Shown here one piece after another: positions 1 through 64,000 of a stretch of 64,000 nucleotides of DNA. The stretch covers positions 2,987,573-3,051,572 of the forward strand of contig NZ_CP019331.1 of assembly GCF_002163835.1 (NCBI RefSeq), read 5' to 3'. How positions within the stretch are numbered: the first letter of the stretch is position 1; each line of letters starts with the position of its first letter. Under the pieces are notes generated by a model, which searched no databases, had not been told where the DNA came from, and saw nothing but the letters and a program-made list of their open reading frames with translations. This DNA comes from Polaribacter sp. SA4-10 (GTDB lineage Bacteria; Bacteroidota; Bacteroidia; Flavobacteriales; Flavobacteriaceae). A program made the translations under genes and the position numbers.

Positions 1-642
1 AGAATCTCTTGTTGTACCAGCAATGTCGGTAACAATATTTCTTTCTTCTCCAACTAAGGCGTTAATAAAAGAAGATTTTCCTGCATTTGGTCTACCAACT
101 ACAGCAAATCTTGGTAATTCTTCTTTTTCTAAATCAATTACTTCAGGTTTTGGCATAATTGCAGCAATTGCATCTAAAATATCACCAGTTCCACTTCCGT
201 TTATAGAAGAAATTGTATGATAATCTCCCAATCCTAAATTATAGAATTCAACTGCATCCGCATCACGCATTGCATTATCAACTTTATTGACAGCTGTAAA
301 AATTGGTTTTTTTACCTTTCTTAGCATCTTTGCAACTTCAGCATCCATAGGAGTAATTCCTTCTTCTACATCAACAACAAAAATGATGATGTCTGCTTCT
401 TCAATTGCTAAAGTAACTTGTTTTCTAATTTCTTCTTCAAAAATATCATCAGAGCCAACAACATAACCACCTGTGTCTATTAAAGAAAATTCTTTTCCAT
501 TCCAATCAGATTTTCCGTAATGTCTATCTCTTGTAACTCCACTAACGGAATCTACAATGGCTTCTCTTCTTTGTACTAAACGATTAAAAAGTGTTGACTT
601 TCCTACATTTGGTCTTCCTACAATGGCAACAATACTATTCAT
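1..642 (-). CDS. der: GTPase Der (ribosome assembly), C-terminus beyond the window
   Basis: Double-GTPase of the EngA/Der family, which acts in 50S ribosomal subunit maturation. The first 214 residues are visible. The first G domain starts with the P-loop GRPNVGKS (residues 9-16) and carries DTGG and NKVD motifs. The second G domain begins with GRPNAGKS (183-190) and an IAGTTRD switch just before the window edge. Two tandem G domains separate Der from Era, which lies 0.7 kb away. The start at 642 follows a TATCTTTG box at 661-668. The KH-like C-terminal domain is outside the window. Confidence 0.96.
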
Positions 643-660
643 CTCTATTGATATTTTTTG

Positions 661-668
661 CAAAGATA
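661..668 (-). promoter_or_regulatory. der promoter -7 box (TATCTTTG)
   Basis: On the minus strand the sequence reads TATCTTTG, matching the Bacteroidota sigma consensus TAnnTTTG, and ends 18 nt before the der start codon. This implies a very short 5' leader. Confidence 0.7.
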
Positions 669-722
669 CAATTACTATATGATAAATAATTGTAAATTTA
701 AACCGTTATACATGCCTTTTTT

Positions 723-1241
723 ATGGATAAAAAAAAGAATCTTTTAATTGAAAAGAGAAATAGTGAGGTTTTTCTTCGTCCAAGATTTGCTATTGATTTG
801 GAGGAAAATGCTAAAATTGTTTTAAATCGTTTTTCTGATGAATTTAAAAAGGAAGAAACAACGTTTAGAGGAAGCGTTATTGATGGACATGTTTTTATCG
901 CTGTTTCTAAAAAAGAAGAACACTTTTGGTCTCCTCAATTACATTTAGAAATTTTAGAGACAACTGAAAAAACATCACTTTTAAACGGATTGTTTGGACC
1001 AAATCCTCAAGTATGGACACTTTTTATGTTTATTCATTTTGTAATAGGAATTAGCTTTTTAGGATTTGCAGTTTTCCTGTACACTAAAATGTCTTTAAAT
1101 GAGCCAATCATTTTTCCATTAATAATGATGTTTGTTTTACCACTTGTTTGGACAATCCTTTATTTTTTAGGGAAAACAGGAAAAGATACAGGGAAATCTC
1201 AAATGAAAGATTTACATGATTTTATGATAAAAGTAATCTAG
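723..1241 (+). CDS. small membrane protein of unknown function
   Basis: This 172-aa protein has a charged cytosolic-looking N-terminal half (about 1-95) with no recognised motif. Two hydrophobic segments follow (about 100-122 and 127-150) and then a basic tail. It sits between the divergent der and convergent era genes. Database annotations in this neighbourhood sometimes carry over the name GTP-binding protein, but no P-loop or NKxD motif is present. The function is unknown. Confidence 0.8.
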   Translation: MDKKKNLLIEKRNSEVFLRPRFAIDLEENAKIVLNRFSDEFKKEETTFRGSVIDGHVFIAVSKKEEHFWSPQLHLEILETTEKTSLLNGLFGPNPQVWTLFMFIHFVIGISFLGFAVFLYTKMSLNEPIIFPLIMMFVLPLVWTILYFLGKTGKDTGKSQMKDLHDFMIKVI

Positions 1242-1313
1242 ATTTCCTGTCTTTACAAGAATGACAATCTCATTGAATCTTATAAGTTAAAAAACCTAGG
1301 AACGTTTTTTTAA

Positions 1314-2198
1314 TTAACGTTGATTATAACCAAATCGTTTTAACTGAGTTTTATCACTTCTCCAATTTTTATTCACCTTTACATAGAGCTCTATAAAAAC
1401 CTTTTTCTCGAAAAATTGTTCTAAATCCTTTCTTGCTTCTGCACCAACTCTTTTTATTGCAGCTCCTTTATGACCAATGATAATTCCTTTTTGAGTTTCG
1501 CGTTCAACCATAATAACAGAACGAATTCTAACAATGTTTTCTTCTTCTGTAAACTCTTCAGTTTCAACTTCAACAGCATACGGAATTTCTTTCTTATAGT
1601 GGATTAGAATTTTTTCTCTAATTTTTTCATTCACAAAAAAACGTTCTGGTTTATCTGTTAATTGATCTTTTGGGTAATATGGTGGCGCTTCAGGAAGTAA
1701 TTCAACTATTTTTTCAAATAAGCTATCCACATTAAAACGTTCTAGAGCAGAAATTACAGATACAAATGCATTTGGTACTTTTTCTTTCCAATATTCAATT
1801 TTCTCTTCTACCTCTTCTTGAGAGGAAGTGTCAATTTTATTCAGTAATAAAATTACAGGTATTTCACTGTGTATTATTTTGTTAAAGAAAGCTTCATTTT
1901 TTAATTCTTTCTCTCCAACTTCTACCATGTAAATTAAAATATCGGCATCATCTAGTGCAGATTTCACAAAATCCATCATAGAAGATTGCAATTCATAGGC
2001 TGGTTTTATGATTCCTGGAGTATCAGAAAAAACTATTTGATAATCATCATCATTCACAATTCCTAAGATTCTATGTCTTGTAGTTTGTGCTTTTGAAGTT
2101 ATAATTGATAGTTTTTCGCCTACTAAAGCGTTCATTAAGGTAGATTTACCTACGTTAGGGTTTCCTATAATATTTACAAAGCCAGCTTTATGTATCAT
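1314..2198 (-). CDS. era: GTPase Era
   Basis: Single G domain followed by a KH RNA-binding domain; Era binds the 3' end of 16S rRNA during 30S maturation. The P-loop GNPNVGKS is at residues 12-19, with DTPG and NKID motifs further on. The C-terminal KH segment contains GHKGAAIKRVG. The protein is 294 aa, normal for Era. The frame stays open to an ATG at 2234, but the TATCTTTG box at 2203-2210 lies downstream of that codon. The conserved start MIHKAGF at 2198 is therefore chosen. The gene converges with the membrane-protein gene on its 3' side. Confidence 0.96.
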   Translation of the reverse strand: MIHKAGFVNIIGNPNVGKSTLMNALVGEKLSIITSKAQTTRHRILGIVNDDDYQIVFSDTPGIIKPAYELQSSMMDFVKSALDDADILIYMVEVGEKELKNEAFFNKIIHSEIPVILLLNKIDTSSQEEVEEKIEYWKEKVPNAFVSVISALERFNVDSLFEKIVELLPEAPPYYPKDQLTDKPERFFVNEKIREKILIHYKKEIPYAVEVETEEFTEEENIVRIRSVIMVERETQKGIIIGHKGAAIKRVGAEARKDLEQFFEKKVFIELYVKVNKNWRSDKTQLKRFGYNQR

Positions 2199-2202
2199 GA
2201 TG

Positions 2203-2210
2203 CAAAGATA
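2203..2210 (-). promoter_or_regulatory. era promoter -7 box (TATCTTTG)
   Basis: The minus-strand TATCTTTG ends only 4 nt before the era ATG at 2198. The predicted transcript is leaderless or nearly so, which also rules out the upstream in-frame ATG at 2234. Confidence 0.65.
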
Positions 2211-2292
2211 GTTTGTTTTTGTATTTTCCATCATAATTTATGATGGAAAAAAATAAATGAAATAAAGTTTGGTCAGTTGTTTAAATAAGATG

Positions 2293-2300
2293 TATCTTTG
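2293..2300 (+). promoter_or_regulatory. promoter of initiator tRNA (TATCTTTG)
   Basis: TATCTTTG lies 72 nt upstream of the tRNA. A TTTG element at 2268-2271 is spaced 21 nt upstream, fitting the Bacteroidota -33/-7 architecture. Confidence 0.6.
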
Positions 2301-2371
2301 CAGTCGAAAATAACGGATCGAATTTTATGAGTCGAGAGTTAAAAGCTAAGTCATTATTTTTGAAATTACAA

Positions 2372-2444
<73 letters not shown>

Positions 2445-2468
2445 CTACTTTAAATAAGTGTAAAACAG

Positions 2469-2496
2469 CAGTTTAGGTCTCTAAACTGTTTTTTTT
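2469..2496 (+). terminator. intrinsic terminator after tRNA-fMet
   Basis: The inverted repeat CAGTTTA / TAAACTG with loop GGTCTC is followed by a run of eight T. It begins 25 nt after the tRNA 3' end. Confidence 0.85.
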
Positions 2497-2815
2497 ATGC
2501 AATCAATTTATGAATACCAGAGCGATGAGCGACAATAGTTTTGAATAAAGCTACTACTGTTTTGTTCAATAGCTTACTGATTGAATATAAATGATTGTTT
2601 TTTTGATGACCTAAAGGTAGAATTCCTTGTAAACCTTATTTTAATCCTTCAATCTATCTAAGATTAAAAACTTAAGGTCAGTATTTAGGAGCATTCCTAA
2701 ATATCTTAATTAGTAAATTGTATCATAAATAGATAAAGTTCGAAGTAATAATAGTACATTAATTGAGAAAACCATACATTGTATTCATAAATTAATTATG
2801 TAAAGATTAAAGTGC
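2495..2815 (-). other. intergenic stretch with a decayed 3' gene fragment
   Basis: No intact gene is present. On the minus strand, from about 2640 to a stop at 2495-2497, an uninterrupted stretch of roughly 46 codons reads like a protein C-terminus; it includes ISKLLNKTVVALFKTIVAHR and ends in HKLIA. There is no start codon and I do not recognise the family. The remainder up to the next gene is AT-rich and featureless. Confidence 0.3.
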
Positions 2816-3751
2816 ATGAAAACAATATTAGTAACAGGTGGTGCCGGTTTTATAGGTTCTCATTTATGTGAACGATTACTTAGAGAGGGGAATGAAGTTA
2901 TATGTTTAGATAACTTTTTTACAGGTTATAAACGAAATGTTCTAAAATTAACATCAAACCCTAATTTTGAAATAGTAAGACATGATGTTACCAACCCATA
3001 TTATGCAGAAGTTGATGAAATTTACAATTTAGCTTGTCCTGCAAGTCCTATAAGTTATCAATATGATCCTATTAAAACAATTAACACTTCAGTTATTGGA
3101 GCTGTCAATATGTTAGGTTTAGCCAAAAGAGTGAACGCCAAAGTTTTACAAGCAAGTACAAGTGAAGTTTATGGAGACCCTACAATTCATCCTCAAACAG
3201 AAGATTATTGGGGCAATGTAAACCCCATAGGATTAAGGTCTTGTTACGATGAAGGAAAAAGGTGTGCTGAATCATTATTTGTAAACTATCATCAACAAAA
3301 TAATGTTAAAATAAAAATCATACGTATTTTCAACACGTATGGTCCAAACATGGATATAAATGATGGTAGAGTAGTTTCAAATTTCATTGTTCAGTCTTTA
3401 AAAGGAAAAGATATTACTATTTATGGAGATGGAACTCAAACACGTTCATTCCAATATGTAAACGACCTTATTGAAGGAATGATTAGAATGATGAATTCAG
3501 AAGATTCTTTTTTAGGACCTGTAAATATTGGAAATCCTAATGAATTTTCAATGTTAGAGTTGGCTAAGACTATAATTAAACTGACAAACTCAAAGTCTAA
3601 AGTCATCTTTAAACCATTGCCAATGGATGATCCTAAACAAAGACAACCAAATATTGATTTGGCAAAGAAAAGGTTAAATGGGTGGGAGCCAAAAATTGAA
3701 TTAGAAGAAGGTCTTAGTAAAACAATTGAATATTTTAAAAGTATTATATAA
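2816..3751 (+). CDS. UDP-glucuronate decarboxylase-like SDR epimerase
   Basis: Extended short-chain dehydrogenase of 311 aa. The NAD-binding GGAGFIG is at residues 8-14, and the catalytic YDEGK is at 144-148. Family signatures [24 protein letters not shown] and [12 protein letters not shown] are all typical of UXS enzymes, which convert UDP-glucuronate to UDP-xylose for surface polysaccharides. The gene is isolated here with no adjacent glycosyltransferases. The protein is a little shorter than eukaryotic UXS, which has an N-terminal anchor. Another NDP-sugar epimerase specificity is less likely given the NLACPASP motif. Confidence 0.9.
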
Positions 3752-4022
3752 GCCAAAAATATTTTCATCAAGTTGTGTTGATCTATTCTCTAATCCTTTT
3801 TCCTTTAACCATCTGCCATAAACGTTATTTCTTCCCGATTTTGATTTGCTATGGTCAATTTCATTTGTGCCCTAAAAACTTATAGTAGGGTTTAATTCAA
3901 ATTTCGTTAGATACTTTTTAAAGTAGATGGGTTTCAGGTTCACGGCTACCTTTAGCATGTGAAGCGTAGCAAATGTTTATGGTTTATGATTTCATATACA
4001 TTGTTAGCAGTACTTATATGTG
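3752..4022. other. gene-free gap with cassette-like boundary motif
   Basis: No gene is visible. Near its right end (about 4000-4014) it holds ATATACATTGTTAGC, whose reverse complement resembles TGCTAACATGTTTGTATA at about 5584-5601 on the far side of the ClsC-like gene. The two therefore form diverged inverted flanks of that gene. Confidence 0.3.
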
Positions 4023-5573
4023 TTATAAAATTTCTTTTGGAATTATTTTTCTCGTCCATGTTTTTAAACGCTTAAAGTTATTTACCTCTGAATCTGGGTT
4101 GTATTCTAATGTTGTTTCCCATGAATTTTCTGGTTTAAACTCTATTTCCATACCTTTTAAGACACCTCTAGAAATTTTATCAGAGCGAACAATAACAACA
4201 CATTCTGTATTTAAATTTGCACTTCTAGGGTCAAGATTAAATGTTCCAATAACTGTTATTTTGTTATCAATAATCATGGATTTTGCATGAAGTCCAAATA
4301 TTGGTTTATAATCTAACTTTAATTGTAATTCTCCAGTCATTATTTTTGTCCGTTCTGCCGCATCTGGACGAAATTCATATATTCTAACTCCTGTTTTTAA
4401 TAATTTATTTCTGTCTGTTTGGTAGCTACTAAAGGCCTCTAGATTGTCTGTTGAGGCCAAGCTATTAGTAAGTATTCTAATTTTTACACCACGTTTAACG
4501 GCTTCTTTAAATAGATTTTGACTCAGTTCAGTGGTGATTAAATAGGGTGTTTGAATATCTATGGATGATTTGGCATTTTTAACCAAATCGATTAATGCAC
4601 TTGTTGAAACACCGCCACCACCCAAACCATTTGCTCCATCATTTTTCCCTGGCATATCAGAAATGAACGCTACATCATTCAACCATACTAAATCACCAGA
4701 ATTTTTAATCGTATTAAAAGCAGTTGGTAAAGACGCTATTCTTTCTCTTATTTGTGGCCAGAAATTATCTGGATTACATGCATATTCATGCAGGTTCTTA
4801 AACCTATTTTCTGAAGTTATGTTTTTAGGTTTTTCTTTAATTATACTTGTAATATTTCTACTTAACGAGCTATTCCAAAATTGATCAAATGATCTATTTA
4901 CTTTTTGTGATTCTTTACCTAATAATAGAATATCTCTATCCCTAAAGTTATATTCATGATCATAGTCAAAATATTCATCTGCAATATTGCGGCCACCTGT
5001 AATTACTACTTTACCGTCTACTATAAACGTTTTGTTATGCATCCGTTGATTAGCAGATCTAAAATCTGTTGTAAATTTTTTAATTTTTTCAATGATATTC
5101 TTTCCTAAATTAACCCCTGGATTATATATTTTAACCGTAATATTCTCATGAGAATTAAAAATTAAAATATCTTCAATATCTGCATCAACCATTATGTCAT
5201 CAACAATAATTCTTACTTTAACTCCACGGTCAGCCGCTCTTATTAAATAATCACAAGCGATAAGTCCTACATTGTCTGTTGAAAAAATGAAGTATTGAAT
5301 ATCTATCGTTTTTTCAGCATATTCACTTAACCATGCCCTAGCTATCATTGAACCACTTCCATCTTCTAGCACATAAACTCCCGTTTTGGTGCTCATCAGT
5401 TCAGCAACATCCTTAAGTTCCTTGGAAAGGGTTGTGCTTTCATTTCTATGAATATTCGAACAAAAATCTGTTTCTGGTGTAAACTTCTTTGTTTCATTAC
5501 AAGATGCTAATACAAGCACAGCAGCTGTATAATAATATTTAAATTTTAAAATTAATTTAATGTGATTTATCAT
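4023..5573 (-). CDS. phospholipase D family lipoprotein (ClsC-like)
   Basis: This 516-aa protein has a signal peptide ending in the lipobox LASC, so it is predicted to be a lipoprotein. Two HxKx4D motifs are intact: HNKTFIVD at residue 179 and HAKSMIID at 429. They are followed by GGRNIADEYFD and GTFNLDPRS respectively, the pattern of the ClsC/YmdC cardiolipin-synthase group. The likely activity is phosphatidyl transfer or phospholipid hydrolysis at the envelope. It stands alone on the minus strand between regions with diverged cassette-type repeats, suggesting acquisition as a single gene. Confidence 0.88.
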   Translation of the reverse strand: MINHIKLILKFKYYYTAAVLVLASCNETKKFTPETDFCSNIHRNESTTLSKELKDVAELMSTKTGVYVLEDGSGSMIARAWLSEYAEKTIDIQYFIFSTDNVGLIACDYLIRAADRGVKVRIIVDDIMVDADIEDILIFNSHENITVKIYNPGVNLGKNIIEKIKKFTTDFRSANQRMHNKTFIVDGKVVITGGRNIADEYFDYDHEYNFRDRDILLLGKESQKVNRSFDQFWNSSLSRNITSIIKEKPKNITSENRFKNLHEYACNPDNFWPQIRERIASLPTAFNTIKNSGDLVWLNDVAFISDMPGKNDGANGLGGGGVSTSALIDLVKNAKSSIDIQTPYLITTELSQNLFKEAVKRGVKIRILTNSLASTDNLEAFSSYQTDRNKLLKTGVRIYEFRPDAAERTKIMTGELQLKLDYKPIFGLHAKSMIIDNKITVIGTFNLDPRSANLNTECVVIVRSDKISRGVLKGMEIEFKPENSWETTLEYNPDSEVNNFKRLKTWTRKIIPKEIL

Positions 5574-5953
5574 TTGTTATTGTTGCTAACATGTTTGTAT
5601 AGGAAAATTTACGCTGTTTAAAAACTAAAGTTAATAAATAAAACACAAACGAAGAAAATCCGGGAGGATTTTTATTAGTAACCCCAAACTAGAAATTGTT
5701 TTACACGGCTTAAGGTTGTCTTTTATTTTTTATTTCCATTTTTAATTAAATAATTCTTGAATTTTTAGAATTTTCATTTGCTCTTTTAACATAATAGTCC
5801 TTAATAAAGTCATTATTTTATCTCTCTGTATTGCATTACTCGAATGGTATGTAGCATCAGAATTTAATTCAGGTTTAACTGATTTATACTGATAATTCTC
5901 ATTTTAAGTTACTCGTGAAACAATTACATTTAGCTTTATATTAAAATTGTAAT
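5574..5953. other. gene-free gap containing a diverged repeat
   Basis: No ORF of substance is present. TGCTAACATGTTTGTATA lies near its left end. A roughly 65-bp element at 5655-5719 is similar to one at 6984-7046. The remainder is AT-rich without visible structure. Confidence 0.4.
5655..5719 (+). repeat. diverged intergenic repeat, copy 1
   Basis: It shares the blocks GAGGATTTTT, AGTA, AAACTAG and TTACAC/ATACAA, in the same order and spacing, with 6984-7046. The two copies bracket the broken lipoprotein gene and the 144-aa membrane protein. Confidence 0.5.
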
Positions 5954-6157
5954 ATGAAAGCTATAGACTCGAATTTAAAAGTAGCCGCCCTTTTCTTTGC
6001 AACATTAATATTGCTTCAAGGTTGTATGATTTGCAAATCAGCATCTGTAACACTTTATGAAGCGTCAAAACTTAAGGCTAAAGTTTAAGTGAAGACTTTA
6101 GATAATCAATCTCTAAAGTTTGACAGAATAGAAGTTTTAAATAACAAGCTCTTTTAA
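5954..6157 (+). pseudogene. small lipoprotein gene split by an in-frame stop
   Basis: Reading from ATG 5954, a 44-aa product has a lipoprotein-type leader ending LLQGC. It stops at TAA 6086-6088. The same frame then continues for 22 more codons (VKTLDNQSLKFDRIEVLNN...) to a second stop. The joined reading resembles small flavobacterial lipoproteins with an EASK...VKT.DN.(T/S)LKF.RI pattern. One stop codon appears to have truncated a formerly longer gene. Confidence 0.6.
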
Positions 6158-6185
6158 TCAGATTGAACAAAATTATTTCGGAATA

Positions 6186-6620
6186 ATGAGGATAAGAAAA
6201 TGTATAATTGTGTGGTTTAAGACCATTCTATTCGGAAGTCTATTGGCGACAGTGTTAAGTGTTCCAATAATATTTATAAAAATGAGTTACTATTTAAGGC
6301 CTACAATATCGATTATAATTCCTTTTCTTGTAATAACAATATTAGTAAGCCTTATTGTTTCAATACCAACTATTGCAGTTATGATAAAATTACGAGAATC
6401 CCTTTTGAAAAATAATGCAGCATCAAGTGTTGTTACAAATAAAATTAATTTAATCCATTTGCTTGGTGGCATTATTACATTTATAATAATTGCATTTGCA
6501 TTTGAGTTCGGAAGTTTAGCTTTAATTTTTTTGTTAGTTTATCTGGTTAGTTTTTTCTCAATCGGACACATTTTTTGGCAAAAAGAGTTAAAAACTCCAA
6601 TAGATAGATTAGTACTTTAA
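6186..6620 (+). CDS. four-helix membrane protein of unknown function
   Basis: This 144-aa protein is almost entirely hydrophobic. Predicted helices lie at about 10-32, 40-66, 90-108 and 112-130, with short basic loops and a charged C-terminus. No family is recognised. It sits 28 nt after the broken lipoprotein gene and between the two copies of the 65-bp repeat, so it looks like accessory cargo. Function unknown. Confidence 0.6.
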   Translation: MRIRKCIIVWFKTILFGSLLATVLSVPIIFIKMSYYLRPTISIIIPFLVITILVSLIVSIPTIAVMIKLRESLLKNNAASSVVTNKINLIHLLGGIITFIIIAFAFEFGSLALIFLLVYLVSFFSIGHIFWQKELKTPIDRLVL

Positions 6621-6983
6621 TAAACGATCATGAGAAGATAATTAGAAAAATAATATAAAAAGTATTCAACTTAGGGATGAAAACAGGTCAATTATTTTGA
6701 CCATTGTAAGTCTTTTTATAATCATTGGTGGTGTATTGGGTTCAAGCAATTGGGTAAATTAGGGTATGGTGATATTTATAAGGACAAAACAAAAACTATA
6801 ATGATATTTTAATTAATATTTTTTTTAAATTAATTTATTGATTATCAATTAATTGTAGCCCTTGTTTTTTGTTCAGAAGGGTCAATATTGTGGCCAATGT
6901 TGTAGTATATGGTTTCTTACGTATTTTAAACACCTAATTTAGAAATACAAACCAAAGAGTGTATAACTTTTTTGGGGCAGTTC

Positions 6984-7046
6984 AAAATCTGCGAGGATTT
7001 TTGTAAGTAGGCTAAAAACTAGCTATGAATTATACAAGGTGTGAGC
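6984..7046 (+). repeat. diverged intergenic repeat, copy 2
   Basis: This is the partner of 5655-5719, with shared blocks AAAATC(C/T)G(G/C)GAGGATTTTT and AAACTAG. It ends in ATTATACAAGGTG, a string of the kind seen between accessory genes in flavobacterial genomes. Confidence 0.5.
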
Positions 7047-7152
7047 TATTTTTATTTTCTATTATTTTATGATTCACTATTATCTTTTTTTGTGAGACTA
7101 GTTGCTATTCCTGCACCTATTGCTATTCCTAAAGCAATCTATAAACTTAGAT

Positions 7153-7308
7153 TATCGGTTGCAACTCCAAATAACCGCGAAACCAGGACTTACAAAATAT
7201 TTAGAAGATGATTTGGTTGTTCTCGTTTTAGAGCATGCCAGTTACAGTGCGATGCATTCACTTAATAAAAAAATAAAGAATATTGTTGCTGAAAATTTCG
7301 GTATTTAA
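7153..7308 (+). pseudogene. C-terminal fragment of an unrecognised gene
   Basis: About 51 codons read as protein-like sequence (ITAKPGLTKYLEDDLVVLV and YSAMHSLNKKIKNIVAENF) and end in TAA 7306-7308. Just upstream, the plus-strand frame is antisense to a different relic and has no credible start. I do not recognise the family. It looks like a deletion junction between two former genes. Confidence 0.3.
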
Positions 7309-7821
7309 CATCTTTTTTTTAGAGTTGTTACGTTCTCTAATATAAAAGATTATCTTTTATAAAACTGATAATTCTATCATTTAATCCATTTACTTTTCTG
7401 TTTTAAATTTACACCATTATTTTAATTTTATAAAAGTCAACATGCTAAATTTTAGGGGAAAGAGCTATGAAGTTTTGCATTTCATACTTAAATTATTGTA
7501 TGTTTACACTTGATATAATAAGTATCATACGTATTCTATAGATTTATATAAGAAAACTTAACCTCCCCCCATGACGAAAAACCTGAATTCTCCCCTCTTT
7601 TTTAATCCAATATTTCCGGCAACCCCTCATAACAAAAAGGTATAAAACTTATTTTGTAGTGTGAAAACTGATTTTTTTAAAAAGAAAAAAATTGGAGCTT
7701 ACAGTTAAAATCGTTTTTTTTTATGTCTTTTAACGATTTTAAATGCTTTGTATACTTGCAAGCTTTATTTTTTATAGAAAAGACAATTATTTATTAATTA
7801 TTAACCCCCAAAATTTAACCA

Positions 7822-10800
7822 ATGATTAAATTATTACACAAAAAAATTATCATTTCAGCATTATTTTGCTTTCAGGGTATCGCGATGTTAACCGCGCAAA
7901 CTTCAGAGCAAACGATTAATGGAAATTTAACAAATGATGCTCGAGTAAAAGAGTTTTCTATGGAGCCAGTAAAAGGAACTCCTTCTTTAATTAAAATGAA
8001 TGCAGCAGGAACCACACTTTCTTTAAGTGAGACTCCAGCATTTCTTCAATCTGTATTAGGGTTAGGAGCAACAACTACTTTTGAGGCTGCTAGAACTACA
8101 AATACAGCTCAAGGAATTAAAATTACTGTTTTTCAACAATACAACAACGGTATTAAAGTAGAGCACGGTGTTTTTAAAGCAATTTCGAAGAAAGACATTG
8201 TACAAGGTTTTACTGCTGAATACTATAATTTAGCATCAATTTCTGCAACTCCAACCTTAAGCGAAAGTGCCGCTTTACAAAAAGCATTTGATTTTGTAGG
8301 AGCTACAAGTTATGCTTGGGATTATGTGTTAACTTTAGGAGATTCTCCAGAACATGTTGCAGCCTATAACGAATTGTATCCGAAAGGAGAATTAGTAATG
8401 GTTGATGATTATGGAACCATAGAAATAGATGTTTATTTAGCGTACAAGTTTAATGTGTATGCTGCAGAACCATTATCTCGTGCAGATATTTATGTAGACG
8501 CTACGAATGGTAAAATTCTTTTGAATGACGCAATTATAAAGCATGCAGATGCAAATGGGAAAAATAAAATTGCTAAAACAATTAGACCAAACATAAATAC
8601 ATTCAGCGCCAATGCGAACGGACCACTTAGAACCCTAGTTGCAGTGCCAAAAGATTTAGCAGCAATTGGAGATACTCGTTATGCAGGTAGAAGAAATTTT
8701 GATACTTCATTAAATGAAAATGGATTTTATGAATTAAAGGGAACCACTCCAACAGGAATTCCTAATGAGACTTTTTCTTTTGAAGGAAGAGGAGGAATTC
8801 CATTGAATGTAAATCTTACTGCATTTTCGGAATCTATCTTTGATGGTGACTCAGGTTTATTAGAGGTTTCAGAAACAGCTGATAATGAGTGGAATGCTGA
8901 GGAACATCGAAAAGATAGATTTGATGGACCAGAGGAAAGTTATCCAGCAAAAAACGAAGCAAATAATGATGATGTTGCATTGGATGCGCATTGGGGTGCA
9001 GAAATTGTTTTAAGATATTGGTCTGAGATTCATGAAAGAGAGAGTTATGATAATAAAGGAACAGGAGTTAAAAACTATGTACACTATGGTGATGCATATG
9101 ATAATGCATTCTGGAATGGAACAGCGATGACCTATGGTGATGGAACTTATCAAGGAGGTACATATCCTGATGGGTCTTTTGCTCCTTTAACATCTTTAGA
9201 TGTTTGTGGTCACGAGATTGGTCATGGAGTTTGTGAGTTTACTGCAGATTTAGTGTATGCTAGAGAATCTGGAGCAATGAATGAAGGTTTTTCTGATATC
9301 TGGGCAGCTTCTGTAGAAAACTTTGTTTTAGTAGGAATTGATGGTAAATTACCATACGTCACATGGGGAGTTGGAGAACAAATTGATGAAAGAGATGGAG
9401 GATTAGAGCCTGGTGAAACTGGTTCTAGAGCTTTAAGATGGATGGATGATCCAAAAAATGCAGGTGATCCAGACTGTTATGATGGAGAATTTTGGATACC
9501 AGTTACAGGTCCACTTTGTTTGGAACCGAATACAGGAAACGACCAATGTGGTGTGCATTCTAATAGTGGTGTATTAAACAAATGGTACTATTTAATGGTA
9601 GAAGGTTCTGGACAAGCTATTTCTGAAGGTGCTGGAAAAATCTCTAGGACTGATCCAGTATTACCTAAAGTATTGGTAGAAGATGGAATAACAGATGCAG
9701 GAAATGAATATAAAGTGGAGCCAATTGGGTTTGATAAAGCGGACCAGATTACATACTTAGCGGAAACAACCTTAACGCCAAATGCTACTTTTTTAAATAT
9801 GAGAGATGCTTCTATTTTAGCAGCTCAATTGTTATATGGTGTTGCTTCATATGAAGAAATTCAGGTTACAAATGCTTGGTACGCTGTTGATATTGGTGCA
9901 GCATATGTTCCAGGAGAACCAGATTCGATAGTAGTTTCTCCATTAAATGTTCAAATATTTACAGAGACGAATGAAGTAGATGGTTGTAGTGAAGTGAATT
10001 CATACAATATTGTGCTTATAGGCTATACAGTAGAAGACGCGGTAACAGTAGCGCTTAATTTTGAGGGTACTGCAACAAAAGGTTTAGACTATACGGTATC
10101 TACTCAGACATTAAATTTTCCTGCAGGAAATAGTTCACAAACATTTATAATAAATGTTATTGATGATGTTACTATAGAAGACGCAGCTTCTGAAACAATT
10201 GTAATGTCCTATACATTCAAAGGAGTAGATTTTGAACAAGTATTTACGATAGGAGATGATGATTTTGTACCAAAAACAGGGTTAACAGATATCATTTTCT
10301 TAGAAGAAAATTTTGATGGAGACGATATTCCAGTATCTTGGGAAATGATAGATTACAGTTCAGGAAGCCCATTAGGTGCTAATCTCTGGGCTTATAACGG
10401 AGACGGAACCGAAGCTGGAAGAGCATATATCACACAGCCAGTTTTTACAGGTAATGCAACTTACGACACAAATTCACCTTCTAATACTATTTTAAGATCT
10501 CCGATATTAAATGCGGCTGGAACAAATGATGTTACAGTAAGTTTTGATTGGGAAGCTGGTGGAGAAACAGATGCAACAGACGGGACTATTTTTGATTATG
10601 GTGAATTGCTATATAGTATTGATGGAAAAACATATGTGGGAGTAGATAAATTTGTAGGAGGTGGACCAGGAGGGGCCGCTACTGCTTCAGGTTCTTACTC
10701 TGGTATAATTAGTATTGCAGATGGTTTACCATTTTATATCGGATGGAGATGGACTAATGACGATAATGCTGGTACTCAATTTAGTTTTGCTATAGATAAC

Positions 10801-11589
10801 GTTGTAATTTCTGGAACACCGGCAGGTATCGAAACTCAAGCATATCGAAGAGGAACGGAAAAATCTATAAAATCTAGTATTGTAAGGACTGATGATGCTG
10901 TTTATTTTTTAAGTAAACAGGATGACGGATTAATGGCATATATAGAAAATGCATCTGCAGATCTAGGTTGTGTATCTATTAAAGTAATTGAAGCCGGAAC
11001 AAATGTTGCCGGTTTTGAAAAAATGGATACTAAGAGAGCTGAAAAAGTGCTATTCATAGATGTAGAGAATAAAGAAGCTACTTATGATTTAACATTGTAT
11101 TATACAAATGGAGAATTGGCTGATTTTGACGATGCGACTGCTTTGAAAATTTTATTGGTAGACGGCCAAGTTATTAACGACGCTGATTTCGCTGAAGAAA
11201 ACTACCAATACAATGGTAATGCTACGCCAAATACAGAAGATGAATTTGTTGCCTATACAGGAACTTTTAAAGGTTCTGGAGCTTTAACGGTTTCGGAAAC
11301 ACCTGCAGCAGGAACTAGTTTATCTACTGAATCTATTTCAGTGTTAGAAGAAAACACGAAAGTGTACCCAAACCCTGCTTTTAGTTCATTGACTATTAAA
11401 TTAGCAGATGCTACTATTAAATCTGTTGCTATTTATAATACTTTAGGTCAAACTATAAAATTTATGAATATGAAAACGGCTAATAGACAAGCAGATCTTA
11501 ATGTTTCAAGTTTAGCAAAAGGACTATATATTTTAAAAATTAGTACTAATAATGGTAACTTTTTAACAAAACGTTTCGTTAAAAAGTAG
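7822..11589 (+). CDS. secreted M4 (thermolysin-like) metallopeptidase with T9SS sorting domain
   Basis: The 1255-aa precursor has, in order: a signal peptide (1-25), FTP/PepSY-type propeptide (about 40-240), the M4 catalytic region (about 320-700), a Calx-beta-like region (about 715-800), a MAM/ConA-like region (about 825-1000), and a type IX C-terminal sorting domain (last 75 residues, YPNPAFSSLTIKLADATIK...). The zinc site is complete: HEIGH at 464-468 with E465 catalytic, and GAMNEGFSD giving the third zinc ligand E488. GVHSNSG with H579 is the thermolysin His231 equivalent, set further along by an insertion of about 26 residues. It is expected to be exported through T9SS to digest extracellular protein. 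It has its own terminator. Confidence 0.95.
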   Translation: MIKLLHKKIIISALFCFQGIAMLTAQTSEQTINGNLTNDARVKEFSMEPVKGTPSLIKMNAAGTTLSLSETPAFLQSVLGLGATTTFEAARTTNTAQGIKITVFQQYNNGIKVEHGVFKAISKKDIVQGFTAEYYNLASISATPTLSESAALQKAFDFVGATSYAWDYVLTLGDSPEHVAAYNELYPKGELVMVDDYGTIEIDVYLAYKFNVYAAEPLSRADIYVDATNGKILLNDAIIKHADANGKNKIAKTIRPNINTFSANANGPLRTLVAVPKDLAAIGDTRYAGRRNFDTSLNENGFYELKGTTPTGIPNETFSFEGRGGIPLNVNLTAFSESIFDGDSGLLEVSETADNEWNAEEHRKDRFDGPEESYPAKNEANNDDVALDAHWGAEIVLRYWSEIHERESYDNKGTGVKNYVHYGDAYDNAFWNGTAMTYGDGTYQGGTYPDGSFAPLTSLDVCGHEIGHGVCEFTADLVYARESGAMNEGFSDIWAASVENFVLVGIDGKLPYVTWGVGEQIDERDGGLEPGETGSRALRWMDDPKNAGDPDCYDGEFWIPVTGPLCLEPNTGNDQCGVHSNSGVLNKWYYLMVEGSGQAISEGAGKISRTDPVLPKVLVEDGITDAGNEYKVEPIGFDKADQITYLAETTLTPNATFLNMRDASILAAQLLYGVASYEEIQVTNAWYAVDIGAAYVPGEPDSIVVSPLNVQIFTETNEVDGCSEVNSYNIVLIGYTVEDAVTVALNFEGTATKGLDYTVSTQTLNFPAGNSSQTFIINVIDDVTIEDAASETIVMSYTFKGVDFEQVFTIGDDDFVPKTGLTDIIFLEENFDGDDIPVSWEMIDYSSGSPLGANLWAYNGDGTEAGRAYITQPVFTGNATYDTNSPSNTILRSPILNAAGTNDVTVSFDWEAGGETDATDGTIFDYGELLYSIDGKTYVGVDKFVGGGPGGAATASGSYSGIISIADGLPFYIGWRWTNDDNAGTQFSFAIDNVVISGTPAGIETQAYRRGTEKSIKSSIVRTDDAVYFLSKQDDGLMAYIENASADLGCVSIKVIEAGTNVAGFEKMDTKRAEKVLFIDVENKEATYDLTLYYTNGELADFDDATALKILLVDGQVINDADFAEENYQYNGNATPNTEDEFVAYTGTFKGSGALTVSETPAAGTSLSTESISVLEENTKVYPNPAFSSLTIKLADATIKSVAIYNTLGQTIKFMNMKTANRQADLNVSSLAKGLYILKISTNNGNFLTKRFVKK

Positions 11590-11620
11590 TTTTAAATACA
11601 AGTCATATTAAATTAGAAAA

Positions 11621-11650
11621 GGGGCAGATTTATCTGCTCCTTTTTTTTTA
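11621..11650 (+). terminator. terminator of the metallopeptidase gene
   Basis: The stem GGGGCAGAT / ATCTGCTCC (one G-T pair) with loop TT is followed by a run of T. Confidence 0.85.
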
Positions 11651-11789
11651 TTTCCCTATTTTATATTTAGAAAGAATCTATTTTTATTTTATAAAGTATA
11701 AAAAAATAAGCATACAAATTTCTAAGGGCTTAAGTAAATTTAGATATTATAATTCCTTTCACATTTTCAATTTTCCTTTACATTTCTTC

Positions 11790-11998
11790 ATACGAATTAA
11801 ACATAAAGGAGTTCATGAAAAATCACGTTATTACTTACAATTAAAATTGCCTTTTATGTCATTTTTCGATTTTATATAGGATCAAAATTTGTCTTATTTC
11901 ACATTGGTTTTACAAGTGTATTTATGCGGAATTGAAAGCAGGTCTTTATTAAAAGACAACTATTTACTTATTAATTAATACCTCTAAATTTTTCATCA
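11790..11998 (+). repeat. decayed duplicate of the metallopeptidase upstream region
   Basis: This stretch is alignable with about 7620-7820. Both copies have CTTACA(G/A)TTAAAAT, TTTTATGTC, CGATTTTA, AAAAGACAA and TATTTA-TTATTAAT, in that order, before an ATGATTAAATTATTA start. It has diverged by many substitutions and small indels. Confidence 0.6.
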
Positions 11999-12084
11999 AT
12001 GATTAAATTATTAAAAAAAAAGAGGATCACTCCACTGTTATTATGTTTTTAAGGTATTGCGATGTTAACTCCGAAAACAGCAAC
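11999..12084 (+). pseudogene. fragment duplicating the 5' end of the M4 metallopeptidase gene
   Basis: Starts MIKLLKKKRITPLLLCF, then a stop codon, then GIAMLT. The intact gene starts MIKLLHKKIIISALFCFQ followed by GIAMLT. Both share the string ATGTTAAC after a GTATCGCG/GTATTGCG block. The homology ends abruptly at about 12084, a few bases before an IS3-type relic. Only the signal-peptide region of the copy survives. Confidence 0.7.
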
Positions 12085-12090
12085 TAGCCT

Positions 12091-12500
12091 TTATGCGTTG
12101 TTTGTGTTCTTTTGAGAACTAGTGTATTTCTTGGGGTTTTACTTTTTTATTATAGGAATAGTAAGCTCTTTTTCTGTAATATCAATCATTATATCAAACA
12201 AAACCACTTTTTTATTTGCTCTGTTTTTCTGCTTTTCAAGTAATTTAACTTGTTGCTCTAATTCTAAAATACGTTGTTCGGGTGTTTTAGACACAACTTG
12301 TTGGATTGTATATTGGTAATTTAAGTTACCTTATTTTTTTAACCAAGTTCGAACTGTAGATGCTTATTGAACTCCATATTTGTTTAAAGCACCTATTGTG
12401 GTTAATAATCCATGTTCTGTTTCTTGAACAATCTGAAGTTTTAAGATTAAACTCTAATCTTTTTGTATTCGTTTTTGTAATTTGAATCTTGTGTTTCCAT
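12091..12500 (-). pseudogene. IS3-family transposase OrfA remnant
   Basis: Read on the minus strand with one frame change, it gives METQDSNYKNEYKKIR, then LQIVQETEHGLLTTIGALNK. Next come a helix-turn-helix segment STVRTWLKK, a leucine-zipper stretch (TPEQRILELEQQVKLLEKQ) and the family ending FDIMIDITEKE..IPI. In-frame stops interrupt it at three or more points. OrfB is missing. A possible terminal sequence lies at about 12511-12547 (TGTTAAGTGTAGCACTATAT). The element is dead and immediately abuts the truncated peptidase copy. Confidence 0.75.
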
Positions 12501-12559
12501 AATTAAATAGTGTTAAGTGTAGCACTATATTAGGACGAGACAATTAGTGCAAAAAAAAA

Positions 12560-12590
12560 GAGTCAAACTAATAGTTTGGCTCTTTTTTTT
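12560..12590 (-). terminator. terminator downstream of rluB (works in both directions)
   Basis: The inverted repeat AGAGTCAAACTA / TAGTTTGGCTCT is flanked by A9 on the left and T8 on the right. It lies 24 bases past the rluB stop. Confidence 0.85.
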
Positions 12591-12613
12591 AATATTCAAA
12601 AATAGTAATGCTA

Positions 12614-13480
12614 CTACTTCATCATCAATAAATTATTTAATTCAAGGTTTGTAAGCTCTCTCCATCTTCCTCTAGGTAAATTTTTCTTTGTTAATTCAGC
12701 AAAAACTACTCTATCAAGTTTTGAAACTTTATAACCAAGGTGTTCAAAAATCTTACGTACAATTCTATTTCTTCCTGAGTGTATTTCTATACCTATTTCA
12801 GTTTTGGGTTGCCCATCTACATAAGAAACTGCATCTATAAACACTTTTTTACCTTCAATAATAACCTCTCCTCTTAATTTTTCTAAATCTTTTAAAGAAA
12901 GCTTATTATCTAAAGAAGCATGATACAGCTTACGTACATTATGTTTTGGGTGTGTTAGCTTTTTTGCTAAATCGCCATCATTTGTAAACAACAACAAACC
13001 TGTTGTATTTCTATCTAACCTTCCTACAGGATAAATACGTTCTTTAGATGCATTAGAAACCAAGTCCATTACCGTTTTTCTACCACGATCATCTTCCATT
13101 GTGGTAATGTAATTTTTTGGCTTATTTAATAAAACATATCTTTTTTGTTCTGGGGTAATTGAAGTTCCATCAAAACGAACAACATCATCTGGCTGAACCT
13201 TATAACCCATTTCTGTAACCAATTTTCCATTAACCTCTACACTACCATGCTCTATATAAGTATCTGCTTCTCTACGTGAGCAAACACCAGAATTGGCAAT
13301 GTATTTATTTAAACGAATTCCAGCTGATTCATCTGTTTTATGAACAGAATGAATTTTCTTAAATTCTTTCTTTGGGGTTTTTCTGCTTAAAGGAGCATTT
13401 TTCTTTGGACTTTTTCTACTTAGAGGAGTGCTTTTTTTACCTTCTTGTCGTCCTCTCGACGAGTTTCTATCTGAATTCAT
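12614..13480 (-). CDS. rluB: rRNA pseudouridine synthase, RluB/RsuA family
   Basis: 288 aa. A Lys/Arg/Ser-rich N-terminal tail (1-50) contains a tandem SRKSPKK / SRKTPKK repeat typical of Bacteroidota homologues. Next come an S4 RNA-binding domain (about 53-100) and the synthase domain with catalytic D156 in GRLDRNTTGLL. It isomerises a uridine in 23S rRNA (RluB) or 16S rRNA (RsuA); the length and S4 domain suit RluB best. A TATCTTTG box at 13495-13502 gives it its own promoter within the mevalonate cluster. Confidence 0.88.
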   Translation of the reverse strand: MNSDRNSSRGRQEGKKSTPLSRKSPKKNAPLSRKTPKKEFKKIHSVHKTDESAGIRLNKYIANSGVCSRREADTYIEHGSVEVNGKLVTEMGYKVQPDDVVRFDGTSITPEQKRYVLLNKPKNYITTMEDDRGRKTVMDLVSNASKERIYPVGRLDRNTTGLLLFTNDGDLAKKLTHPKHNVRKLYHASLDNKLSLKDLEKLRGEVIIEGKKVFIDAVSYVDGQPKTEIGIEIHSGRNRIVRKIFEHLGYKVSKLDRVVFAELTKKNLPRGRWRELTNLELNNLLMMK

Positions 13481-13494
13481 TTTATAACTTTTTG

Positions 13495-13502
13495 CAAAGA
13501 TA
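13495..13502 (-). promoter_or_regulatory. rluB promoter -7 box
   Basis: Minus-strand TATCTTTG lies 14 nt before the ATG at 13480. Confidence 0.6.
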
Positions 13503-13519
13503 CTTATAAAATAAATGAT

Positions 13520-14437
13520 TTAATTCAATCTATCTATCACTTTTTCTAATAACAAAGAAGGATCAATAAAGACCAAACTAAAAATACCAATTAAAAGCAA
13601 TAATTTTAAAACATTATGTAACAATCTGTATTGATTTTCAGAAGAAGATTTGTACAAATAAAAACCTACAAAAATCAATGCAATCATTGCAAAATAGAAA
13701 TAGTATTTCATATAACCTATTGCAGGATAATTAAACAAAACAGCTACCGGAAACAAGGTAAGAACTAATAAAAAAACAGATAATTGCTTTGTTTTCTTCT
13801 CTCCATGTACAACAGGAAAAGTACTGTAATTATTTACAATTGCTCCTTTAATATTTTCTAAATCTTTAATAAGTTCTCTTACCATGATTACAAGAATCAA
13901 AAAAATTGCATGTACGAATATTAATTTTGAGAAATTTTTAAAATAAACAAAAATAGCAAAAAACGGAAGAAGTGTTAATACTGTTGCTGTAATTAATCCT
14001 GTAAAAGGGTGTTTTTTAAGCTTATGAGAATAAAACCAAATTAAAAAGATATAGATACCAAAAAATAATGCTGCTTTCCCAGAAATTAAAAATCCAAAAG
14101 AAAAACCAAGAAAATTTAAAAAGAAATAGAGTGATAATTTAGTTTCTTCTTTTATGTAATTGTCTAAACCTGTTTTTAAAGGGCGATTTATTCTATCTAC
14201 TTTAACGTCATAAAAATTATTTATAATATAACCTGCTGCAACTACACAAACAGATGCTAAAACAATAAAGAGCAAGTCCCAATCAAAAAGAATATATTTT
14301 AAAGACTTTTCTGGAGAGAAAATGAAAATTGCTGCTAAATATTGAGCAGCAACTAATACAAGAATGTTATACCCTCTAATAACAGAGAGTAAACTAATAA
14401 TTTTATAGGTAAATATTTTTGCTTTTGACGCACTCAT
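13520..14437 (-). CDS. UbiA-family prenyltransferase
   Basis: This 305-aa integral membrane protein has about eight or nine helices. The first polyprenyl-diphosphate/Mg2+ site is NNFYDVKVDRINRP (about 72-85), matching NxxxDxxxD. A second acidic patch, REL-KDLENIKGA, lies around residue 190. It transfers a polyprenyl chain to an aromatic or glycerol-phosphate acceptor; homologues are often labelled geranylgeranylglycerol-phosphate transferases. It starts 9 bases after the mevalonate kinase stop, so the two are probably cotranscribed and the isoprenoid context fits. The acceptor cannot be told from sequence. Confidence 0.85.
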   Translation of the reverse strand: MSASKAKIFTYKIISLLSVIRGYNILVLVAAQYLAAIFIFSPEKSLKYILFDWDLLFIVLASVCVVAAGYIINNFYDVKVDRINRPLKTGLDNYIKEETKLSLYFFLNFLGFSFGFLISGKAALFFGIYIFLIWFYSHKLKKHPFTGLITATVLTLLPFFAIFVYFKNFSKLIFVHAIFLILVIMVRELIKDLENIKGAIVNNYSTFPVVHGEKKTKQLSVFLLVLTLFPVAVLFNYPAIGYMKYYFYFAMIALIFVGFYLYKSSSENQYRLLHNVLKLLLLIGIFSLVFIDPSLLLEKVIDRLN

Positions 14438-14446
14438 AAAGCAGTG

Positions 14447-15373
14447 TTAGAATCTATAAACTAGCTCCAATTTGTAATCTTGCAAACTTTTTTGAGCCTT
14501 TTCATAATCTTCAGTAAAACCTAAAATATAACCTCCACCTCCAGAACCACAAAGCTTTAAATAATAATCATTTGTCTTAATTCCTTTTTCCCAAACTTTA
14601 TGAAAAGCTTTAGGGATCATAGGTTTAAAGTTTTTCAAGACCACCTTAGAAAGGTTTTTTACATTTCCAAAAAGCGATTTCACATTACCTTGTAAAAAAT
14701 CTTCAATACAAGCATCTGTATGAATAGCAAATTCTTCATCAATCATTTTTCTAAAACCTTTATTTTTCATCTTATTCATAAAGATTTTTACCATAGGTTC
14801 CGTTTCACCAATTTGCTCAGAATCTAATAAGAAAACTGCACCTTTTCCTTGTTTTTGAGAAGGAATCCCTGCAGGTTCTATACTTTCTTTAGAGTTGATT
14901 AAAATAGGTAAACTTAAGTAAGAATTTAATGGATCTAATCCTGAACTTTTACCATGAAAAAAAGATTCCAATAAAGAAAAAATTTCTTTTAACTTTAGTA
15001 ATTTATCTCCAGTTAAGTTTTCTAAAACTGTAATTTTATCATTTGCATACTTATCATAAATAGAGGCCACTAAAGCACCTGAGCTCCCAACACCATAGCC
15101 TTGTGGGATTGAAGAGTCAAAATACATTCCATTTTCTATATCTTTCTCAAAATCAGTTAAATTAAAAGAAACTAAATCTGTTTTTAAAGATGTAATATAT
15201 TTATAAAAAAGAAGTAATTTTCCATTTGATTCTTTCGCTTTTCCAGATAATTCCGAAGATGATTTTAAAGCTCCTCTATAAGCATTAAATGGAATTGCCA
15301 AACCTTTGGAATCTTTAATAATTCCATACTCCCCAAACAGTAAAATTTTAGCATAAAATAATGGTCCTTTCAT
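14447..15373 (-). CDS. mvk: mevalonate kinase-like GHMP kinase
   Basis: 308-aa GHMP kinase. It has an N-terminal AKILLFGEYG motif and the ATP-binding glycine loop PQGYGVGSSGA at 90-100. FHGKSSGLDPLNSYL resembles the mevalonate kinase substrate segment (GxxSGxDPxxS), and GSGGGGYILGF lies near the C-terminus. It phosphorylates mevalonate. Together with the decarboxylase at 15947-17050 it indicates a mevalonate route to isoprenoids. It has its own TATTTTTG box, and the UbiA gene follows closely. Confidence 0.88.
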   Translation of the reverse strand: MKGPLFYAKILLFGEYGIIKDSKGLAIPFNAYRGALKSSSELSGKAKESNGKLLLFYKYITSLKTDLVSFNLTDFEKDIENGMYFDSSIPQGYGVGSSGALVASIYDKYANDKITVLENLTGDKLLKLKEIFSLLESFFHGKSSGLDPLNSYLSLPILINSKESIEPAGIPSQKQGKGAVFLLDSEQIGETEPMVKIFMNKMKNKGFRKMIDEEFAIHTDACIEDFLQGNVKSLFGNVKNLSKVVLKNFKPMIPKAFHKVWEKGIKTNDYYLKLCGSGGGGYILGFTEDYEKAQKSLQDYKLELVYRF

Positions 15374-15393
15374 TTTTCTTTAATATAGTACTG

Positions 15394-15401
15394 CAAAAAT
15401 A
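15394..15401 (-). promoter_or_regulatory. mevalonate kinase promoter -7 box
   Basis: Minus-strand TATTTTTG lies 20 nt before the start codon at 15373. Confidence 0.6.
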
Positions 15402-15427
15402 CAAATAATTATGTTAAGGAATTATTA

Positions 15428-15919
15428 TTAAAAATTTTTGTAAAAAATCTTCCAAATTCCAACTTTTTCTCCCTTTTTATATTTACCACGAGATTGGATT
15501 TTACCATTTTTATGGTATATTTTCCAAATTCCATCACGTAAACCTTTAGAATATCTCCCTACACGCTTAGTTTCGCCTGTATCAAAAAACTCAGAAAAAT
15601 TACCTTCTGGTTTACCTTCAAAATAATTTACATTCTGAAATACGGCACCATTTTCATGAAAGAAATTCACCTTTCCTTTAAACATTTCTTGGTCGGGCTC
15701 CAATACAGTGCTAAAGCCTTCCATTTGTTTTTTTCCGGAAAGATAGTAATCTACAATCCAATAACCTTTTTCCATTTGTTTTGGACTTGGCCTATAATAA
15801 GTAGCTTTTTCTTTGACGGATACTTTCCAATTAGAATCAAACCAAACAGTTTCTTGGGCGAACGTAGAGGTAGTTAAAAACCCAACAACTATTACAATAA
15901 GTAACTTTGTAGTTTTCAT
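15428..15919 (-). CDS. secreted MORN-repeat protein (YwqK-like)
   Basis: This 163-aa protein has a cleavable signal peptide ending STFAQ. It has MORN-type repeats: EPDQEMFKGKVNFFHENGAVFQ, then FEGKPEGNFSEFFDTGETK, then GLRDGIWKIYHKNGKIQSRG, then KGEKVGIWKIF. Such proteins are often named YwqK-family antitoxins, but no toxin is adjacent here and a toxin-antitoxin role is not supported. It lies between the two mevalonate genes, 27 nt after mvaD, and is probably cotranscribed with it. Confidence 0.8.
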   Translation of the reverse strand: MKTTKLLIVIVVGFLTTSTFAQETVWFDSNWKVSVKEKATYYRPSPKQMEKGYWIVDYYLSGKKQMEGFSTVLEPDQEMFKGKVNFFHENGAVFQNVNYFEGKPEGNFSEFFDTGETKRVGRYSKGLRDGIWKIYHKNGKIQSRGKYKKGEKVGIWKIFYKNF

Positions 15920-15946
15920 AATGGTATATTTTGGTTGCTGAAAATT

Positions 15947-17050
15947 TTACAGCTGTTTTGCTCCAAAACCGACAGTATCACAAATATACTGATTTTTCTG
16001 ACAATAATTAGATAGCTGACTATCAACGAATTGAAATATATTTTCTTTTTCAACTTCAGGATACAAAACGTGAACATTAGCACCAGCATCTAGCGTAAAA
16101 CAAATATTACTATTATTTTCTTGACGATATTTCCATATTTTATTGATAATCTCTAACGTATTAGGTTTCATCAATATAAAATACGGATTACTAGTTAACA
16201 TCATTGCATGCAATGTTAATGCTTCACTTTCCACCAAACTGATAAACTCTTTTACATTTCCATTTTGTAAAATTTCACTAATTTTAGATAGATTTTCATT
16301 TGCTTGTTTAAATCTATTTTCAGCATATGGATGCTTGTGCATTAAATTATGCCCAATTGTGCTAGAAACTTGTTTTTCTCCTTTATCAACCAACAAAATT
16401 GCATCTTGATAGTTCTCAAAAATTGGATGTACTTTATAGGGAAACTGCACCCCAAACAAATCTGAACTTCCTTTAATTTCTGGGTGATTTCCCCAAACAA
16501 CTAAAGGACCTTCTATGCTTCTACTTGCGCTACCAGATCCTAAACGTGCTAAAAACGAGGCTTTTTTATTGATAAACTCTTGTGATAAACCTGAATTTAA
16601 TTCCCTTTCTAAACTCATTAAACACATTGCAATTGCACTTAATCCGCTTGCTGAAGATGCGATTCCGCTACTGTGAGGAAAAGAATTTTCTGAATTAATT
16701 GTCATTTCATATTCAAAAATATAAGGACAGTATGCTGAGATTCTACTAAAAAATTCTGCTATTTTTGGTTTAAATTCTTCTTTCTGTTTTCCCTCAAAAA
16801 ATAAGTTAAATGCTACTTCAGGTTTATTCGATTCTGAAACAAGTTCTGAATTATGCTTACGCTTAAAATCTATGGTAGTAATTGTATGACAATTATTTAG
16901 CGTAAAACTTATAGAAGCATTTTTAGGAATTTGAGGGTTGCTTTTTCCCCAATATTTCACCAAAGCAATATTACTAGGAGTTTGCCAGGTGTAACTAACT
17001 TTTTCTATAGAATTTGAAATTGCTTTCGGGATAAATTGTTCTGTACTCAA
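15947..17050 (-). CDS. mvaD: diphosphomevalonate decarboxylase
   Basis: 367-aa GHMP-family enzyme making isopentenyl diphosphate. It starts with the family motif PSNIALVKYWGK (25-36) followed by PKNASISFTLN. It has the ATP loop FPHSSGIASSASGLSAIA and the acidic ending FTLDAGANVHVLYP. The GSGSASRSIEGPLVVWG stretch is also diagnostic. A TATCTTTG box at 17067-17074 drives it, and the MORN gene follows. Confidence 0.93.
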   Translation of the reverse strand: MSTEQFIPKAISNSIEKVSYTWQTPSNIALVKYWGKSNPQIPKNASISFTLNNCHTITTIDFKRKHNSELVSESNKPEVAFNLFFEGKQKEEFKPKIAEFFSRISAYCPYIFEYEMTINSENSFPHSSGIASSASGLSAIAMCLMSLERELNSGLSQEFINKKASFLARLGSGSASRSIEGPLVVWGNHPEIKGSSDLFGVQFPYKVHPIFENYQDAILLVDKGEKQVSSTIGHNLMHKHPYAENRFKQANENLSKISEILQNGNVKEFISLVESEALTLHAMMLTSNPYFILMKPNTLEIINKIWKYRQENNSNICFTLDAGANVHVLYPEVEKENIFQFVDSQLSNYCQKNQYICDTVGFGAKQL

Positions 17051-17066
17051 AATTTAGAATTTATGT

Positions 17067-17074
17067 CAAAGATA
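17067..17074 (-). promoter_or_regulatory. mvaD promoter -7 box
   Basis: Minus-strand TATCTTTG lies 16 nt before the mvaD start at 17050. Confidence 0.65.
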
Positions 17075-17086
17075 AAACTATTTCAA

Positions 17087-17383
17087 TTAAATTTCGGCTA
17101 ACTTTTTAAGTACATTTTCTTTATAGGCTCTATTAATTTGCATTGCATTTTTTTCAATTTCTACAAGCGCATTTGTATTAGAATTTACCTTATTTAAATT
17201 AACAATATAAGACCTATGAATTCTTGAAAAACTTTTGTTTGGTAGTTTGGTTTCTATAATACGTATTGTTTCTCCTTTAACAATACGTATTATCTTGTAA
17301 ATAATTTTTAATATACCCTGAAAGGTTTTATGAATATGAGTTTCATCAAAAATTATCTTTACCATTTTTATTTCTGACCTCAC
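17087..17383 (-). CDS. stand-alone LytTR DNA-binding domain protein
   Basis: 98 aa. The C-terminal two thirds match the LytTR fold (ETKLPNKSFSRIHRSYIVNLNKV, with the family core RxHRSYIVN). No receiver domain or membrane part is attached. The first 40 residues (MRSEIKMVKIIFDETHIHK...) are weakly LytTR-like and could be a frameshifted beginning. It may be a lone regulator or a relic of a LytTR response regulator. An alternative start is the ATG at 17365 (MVKIIF). Confidence 0.6.
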   Translation of the reverse strand: MRSEIKMVKIIFDETHIHKTFQGILKIIYKIIRIVKGETIRIIETKLPNKSFSRIHRSYIVNLNKVNSNTNALVEIEKNAMQINRAYKENVLKKLAEI

Positions 17384-17653
17384 AAAATAAAATCAATTTT
17401 AGTTGAAATTTATTCGTTTATTAAATGAGAATTAAGAACAATTGTGGTTTCAGAAAATTTATGTATCCCCTGTAGAAAACGACCAAAAACAATAGGTTGA
17501 AAAATATTCTAGCCTTTGTAAACAAGCACCATCAACTGCATATTCTCTATATGTAGTTGTAAAAAACAATCTTAGAAATTGTTCTTTCATCACAATTAAA
17601 AAATTACCACTAACTTTAAAAATATATTTGAATCGAATTTAAAAACAAATACA

Positions 17654-17992
17654 ATGCACTTAATCAACGAAGGAGGCCCATTCTTTATGGTCTCATTACT
17701 CATTTTACTATTTATTACTATTTATTTAGTCGCTAAAGGATTTAAAAATAATTCAGAAAAAAATGTAGCACTTATTAAAGCAATTACCCTATTTGCGCTG
17801 GTATTTGGTTTATTTGGGTTTATTTTAGGTTTAATAAACGCCTTAGACATGATTCCTTCTGATGGAAATATTGCACCAGGAATTTTAGCTGGAGGAATAA
17901 AACGAGGAATTCTGCCCCCAACTTTAGGAATATTTACCTTCTTAGTTGGACGGTTTGGTGTACTTATTTTTACGTTGATTAAAAAGGAATAG
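17654..17992 (+). CDS. short MotA/TolQ/ExbB-like membrane protein
   Basis: 112 aa with three hydrophobic segments (about 8-26, 43-63 and 88-108). The region FALVFGLFGFILGLINALD...PGILAGGIKRGILPPTLGIF resembles the last two helices of ExbB/TolQ proton-channel subunits. It is much shorter than ExbB, with no ExbD or TonB beside it. A reduced member of the family is plausible; a role in energising outer-membrane transport is not shown. Confidence 0.65.
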   Translation: MHLINEGGPFFMVSLLILLFITIYLVAKGFKNNSEKNVALIKAITLFALVFGLFGFILGLINALDMIPSDGNIAPGILAGGIKRGILPPTLGIFTFLVGRFGVLIFTLIKKE

Positions 17993-18046
17993 AAAAACTT
18001 ATAACAAGTTGTGACGTCCTGAAATAGCATTGATGCTTTTTGTTTG

Positions 18047-18054
18047 TATTTTTG
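18047..18054 (+). promoter_or_regulatory. thiN promoter -7 box (TATTTTTG)
   Basis: It ends 6 nt before the ATG at 18061 and overlaps codons of a longer in-frame ORF that opens at 18040, arguing for the shorter start. Confidence 0.6.
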
Positions 18055-18060
18055 TTGATC

Positions 18061-18663
18061 ATGGATACAAAGGTTTTTTTATTATTAAATGGTGAAACTC
18101 CAAAAGAACTTCCTAATCTATCTACCTATAAAATTATTTGTGCAACGGATGGTGCTTATCAGTTTTTAAAGAAAAATAAGATTATTCCTAATTTTATTAG
18201 TGGAGATTTTGATTCTTTAGATCACCTACCAAATGATATAGAAGTAATTCATACTCCAAGTCAAGATTTTACAGATTTTGACAAAATGTTACAAATTTTG
18301 TTTGATAAAGGCTTTACAAGAATAGATGTTTTTGGAGCAAGTGGAAAAGAACAAGATCATTTTTTAGGAAATCTTCACACAGCAATTCAATGGAAAGGAA
18401 AATTAAACCTTACTTTTTTTGATAACTACAGTCGTTATTTTTTAGCGGATAAAAATACAGAAGTCTTAAATTGTATAGAAAAAATAATTTCTTTAGTTCC
18501 GTTTCCTATCGCTAATAAAATCAGTACAAAAGGTTTACAATACGCTTTAAAAAATGAAAATTTAACTTTTGGAAAAAGAATTGGTACAAGAAATATGGCA
18601 ATAGAAAATAAAATTGAAATCAGTTTTGAAACAGGAGAATTGTTTATTTTTATCAATCATTAA
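18061..18663 (+). CDS. thiN: thiamine pyrophosphokinase
   Basis: 200 aa from ATG 18061 (MDTKVFLLLNGE). It makes thiamine diphosphate from thiamine and ATP. Signature blocks are ICATDGAYQFL, FISGDFDSL, TPSQDFTDFDKMLQ and GASGKEQDHFLGNLH, followed by the C-terminal beta-sandwich region (STKGLQYALKNENL...GTRNMA). An in-frame ATG at 18040 lies upstream of the promoter box and is not used. No TPP riboswitch is visible upstream. The 77-aa gene follows 12 nt later. Confidence 0.93.
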   Translation: MDTKVFLLLNGETPKELPNLSTYKIICATDGAYQFLKKNKIIPNFISGDFDSLDHLPNDIEVIHTPSQDFTDFDKMLQILFDKGFTRIDVFGASGKEQDHFLGNLHTAIQWKGKLNLTFFDNYSRYFLADKNTEVLNCIEKIISLVPFPIANKISTKGLQYALKNENLTFGKRIGTRNMAIENKIEISFETGELFIFINH

Positions 18664-18675
18664 AAACAAAAAAAA

Positions 18676-18909
18676 ATGAATAGAAAAATAAAACTTTTAT
18701 GGGATTTTAGAGGGCCAGATGCAAAAGAAACTGCAAAACATCACACCATTCATTTAAAAGAGTTTGCGACTATTGAAAACCTTAATTTTCATGAAATTGA
18801 CATTCAAGAGGAAAATCCAATGTTATTTTCTGCTTTTCTAATTGTTGATGAAATTGATATGAAAACGTATAGAGATGCTTTAAAACCTCATAGAGGAGAA
18901 ATTGCCTAG
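18676..18909 (+). CDS. conserved small protein of unknown function
   Basis: 77 aa, soluble, acidic and histidine-containing (KHHTIHLKEF), with no signal peptide or known motif. It follows thiN with a 12-nt gap and an A-rich leader, so it is probably cotranscribed. The composition looks like a compact single domain and I do not recognise a family. It is the last gene before the decayed region. Confidence 0.7.
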   Translation: MNRKIKLLWDFRGPDAKETAKHHTIHLKEFATIENLNFHEIDIQEENPMLFSAFLIVDEIDMKTYRDALKPHRGEIA

Positions 18910-19028
18910 CCTAAAATAATACTTTTAACGGCTAAGTATTCACTGATATTAAAATAATATACTTTTTATTGCAAAAAAAATCAACCCTTTCAAACCCAAA
19001 TTTAAAGATTTTTTTCAGCTACATTTAG

Positions 19029-19636
19029 ATGCTAGTAAAAAAGAAAGAGTTGGAGATTTATCTGGAAATATTTTTAGAACAAAAAGTTCATCGCAAGATA
19101 CCGCAACTAATTATTAAGTTTCAGTACAATAATGCTCTAATAAATTTACTAAGAAAAACTAAAAGTGTTCTCTGGGGCAACACGTTAAAGTCTTGGTGTG
19201 TTAAAGTTTCAAAAGAAAATATAAAAACTTTTAAAAATATTGCTTCAGTGAGCACTTATAAAGTTTTTAAAAAAGAAGTTCTTTAAAAGAAACCTAACTC
19301 ACGTTCAGAAAAAATTAATGAATTAGTTTTACCTTTATCTTAAAGGCAAAAGAGATCGTAAAAAGACTATACAAGCAAACACTTTCTTTTTATCATACTT
19401 TGTAAATTTTAACACAAAAACAAGATTAGAAGAATTAACAAATAGAAGTGTAGCGCTTTTTATTAAAAGGTTTTTATATAACGTAATATTCTGTTAGTTA
19501 TCAAAGACAGTTTATTAATGCTCTTAAGATTTTTACTATGTTTTGCACACACACACACACACACATTAATGATTTACGGTTAGGAAGAACAAATAAGTCT
19601 AGAAAACTACCAGGTGTTTTATCTCAAAAAAAATAA
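19029..19636 (+). pseudogene. decayed tyrosine recombinase (N-terminal and core-binding part only)
   Basis: Pieces in shifting frames give a continuous family-like reading. They are LLRKTKSVLWGNTLKSW (arm-binding, WxxTLKxW pattern), LKGKRDRKKTIQANTFFLSY, LEELTNRSVALFIKRFLYN, SVSYQRQFINALKIFT and NDLRLGRTNKSRKLPGVLSQ. Stops and frameshifts separate them, and a (CA)10 run sits between the last two. The catalytic domain (R...HxxR...Y) is absent. It marks an old mobile-element scar next to the current island. Confidence 0.7.
19546..19565 (+). repeat. dinucleotide microsatellite (CA)10
   Basis: There are ten uninterrupted CA units inside the dead recombinase gene. Such runs are uncommon in bacterial chromosomes and slip readily. 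Here the run interrupts the coding homology. Confidence 0.95.
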
Positions 19637-20144
19637 TAAGTAAAAGCTTCGTGGCTCGGCTGACAATTTATCGATTATTAACCTCCCACACTAAACTTAT
19701 AAAAAACAGTTGTAGTGTATTTGAGAAAGTTGTAAACATTTGAATGATTTTAAAAACATTTGGCTTTTTGTCTAAAAAAACGAAATTTAAAAGAAACGAT
19801 CTTTTTCGGATTGAAATTATACGGGCTTTTAATTTGCTTAAGGCAAATTGTTTTTTTTTTGGCTTATTGTTATATTATCAAATATTGTAACTGGGTTTAT
19901 TTAATTTTATGCGAGATTAAGTGCTAGAATTATGTTAGCAATTTGCATACATGCTTGAATAATGTATTGCCAAGATTAATATCAGTAATAGCGGATTAAA
20001 ATGTTTTAAAACAAAGAATTGAATTAAAAATAACTCAATATTCTTTGATATTTAATACTTAATTTTCAATAGTTTCAAAAAAGGAAAGTTTAAGAGCATT
20101 AATCTATTTTAATAATAATAATAAAATTTGGCTGCTATTTAACT
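19637..20144. other. AT-rich gene-free stretch
   Basis: No convincing coding sequence is seen on either strand. Short cassette-like strings occur (AATTATACGGGC near 19820 and GTTAGCAATT near 19934), but no ordered repeat is visible. Confidence 0.4.
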
Positions 20145-20176
20145 TTGTTTAGCTATATTTGAGGAAAGCTAAACAA
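20145..20176 (+). promoter_or_regulatory. palindrome overlapping a promoter (possible operator)
   Basis: Perfect inverted repeat TTGTTTAGCT / AGCTAAACAA with a 12-nt spacer. The right end of the left arm and the spacer contain TATATTTG (20154-20161), matching the TAnnTTTG -7 consensus. A TTTG at 20127-20130 is spaced 23 nt upstream. It lies 65 nt before the small-ORF pair. No T run follows, so an operator is more likely than a terminator. Confidence 0.5.
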
Positions 20177-20241
20177 GGTTGAATTGCCTTTTTTAACATT
20201 TTACTCACATTTCATTTAATTATTAAATAAAATACTTGAAT

Positions 20242-20412
20242 ATGAAAATTTTTATTTTAAAATGGTACCCAATTATTTTAGCATTCTTATGCTTATTGTA
20301 TTCTGTAGGGTATGGAATACTGGGCATGACAGAACAAGCTCAGTATTCAGCACATTGGCCAGGGACAATATTACTATTTGCAATAGCAATTAGACAAAGA
20401 AGAACAACATGA
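20242..20412 (+). CDS. small membrane protein (56 aa), first of an overlapping pair
   Basis: Begins MKIFILKWYPIILAFL, continues with hydrophobic and Gly/Tyr-rich residues to about 28, then a short loop EQAQYSAHWPG and a second hydrophobic stretch ending RQRRTT. Two membrane segments with a basic C-terminus are predicted. Its stop overlaps the next start as ATGA. It survives intact within otherwise decayed DNA, which argues it is functional. Family unknown. Confidence 0.55.
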   Translation: MKIFILKWYPIILAFLCLLYSVGYGILGMTEQAQYSAHWPGTILLFAIAIRQRRTT

Positions 20413-20531
20413 GTATAGGCTTCTTTATAATTGGTGGTATAATTTTCTCGATATACATCGGATTAACGGTATGGAATATTGTGAACTCAAGTAAGATGTC
20501 AAAAAAAGAAAACTATCCAAATCAAAAGTAG
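20409..20531 (+). CDS. small membrane protein (40 aa), second of an overlapping pair
   Basis: Starts at the ATG of an ATGA overlap with the preceding 56-aa ORF, suggesting translational coupling. There is one hydrophobic segment (IGFFIIGGIIFSIYIGLTVW) followed by a polar, lysine-rich tail ending SKKENYPNQK. It is too short for family assignment. Single-helix proteins of this form often accompany a larger membrane complex, but none is nearby. Confidence 0.5.
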   Translation: MSIGFFIIGGIIFSIYIGLTVWNIVNSSKMSKKENYPNQK

Positions 20532-21240
20532 AATTTTGTTATTAGTAAATAACCAGAAATAGCTAAGTACTTAAATTACTATGTGTTTTTACTAAAATGT
20601 GTTGTGCTAATTCATATTTATATTCTTTCTATAACAAAGGTTATAGTTTTATGGATAATCTAGCATGTGATTATAATTTGACTTTGGAATGTAAAGGCAA
20701 TTATTATAAAATGGAAACTTTCCAATAATTAACGAAAACCAAAAAAGAAACTTTAATAAATAGTTGTTATCCATAGATTCTTAAAGAAAGAGCAGAATTA
20801 AAAACGAAAAAATTATACTTATCGAAAAAACGAATGAGTTTGGAAATATAGAATGGCTTGACAATCGAACTGATTTAAGAAAAAATAATTCGTTTTTTTA
20901 AAAAAAAAATAAAAAAGCATATTCTAAAATGCAATAAAAAGATATAATTATTTTAGACCACATTTATCAAATTATATGCTCGCTCATAAACAAATGCATA
21001 GACAAAATACAATCAAAAGGAAAAAACATAAAACTAAAAAAAAGGAGTGATATAAAATCATTACCCCTAAGTTATTAATTCTGTAACGCTATTTCAGTAC
21101 GCCACAAATTTTTTATTAAACTTTAATATTCTTCTTATAATTATAACATTTCTATTTAAACTTGGTTGGAAAATATAAAATAGTATTAGAAATTGAATTG
21201 ATTCTGATGAAGAAATTGATTTAAAATTAAAATAAAGACA
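20532..21240. other. decayed DNA with short ORF relics
   Basis: It contains a 43-codon ORF at 20597-20728 (MCCANSYLYSFYNKGYSFMD...). Near 20790-20900 a stretch reads KIILIEKTNEFGNIEWLDNR. Neither is recognisable or has a clear start context, and stops are frequent. Probably remnants of one or two former genes left of the island. Confidence 0.35.
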
Positions 21241-21273
21241 AAAAAAAACCCGAACTAGCTGTTCGGGTTTTTT
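21241..21273 (-). terminator. ancestral tRNA-Phe terminator, now stranded
   Basis: The stem CCCGAAC / GTTCGGG with loop TAGCT has A8 on the left and T6 on the right. On the minus strand it directly follows the 13-bp tRNA-Phe 3'-end copy. Its spacing is about 8 nt from the discriminator position, as expected of the original tRNA terminator before the island inserted. Confidence 0.75.
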
Positions 21274-21286
21274 GTGGTACCTCCAG
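21274..21286 (+). repeat. left attachment site (att core, 13 bp)
   Basis: GTGGTACCTCCAG is identical to the reverse complement of the last bases of tRNA-Phe at 38858-38870. The flanks differ on both sides, so the core is exactly 13 bp. Confidence 0.85.
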
Positions 21287-21413
21287 TACTATATTTAGCT
21301 TTATTAAAACATGTCAAAACAACTTAAATTTGCCTTAAACCCTATTTAAATAAGGGTTTAATTGTTTTTTGTAGGTAAGTAGAATATCAATAAAGTTATA
21401 TTAATAAACTCTT

Positions 21414-21436
21414 ATTAGCACCCTAATTAGCACCCT
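21414..21436 (+). repeat. left sub-terminal double repeat (possible integrase arm site)
   Basis: Two direct copies of TTAGCACCCT lie 11 bp apart, just before the integrase gene. They match 38791-38813 at 22 of 23 positions in the same orientation. Confidence 0.7.
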
Positions 21437-21467
21437 TTTTTGTATCTTTATATAAATTGATTAAGCT

Positions 21468-22772
21468 ATGAGTAAAGGGATTGAAAGAACAAAAGGTACA
21501 ATTAGGTTTGCTTTTAAAACTTCAAAAGCAAAGTTAGAAGAAAATAAAAATATACAAAGTTTAATATTTTTATTTTTTAGTTATGGTAAAATTAGGTTTA
21601 AATACTCTACGGGTTACAAGTCTTGTTTTAATGATTGGGATTTTAAAAAACAACGTATTAAAAATAAAGTTGGTATAGAAAACAAAGACAAGATAAATGA
21701 AGATTTAAGCAGTTTAGAAAACCAATTAAACAAAGAGTGTGCAAATATCCTAAATGAATCTAAAAATATATCTAATGAACTTCTAAAGTATAAGTTAGAC
21801 ATCTTTACAAAGAAAATAGAACCTCATCAAGAAATTAATACAAACCTTACTTTCTTTCAAGTTATAGATAAATATATCCAGGAGAAGGAATCTCATATTT
21901 CAATAATTACAATTAGGTCTTACAAGCAAACAAAAAAAAGATTAGAAGAATATGAAAAGTATTATAACAGAAAACTGATGTTTGATTTTATCAATATTAG
22001 CTTTTATAATGATTTCAATACTTTTATGGAAAGCAAAGATTATGCTTTGAATACCATAGGAAAGCATATAAAGAACTTAAAAACATTTTTAAACTATGCG
22101 CTTGCAGAAGGATATTCGAGTAATCAGAAGTTTAAAAGTAAAGATTTTAAGGTAACATCAGAAACAACTACAGAAATATATTTAACAGATTCAGAAATAA
22201 AAGAAATGTTAGATAAAGATTTATCTAAATATCCAGAAGTAGAATTAGCAAGAGATGTTTTTTTAATTGGTTGTTATACCGGACAAAGAATAAGTGATTA
22301 TAATAATTTATCTGAAAATGATATTGTTGAAATAGATAATGTTCAGTATTTTAAAATTAAGCAACAAAAAAATAAAAGGTACAATAGAGAGGTTTTGTGT
22401 CCTATAACAAAGGAAATGAGAGAAATTATGAATAAAAGGCATAATAAAAAACCTCCTCGTAAGATTGCAGAAAGCTATCTAAACGATTATATAAAGCAAG
22501 TTGGAAAAATGCTTAAATGGAATGAGTTAGTTAAATGTGAGTTTACAAAAGGTGGTAAAACAATTACTAAAATGATTCCTAAATACGATTTAATAAAATC
22601 ACATACTGCAAGAAGAAGTTTTTGTACAAATAAATACAAAGTGGGTATGAGTGTGTATGATATTATGTTGTTTTCTGGTCATACAACAGAGAAAGAGTTT
22701 TATAAATATATTCGTATTAAGGATGAAGAAAGAGCGTCGCACATTGTAAAAACAGGTTTCTTTAATGTTTAA
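21468..22772 (+). CDS. int: tyrosine-type integrase of the island
   Basis: 434 aa. It has an N-terminal Arm-DNA-binding domain (about 10-100), a SAM-like core-binding domain (about 125-215) and the catalytic domain (about 230-430). Catalytic residues are R274 (GQRISDY), H379 and R382 (SHTARRSF), H405 (SGHTT) and Y414. It is full length with no disruptions and lies 180 bp inside the left att site. It is the likely enzyme for integration at and excision from tRNA-Phe. The reading direction is away from the left end. Confidence 0.95.
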   Translation: MSKGIERTKGTIRFAFKTSKAKLEENKNIQSLIFLFFSYGKIRFKYSTGYKSCFNDWDFKKQRIKNKVGIENKDKINEDLSSLENQLNKECANILNESKNISNELLKYKLDIFTKKIEPHQEINTNLTFFQVIDKYIQEKESHISIITIRSYKQTKKRLEEYEKYYNRKLMFDFINISFYNDFNTFMESKDYALNTIGKHIKNLKTFLNYALAEGYSSNQKFKSKDFKVTSETTTEIYLTDSEIKEMLDKDLSKYPEVELARDVFLIGCYTGQRISDYNNLSENDIVEIDNVQYFKIKQQKNKRYNREVLCPITKEMREIMNKRHNKKPPRKIAESYLNDYIKQVGKMLKWNELVKCEFTKGGKTITKMIPKYDLIKSHTARRSFCTNKYKVGMSVYDIMLFSGHTTEKEFYKYIRIKDEERASHIVKTGFFNV

Positions 22773-22840
22773 GTTTTGCAATTGAAAAAAATACTTTCAC
22801 AAATATTTATTATTTATAAGTTAGTAAAAAAAAAGAAAAA

Positions 22841-23656
22841 ATGGAAAAGAGTAAGCCAAAGGTAATTATTAATGAAATTTTAAGCAAAATTGATATAGTA
22901 AGACACCTAAGAAACCTATTTAATGAATTTGAGTTCCCTAAAAAGAAAGAAGAGATTGAAATAGAAATTAGAAAACTTGTCATTGAATTATATCAAGAAT
23001 CTGAAAAAGAAAACCATTATTTTTTAGATTGTTCTCTATCAGTATATGAAAACACCTATCAAACAAGATTAGAAGATTTTTTATCAAATAATAAAGATGG
23101 TAGAGAAGATCAATTTTTAATAAGTGAAATTAAAGAATTAATTAATCCAGAGTATGAATTAAAAGAAATAAGCATATTTGGTTTAAGAGATTATTGTAAT
23201 AACTCTATGTTCAATACTTCATTTAACGCCAAAAAAGATTTTATTAGAGAGAGATTACTCTCTGTTGGTTGGATATGCAATTTAAAACCAGAATTATTTA
23301 AAATGCCTATTACAAACAAAATGTATGAACCACCAATAGAAATAATTTTTACAAAAGACCTTAATTATATTTCTAAAGTTGAAAATGAAAAAATACAATG
23401 GATTGGTAAGCCGTCTCATTTAGGATTTATATTAGGGCAACTTGCTTCACTTGATTATATTGATGCTCCAAAACATAAAAACGGAGAAATCAATTACACC
23501 AAATTTGCAAAATTAGTAATGCAAACATTTCAAACGGATGGTAAGGAAAGTAGTTTAACAAAATATCTTAACTTACAGAGCGAAAAAGGAGAGGAGACAA
23601 AAAGAAATTTCACAAAAGAATCTTTTGTTATTCCACATAAAAAATCAGTGAGTTAA
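22841..23656 (+). CDS. element-associated protein of unknown function, paralogue 1
   Basis: 271 aa, rich in Glu, Lys and Ile. The variable N-terminal 185 residues are mostly helical in character. The C-terminal 85 residues are shared with the next gene in the pattern I-x-W-x-GKPS-x-LGF, LA-x-LDY, GE-x-NYT-x-FAK, YLN, IPHKK-x-VS. The tail resembles the C-terminal module of regulatory proteins such as RteC-type genes on Bacteroidota mobile elements, but that is only a resemblance. It begins 68 nt after int. Confidence 0.7.
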   Translation: MEKSKPKVIINEILSKIDIVRHLRNLFNEFEFPKKKEEIEIEIRKLVIELYQESEKENHYFLDCSLSVYENTYQTRLEDFLSNNKDGREDQFLISEIKELINPEYELKEISIFGLRDYCNNSMFNTSFNAKKDFIRERLLSVGWICNLKPELFKMPITNKMYEPPIEIIFTKDLNYISKVENEKIQWIGKPSHLGFILGQLASLDYIDAPKHKNGEINYTKFAKLVMQTFQTDGKESSLTKYLNLQSEKGEETKRNFTKESFVIPHKKSVS

Positions 23657-23690
23657 AAAAAAATGCTAACCTTTCAAATTAATAAGCCAA

Positions 23691-24602
23691 TTGGAAGCCA
23701 TATTAGAGTTACAAAATATTTTAATTAAAAATTATTATAAAGATTTTATTTTATCAATTTCTGATGAAAATATTAACTTTCAATCCTATTATTCTGAACT
23801 TATAGAATACAGAAATGAAGAGTATATTGAAAAAAAAATAGAAACCATTGAAAAAGAAATTAACTACATCATAGATGATTTAAAACCAGTCTATATTAAA
23901 TCTTTAAGTGAAGTTCTTCTAAAATTATCAGTACTTCCAAATCCTTCAGAAAAAATTAACTATTTAAATCATATCATTAAATTATTTAAAATACCTTTAA
24001 CACAGTTAAGAAAGGATTTTTATATAAATGAAACTGATTCAAGATATTATTCCGAGCCAAGTAAGGCTGAAAACATAGTTTCAACAGATAAGGTTGTTGA
24101 AATTATTATGCAAGATTTGCAAGTTGACGATAATGACATAGAGAGAAAATCATACTCCGAAATTGAGTTTTCAGATTTTGATTTATATGAACTTGAATAC
24201 TCAAATATTAGAATGCAAGTATTATCTAAATTACCTTTTTCTCTTTTTACAATTACTTCAGGTCTAATAAATATTTTGCAACATAAAATTGATGCAATAA
24301 ACGAAGAGCTCCAAGATGAACAAGCTGTAAAAGAAAAAATAGAATGGTGTGGTAAGCCATCGCAATTAGGATTTTTAATAAGTAAACTTGCTGAATTAGA
24401 TTATTTAGTACCTCCTAAAAAAGAGGATGGTGAGACCAATTATACGCAATTTGCTAAAAAGGTTTTACATATTTTTAAAATAAAAACAACAGAAGGTACT
24501 TTGGCAACTTATTTAAACTCAAATACTAATAAAGCCCAAGAAACACATAGAACTTTTGAAAAAGCAAAGTTTAATATACCACACAAAAAAGAGGTAAGTT
24601 AA
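23691..24602 (+). CDS. element-associated protein of unknown function, paralogue 2
   Basis: 303 aa starting at TTG 23691; a stop at 23667-23669 and the lack of ATG or GTG upstream leave this start. The C-terminal 85 residues are clearly paralogous to the preceding gene (IEWCGKPSQLGFLISKLAEL, TNYTQFAKKV, IPHKKEVS). The N-terminal part has little similarity, so a conserved C-terminal module is paired with different N-termini. It lies 34 nt after paralogue 1 and is probably cotranscribed. Confidence 0.7.
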   Translation: MEAILELQNILIKNYYKDFILSISDENINFQSYYSELIEYRNEEYIEKKIETIEKEINYIIDDLKPVYIKSLSEVLLKLSVLPNPSEKINYLNHIIKLFKIPLTQLRKDFYINETDSRYYSEPSKAENIVSTDKVVEIIMQDLQVDDNDIERKSYSEIEFSDFDLYELEYSNIRMQVLSKLPFSLFTITSGLINILQHKIDAINEELQDEQAVKEKIEWCGKPSQLGFLISKLAELDYLVPPKKEDGETNYTQFAKKVLHIFKIKTTEGTLATYLNSNTNKAQETHRTFEKAKFNIPHKKEVS

Positions 24603-24605
24603 TGC

Positions 24606-24627
24606 CGTTCGAGTACCCACTCGAACG
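24606..24627 (+). promoter_or_regulatory. perfect hairpin between element genes
   Basis: The arms CGTTCGAGT / ACTCGAACG flank the loop ACCC. It immediately follows the stop of paralogue 2, and a C/T-rich stretch rather than a clean T run comes next. It may act as a weak terminator or a protein-binding site ahead of the excisionase-like genes. Confidence 0.5.
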
Positions 24628-24683
24628 CTTACTTCTCTTTATCTCTTCTAATTTTGTCCTCGTAACCTTAAAACATTTTTACG

Positions 24684-24980
24684 ATGGAACAAAATAATAT
24701 CACACAAGTACACGGAATTACACCTCAACAATTAAGAGAAAACATTTTAGCAGATGTTAGAACAGAACTGAAAGAAATAATTTTAAACTTTCAACCTAAA
24801 AAACAACCCGAATACCTTACAAGAAAAGAGGTTGCCAAAATCTTAAAAGTATCATTAGTGACACTTTCTGACTGGAATAAAAAAGGAGTATTAAAACCTT
24901 ATAGATTAGGTAACCTTATCAGATATAAAAGTTCTGAATTAGAGACTGCATTAATTAGTATAAACTCTAAAATAAATTAA
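24684..24980 (+). CDS. excisionase-like helix-turn-helix protein
   Basis: 98 aa. A MerR-type (HTH_17) domain occupies about 47-92: YLTRKEVAKILKVSLVTLSD, then WNKKGVLKPYRLGNLIRY. Small HTH_17 proteins near an integrase typically act as excision directionality factors or regulators. It is followed after 1 nt by a second HTH gene. Confidence 0.85.
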   Translation: MEQNNITQVHGITPQQLRENILADVRTELKEIILNFQPKKQPEYLTRKEVAKILKVSLVTLSDWNKKGVLKPYRLGNLIRYKSSELETALISINSKIN

Positions 24981-24981
24981 G

Positions 24982-25275
24982 ATGAAAGGTTTTGAACATC
25001 CATTTAACGATTCTTTAAAGAAAATTTCTTCAAGATTAGAAGAGTTAATCAAATTACAAAAAACAAAGGTTACAGCAAACCCAAAGTATTGCCTTTTAGA
25101 CAATGCAGATATTTTACAACTCTTTAAAATAAGTTCTAAAACTGCTGCAAATTGGCGAGAAGAAAATATATTACCTTACAGTCAAATTAAGGGTAAAATA
25201 TATTATCGCCTTTCAGATATTCATAAAATAATAGATCAAAACTATAACCCAATTAAAAAAAAACTGTTGTATTAG
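24982..25275 (+). CDS. second helix-turn-helix protein, possibly frameshift-fused to the next ORF
   Basis: 97 aa with the HTH_17-like core LLDNADILQLFKISSKTAAN, then WREENILPYSQI and a YYRLSDI strand. Just before the stop it contains an A9 run (25255-25263). A -1 slip there would continue directly into the coding-like sequence upstream of the next gene's only standard start. Otherwise it ends at TAG 25273-25275. Confidence 0.8.
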   Translation: MKGFEHPFNDSLKKISSRLEELIKLQKTKVTANPKYCLLDNADILQLFKISSKTAANWREENILPYSQIKGKIYYRLSDIHKIIDQNYNPIKKKLLY

Positions 25276-26018
25276 ATAATCAAATAAACGTACCCATAGA
25301 ATTTTTTATTAATGCACAAGTAGAGAAATATACCAACGAATTAAAAACTTTTCTACTCTTAAAATTACTCTATAAAAACGGTAAATCTAAACTATCAAAT
25401 ATAGAATTATCCTTTATACAGTATGTGTTACTAATAAACAGAAAAACGCTAAACAAACACATTTTACTATGTAAAGAATTAGGATGGGTAATTTATAATA
25501 GCAAAACAACCTATTATCAGATTAAAGCATTCGATAAAATTAGAGAAGAAAATAATTGGGAAGTAAGACTATCATTTCCAATAAACTTAAATACCATTCA
25601 AGACTTAAAAGCAATAACAGGAGCAGTTATTTATGGATATCTCCACAAAGATTTTTGGAGAAAAGTAAAGAGAGAAAAAAGCGTGCAAATAAAGGGATGC
25701 ACCTATTATTTTTTATCTCCTCGCTTTAACTATAAAGAACAATACGCTCCTGTTTCTATTTATGGTGTAGAAGCTATATTTAATATAACTCCAGCAACTG
25801 CATCTAGGTTAAAGAATAGTGCCGCTAAAAAGGGATTTATAAAATTAAAGAAAAATTATTCTGATATAATTGATGATAAATATGCACTACAAAAAGGCAA
25901 AAAATACAATGACTTAAAACAGAATATTGTCTACAAAAAAGGTAAAAACAGAGAGCAATTAGTAGATACTACCTACCCTCTTTTTCACTTTAAAAAACGG
26001 AAACTTTTGCAACCATAA
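25276..26018 (+). CDS. putative DNA-binding (winged-helix-like) protein, true start unclear
   Basis: The only standard start is GTG 25425 (197 aa). However, the same frame is open and protein-like back to about 25264 (LDNQINVPIEFFINAQVEKY, then TNELKTFLLLKLLYKNGKSK), with no ATG, GTG or TTG there. It may be expressed as a -1 frameshift fusion with the preceding HTH protein, or a small indel may have broken a fused gene. The C-terminal part (YGVEAIFNITPATASRLKNS, then AAKKGFIKLKK) reads like a winged helix, as in element replication or regulatory proteins. Function unknown. Confidence 0.6.
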
Positions 26019-26196
26019 ATAAAGGGATTAATAAGGGTAAACTGCAAGAAGAAACAAAAGCAAACCTTTTCTGGTGAAAGACTGTTAAATAGATTTGTAT
26101 AGAATTCTTTAAAGATACCTTTCTTTATTAATGCTAAATCAATATATATTTCTATTTTTATATTTTAATTGCTATCATACTTAATAAGCCACCAAT

Positions 26197-28251
26197 ATGC
26201 CATCTGATAAATTAGACTTATCTACACCAGATTTTGTAAACCAAAATATAGAAAAAATAGCTGCTTTATTTCCTAACTGCGTAACAGAAACTGCAGAAGG
26301 AAAAGCCATAGATTTCGATCTTTTAAAACAAGAACTAAACCACGAAGTGGTAGAAGGGGTAAAAGAACGTTACCGATTAGAATGGCCAGGTAAAAAAGAA
26401 GCCATTGTAACGGCAAATTTGCCAACCACAAAAACATTAAGACCTGTACGTAAAGATTCTGTAAATTTTGATACTACTGAAAACATATACATAGAAGGCG
26501 ACAATTTAGAAGTATTAAAAATTTTACAAGAAAGTTATTTGGGTAAAATTAAAATGATATACATAGACCCGCCTTACAACACTGGTAAAGATTTTATATA
26601 TAAAGACAACTTTACACAAGATAGTACAGAGTTTAAAGAGAAAACCGACCAAATAGATGAAGATGGCAATCGTTTAGTAGCAAACCCAGATAGTGCGGGG
26701 CGTTATCATTCTGATTGGATTTCTATGATGTATCCTCGTTTAAAATTAGCTCGTAATTTATTAACTGATGATGGGGTTATTTTTATTTCAATTGGAGAAC
26801 AAGAAGTCCATAATTTAAGAAAAGTTTCAGATGAAATTTTTGGAAGTGTAAACTTTATAGGTGGTGCTGGTAGAATCTCAAAAAAAGCAAATAATAAAGG
26901 TGACTATTGGGCTCCTAATTTTGATCACGTACTAACTTATTGCAAAAACAGAGAATTCTGTGTTCCCTTTTTTGGAGGTATTAATTATAGTGCCTATACT
27001 GAAATTGAAACAGATGGTCCTCGAAAAGGGGAAAAGTATCAATTAGTCCGCCTATATATGACAAGTCTTGACCCCAGACCAAACCAAAGATATTTTATAG
27101 AATGTCCTGACGGTAGTTTTGTTATTCCTCCAGGAGAAGTGTTTCCTGGCGAGAAAATTGATGCTGCTCACATTACACCAGAAAGCAAAAAAGATAAAGT
27201 TTGGCGTTGGTCATTCGATTCCTATTTAAAAAAGAAAGACCAGATTGTAGTTAAAAAGGTCAGATCTTCAAATCTTGTAAATGAAAATGGTGGTGAAACT
27301 TTTTGGAATGTTTTTACAAAAACATATTTAAATGATGTAATTGAAAATTCATCAGCAACTCCAAACAATTTTATCGAAAATCATATTAATCAATCATCAT
27401 CTCACGAACTTAAAAAATTAGGGATTCCTTTCGATTTTGCAAAACCAAGCTCTCTAATTAAGTTTTTAATGGAAACTTGTAGAGTTTCGGAAAACGATAC
27501 TGTGCTTGACTTCTTTTCAGGTTCAGCGTCTTCAGCTCACGCAGTTCTTGACAAAAATGCAGAAGATGAAAAATTTAGAAAATTTATTATGGTTCAACTT
27601 CCTGAAATAAATGAACCAAATTCTGATGAATTTAAAGCTGGTTATAAAAATATTTGTGAAATAGGGAAAGAACGTATTCGTCGTTCTGCAAAATCTATTA
27701 TCGATGCACAATTATTAAAACTTAATGAGAAAAAAGAAGCCTTAAATAAATTAGAGACAAATGGCGAATTGCTAAAAGACACTGAAAAAATAGAATTACT
27801 AAAAACAGAAATTTCTAATTTAGAGTTAAAAATAAACAATTTAGACATAGGTTTTAAAGTCTTTAAAGTGGATAGTAGTAATATGCAAGATGTGTATTAC
27901 AAACCACAAGATTACAATCAAGGGCAATTAGATGTTTTTGCAGATAACATAAAAGAAGAAAGAACTTCAGAAGATTTACTTACACAAGTTTTATTAGATT
28001 GGGGTTTACCACTTACCTTAAAAACAGAAACACTTACTATACAAAACAAAGAAGTTTTTAAAGTAGATAATAATTACTTAATGGCGTGTTTTGCAAAAGA
28101 TGTAGATGAAGCCTTTGCAAAAGAAATAGCAAGCTACCACCCTTTGCGTATTGTTTTTAAAGATAGCGGTTTTAAAGATGATACTGCTAAAGAAAATGTA
28201 AAACAATTGCTAAAACAATTAAGTCCTAACACAGAAATGAAAGTTATATAG
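26197..28251 (+). CDS. mod: type III restriction-modification methyltransferase (Mod)
   Basis: 684 aa, beta-class N6-adenine methyltransferase. The catalytic DPPYNTG is at 124-130 and the SAM motif DFFSGSASS at 438-446. Between them (about 200-430) lies the expected target-recognition region. A C-terminal extension includes a short coiled coil (about 500-560) typical of type III Mod. It methylates one adenine per asymmetric site and guides Res. It is first in the defence operon; the next gene begins 2 nt after its stop. Ile and Gly codon choice in the central region differs visibly from the ends, suggesting a swapped recognition domain. Confidence 0.92.
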   Translation: MPSDKLDLSTPDFVNQNIEKIAALFPNCVTETAEGKAIDFDLLKQELNHEVVEGVKERYRLEWPGKKEAIVTANLPTTKTLRPVRKDSVNFDTTENIYIEGDNLEVLKILQESYLGKIKMIYIDPPYNTGKDFIYKDNFTQDSTEFKEKTDQIDEDGNRLVANPDSAGRYHSDWISMMYPRLKLARNLLTDDGVIFISIGEQEVHNLRKVSDEIFGSVNFIGGAGRISKKANNKGDYWAPNFDHVLTYCKNREFCVPFFGGINYSAYTEIETDGPRKGEKYQLVRLYMTSLDPRPNQRYFIECPDGSFVIPPGEVFPGEKIDAAHITPESKKDKVWRWSFDSYLKKKDQIVVKKVRSSNLVNENGGETFWNVFTKTYLNDVIENSSATPNNFIENHINQSSSHELKKLGIPFDFAKPSSLIKFLMETCRVSENDTVLDFFSGSASSAHAVLDKNAEDEKFRKFIMVQLPEINEPNSDEFKAGYKNICEIGKERIRRSAKSIIDAQLLKLNEKKEALNKLETNGELLKDTEKIELLKTEISNLELKINNLDIGFKVFKVDSSNMQDVYYKPQDYNQGQLDVFADNIKEERTSEDLLTQVLLDWGLPLTLKTETLTIQNKEVFKVDNNYLMACFAKDVDEAFAKEIASYHPLRIVFKDSGFKDDTAKENVKQLLKQLSPNTEMKVI

Positions 28252-28253
28252 TT

Positions 28254-29711
28254 ATGGTAGTTTCTACAATAAATTCTCAAATAACACTTTTGTATCTACA
28301 AACAAAAGTAGAAAACCAATACTTTGAGCGTAAAGGCTTGGGCGAAAAAGATATTGCACCCACAAAAATTGCCAATGAACTTATTGGTATGTTAAATGCA
28401 GATGGTGGTGTATTGGCTTTTGGTGTTGCAGATAATGGTACTATAGAAGATTTAAATATATTTCCACCACAAAAATTAAGTAATTATAGAAATTTAATAC
28501 ACGATTTTATTGAGCCTTTTGGCAAAATAGAGTTAGAGGAAGTTGTAATTTCTGGGCAGCTTATTTTTCTGTTTCACGTAGACCAAGATATAGAACGTAT
28601 CTATAGACGAAAAGACAATCAAGATATATATTTACGTATCGATGATAAAAATAAAAAATTAGATAGAGATGCAGTTCGTAAATTAGAATACGACAAACAA
28701 ATAAGGAGGTTTGAGGACGAATTAGAAATTAATTTCGATTTTAATGATTTAGATGAGAGTTTATTAGAACGTTATAAAGACAAATTAAATTATTCTGGTA
28801 GCTTATTAGATTTGTTGGTAAAAAGGCATTTGGCTGTAAGAAAAGATGGGCAATACAACATAAAAAAAGCAGGTGTATTACTATTTGCAAAAGACCCCGA
28901 AAAATACATAACATCTGCTTCTTTGCGTTACGTGCGTTATGAAGGTACAGAAACAAAAGTAGGTGCAGAACATAATGTGGTAAAAGATATTCGTTTCGAG
29001 AACAACATTCCTTGGATTATTGGTAAAGTAAAAGAGTTCTTACATCTTACTTTAAAAGATTATTATTTCCTCGATTTAAAAATGGGACGTTTTAACAAAG
29101 TTCCAGAATACCCAGAAGAAGCTTGGTTAGAAGGTATTGTAAATGCACTTTGTCATAGATCTTATAATGTACAGGGTAATTTAATTTACATTAAACATTT
29201 CGATAATCGTTTAGAAATTTCTAACAGTGGCCCTTTACCTGCACAAGTAAATATAGAAAATATTAGAACAGAACGATATTCAAGAAATCCAAGAATTGCA
29301 AGAGCATTAGAAGATATGGGTTTTGTAAGACAGTTAAATGAAGGTGTTTCTCGTATATACAAATCTATGGAAGAATCAATGCTTTCTAAACCAGAATATA
29401 TAGAGAAAAATGGCAATGTATATTTAATTCTTCGTAATAAAATAAGCGATCATAGTAAAACAATACCAGATGCCATTATAAAGCATATTCAAAGTAATTG
29501 GTCTAATTTTAATGATACACAAAGAAAAATTTTACAGTTTTTATTATATAACAACCAAGCTACAGTTTCAGAATTAGCAGCTCACACAGAGATTAATGAA
29601 AAAACGATAAAACTCTACCTAAAACAGTTTATAGAAAAAGAAAAAATATTAGATAGATTAAGCGATAAGGTTCGTGATAAAAACGCAAAATATACTTTTA
29701 GGAAGGATTAA
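28254..29711 (+). CDS. AlbA_2 / ATP-binding-domain protein inserted between mod and res
   Basis: 485 aa. An N-terminal AlbA_2 (Schlafen-like) domain spans about 15-130 (ENQYFERKGLG, ANELIGMLNADGGVLAFGVA). It is followed by a HATPase_c_4/AAA_4-type region (about 200-385: WLEGIVNALCHRSYN, RLEISNSGPLP, RNPRIARALEDMGF) and a C-terminal winged HTH (about 415-475). Relatives are annotated as putative transcriptional regulators or RecG-like ATP-binding proteins. Its place 2 nt after mod, within the operon, suggests regulation of the system or an added effector. Confidence 0.88.
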   Translation: MVVSTINSQITLLYLQTKVENQYFERKGLGEKDIAPTKIANELIGMLNADGGVLAFGVADNGTIEDLNIFPPQKLSNYRNLIHDFIEPFGKIELEEVVISGQLIFLFHVDQDIERIYRRKDNQDIYLRIDDKNKKLDRDAVRKLEYDKQIRRFEDELEINFDFNDLDESLLERYKDKLNYSGSLLDLLVKRHLAVRKDGQYNIKKAGVLLFAKDPEKYITSASLRYVRYEGTETKVGAEHNVVKDIRFENNIPWIIGKVKEFLHLTLKDYYFLDLKMGRFNKVPEYPEEAWLEGIVNALCHRSYNVQGNLIYIKHFDNRLEISNSGPLPAQVNIENIRTERYSRNPRIARALEDMGFVRQLNEGVSRIYKSMEESMLSKPEYIEKNGNVYLILRNKISDHSKTIPDAIIKHIQSNWSNFNDTQRKILQFLLYNNQATVSELAAHTEINEKTIKLYLKQFIEKEKILDRLSDKVRDKNAKYTFRKD

Positions 29712-29859
29712 AAACCTTTAACGAACAAATTATTAGGTATTTAGTTTACTGATATATAGATATATAGATGTATTAAGGAACATTTCAGAGTAAATAAGGA
29801 ACAAATAAAGAAAAGCATTTGCTGTTTTTCTTTAAAAGAAGCTCAAAGTAAAAAGAAAA

Positions 29860-32800
29860 ATGAAGTTACAATTTAAAGAACAGCAATTTCAAGTAGATGC
29901 CGTAAGTGCAATAACAGATTGTTTTGTAGGGCAAGAGAAAGGAAATGGTCATTTTACTTTAGAGCGAAGTAAGCAAATATTACAAAAAGCAAAACAAGCT
30001 GCTGCAGGAATCAATACGTTACAATTTACAGAAGATGTAGATGAAAATATTGGATACAGAAACAAACTACTAAAAATTACAGACAGCCAGTTATTACAAA
30101 ATATACAAAAAGTACAGCAACAAAATGATATTAGAGAAAGTGAAGTTTTAGAAAGACCAAAAGTTCAAAAAAAAGGAATAAATCTTACTATTGAAATGGA
30201 AACGGGTACAGGTAAAACCTATACCTACATTCGTACAATGTATGAGTTACATAAACAATACGGCTGGTCTAAATTTATAATTATTGTACCAAGTGTTGCT
30301 ATAAGAGAAGGTGTTTATAAATCTTTTGAAGTAACGCAAACGCACTTTCAAGAAAAGTATGGGCATAGGATAAAGCCATTTATATACAATTCTTCTAAAC
30401 CAACAGATATAGAAAACTTTGCATCAGATAGCCGTATAAGTGTTATGATTATTAATACGCAAGCTTTTAATGCAAGAGGTAAAGATGCAAGACGTATTTA
30501 TGCAGAAATAGATAGTTTTCAATCAAGAAGACCAATAGATATTATTGCACAAACCAATCCTATTTTAATCATAGACGAACCACAATCTGTAGATGGTGTT
30601 AAAACGCTGGCGAGTATGCAAGATTTTAATCCATTATTTACAATACGCTATTCTGCAACACATAAAGAAGAATATAACAAAGTATATCGTTTAGATGCGT
30701 TAGATGCGTATGGTAAAAAGTTAGTGAAAAAAATACACGTAAAAGGAATTAACTTAAAAGGTTCTACTGGTACAACTGGTTATGTGTATTTAGAGCAAAT
30801 TGCAATAAAACCAGGCAAACCACCAGTAGCAATAATTGAATACGAAAAAAGGCAAGGTACAGGAGTAAAGCGCAAAAGAGAACGTTTAGAAGAAGGTGCA
30901 AATTTGTTTGAATTATCTGGTGAAATGCCACAATATAAAAATTGCTTAATTACAGATATTAGTGGTGCTTCTAATACCATTTCTGTAAACGGTGTAACGT
31001 TGCAAGCTGGTGATGCAGTTGGCGATTTGGATGAAAAAGCATTTAGGCGAATTCAAATACGTGAAACCATTTTATCGCATTTACAAAAAGAGAAAGAATT
31101 ATTTTCTAAAGATATAAAAGTATTGTCTTTATTTTTTATTGATACTGTAGATAAGTATCGTAAATATGATGAAAATGGTGAACAAGTTTTAGGTGAATAT
31201 GCAGAGATATTTGAAGAAGAATACAATAAATTAAAAAATGACTTTTTAGATTTATTTCAACAAGACTATAACGATTTTTTAAAAAATACAGATCCTGGTT
31301 CTGCACGTAAAGCATATTTTCCAAGTGCATATGCAGAATTTTTAGATAGAGATAAAGCAGATGAAATTCATAATGGATATTTTTCTATTGATAAAAAGAA
31401 AAAATTTATAGACCCAAGTGTAAAACGTGGTAAAGAAGATTCTGATGATATTTCTGCCTACGATTTAATTATGAAAGATAAAGAGCGTTTGTTGAGTATG
31501 AATGAACCAACACGTTTTATCTTTTCGCATTCTGCATTAAAAGAAGGTTGGGATAATCCTAATGTTTTTCAAATTTGCGCATTAAAACATACAGAATCGG
31601 CAAGTAAAAACAGAAGACGTCAAGAAGTTGGTCGTGGAATGCGTTTATGTGTTGAGGGTAAAAATGGTATTCGTCAAGATTATGATACAGTGGGTGATGC
31701 TGTTCACAGCATTAATAAATTAACAATTATAGCTTCAGAAAGCTATGAAGATTTTGCAAAAGGATTACAGTCAGAAATTGCAGCAACATTAAAAGACAGA
31801 CCACAAAAAGCTGAAGTAGAATTTTTTATTGGTAAAATGGTTACAGATGCAATGGGTGTAGAAATGCGCATTGATAAAGACGTCGCCAAAAAGCTGAATA
31901 AGATATTGTATAAAAATGATATTATAGATGAAGATGATAGAATTACAGAAGAAGGTAAAAAAGCTATTGAAGATAATACAGTAACCTTACCTGAAAATTT
32001 AGAACCATTTAGATCAGCTATTACTAAATTATTAAAATCTGTTTATACTGGTGAAATGATTAAGCCAGAAAATGATAGAGATAAAATTACAGTTACACTA
32101 AACAAAAACTTCCACAAAAAAGAATTTCAAGAGTTATGGAAACGTATCAATATTAAAACCATTTATGAAGTAAAATTTAATTCCGAAAAACTAATTAGTG
32201 ATAGTGTAATTAGACTAAATGCAGATTTATACATTTCGGATAGAGTGTACGAAATTAAAACAGGTTTTCTAAAGGATAGTAGTAAAGAAGAATTACAAAG
32301 CAAAGAAGGTTTTAAACAAACTAATAGGGAGTCTAAAAAGCTAAATGCAGATTTATATACAGATACAGTATATGATATTGTTGGAGAAATAGTAAATGTC
32401 ACCAACTTAACTCGAAGAAGTATAGTAGCTGTTTTAAAGAAAATGAGTCCTCAAAAATTTGCTTTATTACGTAAAAACCCAGAAGAATTTATTGCGAAAT
32501 CTGGTGGTTTAATAAATGAAGTAAAAGCCAGTTTAATATTAAACCATATTTCTTATTACAAAACAGAGGAACGTTATGATGCTAAAACGGTATTTACAAA
32601 TGAAATTACAGTAGACAGAAATTCTGAAGAAGTTAAAAATCATATTTACGATTACATCATATCAGATTCTAATATTGAAAAAGAATTTGCAGATGCATTA
32701 AGTACAAGTACAGCGGTTTCTGTATTTGCTAAATTACCTAAAGATTTTTATATCACAATTCCAACAGGTCGTTACAGTCCTGATTGGGCTATTGTTTTTG

Positions 32801-32994
32801 AGAAAGAAAAAGTACGTGAAATTTACTTTGTTGCCGAAACAAAAGGTTCTGATAAACAACAAGATTTAAGGGGCATTGAGGCTTTAAAAATACATTGTGC
32901 AGAAGAGCATTTTAAAGAAATAGGTAATGGCGAAGTTCACTTCGCTAAAATAAAAGATTATGAAAAAATGACACAAATGCTAACTTTTATATAA
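29860..32994 (+). CDS. res: type III restriction enzyme (Res) helicase-nuclease
   Basis: 1044 aa, superfamily 2 motor with nuclease. Walker A METGTGKTY has K119, the DExx box DEPQ is at 239-242, and the later motifs include YSATH, SALKEGWDNPN and QEVGRGMRL. The C-terminal endonuclease motif is PDW (D975) followed by AETKG (E993, K995), an intact PD-(D/E)xK site. With Mod it should form a restriction complex cleaving after translocation. A 148-bp gap separates it from the AlbA_2 gene; the SNF2 gene starts 5 nt after its stop. Confidence 0.93.
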   Translation: MKLQFKEQQFQVDAVSAITDCFVGQEKGNGHFTLERSKQILQKAKQAAAGINTLQFTEDVDENIGYRNKLLKITDSQLLQNIQKVQQQNDIRESEVLERPKVQKKGINLTIEMETGTGKTYTYIRTMYELHKQYGWSKFIIIVPSVAIREGVYKSFEVTQTHFQEKYGHRIKPFIYNSSKPTDIENFASDSRISVMIINTQAFNARGKDARRIYAEIDSFQSRRPIDIIAQTNPILIIDEPQSVDGVKTLASMQDFNPLFTIRYSATHKEEYNKVYRLDALDAYGKKLVKKIHVKGINLKGSTGTTGYVYLEQIAIKPGKPPVAIIEYEKRQGTGVKRKRERLEEGANLFELSGEMPQYKNCLITDISGASNTISVNGVTLQAGDAVGDLDEKAFRRIQIRETILSHLQKEKELFSKDIKVLSLFFIDTVDKYRKYDENGEQVLGEYAEIFEEEYNKLKNDFLDLFQQDYNDFLKNTDPGSARKAYFPSAYAEFLDRDKADEIHNGYFSIDKKKKFIDPSVKRGKEDSDDISAYDLIMKDKERLLSMNEPTRFIFSHSALKEGWDNPNVFQICALKHTESASKNRRRQEVGRGMRLCVEGKNGIRQDYDTVGDAVHSINKLTIIASESYEDFAKGLQSEIAATLKDRPQKAEVEFFIGKMVTDAMGVEMRIDKDVAKKLNKILYKNDIIDEDDRITEEGKKAIEDNTVTLPENLEPFRSAITKLLKSVYTGEMIKPENDRDKITVTLNKNFHKKEFQELWKRINIKTIYEVKFNSEKLISDSVIRLNADLYISDRVYEIKTGFLKDSSKEELQSKEGFKQTNRESKKLNADLYTDTVYDIVGEIVNVTNLTRRSIVAVLKKMSPQKFALLRKNPEEFIAKSGGLINEVKASLILNHISYYKTEERYDAKTVFTNEITVDRNSEEVKNHIYDYIISDSNIEKEFADALSTSTAVSVFAKLPKDFYITIPTGRYSPDWAIVFEKEKVREIYFVAETKGSDKQQDLRGIEALKIHCAEEHFKEIGNGEVHFAKIKDYEKMTQMLTFI

Positions 32995-32999
32995 AAAGT

Positions 33000-35900
33000 A
33001 TGAAGTTAATAGATAATGTAAATAATCGTTTAAACGATGAGTTAAAAACAGAGATTAAGAAAGGTAGTAAAATGGCTATTGCAGCTTCTTCTTTTTCTAT
33101 CTATGCTTTTGAGGCTTTAAAAAAAGAATTAAAAGGAATAGAGGAATTGAAATTCATTTTCACTTCACCTACTTTCTTAAAGGAAAAACTAAATAAAGAA
33201 TCAAGAGAGTTCTATATTCCTCATATTTTTAATGAAGCAGATTTATGTGGTGGTGAATTTGAATTACGTTTAAAAAGTGAACTAAATCAAAGGGCAATAG
33301 CTAAAGAATGTTCACAATGGGTCAAGGACAAAGCAACCTTTAAATCTAATAAAAATGCTAATACACCTTTAAATGGGTTAATACATATAGATAATAAAGA
33401 TTCTGGAGCTGCATTCTCAAATATTAACGGTTTTACAACTTCAGATTTAGGGATAAGTCATAAAAAAGGGTTTCCAACACTAATTCAGAAAGTAGATTTT
33501 CCACAAAGTAGTGCATACTTAGAATGGTTCAATCAAATTTGGGAAAATGAAGAAAATTTACAAGATGTAACTAATTTTGTTCAAGAGTATTTTGAGAATG
33601 CTTACAAAGAAAATAGTCCAGAGTTTATTTACTTCATAACATTGTATAATATTTTTAGTGATTTTTTAGAAGATATTGCATTAGAGAATTTACCCAATGA
33701 TGAAATAGGTTTTAAAGACACATTAGTTTGGTCTAAACTATATAATTTTCAAAAAGATGCAGTAATTGGTGCAATTAATAAATTAGAAAAGTACAACGGT
33801 TGTATCATTGCAGATAGTGTGGGTCTAGGTAAAACGTTTTCTGCTTTAGGTGTTATTAAATACTATGAGAAAAGGAATAAAGATGTTTTAGTATTGTGTC
33901 CTAAAAAATTAGAAGCAAACTGGAATACGTATCGTCAGAATGACAAAGACAATATTCTATCTAAAGACAGATTTAGATATGATGTATTATTCCATACAGA
34001 TTTATCTCGTGAAAGAGGTCAGAGTAATGGTAGAAATTTAGAAAATGTAAATTGGGGTAATTATGGATTAGTTGTAATTGATGAATCTCATAACTTTAGA
34101 AATAATAATACATCTGTTGGTAAAGAAAATAGATACCAAAAACTATTACGTAAAATAATGCAAGAAGGTATTGAAACAAAGGTTTTAATGCTATCAGCAA
34201 CACCTGTAAACAATCGTTTTAATGATTTAAAAAATCAATTAGCCTTAGCTTATGAAGGTGCTTCTGAAAAGATTGATGAAAAATTAGATACAGAAAGAGG
34301 TGTTGATATGGTTTTTAGAAGAGCACAACAAGCTTTCAATAGTTGGTCTAAATTTGATACAGAACAACGTACTACGGAAAAACTATTAGAAATGTTAGAT
34401 TTTGATTTCTTTGAAATTTTAGATAGTTTAACAATTGCTCGCTCAAGAAAACATATTACAACTTACTATGACACTTCAGATATTGGGGAGTTTCCAAAAA
34501 GAAATAAACCAATTTCAATTCAAAGTGCATTAACTAAACATACAGGTATTAATTACATTGATATAGCAGAGCGCTTAACGTTGCTAAACCTTTCTGTTTA
34601 TTCTCCTTTAAGTTACATACTACCAAGTAAGGTGCAATTGTATGCAGATTTATATGATAAACAGGTAAAAGAAGGTTCTGGTAAATTTGCTCAGGTAGAT
34701 AGAGAAGCAAGTTTGAAGATTTTAATGCGTATGAATCTTCTAAAACGGATTGAAAGTTCTGTTTATTCCTTTAGATTAACGCTACAGAATATTTTAGGTC
34801 AAATTATAAATGCTATTAACGCAATTGAAAAAGGAGAAGAAAATACATTTTCTGGTTTACAAGCAAGTATTACTAATGATATGGATTGGGATGCAGATTG
34901 GGGTGATGAAGAAAATGTAATTGGTAAAAAAATAAAGGTTCATATTGCTGATATGGATGGTAGAAAATGGAAGGAAGATTTGAATGCTGATGTAGAAATA
35001 TTAGAACAGCTTCTATCCGAAATTTCTATGGTTAAAGATGGTTTAGATTATAAGTTAAATGATTTAAAACACCTTGTAAAAGACAAAATTGAAAACCCTA
35101 AAAACCCTAATAATAAAAAAATAATCATATTTACTGCTTTTGCAGATACTGCAAATTATTTATATGATAGTTTAAAATCAGAGTTCAAAACGTTTTATGG
35201 TTTAAATACTGCATTAATAACAGGTAGTAAGCGTAAATGCACCACTAAAGAAATTCCAACAGATTTAAATACCTTATTAACGTGTTTTTCACCACGTTCT
35301 AAAAGTAAACAACAATTGCATCCTAATATTAAAGAATCGATAGATATCTTAATTGCAACTGACTGTATCTCAGAAGGTCAGAATTTACAAGATTGTGATT
35401 TTTTAATAAACTATGATATTCATTGGAATCCTGTTCGTATTATTCAACGTTTTGGTAGAATAGATAGGATTGGCTCAATCAATTCAAATATTACAATGGT
35501 TAATTTTTGGCCAGATATTACATTAGATAATTATATTAATCTAAAGTCAAGAGTAGAAAATAAAATGTTAATCAGTAATATGGCGGGTACTGGTGCTGGT
35601 GATGATAATCCTTTAAACTCAGAAGATAAGGATCTAGAATATAGAAAAATACAGCTTAAAAAATTACAAGAAGAAGTAGTTGATTTAGAGGATCTAAGAG
35701 AAGGTGTAAGTATAACGGATCTAGGTTTAAATGATTTTAGAATTGATTTATCAAATTATATTAAAAAATATGGAGAATTAAAAAACATTCCTGAAGGACT
35801 TCACGCTATTACAGATGCCAATGAGTATTTTGAAAAGGGGGTAATATATGTTTTAAAAAATGTAAACACTTCTGTGAATATTGATAAAATGAATCGCTTA

Positions 35901-36233
35901 CATCCTTATTATATGGTGTATATAAAAGATGATGGTGAAGTTAAATTAGGTCATATTGATGGAAAGAAAACGTTAGATGTTTTCAGAATGTTATGTAAAG
36001 ATAAAAAGGAGCCATTAGTGCAGGTTTGTGAATCATTTGAAAATGAAACAAATCAATATAGAGATATGTCAAAGTACTCTAACTTACTTAAAAAAAGTAT
36101 TGGCTCTATAGTTGAAACAGAGCAGGAAAAAGAAGTTTTAAGTTTATTTAGAGCTGGTGGGACAAATTCTGGTAAAAGTCAAATTAAAGGCATAGAAGAT
36201 TTTAAATTAATTTCATTTTTAGTAATTAAATAA
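33000..36233 (+). CDS. SNF2-type helicase with degenerate PLD-like N-terminus
   Basis: 1077 aa. The N-terminal 200 residues resemble a phospholipase-D-like domain (SIYAFEALKKEL, LKFIFTSPTF, SNINGFTTSDLG), but no HxKx4D is present, so catalysis by that domain is doubtful. The SF2 motor has Walker A ADSVGLGKTF (K278), DESH at 361-364, LSATPVNNRF, FTAFADT, IATDCISEGQNLQ and QRFGRIDRIG near 816-825. It belongs to the helicases found in anti-phage islands (DISARM-like neighbourhoods). It follows res by 5 nt and is followed by the DUF4391-like gene after 1 nt, so it is part of the operon. Confidence 0.9.
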   Translation: MKLIDNVNNRLNDELKTEIKKGSKMAIAASSFSIYAFEALKKELKGIEELKFIFTSPTFLKEKLNKESREFYIPHIFNEADLCGGEFELRLKSELNQRAIAKECSQWVKDKATFKSNKNANTPLNGLIHIDNKDSGAAFSNINGFTTSDLGISHKKGFPTLIQKVDFPQSSAYLEWFNQIWENEENLQDVTNFVQEYFENAYKENSPEFIYFITLYNIFSDFLEDIALENLPNDEIGFKDTLVWSKLYNFQKDAVIGAINKLEKYNGCIIADSVGLGKTFSALGVIKYYEKRNKDVLVLCPKKLEANWNTYRQNDKDNILSKDRFRYDVLFHTDLSRERGQSNGRNLENVNWGNYGLVVIDESHNFRNNNTSVGKENRYQKLLRKIMQEGIETKVLMLSATPVNNRFNDLKNQLALAYEGASEKIDEKLDTERGVDMVFRRAQQAFNSWSKFDTEQRTTEKLLEMLDFDFFEILDSLTIARSRKHITTYYDTSDIGEFPKRNKPISIQSALTKHTGINYIDIAERLTLLNLSVYSPLSYILPSKVQLYADLYDKQVKEGSGKFAQVDREASLKILMRMNLLKRIESSVYSFRLTLQNILGQIINAINAIEKGEENTFSGLQASITNDMDWDADWGDEENVIGKKIKVHIADMDGRKWKEDLNADVEILEQLLSEISMVKDGLDYKLNDLKHLVKDKIENPKNPNNKKIIIFTAFADTANYLYDSLKSEFKTFYGLNTALITGSKRKCTTKEIPTDLNTLLTCFSPRSKSKQQLHPNIKESIDILIATDCISEGQNLQDCDFLINYDIHWNPVRIIQRFGRIDRIGSINSNITMVNFWPDITLDNYINLKSRVENKMLISNMAGTGAGDDNPLNSEDKDLEYRKIQLKKLQEEVVDLEDLREGVSITDLGLNDFRIDLSNYIKKYGELKNIPEGLHAITDANEYFEKGVIYVLKNVNTSVNIDKMNRLHPYYMVYIKDDGEVKLGHIDGKKTLDVFRMLCKDKKEPLVQVCESFENETNQYRDMSKYSNLLKKSIGSIVETEQEKEVLSLFRAGGTNSGKSQIKGIEDFKLISFLVIK

Positions 36234-36234
36234 G

Positions 36235-36885
36235 ATGAATTATTTTCAATTACCAAGTCAAACTATTAAAGACAAAAGCATTCCTAAAAAAGCTTTTTAT
36301 GAATACACAACGTCTAAACAAAAACAATTATTTATTGATGTAGTAGATAAAATTAAGTGGCAATATAAACTAGCAAGCGATACTATTAATTTAGAAGGTA
36401 TTGAGGTGCAAGAGATACAGGTTTTTGAAATTAATTTAAAACAAAAAAAGAATATAGAATCGGTATTGCCTATTATTGAAAAAGCAATTCCTTACCATAT
36501 AATATTTATGATATCTTTTAATGATGAAGTAATGTTGTATACGTCTCAAAAACACGCACATCCAGTTAATGAAAACAATTCTGTAGTAGATTGGATATTT
36601 AAAACTGACTGGTTCAATAGATCATTAAGAAAATACACTATCAATTTAAAAGAAAGTTTAGATAAAATTTTTAGTGATTTTTGCTTTCAGTTATCAAATA
36701 ATTCAGATCCTGGTTCTAAAAAGAATTTAAAAGAACTGATAGAAAAAGAACAAAAAATTCAAGAACTAAAAAATCAAATCATAAGATTAGAAGCGCAAAT
36801 AAAAAGAACAAAACAATTTAATAGAAAACAACCTTTAAATGGCACTTTAAATCAGTTAAAAATAGAACTTAAATCAATAATATAA
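36235..36885 (+). CDS. DUF4391-like protein, last gene of the defence operon
   Basis: 216 aa. The family-like pattern is visible: IPKKAFYE, a WQYKLASDTINLEG segment, EIQVFEINLK, PYHIIFMI, and a C-terminal coiled coil (about 165-205). Its start is 1 nt after the helicase stop. DUF4391 genes commonly neighbour PLD-helicases, which suggests a partner or clamp for that enzyme; its biochemical role is not known. The assignment rests on recalled family pattern only. Confidence 0.75.
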   Translation: MNYFQLPSQTIKDKSIPKKAFYEYTTSKQKQLFIDVVDKIKWQYKLASDTINLEGIEVQEIQVFEINLKQKKNIESVLPIIEKAIPYHIIFMISFNDEVMLYTSQKHAHPVNENNSVVDWIFKTDWFNRSLRKYTINLKESLDKIFSDFCFQLSNNSDPGSKKNLKELIEKEQKIQELKNQIIRLEAQIKRTKQFNRKQPLNGTLNQLKIELKSII

Positions 36886-37124
36886 AACCCACACAACATA
36901 AAACCCAGAATTTTCGTACCTCAAAAACCTCTGTCTTTTGTGTTGTTCCACTCACCAACACATAGTTGGTTTTTATGTCATAATATTTGTAGCCAAAGCT
37001 AAAATGGCACATTGCTTGTTTTATTTAAACCTAGTTATATTTAAAAATTAGAATAATAAAAAAGCAAAGAGCCATTGCCAACGCTCAAACAACTATTTCG
37101 CCACAAAACCAACCCCAAGCTAAG

Positions 37125-37216
37125 TTACATAATAGAAGTTATAATAGCAAAAAACCTTTCAAAGGTACGCTAACGCTAAGTTTTTATTTTTTCGTAGTTA
37201 TAACTGCTATTATGTA
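37125..37216 (+). repeat. long imperfect inverted repeat
   Basis: The left arm TTACATAATAG-AAGTTATAA pairs with the right arm TTATAACTGCTATTATGTAA, and the A-rich/T-rich inner parts extend the stem. The loop contains CCTTTCAAAGG and GCTAACGC. The size and form recall a folded cassette end or a miniature element. Confidence 0.65.
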
Positions 37217-37782
37217 AAATAGCCGCACATCCAACGCTCACACCCGATATTAATAATGATATTTAGATATTTTAATAACAATTCGTCTTTGTTGCATTGT
37301 TTTTATAAGTGCTTTTGGTAAATTTAAATTAAGCGTAGGAACTAAATAATTAAACTTAGAAAATTAAAGAAAATTTATAAAGCACCTATAAAATCAAAAA
37401 ATGCCAATAAGAGTAAAACTTTTTATTTGTGAAGAAAATAGTTAGTAACCGTTTTCACTAAAAGTAAATGCAATTAGAAAAAATGGGAGTAGTCATTTAA
37501 TAAGAAAATCAATTTATTAAAATAACAAAAGGTAAGCATTCACTTTTAATAAAACCTCAATAAAATTAGAAAGCACAAATAAAAAGTCTTTACCCTTATT
37601 CTCGCTTCTGCCAACGCACTAGGTACTTTAATTTTTTTAAATGAAATTATTTAAAAAGAAAAACCCACATCATTGAGAGGTGGGAAAATTGCTATGAAAA
37701 AGAAAGTACTAATATACAAGAAAAATGTTTGATTAATATTTTATTTCCAATATGATGTCATTCAATCGCCATTGGGCTAACA

Positions 37783-37841
37783 TTTTTAAAGATTGATAAA
37801 CTCCACGCTCATACCAGCCTCTGTTTATCAATCTTTAAAAA
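37783..37841 (+). repeat. perfect 19-bp inverted repeat with 21-nt loop
   Basis: The arms TTTTTAAAGATTGATAAAC and GTTTATCAATCTTTAAAAA are exact complements. No T run follows the right arm outside the palindrome, so a standard terminator is not obvious. Confidence 0.85.
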
Positions 37842-38091
37842 CGATAAGATGTATTTTTCCCTTACCTCATTCATCTGCACAAAAATTCTGCTAAATTCAT
37901 TTAATTTCTTTATCAAAATTCTTTGTTTGTTACATTTCGTTAAGTAAAAAGAGGTAAAAGAAAGTAAAAGGTATCAAGGATATCTATAGTTATAACAAAA
38001 GTCATTTATTTTAATTATATTAGTACTTAAGCCATAGTAAAACCGTACCAAGTCCAATGTTGAATATTAATTTTAAATACAAATAGTAGTT

Positions 38092-38733
38092 ATGGGGAAA
38101 ATCTCTCAAGGAATTTTAGGTGGTTTATCGGGTAAAGTGGGTAATGTTATTGGCGGCAGCTGGAAAGGTATTGATTATATAAGGATCAAACCTTCAAGTG
38201 TTGCAAATCCAAGAACACCAGGGCAAGTAAATCAAAGAAACAAGTTTAGTGCAACAATTGAATTCTTGCAACCAAACAAAGATTTTTTAAATGTAGGTTA
38301 TAAAGCCTTTGCAGTTAAGAAAACAGCATTTAATTCGGCAATGTCATATGTTTTAAACAATGCAATTGCAGGAACTGCACCAAACTTTAATGTTGATTAT
38401 TCATTGGCTCTATTGAGTAAAGGTAATTTATCAACTCCACTAAATGGTGGTGTAGATTTAGCAACAGCTAATCAAGTTACATTTGATTGGGATGATAATT
38501 CTGCTGATGGTAATGCAAATGCAACAGATAAAGCAATGGTTTTAGCTTATAATCCATCAAAAAAAGAATCAATTTATATTTTAGATGGTGCTCAAAGAAG
38601 TACAACTTCTCAAATATTAACATTACCGACTTCATATACAGGAGATACAATACAGTTGTTTATGGCATTTGTTTCTGAAAATGGTAAGGTAGTTTCAAAT
38701 AGTATTTATTTAGGTTCAGGTACGGTGGCTTAG
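38092..38733 (+). CDS. DUF6266 family protein
   Basis: 213 aa beginning MGKISQGILGGLSGKVGNVIG, then GSWKGIDYIRIKPSSVANPR, the typical DUF6266 opening. The C-terminal half is beta-rich (VTFDWDDNSADGNANATDK, YILDGAQRSTTSQI). There is no signal peptide. The family is widespread in Bacteroidota, with no established function. It is the last gene inside the island's right end and has its own terminator. Confidence 0.85.
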   Translation: MGKISQGILGGLSGKVGNVIGGSWKGIDYIRIKPSSVANPRTPGQVNQRNKFSATIEFLQPNKDFLNVGYKAFAVKKTAFNSAMSYVLNNAIAGTAPNFNVDYSLALLSKGNLSTPLNGGVDLATANQVTFDWDDNSADGNANATDKAMVLAYNPSKKESIYILDGAQRSTTSQILTLPTSYTGDTIQLFMAFVSENGKVVSNSIYLGSGTVA

Positions 38734-38758
38734 TAGTTAAGGACTAAATAAATATTTT

Positions 38759-38788
38759 AAACCGTTGCATTAAGTTGTAACGGTTTTT
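38759..38788 (+). terminator. terminator of the DUF6266 gene
   Basis: The stem AACCGTT-GCA / TTGT-AACGGTT is followed by T7, 26 nt after the stop codon. Confidence 0.8.
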
Positions 38789-38790
38789 TT

Positions 38791-38813
38791 ATTAGCACCC
38801 TATTTAGCACCCT
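38791..38813 (+). repeat. right sub-terminal double repeat (possible integrase arm site)
   Basis: Two direct copies of TTAGCACCCT lie 11 bp apart, matching 21414-21436 at 22 of 23 positions and in the same orientation. They lie 45 bp inside the right att core. Confidence 0.7.
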
Positions 38814-38820
38814 AAAAACA

Positions 38821-38850
38821 GAAAACCCTATAAACATTACGTTTACAGGG
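38821..38850 (-). terminator. element-borne replacement terminator for tRNA-Phe
   Basis: On the minus strand the stem CCCTGTAAAC / GTTTATAGGG (one G-T pair, loop GTAAT) is followed by TTTT. It lies 8 nt after the tRNA-Phe 3' end and inside the island, standing in for the original terminator left at 21241-21273. Confidence 0.7.
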
Positions 38851-38857
38851 TCTTTAA

Positions 38858-38870
38858 GTGGTACCTCCAG
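38858..38870 (+). repeat. right attachment site (att core, 13 bp, within tRNA-Phe)
   Basis: GTGGTACCTCCAG is identical to 21274-21286. It covers the tRNA acceptor 3' strand and part of the T stem. Confidence 0.85.
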
Positions 38871-38931
38871 GAATCGAACCAGGGACACAAGGATTTTCAG
38901 TCCTTTGCTCTACCAACTGAGCTAAGGTACC
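38859..38931 (-). tRNA. tRNA-Phe (GAA anticodon)
   Basis: The cloverleaf is complete, with acceptor GGTACCT / AGGTACC, anticodon loop CTGAAAA (GAA), T-loop GGTTCGATTCC and discriminator A; CCA is not encoded. It is the integration target of the island, whose insertion restored the 3' end. A TATATTTG box lies at 38948-38955 on the same strand. Confidence 0.97.
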
Positions 38932-38947
38932 ATCGCCTTAGCGGTGG

Positions 38948-38955
38948 CAAATATA
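38948..38955 (-). promoter_or_regulatory. tRNA-Phe promoter -7 box (TATATTTG)
   Basis: The minus-strand TATATTTG ends 16 nt upstream of the mature tRNA 5' end. Confidence 0.6.
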
Positions 38956-39001
38956 AAACGCATTTTTGGTTTCTACCAAATAAAATTAAAAAAATGTGTT
39001 G

Positions 39002-39009
39002 TATTTTTG
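39002..39009 (+). promoter_or_regulatory. coaX promoter -7 box (TATTTTTG)
   Basis: It lies 21 nt before the coaX ATG at 39031 and supports that start over the ATG at 38944 in the same frame. Confidence 0.6.
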
Positions 39010-39030
39010 AAATTCTTTAAAAACACAAGA

Positions 39031-39759
39031 ATGAAATTAGTAATAGATATTGGAAATACAAGAGTGAAAGCAGCTGTATTTAAGGGAGATACATTGTTTG
39101 ATCTTGTCATTTTTGAGAAGAAAAAAATTATTTCAGAAGTAAAGAAAATTTTAAAAAAAGAAGGTTTTAGTACTGGAATTATGTCTAGCGTGGCATCTAT
39201 TTCAGAAAAAAAGCTAAAAAAGCTTCAAGGTTTACTCGAATTTCAGCTAGTTTCGTCTTCAACAAGAGTTCCTTTTATCAATTTATATAAAAGTCCAAAT
39301 ACTCTTGGAGTAGATAGAATTGCTTTAGTTGTAAATGCCGTAAAAAGATATCCAAATAGAAATGTTTTAATTTTAGATGCAGGAACTTGTATCACTTTTG
39401 ATTTTGTAAATTCAAAAAGCGAATATTTTGGAGGAGCTATTTCACCTGGAATTGAGATGCGCTTTAAAGCATTAAATAAGTTTACATCAAAATTACCACT
39501 ATTAGAAAAAGAATTTGTGAAAGATTTTATCGGTCAAACTACAAAAGAGAGTATAAATTCAGGAGTTGTTAATGGTGTAATAAAAGAGATAGATGGGGTA
39601 ATTAAAGAATATAAAGAAAAATTTGGCCATTTAACAGTTGTTTTAACAGGAGGAGACACAAATTTCTTGGCAAAACAATTAAAAAGTAGCATATTTGCCA
39701 ATCAAAATTTTCTCCTTCAGGGATTAAATGAAATATTGATATTTAACGAAGACAAATGA
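39031..39759 (+). CDS. coaX: type III pantothenate kinase
   Basis: 242 aa from MKLVIDIGNTRVK. It phosphorylates pantothenate, the first step of CoA synthesis. Type III motifs: DIGNTRVKAAVF (phosphate 1), GVDRIALVVNA, LDAGTCITFDF (phosphate 2), GGAISPGIEMR and LTGGD. The frame is open further upstream to 38944, but that part is low-complexity and lies before the promoter box. The stop overlaps the next start as ATGA, so translation is probably coupled. Confidence 0.95.
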   Translation: MKLVIDIGNTRVKAAVFKGDTLFDLVIFEKKKIISEVKKILKKEGFSTGIMSSVASISEKKLKKLQGLLEFQLVSSSTRVPFINLYKSPNTLGVDRIALVVNAVKRYPNRNVLILDAGTCITFDFVNSKSEYFGGAISPGIEMRFKALNKFTSKLPLLEKEFVKDFIGQTTKESINSGVVNGVIKEIDGVIKEYKEKFGHLTVVLTGGDTNFLAKQLKSSIFANQNFLLQGLNEILIFNEDK

Positions 39760-41048
39760 TTAGAAAGATTTTAGTAGTTTTTTTATTGATAACTTCTGCT
39801 ACTTTATTAGCGCAAAGAACAAATTCATCTCCATATTCTTTTTTTGGGATAGGCGATCAGTTTAGTCCAAGTACTGTAGAGCAAAGTAGTATGGGAGGAA
39901 TAGGTGTTGCTTTTAATAATTACAAATATTTAAATTTCACAAACCCAGCTGCTTATGCAGATTTGAGGTATACAACATATGCTTTTGGAGTGCTAAATAA
40001 CGATTTAACAATTAAAAATGGAGATATAGAGCAAAGTTCTACATCTACACGTTTAAGTTATTTTGCATTGGCTTTTCCTATTGGTGATAAAGCAGGTTTT
40101 TCTTTTGGTTTGCAACCAGTTTCTTCTGTTGGTTATTCTTTATCCAATACAGCAGAAGACCTATCTGAAATAACTCTTTTTTCTGGAGATGGCGGTATAA
40201 ATAGAATATATGCTAGTTTTGGTATTAAAGTTTCTAAAAGACTCTCTTTAGGTATTGAAACAGATTTTAGTTTTGGAAATGTTGATAATAGTATTATTAA
40301 ACAAAGAGCAGATAAAGACTTGGCGACAAAAAATAAAGAGACTACAGTTGTTAGAGGTGGAGCTGTTACATTTGGTGCTCAATATCAAAAAGAGTTAAAA
40401 AATAAGCTAATACTAAATGCTGGAGCAGCTTTTAAATTTGGCAACAAATTAAATGTTACTGGAAATGAGTACTTGTACACTTTAAGTTTATCAAATTCTG
40501 GAGGTGAAGTGCCAAGAGATACTCTTCAAAACGCAAATAATCCTGATGGTGAAATAACAGGTAACTATAAACTTCCTTTAAAAACTACTTTAGGAGCAGG
40601 ATTGGGAAAATTGGATAATTGGTATGTTGGTTTAGAATATGAAAATCAAGATGCAATAGAAACTTCTGGGTTTTTAAACACTACTAATAGTGTATATAAA
40701 TATGGTAAGTCAAATAGGTTTTCTTTAGGAGGATTTTATTTACCAAAAATAAACTCTATATCTAGTTATTGGCAGAGAGTTACTTATAGAGCTGGTGTTC
40801 GTTTTGAGAAATCAGGTTTATTAGTAGATGGATTTGGAAATAGCACAAATTTCACTTCAGTTGATGACTTTGGCATATCTTTTGGTTTAGGTTTACCATT
40901 GAAACGATTATCCTCTGTAAATATGGGATTTGAATTTGGTAAAAGAGGAACCACAAATAATAATTTAATTCAAGAAAATTATTTTAATTTTAGATTAAGT
41001 TTATCTTTGACAGATACAAACTGGTTCGTTAAGAGAAAGATTGATTAA
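39756..41048 (+). CDS. outer-membrane beta-barrel protein
   Basis: 430 aa with a signal peptide ending TLLAQ. It starts with SPYSFFGIGDQFSPSTVEQSS and NFTNPAAYADLRY, then a long run of alternating amphipathic strands (FSFGLQPVSSVGYS, LSLGIETDFSFGNVD) to the C-terminal strand FNFRLSLSLTDTNWF. It looks like an OMPP1/FadL-like or PorP-like barrel without an identified ligand. It overlaps coaX by 4 nt and precedes the TPR gene by 17 nt. Confidence 0.85.
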   Translation: MIRKILVVFLLITSATLLAQRTNSSPYSFFGIGDQFSPSTVEQSSMGGIGVAFNNYKYLNFTNPAAYADLRYTTYAFGVLNNDLTIKNGDIEQSSTSTRLSYFALAFPIGDKAGFSFGLQPVSSVGYSLSNTAEDLSEITLFSGDGGINRIYASFGIKVSKRLSLGIETDFSFGNVDNSIIKQRADKDLATKNKETTVVRGGAVTFGAQYQKELKNKLILNAGAAFKFGNKLNVTGNEYLYTLSLSNSGGEVPRDTLQNANNPDGEITGNYKLPLKTTLGAGLGKLDNWYVGLEYENQDAIETSGFLNTTNSVYKYGKSNRFSLGGFYLPKINSISSYWQRVTYRAGVRFEKSGLLVDGFGNSTNFTSVDDFGISFGLGLPLKRLSSVNMGFEFGKRGTTNNNLIQENYFNFRLSLSLTDTNWFVKRKID

Positions 41049-41065
41049 CAAAAAAACAAACAAAA

Positions 41066-42403
41066 ATGAAGAAAATTACGTTTTTACTAGCTGCAGTGTT
41101 ATTTTTAGCGACAGCAAAAACAAATGCTCAGGATGACGCAAAAAGAGAATGTACAATTAAGTATAACCTTTTTAAAGGAGATTATTCATCAAAGAAATAC
41201 GATGACGCTTATACTAATTGGATTTATTTAATGGATAATTGTAAAGATTTATCTGTTAATATATATAAGTTTGGTTCAACTTTAGCAGAAGATATAAGAA
41301 AAGATCCTGCATTGTCTAAAAGAGTTTATGAACAAAGGTTACAATATTTTCCAACAAAGAACCCTGCAAAAGTACATAGTGACTATGCAACTTATTTAGC
41401 GGATAATAAATTAGCTTCTGAAGATGAAATTTTTTCAATTTTAGAAAAAGGATATAGTATAGATCCAACTAAAATGGGCGTTAAAAATTTATATATCTAT
41501 TTTCAAGGAGTTACTGATAGAAATAAAGATACAAATCCTCAAAAAGTATTTGATACGTATGATGATGTATTAGAATCTGTAAGTAAAAAATTAGAAGGGT
41601 ACTCTAAGAATATTGTTAAATTAACTAAAGATTCTACAAAAACTTTAGATAAAAGAGACAAATCGAGATTAAGAGCGTACACAATAAACTCAGAAGCACT
41701 AGGTACTGTAGAAAGTGGTTTAGATGCAATTATATCTGATATTGCTACATGTGAGCGATTAGGTCCATTATATCAAAGAGATTTTGAAGAAAATAAATCG
41801 AATGCAATTTGGTTAAAAAGAGCAGTATCTAGAATGTTTAACAAAGGTTGTCAAAAAGAGGCTTTATATGAAACTTTGGCGAGAGCTTATGCTGAGGCTT
41901 CTCCATCTCCAGATGCGTATTCTTTTTTAGCTAATATTTTAGAGGATAATAATGATTCAAGTGGTGCAGCACAAATGAGAGAGAAAGCATTTAATTTAGA
42001 AACAGATCCTTTAAAGAAGGCAAAGTATAAATTAAAGTTTGCACAGGCAGCTAGAGATAGAGGTCAAAGTAGTAAAGCAAGAAGTTTGGCAAGAGAAGCA
42101 ATTAGATTTAACCCTAATTTTGGAAAAGCATATTTATTTATTGCTAATTTATACAAGTCAAGTGTAAATTCTTGTGGAGAAAATGAATTTGAAAAAAGAA
42201 TGGTATATGTTGCAGCTTTAAATCAAGCACAAAGAGCAGCATCTGTAGATCCTAGTATTTCATCTTTAGCGGGTAAATATATTAGAGCTTATAGAGCGAA
42301 TGTGCCAAGTCAAAAAGTGATTTTTACAGCGGGTATTAATCCAGGTAGTAAACACACTATTAAATGTTGGATTGGAGAAACTGTAAGAGTACCAACTAAC
42401 TAA
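41066..42403 (+). CDS. periplasmic TPR protein
   Basis: 445 aa with a signal peptide ending TNAQD. Helical repeats run throughout, with the clearest TPR units at about 275-370 (YETLARAYAEASPSPDAYSF, KFAQAARDRGQSSKARSLAR, FNPNFGKAYLFIANLYK). The protein is conserved in Flavobacteriaceae between an outer-membrane protein and lptC. It probably scaffolds an envelope complex, but the partner is not known. Confidence 0.8.
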   Translation: MKKITFLLAAVLFLATAKTNAQDDAKRECTIKYNLFKGDYSSKKYDDAYTNWIYLMDNCKDLSVNIYKFGSTLAEDIRKDPALSKRVYEQRLQYFPTKNPAKVHSDYATYLADNKLASEDEIFSILEKGYSIDPTKMGVKNLYIYFQGVTDRNKDTNPQKVFDTYDDVLESVSKKLEGYSKNIVKLTKDSTKTLDKRDKSRLRAYTINSEALGTVESGLDAIISDIATCERLGPLYQRDFEENKSNAIWLKRAVSRMFNKGCQKEALYETLARAYAEASPSPDAYSFLANILEDNNDSSGAAQMREKAFNLETDPLKKAKYKLKFAQAARDRGQSSKARSLAREAIRFNPNFGKAYLFIANLYKSSVNSCGENEFEKRMVYVAALNQAQRAASVDPSISSLAGKYIRAYRANVPSQKVIFTAGINPGSKHTIKCWIGETVRVPTN

Positions 42404-42407
42404 TTTT

Positions 42408-42971
42408 GTGAAAAATTACAAACAAATACTATTTAAAAGCATTACTGTTGTTCTTACAACAGTAATGCTTTTTTCTTGCGCTAACAATACACAACAAGTT
42501 AGAGATTTTTTGGCGTCTAAAAATTTACCAATAGGAATTGCCAAAAATGCTTACCATGTTTATAAAGATTCTGGTAGAATAACGTCTAAGTTAATTACAC
42601 CTTTATTAAATGATTTTAGTAATAGAAAAGAACATCCTTATAATGAGTTTCCTAAAGGAATAAAAATCATTAACTTTGATAAAAATGGATTAGATTCTGT
42701 TACAATAACAGGGAATTATGCGCTTTCATATTCTAAAACCTCAGTCTCTGAAATTATTGGAAATGTAATTGTATTAAATCATACAGAGGAATCTAAATTA
42801 GAAACAGAACAATTATTTTGGGATGAAAATACTAAATATTTTTTCTCAGAAAAAGCTTTTACATTAACAAGCCCAACAGATACAATTTATGGAGTTGGTT
42901 TTGAATGTAAAGAAGATTTAAGTAAGCACTTAGCAAAAAAAACAACAGGAAAACTACAAACAAAAGAATAA
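42408..42971 (+). CDS. lptC: LPS export protein LptC
   Basis: 187 aa starting at GTG 42408, with a lipoprotein-type leader (VMLFSCAN). The region PYNEFPKGIKIINFDKNG, then ITGNYALSYSKT, and SETKAF/DTIYGVGFECKEDL matches Bacteroidota LptC, which bridges LPS from the inner-membrane LptBFG to LptA. It has 4 bases to the preceding stop and 4 to the next gene. The ancestor is usually a membrane-anchored bitopic protein; here a lipobox is visible. Confidence 0.82.
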   Translation: MKNYKQILFKSITVVLTTVMLFSCANNTQQVRDFLASKNLPIGIAKNAYHVYKDSGRITSKLITPLLNDFSNRKEHPYNEFPKGIKIINFDKNGLDSVTITGNYALSYSKTSVSEIIGNVIVLNHTEESKLETEQLFWDENTKYFFSEKAFTLTSPTDTIYGVGFECKEDLSKHLAKKTTGKLQTKE

Positions 42972-42975
42972 CATT

Positions 42976-43176
42976 ATGACTAAAATTTGGAAACTTTTTC
43001 AATACGGATATTTATTTATTGCAATTATTTGTTTAATAGAGGGCATTTTAAAATGGAATTCTGATAGAAATACAGCAATCATATTATTTATATTTTCAGT
43101 TTTTATTACTTTAGTGTTTTTCTTTAAAAGACATTTTAGAAAAAAAGTAGAACAAAGAAACAGTCAAAATCAATAG
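42976..43176 (+). CDS. small two-helix membrane protein
   Basis: 66 aa. Hydrophobic segments lie at about 10-24 and 34-51, with a very basic tail (KRHFRKKVEQRNSQ). It lies 4 nt after lptC and 15 nt before the CorC-like gene, inside the operon. Homologues are commonly found at this position, but no function is known. Confidence 0.75.
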   Translation: MTKIWKLFQYGYLFIAIICLIEGILKWNSDRNTAIILFIFSVFITLVFFFKRHFRKKVEQRNSQNQ

Positions 43177-43191
43177 TTTATAAATTTCTTA

Positions 43192-44457
43192 ATGGAAATT
43201 GAACTCATAATTATATTTACATCAATTATCCTTTCCGCCTTTTTTTCTGGAATGGAAATCGCATTTGTTTCTGCTAACAAACTTCATATAGAGTTAGAGA
43301 AGAAAAGAGATGGATTTATAGCTAGTATTCTTCGTAAAATAACTCAAAAATCATCTAAATTTATTACAACTATGTTAGTTGGTAATAATATCTCATTAGT
43401 GGTTTATAGTTATTATATGGGAAATTTTTTAGTAAAAATACTTCCTTTAGATTTATTTAATGAGTTTTCTGTTTTACTAATTCAAACAATAATTTCTACT
43501 ATTATTATATTAGTTACTGCAGAGTTTTTACCAAAAGCAATATTTAGAATTTATGCAAATGAAGTTTTAAAAATATTTGCTTTACCAGCGTATGTCTTTT
43601 ATATTTTATTTCATTTTTTCTCAGAATTTATAACTGTAATTTCAGATTTTTTCTTGCGTATTTTTTTTAAAACAAATGCAGATGAACAACAAACTGAATT
43701 TAGTAAAGAAGAGTTAGGGAACTATATTACAGAGCAATTAGAAACAGGAGGTGATGACTTTGAATTAGATTCTGAAATTCAGATTTTTCAAAATGCACTA
43801 CAATTTCATAATGTAAAAGCTAGGGAGGTAATGGTGCCTAGAACAGAAATAATAGCTGTAGAAATTCATGAAAAGGTTTTTAATTTAAAAAATATATTTA
43901 TAGAAACTGGCTTGTCTAAAGTTTTGGTTTATAAATCATCATTAGATGATGTTGTTGGTTATGTAAATGCTTTTGAGTTATTTAAAAATCCAAAGACAAT
44001 TAAATCTATTTTACTTCCTGTAGAAATTGTTCCAGAATCTATGATGATTAACGATGTTTTAAACGGGTTAATGAAAAAGCGTAAAAGTGTTGCCGTTGTT
44101 GTAGATGAATATGGAGGCACTTCAGGAATAATTACTGTAGAGGATATTGTTGAAGAATTATTTGGAGAAATTGAAGATGAACATGATTCACAAGTGTTTT
44201 TGGAAGAGAAAATAAGCGAATCAATATTTAATTTTTCTGCAAGATTAGAAGTAGATTACCTTAATGAAGAGTATGATTTAAATATTCCGAAATCTGAAGC
44301 TTATGAAACTTTAGGAGGTTTCATAATTAATCATACAGAAAATATACCAACACAAGAAGAAATTGTTGAAATTGAGAATTTTGAGATCAAGATTTTAAAA
44401 ACAAGCAGTGCTAAAATAGATGAAGTTTGTTTTAAAATAATTGAGAAAGAAGCTTAA
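43192..44457 (+). CDS. CorC/HlyC-family (CNNM-DUF21, CBS) membrane protein
   Basis: 421 aa. An N-terminal DUF21/CNNM membrane domain has four helices (about 1-150) and the start SAFFSGMEIAFVSANKLHIE. Next come two CBS repeats (about 200-325, with VKAREVMVPRTEI and VAVVVDEYGGTSGIITVEDI) and a C-terminal CorC_HlyC domain (ALETLGGF-type: AYETLGGFII). Members are implicated in Mg2+/Co2+ homeostasis; GldE, a gliding-motility protein, is a related flavobacterial paralogue and cannot be excluded. Confidence 0.88.
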   Translation: MEIELIIIFTSIILSAFFSGMEIAFVSANKLHIELEKKRDGFIASILRKITQKSSKFITTMLVGNNISLVVYSYYMGNFLVKILPLDLFNEFSVLLIQTIISTIIILVTAEFLPKAIFRIYANEVLKIFALPAYVFYILFHFFSEFITVISDFFLRIFFKTNADEQQTEFSKEELGNYITEQLETGGDDFELDSEIQIFQNALQFHNVKAREVMVPRTEIIAVEIHEKVFNLKNIFIETGLSKVLVYKSSLDDVVGYVNAFELFKNPKTIKSILLPVEIVPESMMINDVLNGLMKKRKSVAVVVDEYGGTSGIITVEDIVEELFGEIEDEHDSQVFLEEKISESIFNFSARLEVDYLNEEYDLNIPKSEAYETLGGFIINHTENIPTQEEIVEIENFEIKILKTSSAKIDEVCFKIIEKEA

Positions 44458-44580
44458 TTTACCTGTTATTAATTTATATACTTCTTAATACGAACGAAGT
44501 TACTGCTAAAAAATATAAAATGGGTTGCAATATTAAAACCCAAATCGTATATTCGCCAACTGAAAATAAATTAACGACGT

Positions 44581-46704
44581 ATGGCAGTATTATCGAAAAT
44601 TAGAGAACGCTCAATGTTCTTAATCATCATAATTGGTTTAGCACTTTTTGCTTTTGTATTAGACCCTTCAACTTTAGGAGACTTTTTTAACTCTAGTAAA
44701 GTAAATGAAATAGGAGAAATTAATGGAGAATCTGTCTCTAGACAAGAGTTTGCAACTGCTGTAGAAGCCTACAAGCAACAAGCTGGAGCTAACGTTTCTG
44801 AGATGCAAGCAGCAAAAACTGTTTGGAATAACATTGTTAGAACAAAAATCTATAAAAATCAATTATCTGAAGCAGGAATAACTGTTGGTGAAGCAGATGT
44901 TTGGAAAGAAGTTCTTAATGCACCTTCTGTAAAAGGGAATCCACAATTCTTAAATGAAGCAGGTTTATTTGATGAAGCTAAATTCAAGCAATTTTTAGCT
45001 GATACTAAAGAAAATAATCCGCAAATGTGGAGTGCTTGGTCTAATTACATGAATCAAATTAGAGACAATGCAGAAAGAAATACATATAATAATTTAGTAA
45101 CTGCCGGTCTTGGAGCTTCTTTAAAAGAAGGTGAAAACGAACACTTAATAGAAAACACTAAATTAAACGCTCAGTTTGTATTTGTCCCTTATACAAGTGT
45201 TGCAGATAGTTTAGTTTCTGTATCAAAATCAGATGTAGAAGCGTATATTAAAGCAAATCCATCAAATTTTCAAGTAGAGGCATCTAGAGATGTTTCTTAT
45301 GTTAAGTTTGATATAATAGCTTCTGCAGAAGATGAAGAAGCTATTAAAAGTGAGGTAGCAAATTTAATTGAAGATTCTTTAGATAGAAATAAAGAAACTG
45401 TTGTTGGTTTTAAAAACACTACTAATGATAAAGAGTTTTTAGAAGAATATAATTCTGATACTAATTTAGATTTAAATTTTAAATTCAACAATGATGTAAA
45501 TCAAGTAGTTGCAAGTAAAATTTTTGAAGGATCTAAAGGTGATGTTTTTGGACCTTATAAAGATAATGGATTTTTTAAAATAGCTAAAATTACAGAAGTT
45601 GCTAATATGCCAGATTCTGTAAAAGCGAGCCATATTTTAATTCCTTTTGTTGGAGCACAAAGAGCAACTCCAGATATTACAAGAACTGAAGAGGAAGCTA
45701 GAAAATTAGCAGATAGTCTTTTAAATATTGCAAAAAGAAATAAAAGTAAGTTTGCTGGATTAGCAAAAGAGTTTTCATCTGATAAATCAAATTCAGAAAA
45801 AGGAGGAGATTTAGATTGGTTTAACTATTCTAGAATGACACCTGCTTTTAGAGATTTTTCTTTTTCAAACAAAAAAGGAGCTTTAGGTGTTGTGAAAACT
45901 CCATTTGGATTTCATATTATAAAGATTGATGATCAAAAGAATAATCAAAAAGTTCTTAAGTTAGCTACTTATAGTAGAAAAATTGTGGCTTCAGAAACAA
46001 CAGAAAATACAATGTTTCAAAAAGCAGAACAATTTGCATTGTCTGTTTCTAAAGATAAAAAATTCTTTGAGATTGCTAAAGAAAATAAATATACTACAAG
46101 ACCAGCAATTGGTTTAAAAGTTTTAGATGAGAGTGTTCCTGGATTAGGAAACCAAAGACAGATAGTTAGTTGGGCTTTTGGAAAAAACACTAAAACAGGA
46201 GATTTTAAACGTTTTGATTTAGAGGGAAGCCATGTAGTTGCTTTTGTTACTGCAAATGCTAAAAAAGGTTTAATTCAGGCTGCTAAAGCTACAAATAGAG
46301 TAAAACCTATTTTGTTAAATGAAAAGAAAGCAACGTTAATTTCTGATAAATTAAAAGGGAGTACTTTACAAGAAATTGCAAAAGCTAATAATACAAGTGT
46401 AAGAACTGCAAGTGGTATTAATTTAAAGAATCCTACCTTATCTGGAGCAGGTTCTGAGCCAAAAGTGGTTGGTGCAATGTACAATGCAGAATTAAATAAA
46501 ATGTATGCTAATATAGAGGGTAATAGAGGTGTGTTTGTTTTTACAGTTTCTAAAAAAGAATTGCCTACAGCATTACCAAATTATGATGCTGCAAGAAAAA
46601 AGATTTCTCAAACTAGGAAGAGCCAAACATTTAAAATGTATGAAGCAATTAAAAATGCTTCTACTATAGAAGATAATAGAGCTAACATATATAGTGCAAA
46701 CTAG
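44581..46704 (+). CDS. peptidyl-prolyl isomerase (SurA/PpiD-type)
   Basis: 707 aa. An N-terminal membrane anchor (about 12-30, MFLIIIIGLALFAFVLD) is followed by a SurA_N-like helical region (about 40-180). A parvulin (rotamase) domain lies near 345-450 (VKASHILIPFVG, FAGLAKEFSSDKSNSEKGG, TPFGFHIIKID), and a long C-terminal region follows. It folds outer-membrane or secreted proteins in the periplasm. A strong terminator ends the transcript. Confidence 0.92.
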   Translation: MAVLSKIRERSMFLIIIIGLALFAFVLDPSTLGDFFNSSKVNEIGEINGESVSRQEFATAVEAYKQQAGANVSEMQAAKTVWNNIVRTKIYKNQLSEAGITVGEADVWKEVLNAPSVKGNPQFLNEAGLFDEAKFKQFLADTKENNPQMWSAWSNYMNQIRDNAERNTYNNLVTAGLGASLKEGENEHLIENTKLNAQFVFVPYTSVADSLVSVSKSDVEAYIKANPSNFQVEASRDVSYVKFDIIASAEDEEAIKSEVANLIEDSLDRNKETVVGFKNTTNDKEFLEEYNSDTNLDLNFKFNNDVNQVVASKIFEGSKGDVFGPYKDNGFFKIAKITEVANMPDSVKASHILIPFVGAQRATPDITRTEEEARKLADSLLNIAKRNKSKFAGLAKEFSSDKSNSEKGGDLDWFNYSRMTPAFRDFSFSNKKGALGVVKTPFGFHIIKIDDQKNNQKVLKLATYSRKIVASETTENTMFQKAEQFALSVSKDKKFFEIAKENKYTTRPAIGLKVLDESVPGLGNQRQIVSWAFGKNTKTGDFKRFDLEGSHVVAFVTANAKKGLIQAAKATNRVKPILLNEKKATLISDKLKGSTLQEIAKANNTSVRTASGINLKNPTLSGAGSEPKVVGAMYNAELNKMYANIEGNRGVFVFTVSKKELPTALPNYDAARKKISQTRKSQTFKMYEAIKNASTIEDNRANIYSAN

Positions 46705-46724
46705 TTCGTTTATTTTATAATATC

Positions 46725-46759
46725 AAAATCCGCTCAATTATTGAGCGGATTTTTTTTTG
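46725..46759 (+). terminator. terminator of the PPIase gene
   Basis: The stem AATCCGCTCAAT / ATTGAGCGGATT is followed by T9, 20 nt past the stop codon. Confidence 0.92.
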
Positions 46760-47069
46760 CTTATAACTTAATTAAAAGTGATTGCTATTTTTTTTGCGAC
46801 TAAAAATTGGCACGATGGTTTAACCCTGATTGAAAGTGTTCGATTATCTGCTGCTATTCTTACCCTTTTTTATCCTTTTAATAATCGCATTACGAGTGTG
46901 TAACGATGTAATCTGTTTTTAATAATGAGACTGCCACAGTTTTAAGAAAAAAGTAAACTTCGCAATGACAGAAATAAAAAGATAAGGTGTAAAGCATTAA
47001 ATAACTTTATGAAAAAAACCTTTCTGATTTCTCAAAAAGGCTTGTATTTATAGTATTTAGATTCGTTTA
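46760..47069. repeat. intergenic stretch with dispersed-repeat copies
   Basis: No gene is present. The segment at about 46800-46880 (CTAAAAATTGG, TTAACCCTGATTGAA, TTTTTTATCCTTTT) matches 62330-62430 in block order. The end near 46955-46972 (CTTCGCAATGACAGA) is an inverted piece of the TGTCATTGCGAAG motif also seen at 58953-58968. These are typical repetitive intergenic sequences of this family. Confidence 0.55.
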
Positions 47070-48776
47070 TTAACCATTCATAGAGATCAAAAACTCATCA
47101 TTGTTTTTAGAGAATTTAATTCTATCGTTAATAAACTCCATTGCTTCAATAGGATTCATATCTGCTAGGTACTTACGTAAAACCCACATTCTTTGTACTG
47201 TTTTAGCATCTAATAATAAATCATCACGTCTTGTAGAAGATTTAATTAAATCAATAGCAGGATAAATTCTACGGTTAGAAATATTTCTATCTAACTGTAA
47301 TTCCATATTACCAGTTCCTTTAAATTCTTCAAAGATAACTTCATCCATTTTAGAACCTGTTTCAGTAAGAGCAGTTGCTATAATAGTTAAAGAACCTCCT
47401 CCTTCAATATTTCTAGCGGCTCCAAAGAAACGTTTTGGTTTGTGTAATGCATTTGCATCTATACCACCAGAAAGTATTTTTCCTGAAGCTGGAGCAACCG
47501 TATTATAAGCTCTTGCTAAACGTGTAATTGAGTCTAAAAGAATAACTACATCATGTCCACATTCTACTAAACGTTTTGCTTTTTCTAAAACAATGTTAGC
47601 AACTTTAACATGTTTGTCTGCAGGTTCATCAAAAGTAGACGCTACTACTTCTCCACGAACGCTACGTTGCATATCTGTTACTTCTTCTGGACGTTCATCT
47701 ATTAATAAAACTATCTGATAAACCTCTGGATGATTCATTGCAATGGCATTGGCAACATCCTTTAATAACATAGTTTTACCAGTTTTTGGTTGCGCTACAA
47801 TCATTCCTCTTTGACCTTTTCCTATTGGAGAAAATAAATCAATAATTCTTGTTGATAGGGAGCTTCCTTTTTCTGCTAAATTGAATTTTTCTTCTGGAAA
47901 TAAAGGCGTTAAATGTTCAAAAGAAACTCTATCTCTAACAATGTTAGGATTTAATCCGTTTATCTTTGAAACTCTAATTAAAGGAAAATATTTTTCACCT
48001 TCTTTTGGTGGACGAACATTACCTCTTACGGTATCTCCTGTTTTTAATCCAAATAATTTAATTTGAGATTGAGAAACATAAATATCATCTGGAGATGATA
48101 AATAATTATAATCTGAAGAACGTAAAAAACCATAACCATCTGGCATCATTTCTAATACACCTTCACTTTCTATTATTCCATCAAACTCAAAGTCTGGGTC
48201 TTTATATCTATTATTAGATTTATTACCTCTACTAACTACTGGTTTTTTATCCCTATTTTCTTTAGGTCTGTTTTTATTTACCTGGGGACTATTTTGTTTC
48301 GGTTTGTTTTGTTGTGGTTTATTTTGCTGAGGCTTATTTTGGTTAGAAGTAGGTTTCTCAACCTCTTTTTCCTTCTTTTCCACTTCAGTTTCTTTTTGAA
48401 CTTCAGCTTTAACAATAACTTCTCTTTTCTCCTCTTTTCTAACAACAGGCTTATGTTGAGGAACTTTTACCGGTATTGGTTTTTCTATAGGTTCTATTTC
48501 TTTAGTTTCATCAAGGGTAACTGGAGTGTTCTGAGTACTATTTGAAGAAAGAGGTTGTGTTTTAACTACGCGCTTTCTTCTTGGTTTTTCAGTTTTAACT
48601 TTTTCTTCATTTGTAGAAGGAATAATTTTTTCTGCAGGATTAGCAGCCTGTGTATCCAATATTTGATACACTAAATCTAATTTTTTTAGTTGACTTGTTT
48701 TTGTAAGTCCAATAGATTTAGCAATTAATTGTAAATCAGCAAGAGTTTTTGCTTTTAGTTCAGAGATTTCGAACAT
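47070..48776 (-). CDS. rho: transcription termination factor Rho
   Basis: 568 aa. A Rho_N SAP-like domain (about 4-45) is followed by a long disordered, Lys/Gln/Pro/Asn-rich insertion (about 55-195, with [17 protein letters not shown]) typical of Bacteroidota Rho. Then come the RNA-binding domain ([16 protein letters not shown]) and the RecA-type ATPase with Walker [26 protein letters not shown] and the Q-loop/R-loop segments. It is a hexameric helicase ending unstructured transcripts. Confidence 0.97.
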
Positions 48777-48948
48777 TATGTATATATTAATTTAAATTGT
48801 AAATCTTAATTTTGATAAGATTATAATGATTTTTTTTGATAGATAGATAGTGTATATAGTACTATACAATATTTTTGTGCTGTTAATTATAAAACAAATA
48901 TATGCTTTTTTTTTAAGTTTGAAGTTTTCTTTTTAAAAAAGAAAGTTT

Positions 48949-48956
48949 TACTTTTG
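48949..48956 (+). promoter_or_regulatory. promoter -7 box of the DUF4293 gene (TACTTTTG)
   Basis: It lies 21 nt before ATG 48978 and makes the in-frame TTG at 48966 less likely as a start. Confidence 0.55.
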
Positions 48957-48977
48957 TAATCCTATTTGTTTAAAGGA

Positions 48978-49409
48978 ATGATTCAAAGAATACAAACCAT
49001 ATATTTATTATTAGCATCAGCAGTTTCTGGTGGATTAATTTTTGTATTCAATTTATGGAGTACTTTAAAAGAAAATATTTTTACGTTAGATTTATTTCTA
49101 GAGGAAACTATTCAATTAAAGTTGATTCCAGTTTTATTTCTAGCATCTGCAATTATTTCATTTATTGCTGTTTTTTTATATAAAAACAGACAATTGCAGT
49201 TTGTAATAGGACGTGTTGTTATTTTGATCAATCTTTTTTTATTAGGATTATTGATTTATTTATCTCTAACATTACCTGGAGAAGTTTCGATTTCGGAGAA
49301 AGGTATTGGGATGTTCTTACCAATTTTAGCTATTTTGCTTATTGTTTTGGCAAATAAAGCTATTAAAAAGGATGAGGATCTTGTAAAATCTGTAGATAGA
49401 TTGCGATAA
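48978..49409 (+). CDS. DUF4293 membrane protein
   Basis: 143 aa from MIQRIQTIYLLLA, the conserved beginning of DUF4293. Four helices are predicted (about 5-25, 43-63, 68-88 and 100-120), with a basic end. The family is restricted mostly to Bacteroidota and is typically next to rho, as here where the two are divergent. Its function is unknown. Confidence 0.88.
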   Translation: MIQRIQTIYLLLASAVSGGLIFVFNLWSTLKENIFTLDLFLEETIQLKLIPVLFLASAIISFIAVFLYKNRQLQFVIGRVVILINLFLLGLLIYLSLTLPGEVSISEKGIGMFLPILAILLIVLANKAIKKDEDLVKSVDRLR

Positions 49410-49441
49410 AACTAACATCTTAGTTATATTTAGTGCGAAAA

Positions 49442-49472
49442 AAAACCGAGAATTTATTTCTCGGTTTTTTAT
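49442..49472 (+). terminator. terminator of the DUF4293 gene
   Basis: The stem AAACCGAGAA / TTCTCGGTTT with loop TTTAT is followed by a T run. Confidence 0.88.
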
Positions 49473-49646
49473 TTTTAAGTTTTTTTTTTAATAAAAAGTT
49501 TTAAAAGAAATTATATAGTAATTTTATATAGTAAAAGCGCTATATTGTAAATGGTTAATAAACAGTTCATTAAAATTATTGTCTAACGGTTTTCCGTGAT
49601 AAGACTCACTGTTTTCCGTGAGTAGAAAATTTCACTGAAAATGGGG

Positions 49647-49677
49647 TTGTACAATCTTAATTTGCAACTTAAATTTG
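49647..49677 (+). promoter_or_regulatory. response-regulator promoter (TTG-N20-TAAATTTG)
   Basis: A TTG at 49647-49649 and TAAATTTG at 49670-49677 are spaced 20 nt apart and end 7 nt before ATG 49685. This is a clear -33/-7 pair of the Bacteroidota type. Confidence 0.65.
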
Positions 49678-49684
49678 TATAGAA

Positions 49685-50350
49685 ATGAAAGAGAAAATAT
49701 ACGTTCATGTAGCTGATGATCATAAGATCTTAATTGAAGGGATTATTGCTGTTATAAATACGGATAATGAGATTGAAATTAAAGGATATTCTTTAACAGG
49801 ACAGGAAGTAGTAGATTGGTTTGAAGTAAAAGATAACAATGCTGATGTTTTAATATTAGATATTACAATGCCTATATTAGATGGTTTTCAGGTTTTAAAA
49901 CACTTCAAGAAAAATAAAATAGACCAAAAAGTTATTGTTCTTTCTAGTTATGATGATGTTAAAATTGTTCAGGAAGTATTAAACCTTGGTTGTAAAGGAT
50001 ATATTTCTAAAAATAATGCAGGAGAGCACATAGTTAATGCTATAAAAGCGGTTGCAAAAGGTGAGCAATATTTTAGTAATGATATTCAAAGTAGTTTATT
50101 AAAATCATTATCAGGTCAAATAGTTCCTCAAGGAGAAATGCCAGATAACTTTTTGCTAGACAGTTTAACAGATAGAGAGATAGATGTTCTTAAGTTAATT
50201 ACTAAAGAATATAGCACTATACAAATGGCAGATTTCATGCATCTAAGTGTAAATACAATAGAAACATATAGAAAGAATTTATTAAAAAAATTAAATGTAA
50301 AAAATGCAGTAGGTCTAGCAATGTATGCAGTAAAAAACAAGGTGGTATAA
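49685..50350 (+). CDS. NarL/LuxR-type response regulator
   Basis: 221 aa. The receiver domain (1-125) has the acidic pair ADDH and phospho-acceptor D59 (ILDITMP), S/T and K in VIVLSSY and GYISKN. The LuxR HTH is at about 155-215 (LTDREIDVLKLITKEYSTIQ, MADFMHLSVNTIETYRKNLL). The probable partner kinase is the HisKA_3 kinase at 51227, separated by one lipoprotein gene. It is transcribed from its own promoter. Confidence 0.92.
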   Translation: MKEKIYVHVADDHKILIEGIIAVINTDNEIEIKGYSLTGQEVVDWFEVKDNNADVLILDITMPILDGFQVLKHFKKNKIDQKVIVLSSYDDVKIVQEVLNLGCKGYISKNNAGEHIVNAIKAVAKGEQYFSNDIQSSLLKSLSGQIVPQGEMPDNFLLDSLTDREIDVLKLITKEYSTIQMADFMHLSVNTIETYRKNLLKKLNVKNAVGLAMYAVKNKVV

Positions 50351-50508
50351 TGTTTACCTCTAAAAAAATATCAGGGTTTGATTTTTTTTAAATCGTGTCC
50401 TAAACATCTTGAAAATTCCAATAAGTATACAATTTTGTTTTCAGTTATCTCTAATCCTACTTTTTTTAGTATACCAAATACCCAATTTAACTTAAATAAT
50501 CATTCATT

Positions 50509-51204
50509 ATGAAAAACTTTAAACTACTAATATTTATCTTTTCAATTGCAATTACTTTTTCTTCTTGTTCTACAAATGAAACAATTTTGCCAGAAGAACA
50601 ATCATTAGATTTATTAAAATCATATTCTGTTAAAAGAGATGCAAATGGTGCATATTCTGTTGATTTTGATTTGAATAAGAATGCTGCATCAGAAAATGTT
50701 TTAGATGTAGAAACAAATACGCATCAAATTTTATTGTATTCGATAGACAATCAGTTAAATAGAAAAGTTTCTCAAGATTTAACAATCGATGGAACTCAAC
50801 TAAAAGTTGGTTTTGTTGATGCAAATTCTAATAATTCACCACATATTACAATTATTGATGATAATATTACTTTAGCAAAAACATCTGCGGAACATGTGAT
50901 GTTAAAAGAGTATCGTATTTCTAGCAATGAGGATGGAACTTTTAATTTAGATTTTTCTGTAAAAAATAATGTAAGTGTAGGTTTTGTTTATAACGAAGAT
51001 ATAGATACTTATGAAATTCATTTAGAAGAGGGTAAAACTACTGAAACTAGTTTTACAAGAATATTAGAAAAAGAAGAAGGGCAACTGTTAAAGTTTGATT
51101 TTGTAAATCATATTACGACAAATACTTCTGCTAAATCAGCAGTAGCGGATACGATAACAAGAAAGCCAAGAGTTATTATAGGTACTGGAGAAACAGTTGA
51201 TTAA
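50509..51204 (+). CDS. lipoprotein of unknown function
   Basis: 231 aa with an SPII leader (ITFSSCST). The mature part looks like two similar beta-rich halves, each opening with a related motif (YSVKRDANGAYSVDFDLNKN and YRISSNEDGTFNLDFSVKNN), suggesting an internal duplication. It lies between a response regulator and its probable sensor kinase. It could be a sensory or target lipoprotein; no family is recognised. Confidence 0.75.
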   Translation: MKNFKLLIFIFSIAITFSSCSTNETILPEEQSLDLLKSYSVKRDANGAYSVDFDLNKNAASENVLDVETNTHQILLYSIDNQLNRKVSQDLTIDGTQLKVGFVDANSNNSPHITIIDDNITLAKTSAEHVMLKEYRISSNEDGTFNLDFSVKNNVSVGFVYNEDIDTYEIHLEEGKTTETSFTRILEKEEGQLLKFDFVNHITTNTSAKSAVADTITRKPRVIIGTGETVD

Positions 51205-51226
51205 TTAATAAAATTATTACGAATTT

Positions 51227-53017
51227 TTGGTAAGGAAATTAAAGTTATTATTTATTTTTGCTTTTTTTAGCTTCTTTCAATTAAAAGCTACAATTAATAA
51301 AGCACACATCTCAGAAGAAGCTTCTTTTAAAGAAGCTTCTTCTGCTTTTTTGTTTCAGAAAGATTCAGTTTTTGATGCAAAATATAAAAGTATTGTAAAA
51401 CTATATAAAGAGGAGAAATTTATTGAAGCTTTAAAAAAATCATTAGAAATTTATGATGGTTTAGAAAGTAGAGAAAATAATAATTCTCAATATAGAATAA
51501 CAACATTAATTGCAGATATCTATGATAAAACTAATAAGTATCATAAAGCACTTCAATATCATAAAGAAGCCCTTTTTATATTAAATAACAGTTCATTAAA
51601 AGAGAGCAACTATGGTCTTTTTGTTAATTCAAATTACGCTAAAACTATTCTTAGAATTGGTAGTTTTTATCATAAATTATCTAATATTGACAGTGCTAAA
51701 TTCTATTATGAGAAATTAGAAAAATTTTCATCTCTCAATAAAGATGTTTTAGGTTTTAAAGCTACCTCTTTTGGTAATTTATCAGGTATTTTTGAAAAAG
51801 ATTCTTTATTTGAGAAAGCAAAAGAGTACGCAATCAAGGCTATAGATATTCATAAAATTAGAAACGATAGAGCAGGACAAGCAATTGCTGTTAATAATCT
51901 AGGAAACATTTATTTATCTTTAGGAGATTATAAAAAATCTAAAGAGTTGTATCAGAAAGGAATAGGTTTAATAGAGAATGATAATAGTCCAATCGCTATT
52001 AGATACAAAGCTAGTTTATATTCCAATTTGGCTTGGGCAATGAGAAACCTTAAAGATTACAATGCCTATGATATACAAGAGCTTTCTTATGAAATAGAAG
52101 ATGGAATTAGGGACATGGAGGTAAGAACGATGATTGAAACTGTAGCTGCTGAATATGATGTTAAAGAAGTTAAAAAAGAAGAAGAGAATAAACGAGTAGA
52201 AGATCAAAGAACTTTTTGGGTTTATGGGGTAGGTAGTTTTATTGTTATCATTTCATTGTTGTATTGGGTTAATTACTATAAACTACGACAAAAGAATTTA
52301 GGTTTAAAACTATCACAATCTCAATTACTTCAAAATCAAAATTTAGAAAAATTAAAATCAGACTCACAAATTAGAATTCTAAATGCTACTATTGATGGTA
52401 AAGAATCTGAGAGAAAACAAATTGCCGAAACTTTGCATGATAGTGTAAGCGCTTTATTATCTTCTGCAAACTTACATTTACAAGCTACAAGAAAGCAGTA
52501 TATTGGTGAAATACCTCTAGAAATTGGTAAAACACAAGAAATAATTACTGAAGCTTCACAAAAAATTAGAGATTTATCTCACACGTTAGTTTCTTCTGTT
52601 TTATTAAAATTTGGATTAAATTATGCCGTAACTGATATGGCAGAAAAGTATTCAAACTCTCAAATAAAAATAAAAACTCAAGTAACAAATATTAGAAGAT
52701 ATGATCAAAATTTTGAAATTAAAGTATACAATATTATTCAAGAGTTTATTAATAATATATTAAAACACAGTGATGCAAATAACGCAACAGTAAATTTAGC
52801 AGAAGTAGATACTAAACTTTGTATAAAAATCTCTGATGACGGTGTTGGGTTTGATAAAACAAAAATAGGTTCAAAAGACGGATTAGGTCTTAACCAAATA
52901 GATGCAAGAATTCAAATGATGAAAGGAAAATTTCAAATAGATACATCAGTAAATAATGGAACATATATAAGTGTAGAATTACCAATTTTAGAAAAGGAAA
53001 CTTTTATTCACGCTTAG
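51227..53017 (+). CDS. TPR-containing sensor histidine kinase (HisKA_3)
   Basis: 596 aa starting at TTG 51227, where a signal-peptide-like segment begins. TPR repeats span about 55-300. A transmembrane helix (about 330-350, VYGVGSFIVIISLLYWVNYY) follows. The HisKA_3 dimerisation helix has H404 (RKQIAETLHDSVSALL), and an HATPase domain (EFINNILKHSDANNA, ISDDGVGFD, GLGLNQIDARI) follows. It matches the LuxR-type regulator upstream. The 3' end overlaps the convergent phosphoesterase gene by 14 bp. Confidence 0.9.
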   Translation: MVRKLKLLFIFAFFSFFQLKATINKAHISEEASFKEASSAFLFQKDSVFDAKYKSIVKLYKEEKFIEALKKSLEIYDGLESRENNNSQYRITTLIADIYDKTNKYHKALQYHKEALFILNNSSLKESNYGLFVNSNYAKTILRIGSFYHKLSNIDSAKFYYEKLEKFSSLNKDVLGFKATSFGNLSGIFEKDSLFEKAKEYAIKAIDIHKIRNDRAGQAIAVNNLGNIYLSLGDYKKSKELYQKGIGLIENDNSPIAIRYKASLYSNLAWAMRNLKDYNAYDIQELSYEIEDGIRDMEVRTMIETVAAEYDVKEVKKEEENKRVEDQRTFWVYGVGSFIVIISLLYWVNYYKLRQKNLGLKLSQSQLLQNQNLEKLKSDSQIRILNATIDGKESERKQIAETLHDSVSALLSSANLHLQATRKQYIGEIPLEIGKTQEIITEASQKIRDLSHTLVSSVLLKFGLNYAVTDMAEKYSNSQIKIKTQVTNIRRYDQNFEIKVYNIIQEFINNILKHSDANNATVNLAEVDTKLCIKISDDGVGFDKTKIGSKDGLGLNQIDARIQMMKGKFQIDTSVNNGTYISVELPILEKETFIHA

Positions 53018-53501
53018 CTAATTCTATAATTTCTAAATCTTTTATTTCTCCATTTTCTAAACAAAAACGTAACATTGTTCTTACTTTATGAAAACCATGT
53101 TTCCCTGCTGCACCAGGGTTTAAATGTAACAAGTTCAATTTTTTATCGTATTGTACTTTTAAGATATGTGAATGCCCAGAAATAAATATTTTTGGAGGGT
53201 TATTTTTGATTTCTTCACGTATTCTTTGATAATAATTATTAGGATAACCTCCAATATGAGTCATCCAGACAGCAACGTTTTCTACTTCAAATTTTAAGTC
53301 TAAAGGGAATTCTGCTCTCGCATCTTGATCATCAATATTTCCAAAAACAGCACGTAAAGGTTTGTGTTTTTGTATCGTGTCAGTAACATTTAAATCACCA
53401 ATATCACCTACATGCCAAACTTCATCAGCTTGTTTTACAAACTTTAAAATTTGAGCATCAATAAAACTATGTGTATCTGAAAGTAATAATATTTTTTTCA
53501 T
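53004..53501 (-). CDS. metallophosphoesterase, YfcE/MJ0936 family
   Basis: 165 aa. The calcineurin-like core has LLSDTHS, VWHVGDIGD, FGNIDD, THIGG and ISGHSHI, all metal-binding motifs of the YfcE group of phosphodiesterases. The substrate is not known from sequence. The last 14 bp overlap the histidine kinase gene on the other strand. Confidence 0.9.
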   Translation of the reverse strand: MKKILLLSDTHSFIDAQILKFVKQADEVWHVGDIGDLNVTDTIQKHKPLRAVFGNIDDQDARAEFPLDLKFEVENVAVWMTHIGGYPNNYYQRIREEIKNNPPKIFISGHSHILKVQYDKKLNLLHLNPGAAGKHGFHKVRTMLRFCLENGEIKDLEIIELAKRE

Positions 53502-53569
53502 TAAAAAAAAGTAAGAAAAGTTTAACGGCTCTTAGAGGTTCAAATGTAGTCATAACAAAATAAATTTCG

Positions 53570-53577
53570 TAATTTTG
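53570..53577 (+). promoter_or_regulatory. truA promoter -7 box (TAATTTTG)
   Basis: TAATTTTG directly touches an ATG at 53578, so transcription should start just after that codon. This favours the downstream TTG at 53599. Confidence 0.5.
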
Positions 53578-53598
53578 ATGTCTTCAAAAACAATTTTA

Positions 53599-54324
53599 TT
53601 GAGATATTTTATAGAACTTTCATATAACGGAAAAAAATATCATGGTTGGCAAATTCAACCAGATGCAATTTCTGTACAAGAGAAATTAAATTATGCAATA
53701 AGTACAATTTTGCAAAAAAAAATTGAAGTTGTTGGAGCAGGAAGAACAGATACAGGTGTTCATGCTTCACAAATGTTTGCTCATTTTGATGTAGATTTAG
53801 AGTTAAAAGCTAATGTTGTCTTTAGATTAAATTCCATTTTACCAGATGATATTACAGTCTATGAGGTTTTATTAGTAGACGATGAAAAACACGCTAGATT
53901 TGACGCTTTAAGTAGAAGTTATGAATATAGAATTTGGTTAGGAAGAAATCCTTTTTTGTTAGATTTTTCTTGGCAAATTCATTCTCAAGATCTTACTATT
54001 TCTTTGATGAATGAAGCTGCAAGTTTATTATTAGAATATGAAAATTTTCAATGTTTTTCTAAAGTTAAAACTGAAGTTTACACTTTTAATTGTAATGTAA
54101 CTGAAGCAATTTGGAAATTAGAGGGAAAAGAATTGGTATTTTATATTTCAGCAAACCGTTTTTTAAGAAATATGGTTAGAGCAATTGTTGGTACTCTTGT
54201 AGATGTTGGTTTAGGTAAAGTTACCGTAGCAGATTTTAGAGCCATAATAGAAAGTAGAGATAGGGGTAATGCTGGGTTGTCAGTTCCTGCTAAAGGGTTA
54301 TTTTTAACAAATATAAATTATTAA
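53599..54324 (+). CDS. truA: tRNA pseudouridine synthase A
   Basis: It modifies U38-40 of the tRNA anticodon arm. The catalytic region AGRTDTGVHA holds the essential Asp; RYFIELSYNGKKYHGWQIQP opens the fold, and SRSYEYRIW and ANRFLRNMVRAIVGTL are typical. The TTG at 53599 gives MRYFIELSYNG, the usual family start. The ATG at 53578 would add seven residues and lies at the promoter box, so it is less likely but possible. An ABC exporter gene follows 3 nt later. Confidence 0.93.
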   Translation: MRYFIELSYNGKKYHGWQIQPDAISVQEKLNYAISTILQKKIEVVGAGRTDTGVHASQMFAHFDVDLELKANVVFRLNSILPDDITVYEVLLVDDEKHARFDALSRSYEYRIWLGRNPFLLDFSWQIHSQDLTISLMNEAASLLLEYENFQCFSKVKTEVYTFNCNVTEAIWKLEGKELVFYISANRFLRNMVRAIVGTLVDVGLGKVTVADFRAIIESRDRGNAGLSVPAKGLFLTNINY

Positions 54325-54327
54325 GTT

Positions 54328-56094
54328 TTGGCAGAAAAGACAGGAAAAGCATTCGATTTACAGATATTCTCACGATTAATGAGATATGCCAAACGTTATA
54401 AATTAAAGTTTTTTATAGCTGCGAGTTCTACTATTTTATTATCAATTGTTTCATTATTAAATCCGTATATCTTATCAGAAGCTATAGATTCTTATATTGT
54501 AAAAAAAGATACTGAAGGTCTTGTATTTAGTGTACTAATAATGTTTAGCATATTAATAGTAGAAGTGTTATTGCGTTTTGTATTTATTTATTTTGCAAAT
54601 TGGGTTGGACAGCATATTATTAGAGATATAAGAGCAAAAATTTTTAGACATATTTTACAGTTTAAAATGTCTTATTTTGATACGAATTCAGTTGGTAAAT
54701 TAGTTACAAGGGTTGTTTCTGATATAGAAACTATTGCAGCATTTTTTAGTAACGGAGTCTTTACAATTGTAAGTGATATTTTACAAATGTTTGCCGTTGC
54801 AATATTAATGTTTTTCCTAAATTGGAAGTTGGCATTAATTGCTTTGGCAGTTTTACCTATTTTAATTTATGCAACAAAAATATTTCAAACTGCTATAAAA
54901 TCTACATTTCAAGAAGTTAGAAATCAAGTTGCTAATTTAAATGGTTTTGTACAAGAAAGAGTTACTGGAATGAAGATTGTACAGTTGTTTAATCGTGAAA
55001 AAATAGAGTATAAAAACTTTATGGAGATTAATAACAAACACAAAAAAGCATATATAAAAACAATTTGGTTTTTTTCTATTTTCTTCCCAATTGCAGAAAT
55101 TTTATCTTCCATAGGAATTGGTTTAATAGTTTGGTTTGGAAGTAAGCAAATAATTACAGGCGAAGTTCCAGGTCCAGGAAAAGTAATCGCTTTTGTACAA
55201 ATGGCACAAATGCTATTTAGACCTTTGCGTCAAATTGCTGATAAATTTAACCAATTACAAATGGGAATTGTTTCTGGTGAACGTGTTTTTAAGGTGATTG
55301 ATACACATAGTAGTATTGCTAAAAGCGGAACAATTAATGTAACAAAATTAAAAGGAAATATTCAATTTAAAGATGTTCGATTCAGCTATGTAAAAGAGGA
55401 AGAAGTTTTAAAAGGAATTTCTTTTGATGTAAAAAGCGGACAAACTGTTGCAATTGTAGGGGCAACTGGAGCAGGGAAATCTACAATTATCAATTTAATT
55501 AATCGTTTTTATGAAATTGATAGTGGATCTATTTCTATAGATACTATTTCTGTTAATGAGTATACTTTAGAAAGTTTAAGAAAACAAGTAGCTATTGTTT
55601 TACAAGACGTGTTTTTGTTCTCAGATTCTATTTTGAATAATATTACGCTAAAAAACGAAAATATTACTACGCAAGAAGTTGAAGAAGCAGCAAAACAAAT
55701 TGGTATTCATGATTTTATTATGACACTTCCTGGAGGGTATCAATATAATGTAAAAGAACGTGGAGCAATGCTGTCATCAGGTCAAAGACAACTAATCGCT
55801 TTTTTACGTGCTTATGTAAGTAAACCAAGTATTTTAATTTTAGATGAAGCAACATCATCTGTAGATGCTCATGCAGAGCAAATGATTCAATATGCTACAG
55901 AAACAATTACAAAAGGACGAACTTCTATTGTAATTGCACATAGATTGGCAACTATAAAAAAGGCAGATAAAATTATTGTCATGGACAAAGGTTACATCGT
56001 TGAAGAAGGTACACATCAAGAATTATTAGAAAAAGAAGATGGGTATTATAAAAACCTATATGACAAACAATTTGGTTTGGATAAAGCCTCTTAA
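54328..56094 (+). CDS. ABC exporter, fused permease-ATPase (MsbA-like)
   Basis: 588 aa starting at TTG 54328. Six transmembrane helices (about 25-310) are fused to an ATPase domain. That domain has Walker A VGATGAGKST (K384), Q-loop VLQDVFLFSD, signature LSSGQRQL, Walker B ILILDEATSS and H-loop IVIAHRL. It acts as a homodimer or heterodimer exporting a lipid or peptide; MsbA-type lipid export is likely but not proven. It is coupled to truA, 3 nt after its stop, and converges with cdaA. Confidence 0.9.
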   Translation: MAEKTGKAFDLQIFSRLMRYAKRYKLKFFIAASSTILLSIVSLLNPYILSEAIDSYIVKKDTEGLVFSVLIMFSILIVEVLLRFVFIYFANWVGQHIIRDIRAKIFRHILQFKMSYFDTNSVGKLVTRVVSDIETIAAFFSNGVFTIVSDILQMFAVAILMFFLNWKLALIALAVLPILIYATKIFQTAIKSTFQEVRNQVANLNGFVQERVTGMKIVQLFNREKIEYKNFMEINNKHKKAYIKTIWFFSIFFPIAEILSSIGIGLIVWFGSKQIITGEVPGPGKVIAFVQMAQMLFRPLRQIADKFNQLQMGIVSGERVFKVIDTHSSIAKSGTINVTKLKGNIQFKDVRFSYVKEEEVLKGISFDVKSGQTVAIVGATGAGKSTIINLINRFYEIDSGSISIDTISVNEYTLESLRKQVAIVLQDVFLFSDSILNNITLKNENITTQEVEEAAKQIGIHDFIMTLPGGYQYNVKERGAMLSSGQRQLIAFLRAYVSKPSILILDEATSSVDAHAEQMIQYATETITKGRTSIVIAHRLATIKKADKIIVMDKGYIVEEGTHQELLEKEDGYYKNLYDKQFGLDKAS

Positions 56095-56103
56095 TTTTTT
56101 TAT

Positions 56104-56880
56104 TTACATTAAATCTTTTCTAAGTTTCTCGTTGAGTTCTGTGTAATCAGAAAACAGTACAAATTCACCATCTTTTATATAAGAAATTTCACCAGTTTCT
56201 TCAGAAACTAATAAACAAACGGCATCTGTTTTTTCAGAGACACCAATGGCTGCTCTGTGACGTAACCCAAACCTTGATGGAATTTTTGTACTATCAGAAA
56301 TTGGTAAAACCACTCTTGTAGCTACAATAAAATTATCTCTAATAACTAAAGCTCCATCATGTAAAGGACTGTTTTTATAAAAAATACTTTGTAAGATAGC
56401 TTCATTTACTAAAGCATTCATTTTATCACCAGTATTTATTAAAAAATCTAAACTGTTTGTTCGTTCAATTACAATTAAAGCCCCTGTTTTAGTTTTTGAT
56501 AAATTTTCACAAGCATCTAATATGATTTCTGTATCAACTTCTAAAGCTATTTCTGTTTGTAAAAACTTTAATTGCTTAAAAAAATTTCTTTTGCTTGTAA
56601 AGTTTGTAGTTCCAATCATTAATAAAAATTTTCTAATTTCTTGCTGAAAAACAATGATTAAAGCAATAACACCACCAGATAAAAGGTATCCTAAAATACC
56701 ACTTAGCATCTCCATTTTTAAGGCCAAAGTAACTTGCCAAATAATAAAAATTAAAGCGATTCCTATAACAATATTTATAGCAACAGTGCCTTTTAAAAGT
56801 TTATAAATATAATAGAGTAATATTGCTACAAGTAAAATATCTAAGACATCTAAAAGTGAAAATTCAATAAAATCGAACAT
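56104..56880 (-). CDS. cdaA: diadenylate cyclase CdaA
   Basis: 258 aa. Three N-terminal helices (about 8-75) are followed by a DisA_N domain with the cyclase motifs DGALVIRDN (DGA) and RFGLRHRAAIG (RHR). It makes the second messenger c-di-AMP at the membrane. The start at 56880 lies 33 nt beyond the folP stop, in an operon with folP and the LOG gene upstream. Confidence 0.95.
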   Translation of the reverse strand: MFDFIEFSLLDVLDILLVAILLYYIYKLLKGTVAINIVIGIALIFIIWQVTLALKMEMLSGILGYLLSGGVIALIIVFQQEIRKFLLMIGTTNFTSKRNFFKQLKFLQTEIALEVDTEIILDACENLSKTKTGALIVIERTNSLDFLINTGDKMNALVNEAILQSIFYKNSPLHDGALVIRDNFIVATRVVLPISDSTKIPSRFGLRHRAAIGVSEKTDAVCLLVSEETGEISYIKDGEFVLFSDYTELNEKLRKDLM

Positions 56881-56913
56881 AAAAATTGACTGATTTTAGG
56901 CTAAAGTACGAAA

Positions 56914-57735
56914 TTACTTCAGTTGGTCCACAATTTTAATAGCTTCTAAAGCTTCTTTTACATCATGAACGCGTAAAATATTTGCACCATTTAAAAGTGC
57001 AATTGTATTTGCAGAAGTTGTTGCGTTTAAAGCTTCTTGTGCAGAAATATCTAAGGTTTTATATAACATAGATTTTCTTGAAATTCCTGCTAAAATAGGC
57101 GTGTCTAAGTTTTTAAAAAGTGATAAATTTTTAAGAATATCAAAATTATGTGTTGTTGTTTTTCCAAAACCAAAACCAACATCAATAATGATATCATTTA
57201 ATTTTAGTTGATGTAATTTATGAATCTGTTCTGCAAAAAAGGAAATGATTTCTTGAGTTACATCTCTATAAACAGGGTTTTTTTGCATGTTTTGTGGGGT
57301 TCCTAACATGTGCATTAAAATATACGGAACTTGAAGGTTTGCAACAGTTTCAAACATATTTTCATCCATTTTTCCTCCAGAAATATCGTTTACAATTGCT
57401 GCTCCAGAATTAATAGTTTCTTCAGCAATTTTACTTCTAAAAGTATCTACAGAAATAATTATTTCAGGAAAGTTTTTAACTAATAAATTAATAACAGGAA
57501 CAATTCTTTGTCCTTCTTCCTCTTCAGAAACATGTGTTGCTCCAGGTCTAGAGGAGTAGGCACCAACATCAATAAAAGTAGCTCCTTCAGAAAGCATTTT
57601 TTCTGTTTGAGAAAGAATTTCAGCTTCGTTTTTATAGTTGCCTCCATCAAAAAATGAATCTGGCGTAATATTTAAAATTCCCATCACTTTTGGTGATGAT
57701 AAATTGATTAAGTTTCCTTTGCAATTAATTGTCAT
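56914..57735 (-). CDS. folP: dihydropteroate synthase
   Basis: 273 aa TIM-barrel. MGILNITPDSFFDGG, FIDVGAYSSRPGA, SVDTFRSKIA, IVNDISGG, DVGFGFGKT and LAGISRKS are the pterin/pABA-binding signatures. It makes the dihydropteroate intermediate of folate. It lies 1 nt after the LOG-family stop and upstream of cdaA on the same strand. Confidence 0.96.
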   Translation of the reverse strand: MTINCKGNLINLSSPKVMGILNITPDSFFDGGNYKNEAEILSQTEKMLSEGATFIDVGAYSSRPGATHVSEEEEGQRIVPVINLLVKNFPEIIISVDTFRSKIAEETINSGAAIVNDISGGKMDENMFETVANLQVPYILMHMLGTPQNMQKNPVYRDVTQEIISFFAEQIHKLHQLKLNDIIIDVGFGFGKTTTHNFDILKNLSLFKNLDTPILAGISRKSMLYKTLDISAQEALNATTSANTIALLNGANILRVHDVKEALEAIKIVDQLK

Positions 57736-57736
57736 C

Positions 57737-58318
57737 TTAAGATACTACTTTATTAATTACGTGCACAATTTCCGGTGCTTTGTAATTGTTCATTTTTTGC
57801 ATTAATTCATTTACAGTAGTAGCAACTAATAACAATTCTCTGTTTTGTGGTTTTATATACCCTTCTTCAACCATTTTGTCTAATTGTTGCAAAGTAGCAT
57901 CAAAAAAACCGTTTACATTTAGCAATCCAACAGGTTTTTGTTCAATATGTAATTGTCCTAAAGTAAGTGCTTCAAAAAGTTCGTCTAGCGTTCCAAATCC
58001 GCCAGGTAAAGTAATATAACCGTCAATTAATTTACTCATAATTACTTTTCGGTCGCTCATTTTTTTACAAACAATCATTTCTTCAACTCCAGAATGAACA
58101 ACTTCTTCATGTTCTAATAATTTAGGAATTACGCCAATAACGTCACCATTATGAGCTAAAATTGTATCAGAAATAATTCCCATCATTCCAATTTTTCCAC
58201 CACCATAAACCAGTCCTATGTTCTTTTCAGCAAAATAATTTCCTAATTCTATAGCAGCTTCTTTGTAAATAGGGTTAAATCCTAAACTAGAACCACAAAA
58301 AACAACAATTTTTTTCAT
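57737..58318 (-). CDS. LOG-family protein (TIGR00730)
   Basis: 193 aa Rossmann-fold protein with FCGSSLGFNPIY, YGGGKIGMMG and the family motif PGGFGTLDELFEALT. LOG proteins release free cytokinin-type bases or act as nucleotide 5'-monophosphate phosphoribohydrolases; in bacteria the role is often housekeeping. It is the first gene of a run with folP and cdaA. Confidence 0.92.
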   Translation of the reverse strand: MKKIVVFCGSSLGFNPIYKEAAIELGNYFAEKNIGLVYGGGKIGMMGIISDTILAHNGDVIGVIPKLLEHEEVVHSGVEEMIVCKKMSDRKVIMSKLIDGYITLPGGFGTLDELFEALTLGQLHIEQKPVGLLNVNGFFDATLQQLDKMVEEGYIKPQNRELLLVATTVNELMQKMNNYKAPEIVHVINKVVS

Positions 58319-58371
58319 AAATGAGTTGATAAATTCATGGTAAAAATAAATGAATTGCGTTTAAGTTTTAC

Positions 58372-58379
58372 TATTTTTG
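58372..58379 (+). promoter_or_regulatory. promoter -7 box of the DUF1599 gene (TATTTTTG)
   Basis: It lies 24 nt before ATG 58404 and overlaps the in-frame TTG at 58377, which is therefore rejected as a start. Confidence 0.55.
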
Positions 58380-58403
58380 ATAAAATACTTTTTTATTAAG
58401 AAG

Positions 58404-58937
58404 ATGCAAGATACCTCAAAACAATACGATGCTGTTATAGAAGAATGTAGAAGTTTGTTCATTAAAAAGATGAGCGATTATGGAAGTGCGTGGCGTATTT
58501 TAAGGTTACCCTCTTTAACAGATCAGATATTTATAAAAGCACAAAGAATTAGACAGTTACAAGAAAATGAGGTTAGAAAAGTAGAGGAAGGTGAAAAATC
58601 TGAATTTATTGGAATCATCAATTATTCTATAATGGCGTTAATTCAGTTGGAATTAGGTGTTGTTGAAAACCCAGATTTAAATACGGAACAAGCAACCGTT
58701 TTGTATGACAAGCATAGTACAATTACCAAAGAATTAATGATGAATAAAAATCATGATTATGGTGAAGCTTGGCGAGAAATGCGTGTTTCTAGTTTAACAG
58801 ATTTAATCTTACAAAAATTATTACGTGTAAAACAAATTGAAGACAATAAAGGCAAAACGATTGTTTCTGAAGGAATTGATGCAAATTACCAAGACATGAT
58901 TAATTATGCCGTTTTTGCAATGATTCATCTGGGTTAA
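58404..58937 (+). CDS. DUF1599 protein
   Basis: 177 aa from MQDTSKQYDAVIEEC. An internal duplication is obvious: ECRSLFIKKMSDYGSAWRIL, LRLPSLTDQIFIKAQRIRQL versus HSTITKELMMNKNHDYGEAW, MRVSSLTDLILQKLLRVKQI. The HDYG/SDYG histidine/aspartate motif recurs. Members of the family are compared to MazG-like or all-alpha nucleotide-binding proteins, but no activity is established. The preceding folP-LOG run is divergent. Confidence 0.85.
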   Translation: MQDTSKQYDAVIEECRSLFIKKMSDYGSAWRILRLPSLTDQIFIKAQRIRQLQENEVRKVEEGEKSEFIGIINYSIMALIQLELGVVENPDLNTEQATVLYDKHSTITKELMMNKNHDYGEAWREMRVSSLTDLILQKLLRVKQIEDNKGKTIVSEGIDANYQDMINYAVFAMIHLG

Positions 58938-59022
58938 AGAGTTACAGCGTTATTGTCATTGCGAAGAACGAAACAAGCTACCAAAATATTTATTTAGAGA
59001 TTTTTTTTTAAAAAGAATAATT
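58938..59022. repeat. short gap with TGTCATTGCGAAG-type repeat
   Basis: 58953-58968 reads TTGTCATTGCGAAGAA and is followed by CGAAACAAGC, a common dispersed repeat motif in these genomes. Its inverse is near 46955-46972. Confidence 0.45.
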
Positions 59023-59985
59023 ATGAAAATACTAGTACACATTGCAAGAATAATAGTAGCTGCTTTATTTATATTCTCGGGCTTCGTAAAATTGGTAGAT
59101 CCAATAGGTTCTCAATACAAGTTTCAAGAATATTTTTCTGAAAGTGTTTTAAATATGGAATTTTTAATTCCTTATGCATTACCATTTTCTATTCTTTTAA
59201 TTATTGCAGAAATCCTTTTAGGAGTAATGCTTTTAATTGGTTTTAGATCTAAACTTACAGTTTGGAGTTTGTTTATGTTAACGTTGGTTTTCTTGTTTTT
59301 AACTTGGTATTCTGCCTATTATAATAAAGTGACAGATTGTGGTTGTTTTGGTGATGCAATAAAATTATCAACTTGGGGAACCTTTTATAAAAACGTTATT
59401 TTAATAGCATTAATTGCGCTGTTATTATTCAGAATTAAAGATGTTAAAAATATCTTCTCTGATAAAATTGGTAAAATTCTTACTTTTTTATCATTAGCTG
59501 GTTTTCTATTTATTGTGCAACATGTTTTAACACATTTGCCAATTATAGATTTTAGAGCGTATGCAATTGGTAAAAACATTCAAGAAGGAATGGAGTATAA
59601 AGATGATGGAGAAATTCCTCCGGTTCATGATTTTATGTTAGAAGATGCTCAAGCAGATTTAGCGCCAGAATTGTTAGCAAAGGAAAAAGTGATGTTGGTA
59701 ATTCTTTATAATTTAAGTAAATCTGATGAAAACGGATTTCCAGCAATTAAAAAAGTGGCCAATGAAGCTATTAATAAAGGATACACTGTTTATGGAGTTT
59801 CAGCTTCTTTTTCAGACGATTTAATCTTGGCGCAAAACAAATACAATTTACCCTTCGATTTTCTTTTCTGTGATGAAACTACATTGAAAACCATGATTAG
59901 AGCAAATCCTGGAGTTATTATTTTAGACAAAGGAACTATTGTAGATAAAAAGAATTGGATAGATGTAGATGATTTAGAATTGTAA
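59023..59985 (+). CDS. DoxX/MauE-like membrane protein with thioredoxin-like tail
   Basis: 320 aa. The first half (about 1-165) has four or five helices of DoxX/MauE type (ARIIVAALFIFSGFVKLVDP), with a cysteine motif DCGCFGD between helices. The second half looks like a thioredoxin-fold region (VMLVILYNLSK...YTVYGVSASF...), but no active-site CxxC is visible. The Bacteroidota homologues (BT_3928-like) are uncharacterised. It converges with the CLC gene. Confidence 0.8.
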   Translation: MKILVHIARIIVAALFIFSGFVKLVDPIGSQYKFQEYFSESVLNMEFLIPYALPFSILLIIAEILLGVMLLIGFRSKLTVWSLFMLTLVFLFLTWYSAYYNKVTDCGCFGDAIKLSTWGTFYKNVILIALIALLLFRIKDVKNIFSDKIGKILTFLSLAGFLFIVQHVLTHLPIIDFRAYAIGKNIQEGMEYKDDGEIPPVHDFMLEDAQADLAPELLAKEKVMLVILYNLSKSDENGFPAIKKVANEAINKGYTVYGVSASFSDDLILAQNKYNLPFDFLFCDETTLKTMIRANPGVIILDKGTIVDKKNWIDVDDLEL

Positions 59986-60006
59986 AATACGTTACATTCT
60001 AAACAA

Positions 60007-61308
60007 TTACTTTTTATTTCTTTTCTGTTCAATTTCAGTTAGAGTTAGCCCTTTTTCATTTTTATAAAATAAATGTTTTGGGCTTCCAATAATCTGAGAA
60101 GTATAAATACCTGAATGCCCAGAAAACAAATAAGAAGTTGTACAAGCTAAGGCAATAAAAACACCAGATTCTATTCCAAACAATTCAATTCCCATTATTG
60201 TACACGCAATTGGAGTGTTTGTTGCGCCTGCAAAAACAGCTACAAATCCCATTCCTGCTAATAATGGCATTGGCATAGGAATAAACCAAATTAAAACATT
60301 TCCTAAGGTAGCTCCTATAAAGAATAATGGCGTTACTTCTCCTCCTTTAAAACCAGCTCCTAAAGTGAAAGAAGTGAATAATAATTTTAGGAAGAAATCA
60401 TAAGAATTAAGATCAATATTAAAAGCATCTACAATAGTCGGTACACCCAATCCTATATATTTTGTAGTTCCCATAAGGTACCAAGTAACGGCTAATATAG
60501 CGCCACCAATTACCGGACGAAGTGGAGGGTATTTAATGTTTTTCTTAAATAAATTCCCCCAAAAATGAGTGGATTTTGAAAACAATAAACTTACCAGTCC
60601 AAAAATAATACCCGCTAATAAAGACCATAAAATGGTTGCTGGCGTTAGTTCTGCAATCGTTGAAATAGTATAATGTGTGTGATGAGAAATTTGCCAAACG
60701 TCACAAAAATAGTTTGCAAAAATAGCAGCTAAAAAACTGGGTATAATGGCATCAAATTTTATTCTACCAATAACCATTACTTCTAAAGCAAAAATTGCAC
60801 CTGCTAAAGGAGTTCCAAAAACAGATGAAAAACCTGCACTTATACCAGCAACTAATATAATTTTTCTATCTAAATTAGAAAGCTTAAAAATTTTTGTAAA
60901 CTGATCTGCAATTGCACCACCAATTTGTACAGCAGTTCCTTCACGTCCTGCAGAACCGCCAAATAAATGAGTAAGTATCGTTCCTATAAAAACTAAAGGC
61001 GCCATTTTAAAAGGAATTATATTTTTAGGAGAATGATATTCATCTATTAATAAATTGTTTCCTTTTACAACACTTTCTCCATAATAATGATAAGACAAAC
61101 CAATAACTAAACCAGCAATTGGTAACAGTGCAATAATCCACATATTGGCTTCTCTATAGTTTGTTGCCCACTCTAAAGTCCATAAAAAAACAGCAGAAGC
61201 ACTGCCTGTAAATGCACCAATTAGCAAAGCGATAAAACTCCATTTTAAAAGAAAAAGCAAAGAAAAGCTTTGTTCAAATGAAAGAAGTAATTTTTTAATT
61301 TTATCCAT
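60007..61308 (-). CDS. CLC-family anion transporter, probable fluoride/proton antiporter clade
   Basis: 433 aa with 12-16 hydrophobic segments. The anion-binding loop is KGNNLL (82-87) where chloride CLCs have GSGIP. GREGTAV (121-127, gating glutamate E123) carries T instead of P, and GFKGGEVTPLFFIGA completes the site. The GNN and GREGT variants are those I associate with the fluoride-exporting CLC-F clade. No fluoride riboswitch is visible in the 200 bp upstream. Whether it moves F- or Cl- needs testing; the family call is certain. Confidence 0.88.
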   Translation of the reverse strand: MDKIKKLLLSFEQSFSLLFLLKWSFIALLIGAFTGSASAVFLWTLEWATNYREANMWIIALLPIAGLVIGLSYHYYGESVVKGNNLLIDEYHSPKNIIPFKMAPLVFIGTILTHLFGGSAGREGTAVQIGGAIADQFTKIFKLSNLDRKIILVAGISAGFSSVFGTPLAGAIFALEVMVIGRIKFDAIIPSFLAAIFANYFCDVWQISHHTHYTISTIAELTPATILWSLLAGIIFGLVSLLFSKSTHFWGNLFKKNIKYPPLRPVIGGAILAVTWYLMGTTKYIGLGVPTIVDAFNIDLNSYDFFLKLLFTSFTLGAGFKGGEVTPLFFIGATLGNVLIWFIPMPMPLLAGMGFVAVFAGATNTPIACTIMGIELFGIESGVFIALACTTSYLFSGHSGIYTSQIIGSPKHLFYKNEKGLTLTEIEQKRNKK

Positions 61309-61395
61309 ATATTTTACATCCTCTTAAATAAAAGAAATTATTAGATTGGATGTCTAATAAAACCATTAAATAAGTCTTTAATTTAGGTTGTTTTG

Positions 61396-61403
61396 CAAAA
61401 GTA
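61396..61403 (-). promoter_or_regulatory. possible CLC gene promoter -7 box (TACTTTTG)
   Basis: Minus-strand TACTTTTG lies 87 nt before ATG 61308. A second match, TATATTTG, at 61406-61413 sits immediately upstream. Confidence 0.45.
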
Positions 61404-61514
61404 GACAAATATAAATAAAGTGATTATGCATCTTAAAAGAATCATTTTTGGACCAAATATTTTTCTTATTAAAAATTTATTGTAACTTGTTTTAAAAGAG
61501 ATATAATCAAAATT

Positions 61515-62216
61515 ATGAACGAATTTATCAATTACCAATCAGAAGATAATTATGCAATTATTACAATTAAAAACGGAAAAGCAAATGCAATTTCTCATGA
61601 AGTAATTGAAGGATTAAATGCAAGTTTAGACAAAGCTGAACAAGCTGATAAAGTTGTAATTTTAACAGGACAAACTGGAATTTTTTCTGCAGGTTTTGAT
61701 TTAAAAGTGATGACCAAATCTGCTGATTCAGCAAAAGAATTAGTAACAAAAGGTGCTACTTTATCTTTAAGAATGTTGTCTTTTTCGAAACCAATAATTG
61801 TGGCTTGCTCTGGCCATGCAATTGCAAAAGGCGCCTTTTTATTATTGTCTTCAGATTATAGAATTGGAGTAGAGGGCGATTTTAAAATTGGATTAAATGA
61901 AGTGCAAATTGGTATGACAATGCATCATGCAGGAATTGCAATTGCAAAAGCACGTTTGTCTGAAGTGTATTTAAACAGAAGTGTAAATAATGGAGAAATT
62001 TACAATCCAAAACAAGCGATTCATGCAGGTTTTTTAGATATTATTGTTGCTGAAGATCATTTGTTGCCAACTGCAATTAAGGTTGCAGAGATGTTTGCAA
62101 AACTAAATAAAAAAGCACACGCAGAAACAAAATTAAAAGTTAGAAAACATCATTTACAAGATTTACAAAATGCTATTAAATTGGATTTGAAAGCTGATAT
62201 TTCTTTAAACCCTTAA
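61515..62216 (+). CDS. enoyl-CoA hydratase/isomerase family (crotonase) protein
   Basis: 233 aa. The oxyanion-hole segments are FSAGFDLK and ACSGHAIAKGAFLLLS, and IGLNEVQIGMTM lies at the position of the catalytic glutamates. The acyl-CoA substrate cannot be told. It is shorter than a typical hydratase (about 260 aa) and its active-site residues are only partly conserved, so an isomerase or other crotonase role is possible. Confidence 0.85.
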   Translation: MNEFINYQSEDNYAIITIKNGKANAISHEVIEGLNASLDKAEQADKVVILTGQTGIFSAGFDLKVMTKSADSAKELVTKGATLSLRMLSFSKPIIVACSGHAIAKGAFLLLSSDYRIGVEGDFKIGLNEVQIGMTMHHAGIAIAKARLSEVYLNRSVNNGEIYNPKQAIHAGFLDIIVAEDHLLPTAIKVAEMFAKLNKKAHAETKLKVRKHHLQDLQNAIKLDLKADISLNP

Positions 62217-62443
62217 TTTTTAGTCATTGCTGTGAAGGTAGGAGTCCATAAATAAGTAGGTTTAGATTTCTGGCTTCACAAGAATCACAAAGCCATACGT
62301 TTAATGTATGCTATAAGAAACGTAGTGTTGCTAAAAATTGGAAAAATAGCTTAGCCCCGATTGAAGCAATTGTTTGAGCTCTTTTTTATTCCTTTTTCAG
62401 GATAAAAAAAGCGAGTGCGAAAAGCGGGAAATAGCTTCTAAAA
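62217..62443. repeat. intergenic repeats: imperfect palindrome and ATTGAAG-type repeat
   Basis: 62222-62294 forms an imperfect palindrome of the GTCATTCCTGCGAAGGCAGG type (GTCATTGCTGTGAAGGTAGG ... GGCTTCACAAGAATCAC). 62330-62430 contains CTAAAAATTGG, TTAGCCCCGATTGAAG and AAAAGCGGGAAATAGC, alignable with 46800-46880. No gene is present. Confidence 0.6.
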
Positions 62444-63058
62444 TTAATGCTTTTCGAAAACCTTTATACCCGCTTTTACTTTAATATCTAAGTGATTTTT
62501 TCTTGGCGTTAAAGGACAAGAATATTTGTCATTGTACGCACAGTATGGGTTGTAAGTGTTATTGAAGTTTAATTGAATTGTTCCATCTTGTTTTTCATCT
62601 GTTGTCATTACATCCATATAACGTCCGCCGCCATAAGATTCTTCTCCACTTGTGTCATCTGTAAAAGGTAAAAACAAATAGTTCTTGTATTTTTCATCGC
62701 GTACATCATCTTGACTTTGGTAAATAGTTAACGCACAATTTTTTCCGTTTAAAGCGAAATTTAGTTTACCATATTCTTTGTACAAAGGTTTTCTATCTGT
62801 GGTAGTTGCCATTTTAAAAGTTGGTGCATTTTCTGTTTTTGTCAATTTTGCGGTAACAATAAATGAAGAATCTACAGGGAAGAAATCTAAACCTTTAAAA
62901 CGCTTTAAATCCTTCTTTTTTAAAGGTGATTTTGAAGCGTCTTTATAGCTAGCATTTAATTCTTGTTGGTATGCTGTATCACCCATTAAAGGACGTTTAT
63001 CTTGTGAATTACAAGAAATGAAAATTGATAAAATTGATAGAAAATATAGTTTCTTCAT
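62444..63058 (-). CDS. DUF1684 lipoprotein
   Basis: 204 aa with an SPII leader (IFISCNSQ). Family blocks are FKGLDFFPVDSSF, YGKLNFALNGKNCALTIYQS, YLFLPFTDDTSGEESYGGGR and NTYNPYCAYNDKYSCPLTPR near the end. It is a Bacteroidota/Actinobacteria family whose function is unknown. It lies 17 nt downstream of the SMP-30-like gene on the same strand and is probably cotranscribed. Confidence 0.88.
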   Translation of the reverse strand: MKKLYFLSILSIFISCNSQDKRPLMGDTAYQQELNASYKDASKSPLKKKDLKRFKGLDFFPVDSSFIVTAKLTKTENAPTFKMATTTDRKPLYKEYGKLNFALNGKNCALTIYQSQDDVRDEKYKNYLFLPFTDDTSGEESYGGGRYMDVMTTDEKQDGTIQLNFNNTYNPYCAYNDKYSCPLTPRKNHLDIKVKAGIKVFEKH

Positions 63059-63075
63059 AGAACAAATGTATAAAA

Positions 63076-64000
63076 TTAGTTGGTTGGTTTTTTAAGAATA
63101 AGAAATGTATCATCCATAACATTTCCTGTAAAAATAAGAGTATTAAAAGTGGCAGCAACAGTAGATGCAGACATTTTTGATCCATCTTCCATATAAATTT
63201 GTTTTATAGAATAATCACTTTTTCCTCTGTAATTTATTTTAATAATTTCTGATGGTGAAGTTTCTTTGTCTCCTTTTGCATAAGAAGCAAAGTGCATTAA
63301 ATCTGGATGAGCACCAACCCATAAATTGTTTTCAGCATCAAATTCAATATTATCTACACCCGTTTTACAGTAAATATCTTCAATAAAAGTTAATGAGTTG
63401 TCTTTGTTTTTTTGATAGACTTTTATCAAAAATTTTCTTGGTGAAGCTACAAATAATAAGTTTCTTTTTTTGTCATAATTAATTCCATTTGCATAAGCAA
63501 TTCCATCTGCAGCTTGTGTGTAGTTTTTTCCATCAAAATACACAACATCAGAAATTGCTAAACCTAGATAGTCTTCTGCTAAGCGTTGTATTCCGTCTTT
63601 ATATTTATGGTCGTTTGTAAAATAAAAACTGTTTTCATTTAGCAAAACAATGTCATTTGGACTGAAAATTAATTCGTTTTTTAATGTTTTCTGATGTTTT
63701 AATTCTTGATTTATTAACTGAAAAATTTCGATAAATTCTCCTTCTTTTGTGTGATTTATTACTGCAACTGTATATGTACTATCTTTTTTGTATATGGAAA
63801 TTCCATGTGGCGCAAAGGGTTTATTAAAGTTTTTTGTAAGGTGGATTGGTTTGTATCCTGAGTTTTTTAAATCGATAAAATACAAACCTCCAATTTCTTG
63901 TTTTGTGTTTGGGAATCTATTTCTTTTGGTAGAAGATACAATTGCAAAACTATCTATATTACTTATTGTAATATCTTCAGCGCCTGGTAAATTTATTTCT
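63076..64000 (-). CDS. SMP-30/arylesterase-like beta-propeller protein, N-terminus beyond the window
   Basis: At least 307 codons are visible, continuing off the right edge without a start. The edge part reads GAEDITISNIDSFAIVSSTK then RNRFPNTKQEIGGLYFIDLK, followed by PHGISIYKKDSTYTVAVINH and FSPNDIVLLNENSFYFTNDH. VDNIEFDAENNLWVGAHPDL is the calcium-propeller pattern of paraoxonase/SMP-30 enzymes. The in-frame TTG at 63885 is internal, not a start. It is probably a secreted lactonase or arylesterase. Confidence 0.85.
   Translation of the reverse strand, partial: EINLPGAEDITISNIDSFAIVSSTKRNRFPNTKQEIGGLYFIDLKNSGYKPIHLTKNFNKPFAPHGISIYKKDSTYTVAVINHTKEGEFIEIFQLINQELKHQKTLKNELIFSPNDIVLLNENSFYFTNDHKYKDGIQRLAEDYLGLAISDVVYFDGKNYTQAADGIAYANGINYDKKRNLLFVASPRKFLIKVYQKNKDNSLTFIEDIYCKTGVDNIEFDAENNLWVGAHPDLMHFASYAKGDKETSPSEIIKINYRGKSDYSIKQIYMEDGSKMSASTVAATFNTLIFTGNVMDDTFLILKKPTN

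Follow-up and report, generated by a model that had tools for sequence, protein, structure and literature searches.

Gene content of the locus

The window analysed here is a stretch of 64,000 nt from Polaribacter sp. SA4-10 and contains five intact, co-directional ORFs separated by gaps of 2, 148, 5 and 1 nt (Table 1). The gaps agree exactly with a preliminary description of this DNA, which was made from its letters alone. The recombinase stretch upstream of the five genes is probably a carrier element and lies outside the mechanism proposed below. Exact direct repeats of at least 15 nt, which could correspond to att sites, were not found between 14-22.6 kb and 36.4-46 kb.

Table 1. Features of the locus (positions in the window)
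Feature	Position	Strand	Length	Status	Pfam
Tyrosine recombinase, two unassigned ORFs and two HTH_17 ORFs, upstream	21468..25275	+			assigned by Pfam
Mod, type III beta-class DNA methyltransferase	26197..28251	+	684 aa	core	N6_N4_Mtase
AlbA_2 (Schlafen-type), HATPase_c_4 and winged helix protein	28254..29711	+	485 aa	optional cargo	SLFN_AlbA_2, HATPase_c_4, wHTH
Res, type III ATPase-endonuclease	29860..32994	+	1044 aa	core	ResIII, RE_endonuc
Hel, SNF2-type helicase/translocase with degenerate N-terminal PLD domain	33000..36233	+	1077 aa	core	SNF2-rel_dom, Helicase_C
DUF4391 protein	36235..36885	+	216 aa	core	PF14335, 166 bits (cut-off 29.9)

Mod has the motif DPPY at position 124 and matches the PADLOC profile MTase_III with 662 bits over residues 4-684, which is near end to end. 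Res matches REase_III with 965 bits over almost its whole length and shows the motifs GTGKT (at 116), DEPQ (at 239), PD (974-975) and ETK (993-995); its nuclease residues P974, D975, E993 and K995 are kept in 96-97% of 80 aligned Res proteins. A Mod with DPPY and a type III profile, together with a Res in which SF2 ATPase motifs are combined with a C-terminal PD-(D/E)XK domain, places the pair in type III restriction-modification (R-M). Indeed, the Mod and Res families, their motifs and their adjacency are common to this locus and the classical two-gene systems EcoP1I, EcoP15I and BceSI. In contrast to the latter, the window system has two further conserved genes, which encode the SNF2 pseudo-PLD helicase and the DUF4391 protein.

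Recurrence of the core and variability of the cargo

The helicase and DUF4391 genes recur together with mod and res as a four-gene core, which was found across eleven phyla plus one candidate division. All four families are present in 72 of 80 helicase-anchored loci, which are the best 80 of at least 581 helicase relatives, ranked by similarity to the window helicase, so that near kin are over-represented; seven of the eight loci lacking the full set lie on short or ending contigs. In addition, full-length DUF4391 matches in the Bacteroidota samples adjoin a helicase gene in 20 of 20 cases, with one small ORF in between in two of them. The earlier proposal that the helicase and the DUF4391 protein belong with Mod and Res, which was to be given up if they rarely co-occurred, is therefore upheld.

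The gene order was compared in 74 loci whose four genes are all nearly full-length, namely 60 of the helicase scan, 13 others and the window. The order Hel-DUF4391-Mod-Res was found in 62 loci, and in four more the same order contains two mod genes. The order of the window, Mod-Res-Hel-DUF4391, is present in seven loci and Res-Mod-Hel-DUF4391 in one. Thus, the two modules stay linked in whichever order they stand, and since the four genes recur in several orders, a chance association is untenable. The distances are also correlated, with rho values of 0.917 for Hel and Res, 0.831 for Hel and DUF4391 and 0.780 for Hel and Mod, while the maximum in 200 permutations each was at most 0.24; many of the pairs behind these values are not independent.

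The fifth gene behaves differently. A match to the AlbA_2 protein of more than 200 bits was detected in 18 of the 80 loci, 16 times inside the stretch occupied by the core genes and twice immediately beyond it, where a contig ends, and 14 of the 58 scanned cargo proteins are of this type. Among 61 loci in which Hel, Mod and Res are near-complete, 25 show no cargo gene. The five-gene unit suggested at first could therefore not be maintained, and a one-off composite system of five genes was rejected in favour of a recurring four-gene core with optional AlbA_2. Other loci carry cargo genes from other defence families among the core genes; in the Bacteroidota cargo scan, which covered 20 selected proteins, 16 are cargo, four of these without any family, and the remaining four are three genes of locus L058 and one gene upstream of the core of locus L039. 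With AlbA_2, HATPase_c_4 and a winged helix, the window protein has the domain set of the Schlafen-GHKL-wHTH auxiliary effectors, and a similar set is described in PMC12839542. It may serve as an optional extra effector or regulator.

Such variable cargo could mean that the core genes, too, are plain neighbours, clustered in a defence island without functional link. We consider this very improbable, and it is already disfavoured by the data, because the cargo varies while the four core genes stay constant across many phyla, in several orders and with correlated distances.

The two modules differ in their independence. A Hel-DUF4391 pair wholly without Mod was not seen on contigs long enough to judge; in one locus (L125) the pair is accompanied by a mod fragment only, and res is absent. 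Mod-Res without helicase does exist, as in 16 Res rows and in the E. coli asnT locus, where the two-gene unit lies beside an integrase gene. Locus L203 has a Res fragment that shares 56% identity with the Res of the window; here the first 240 helicase positions remain beside Mod and DUF4391 is missing. In locus L057 a DUF4391 remnant is left and the helicase is gone. The helicase is thus not essential to Mod-Res, being absent beside Res relatives and lost even from close ones. Plasmids and a phage record are among the carriers of the four-gene units, and some units lie next to integrases; an E. coli IncFIB plasmid and an Erysipelothrix phage record, both outside the 61-locus cargo sample, carry the bare four genes.

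The helicase, the DUF4391 protein and related systems

All catalytic motifs of Mod, Res and the helicase had been described as present. This is correct for Mod, Res and the ATPase motifs of the helicase (GLGKT at 275, DESH at 361 and QRFGR at 816), but not for its PLD nuclease motif HxK, which is replaced at the aligned positions. The helicase matches the PADLOC model C3a139 ('HKD+Snf2') with 420 bits over residues 2-1076, and the best PDB match of its modelled N-terminus is SauUSI (7clg, E 1.2e-5). All 100 aligned DUF4391-linked helicases, the window's included, have lost HxK, while HxK and GSxN are intact in the outgroup relatives of loci L058 and L059. A looser pattern, H.K.{4,9}[DE], matches 14 of 106 helicase N-termini, among them those of L058, L059 and the window. 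The window match begins at residue 154, downstream of the GSxN-equivalent stretch (GFT at 144), and was for this reason discounted as a catalytic motif; the other 11 were judged by aligned columns only and not singly. An active PLD nuclease, as assumed initially, was thus rejected. Judging from alignment and structural model, Hel is a pseudonuclease with the PLD fold kept and catalysis lost, and the degenerate domain is probably retained as a dimerising or DNA-binding scaffold. With HxK lost in the helicase and PD...ExK conserved in Res, cutting falls to Res, the predicted sole DNase of the four-gene core.

Hel has in common with the type IV enzyme SauUSI that an N-terminal PLD fold is joined to an SF2 motor in one protein; for SauUSI, PMC12707154 gives the architecture PLD-helicase-SRA. 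Unlike SauUSI, Hel has lost HxK, shows no SRA domain by Pfam and is accompanied by Mod-Res. With the PLD anti-phage protein profile NF042964 it reaches 130.3 bits against a curated cut-off of 1100.

A SNF2-family motor paired with a methyltransferase is also found in DISARM (DrmD) and BREX (BrxH), and profile matches relate Hel to the SNF2 helicases of DISARM, BREX and Dpd. In class 1 DISARM, DrmD occurs with drmA, drmB and drmC. The DrmD profile gives 159.5 bits on Hel (cut-off 610), and by Pfam no other DISARM or BREX components were found among the five genes. Likewise, the five genes include neither PglZ/BrxC nor the DUF499 and DUF3780 of BR type 2, by which BREX and related systems are defined in PMC12839542.

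Outside the group, the PLD-SNF2 helicases of L058 and L059 are combined with an Eco57I-type methyltransferase, and the examined stretches contain no Mod or Res. L058 has a YhcG/DUF1016 gene and L059 a gene in the corresponding place, the family scan at this place covering L058 only. The N-termini of both methyltransferases show sub-threshold DUF4391 matches of 28.2 and 23.4 bits (cut-off 29.9; hhalign probability 38%).

The AF2 model of the DUF4391 protein (pLDDT 95.1) predicts an alpha/beta domain with a C-terminal helical hairpin. It had no match at E<=0.001 in a fold search of PDB and BFVD, and profile comparison revealed no relatives of known structure at E<=1. PADLOC-DB 2.0.0 assigns Mod and Res to type III models and the helicase to a candidate model, and has no match for DUF4391.

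Type III systems in which a helicase-like ATPase is added, namely Eco86II and BspHIV, were reported by Murray 2021 (PMC8259958), and such systems are present in hundreds of genomes. The window system is therefore not wholly undescribed, though the earlier ATPases apparently belong to another lineage. Like these systems, the window locus combines a type III Mod and Res with an SF2 ATPase without recognised nuclease motif. As Eco86II candidate we assigned, by gene order and annotation and from six stretches covering about 299 kb of 5.14 Mb, positions 16031-25448 of L155 in strain NCTC86. Its DrmD-like SNF2 protein (963 aa) can be aligned to the helicase of the window over the motor core only, at 26% identity, its Mod has 1040 aa, its Res is unalignable with the window's and there is no DUF4391 between or beside the genes. 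Given this assignment, the window does not show the Eco86II arrangement, in which an ATPase of the same family lies immediately 5' of mod without a further core gene, and identity with Eco86II was rejected because of the different SNF2 protein, the unalignable Res and the absent DUF4391. For BspHIV, the reported 140-bp gap between the ATPase gene and mod is ill-suited to an intervening DUF4391 gene. A description of Hel-DUF4391-Mod-Res as a unit was not found in the open-access literature, in which DUF4391 turned up in a single paper. BceSI and a SNF2 gene of B. cereus, if adjacent, would be a candidate earlier case.

Possible role of the helicase and the DUF4391 protein

Classical type III enzymes perform ATP-dependent cleavage about 25 bp from their site and need two head-to-head sites. 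We tentatively read the locus as a four-gene, helicase-augmented type III R-M system with one cargo gene, in which the motor and a DUF4391 adaptor would serve restriction by Mod-Res; on this reading as a whole we are almost evenly divided. Mod would methylate self sites, and Mod and Res would cut unmodified DNA via the PD-(D/E)XK domain of Res. Hel-DUF4391 is most likely an auxiliary translocase module, with DUF4391 as the putative adaptor that couples the SNF2 motor to Mod-Res. The motor would most likely be recruited to (or by) Mod-Res on unmodified DNA and act by ATP-driven translocation or remodelling, which could let Res cut invading DNA that the two-site-requiring classical enzymes cut poorly. 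The analysis shows the gene content and its conservation, the co-inheritance of the genes, the loss of the PLD catalytic residues and the integrity of the ATPase and Res motifs; a physical complex, this direction of coupling and the benefit to restriction are inferred.

Alternatively, Hel-DUF4391 could be a second, largely independent defence layer, which strips or unwinds unmodified invading DNA or stalls its replication and shares only the self/non-self mark set by Mod, with Mod-Res restricting independently of it. Mod-Res pairs that live alone and the kinship to the DISARM, BREX and Dpd helicases are in line with this, and so are data for the related systems: according to Murray 2021 (PMC8259958), the extra ATPase is dispensable for methylation, Mod being sufficient in Eco86II and BspHIV, and in the cutting Eco86II fraction Mod and Res were detected but no ATPase peptide. 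We nevertheless regard such a layer as unlikely, because Hel-DUF4391 wholly without Mod is missing on adequate contigs, Hel tracks Res more closely than Mod, and the motor itself lacks a recognised nuclease.

Eviction of proteins from DNA is an activity of SNF2 motors in other settings. Together with the occurrence of the units on plasmids, in the phage record and next to integrases, all situations in which a naive host has to be protected, this could point to a control module that, rather than promote cutting, holds Res in check on host DNA or displaces it there, for restriction alleviation or to make establishment safe after transfer. This appears improbable to us, since the two-gene Mod-Res at the asnT locus manages beside an integrase without Hel-DUF4391, and since loss of the helicase with retention of Mod-Res (L057, L203) seems to be tolerated.

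Coming back to the auxiliary translocase module, it is possible, though we would sooner doubt than assert it, that the locus represents an unnamed type III class with four components, whose pseudonuclease SNF2 motor and DUF4391 protein, the latter with a possibly new fold, turn ATP-switch sliding into motor-driven restriction. If this is true, type III systems have acquired SNF2 motors on at least two independent occasions, once in the lineage of the window and once with the DrmD-like protein of the probable Eco86II locus. The helicase-augmented form is widespread and little described. Textbook type III systems consist of two genes, and if a form present in many phyla regularly has a second motor and a small protein for which no structural kin are recognised, this minimal description is incomplete. 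What a SNF2 motor adds to restriction is a question left by Murray 2021 (PMC8259958), and the bare four genes on the E. coli plasmid offer a clean, testable system to address it.

The window operon and its surroundings

Re-reading of the window reproduced exactly the five ORFs and the gaps of the preliminary description. Pfam and PADLOC searches assigned the genes to Mod, an AlbA_2/HATPase_c_4/wHTH protein, Res, an SNF2-type helicase and DUF4391. The catalytic motifs had been described as complete; this holds for Mod, Res and the ATPase motifs of the helicase, but HxK and GSxN of its N-terminal PLD domain are gone. Since a tyrosine recombinase and two HTH_17 ORFs lie upstream in this single-contig genome (3.44 Mb), the five genes probably ride on an integrative element. 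Two unassigned upstream ORFs are alike at their C-termini as judged by eye. Element ends were not found as exact direct repeats of at least 15 nt between 14-22.6 kb and 36.4-46 kb of the window. The 1.2 kb 3' of the operon (window 36886-38091) contain no ORF of at least 70 aa.

Features and their positions in the loci compared
Locus	Position (nt)	Feature
Window	21468-26018	Upstream part of the probable integrative element: tyrosine recombinase, two unassigned ORFs (271 and 303 aa), two HTH_17 ORFs, 197-aa ORF
L057	around 9987-10469	DUF4391 remnant adjoining Mod-Res, no helicase
L203	6314-7150	Helicase remnant (first 240 positions) beside Mod
L058	5172-13481	PLD (HxK intact)-SNF2 helicase, Eco57I-type methyltransferase, YhcG/DUF1016
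L059	1-7570	PLD (HxK intact)-SNF2 helicase, Eco57I-type methyltransferase
L155 (E. coli NCTC86)	16031-25448	SNF2 (963 aa)-Mod (1040 aa)-Res (1126 aa) unit

A conserved core of four genes

In the Pfam search, window genome included, DUF4391 matched in 8 of 97 relatives (5 above the cut-off) and, phylum-wide, in 19 of 296 genomes (17 above it). The helicase adjoins DUF4391 in all 20 distinct full-length matches, window included; at L043 and L045 one small ORF separates the two genes, and at the truncated matches (L053-L057) an intact helicase is missing. We also sampled from the helicase side, taking the best 80 of at least 581 relatives. DUF4391 (more than 100 profile positions) was seen in 76 of these 80, and in 68 of the 76 its frame opens at most 150 nt from the helicase end. 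The refuting condition set earlier, that helicase and DUF4391 rarely co-occur with mod/res, did not hold: all four families are present in 72 of these best 80 loci. One of the 72 is unassigned; the others represent eleven phyla plus a candidate division. Seven of the other eight are short contigs or contig ends (L067, L097, L101, L103, L118, L127 and L130), and the eighth, L125, with a Mod fragment and no Res within 23 kb, is a decayed locus.

Gene order was compared in 74 loci whose four genes are all nearly full-length: 60 from the set of 80, the window itself and 13 more. Hel-DUF4391-Mod-Res was found in 62 and, with two Mods, in four more; the window's order, Mod-Res-Hel-DUF4391, in seven; and Res-Mod-Hel-DUF4391 in one. 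Two mod genes stand beside one res in L077, L090, L139 and L036, possibly two specificities serving one Res. Distance correlations were 0.917 (Hel-Res), 0.831 (Hel-DUF4391), 0.813 (Res-Mod), 0.803 (Res-DUF4391) and 0.780 (Hel-Mod), compared with a largest permuted value of 0.32; that the core genes are mere neighbours seems to us very improbable. The helicase has the highest median identity (0.56; Res 0.50, Mod 0.46, DUF4391 0.28), and the motor is therefore the most conserved member. We conclude that helicase, DUF4391, Mod and Res form a real and conserved type III R-M variant of broad distribution.

The helicase is present at E<=1e-100 in 100 of 72,556 plasmid records (92 cover at least 80% of it) and at E<=1e-50 in 5 of 50,697 phage records (3 with at least 80%). 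The four core genes are side by side on the E. coli IncFIB plasmid pEC21Z137-115K and in Erysipelothrix phage phi1605, where DUF4391 carries another annotation, yet scores 131 bits. Two overlapping queries matched 68 and 88 of 5,426 E. coli genomes, with at least 80% coverage in 10 and 23. In L146 and L150 the immediate neighbour of the helicase is a WYL or HTH regulator gene, and in E. coli MB64 (L149, 11172-14617) an HTH gene annotated 'mads1' is directly 5' of helicase-DUF4391-Mod-Res.

Other genes among the core genes vary. No gene of at least 120 aa was found between them in 25 of 61 loci with near-complete Hel, Mod and Res (from the 80); this is an upper bound, because genes shadowed by longer antisense ORFs escape the count, for example AlbA_2 of L094. 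AlbA_2 with HATPase_c_4 accounts for 14 of 58 such cargo proteins, and Fic, RhuM, AAA_13, McrBC, GmrSD, HEPN, PIN, Zeta, SIR2_2 and others have one to three members each (25 of the 29 families tallied are among the matches listed). Bacteroidota loci additionally carry YhcG/DUF1016, GmrSD, ORF6N and others. The window AlbA_2 gene is one instance of this variable cargo. In the nearest relative, G017 (L143 and L034), genes for a HerA-like protein, an LHH nuclease and a SUKH protein lie between Mod and Res, and AlbA_2 was not found at this locus.

The helicase and DUF4391 proteins

The model of the N-terminal 245 helicase residues (mean pLDDT 74.6, with low-confidence stretches) best matched SauUSI (E 1.2e-5), phosphatidylserine synthases, NgoAVII R, Zucchini and BfiI in the PDB, all of which we take to be PLD-fold proteins. 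With the HxK and GSxN positions of L058 and L059 as reference in the alignment, HK or GSN is kept in none of 100 DUF4391-linked helicases; among six helicases without detected DUF4391, these two keep both motifs and four do not. The DUF4391-linked helicase is a pseudonuclease. In Res, P974/D975...E993/K995 are kept in 96-97% of 80 sequences, and a plausible history is that Res took over cutting and the PLD nuclease then decayed. L058 and L059 possibly represent a sister system: their methyltransferases share a sub-threshold DUF4391-like stretch at the N-terminus, a further gene lies between helicase and methyltransferase in L059, and Mod/Res were not seen in either stretch, of which L059 starts at a contig end.

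The DUF4391 model (67 sequences, pLDDT 95.1, pTM 0.88) is a mixed alpha/beta domain with a C-terminal helical hairpin. It had no structural match in PDB or BFVD at E<=0.001 and no sequence match to PDB entries; by this comparison a new fold is only a possibility. The most conserved residues are P7 and Q194 (67/67), K18 (66/67), W126 (64/67) and T50 (61/67), and among acidic positions the best kept are E60 (59) and, with 54 each, D82 (E in the window) and E192 (T in the window). We read DUF4391 as a binding protein or adaptor, although it may instead be an unusual enzyme. A control module made of Hel-DUF4391 appears quite improbable.

Linkage to Mod-Res and relation to Eco86II

Res was found at E<=1e-60 in 38 of 296 genomes, window's included. 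Among the 11 other places at least 49% identical, seven are helicase-linked (G117 being a contig-end fragment), three are at contig ends (G313, G305:C77 and G270:C54), and in the last, G234 (L203), Res is a fragment at a contig end and DUF4391 is absent. More distant Res are mixed and include two-gene Mod-Res loci: 16 rows stand alone, 80 are helicase-linked, a class enriched through the helicase-anchored sampling, and 13 are edge rows, pooled whichever side is cut. With edge rows left out, the linkage state changes five times on the FastTree tree. L057 and L203, at least, have apparently lost the helicase module, since a DUF4391 remnant without helicase and a helicase stub, respectively, persist there with Mod.

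Mod-Res occurs without Hel-DUF4391, and Hel-DUF4391 wholly without Mod was not seen on any adequate contig among the best 80 of at least 581 relatives (L125 retains a Mod fragment only). This asymmetry is the clearest constraint on the mechanism. Hel-DUF4391 as an independent layer is unlikely; our tentative preference, at nearly even chances, is that it would be an auxiliary translocase module serving Mod-Res. Its role in type III R-M is open to experimental test.

The four-gene variant is partly anticipated in print. Murray et al. (2021; PMC8259958) described for Eco86II and BspHIV a conserved ATPase that resembles helicases and is encoded 5' of mod in more than 500 genomes; in their study it was dispensable for methylation and went undetected in active Eco86II. 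In the NCTC86 stretches examined (about 299 kb of 5.14 Mb), only the L155 unit fits this description, and it is probably Eco86II. It differs from the window system: its SNF2 resembles DrmD, with a score of 663.5 bits against one DrmD model and 78.8 against C3a139 (the PADLOC candidate model 'HKD+Snf2'), and aligns with the window helicase in the motor only (26%), its Mod is alignable in motif regions only, its Res does not align (best E 3.1), and DUF4391, a core gene in the window system, is absent. Among BspHIV and the rest of the set of more than 500 genomes, some could belong to the present four-gene kind. If L155 is indeed Eco86II, SNF2 motors were acquired by type III systems more than once.
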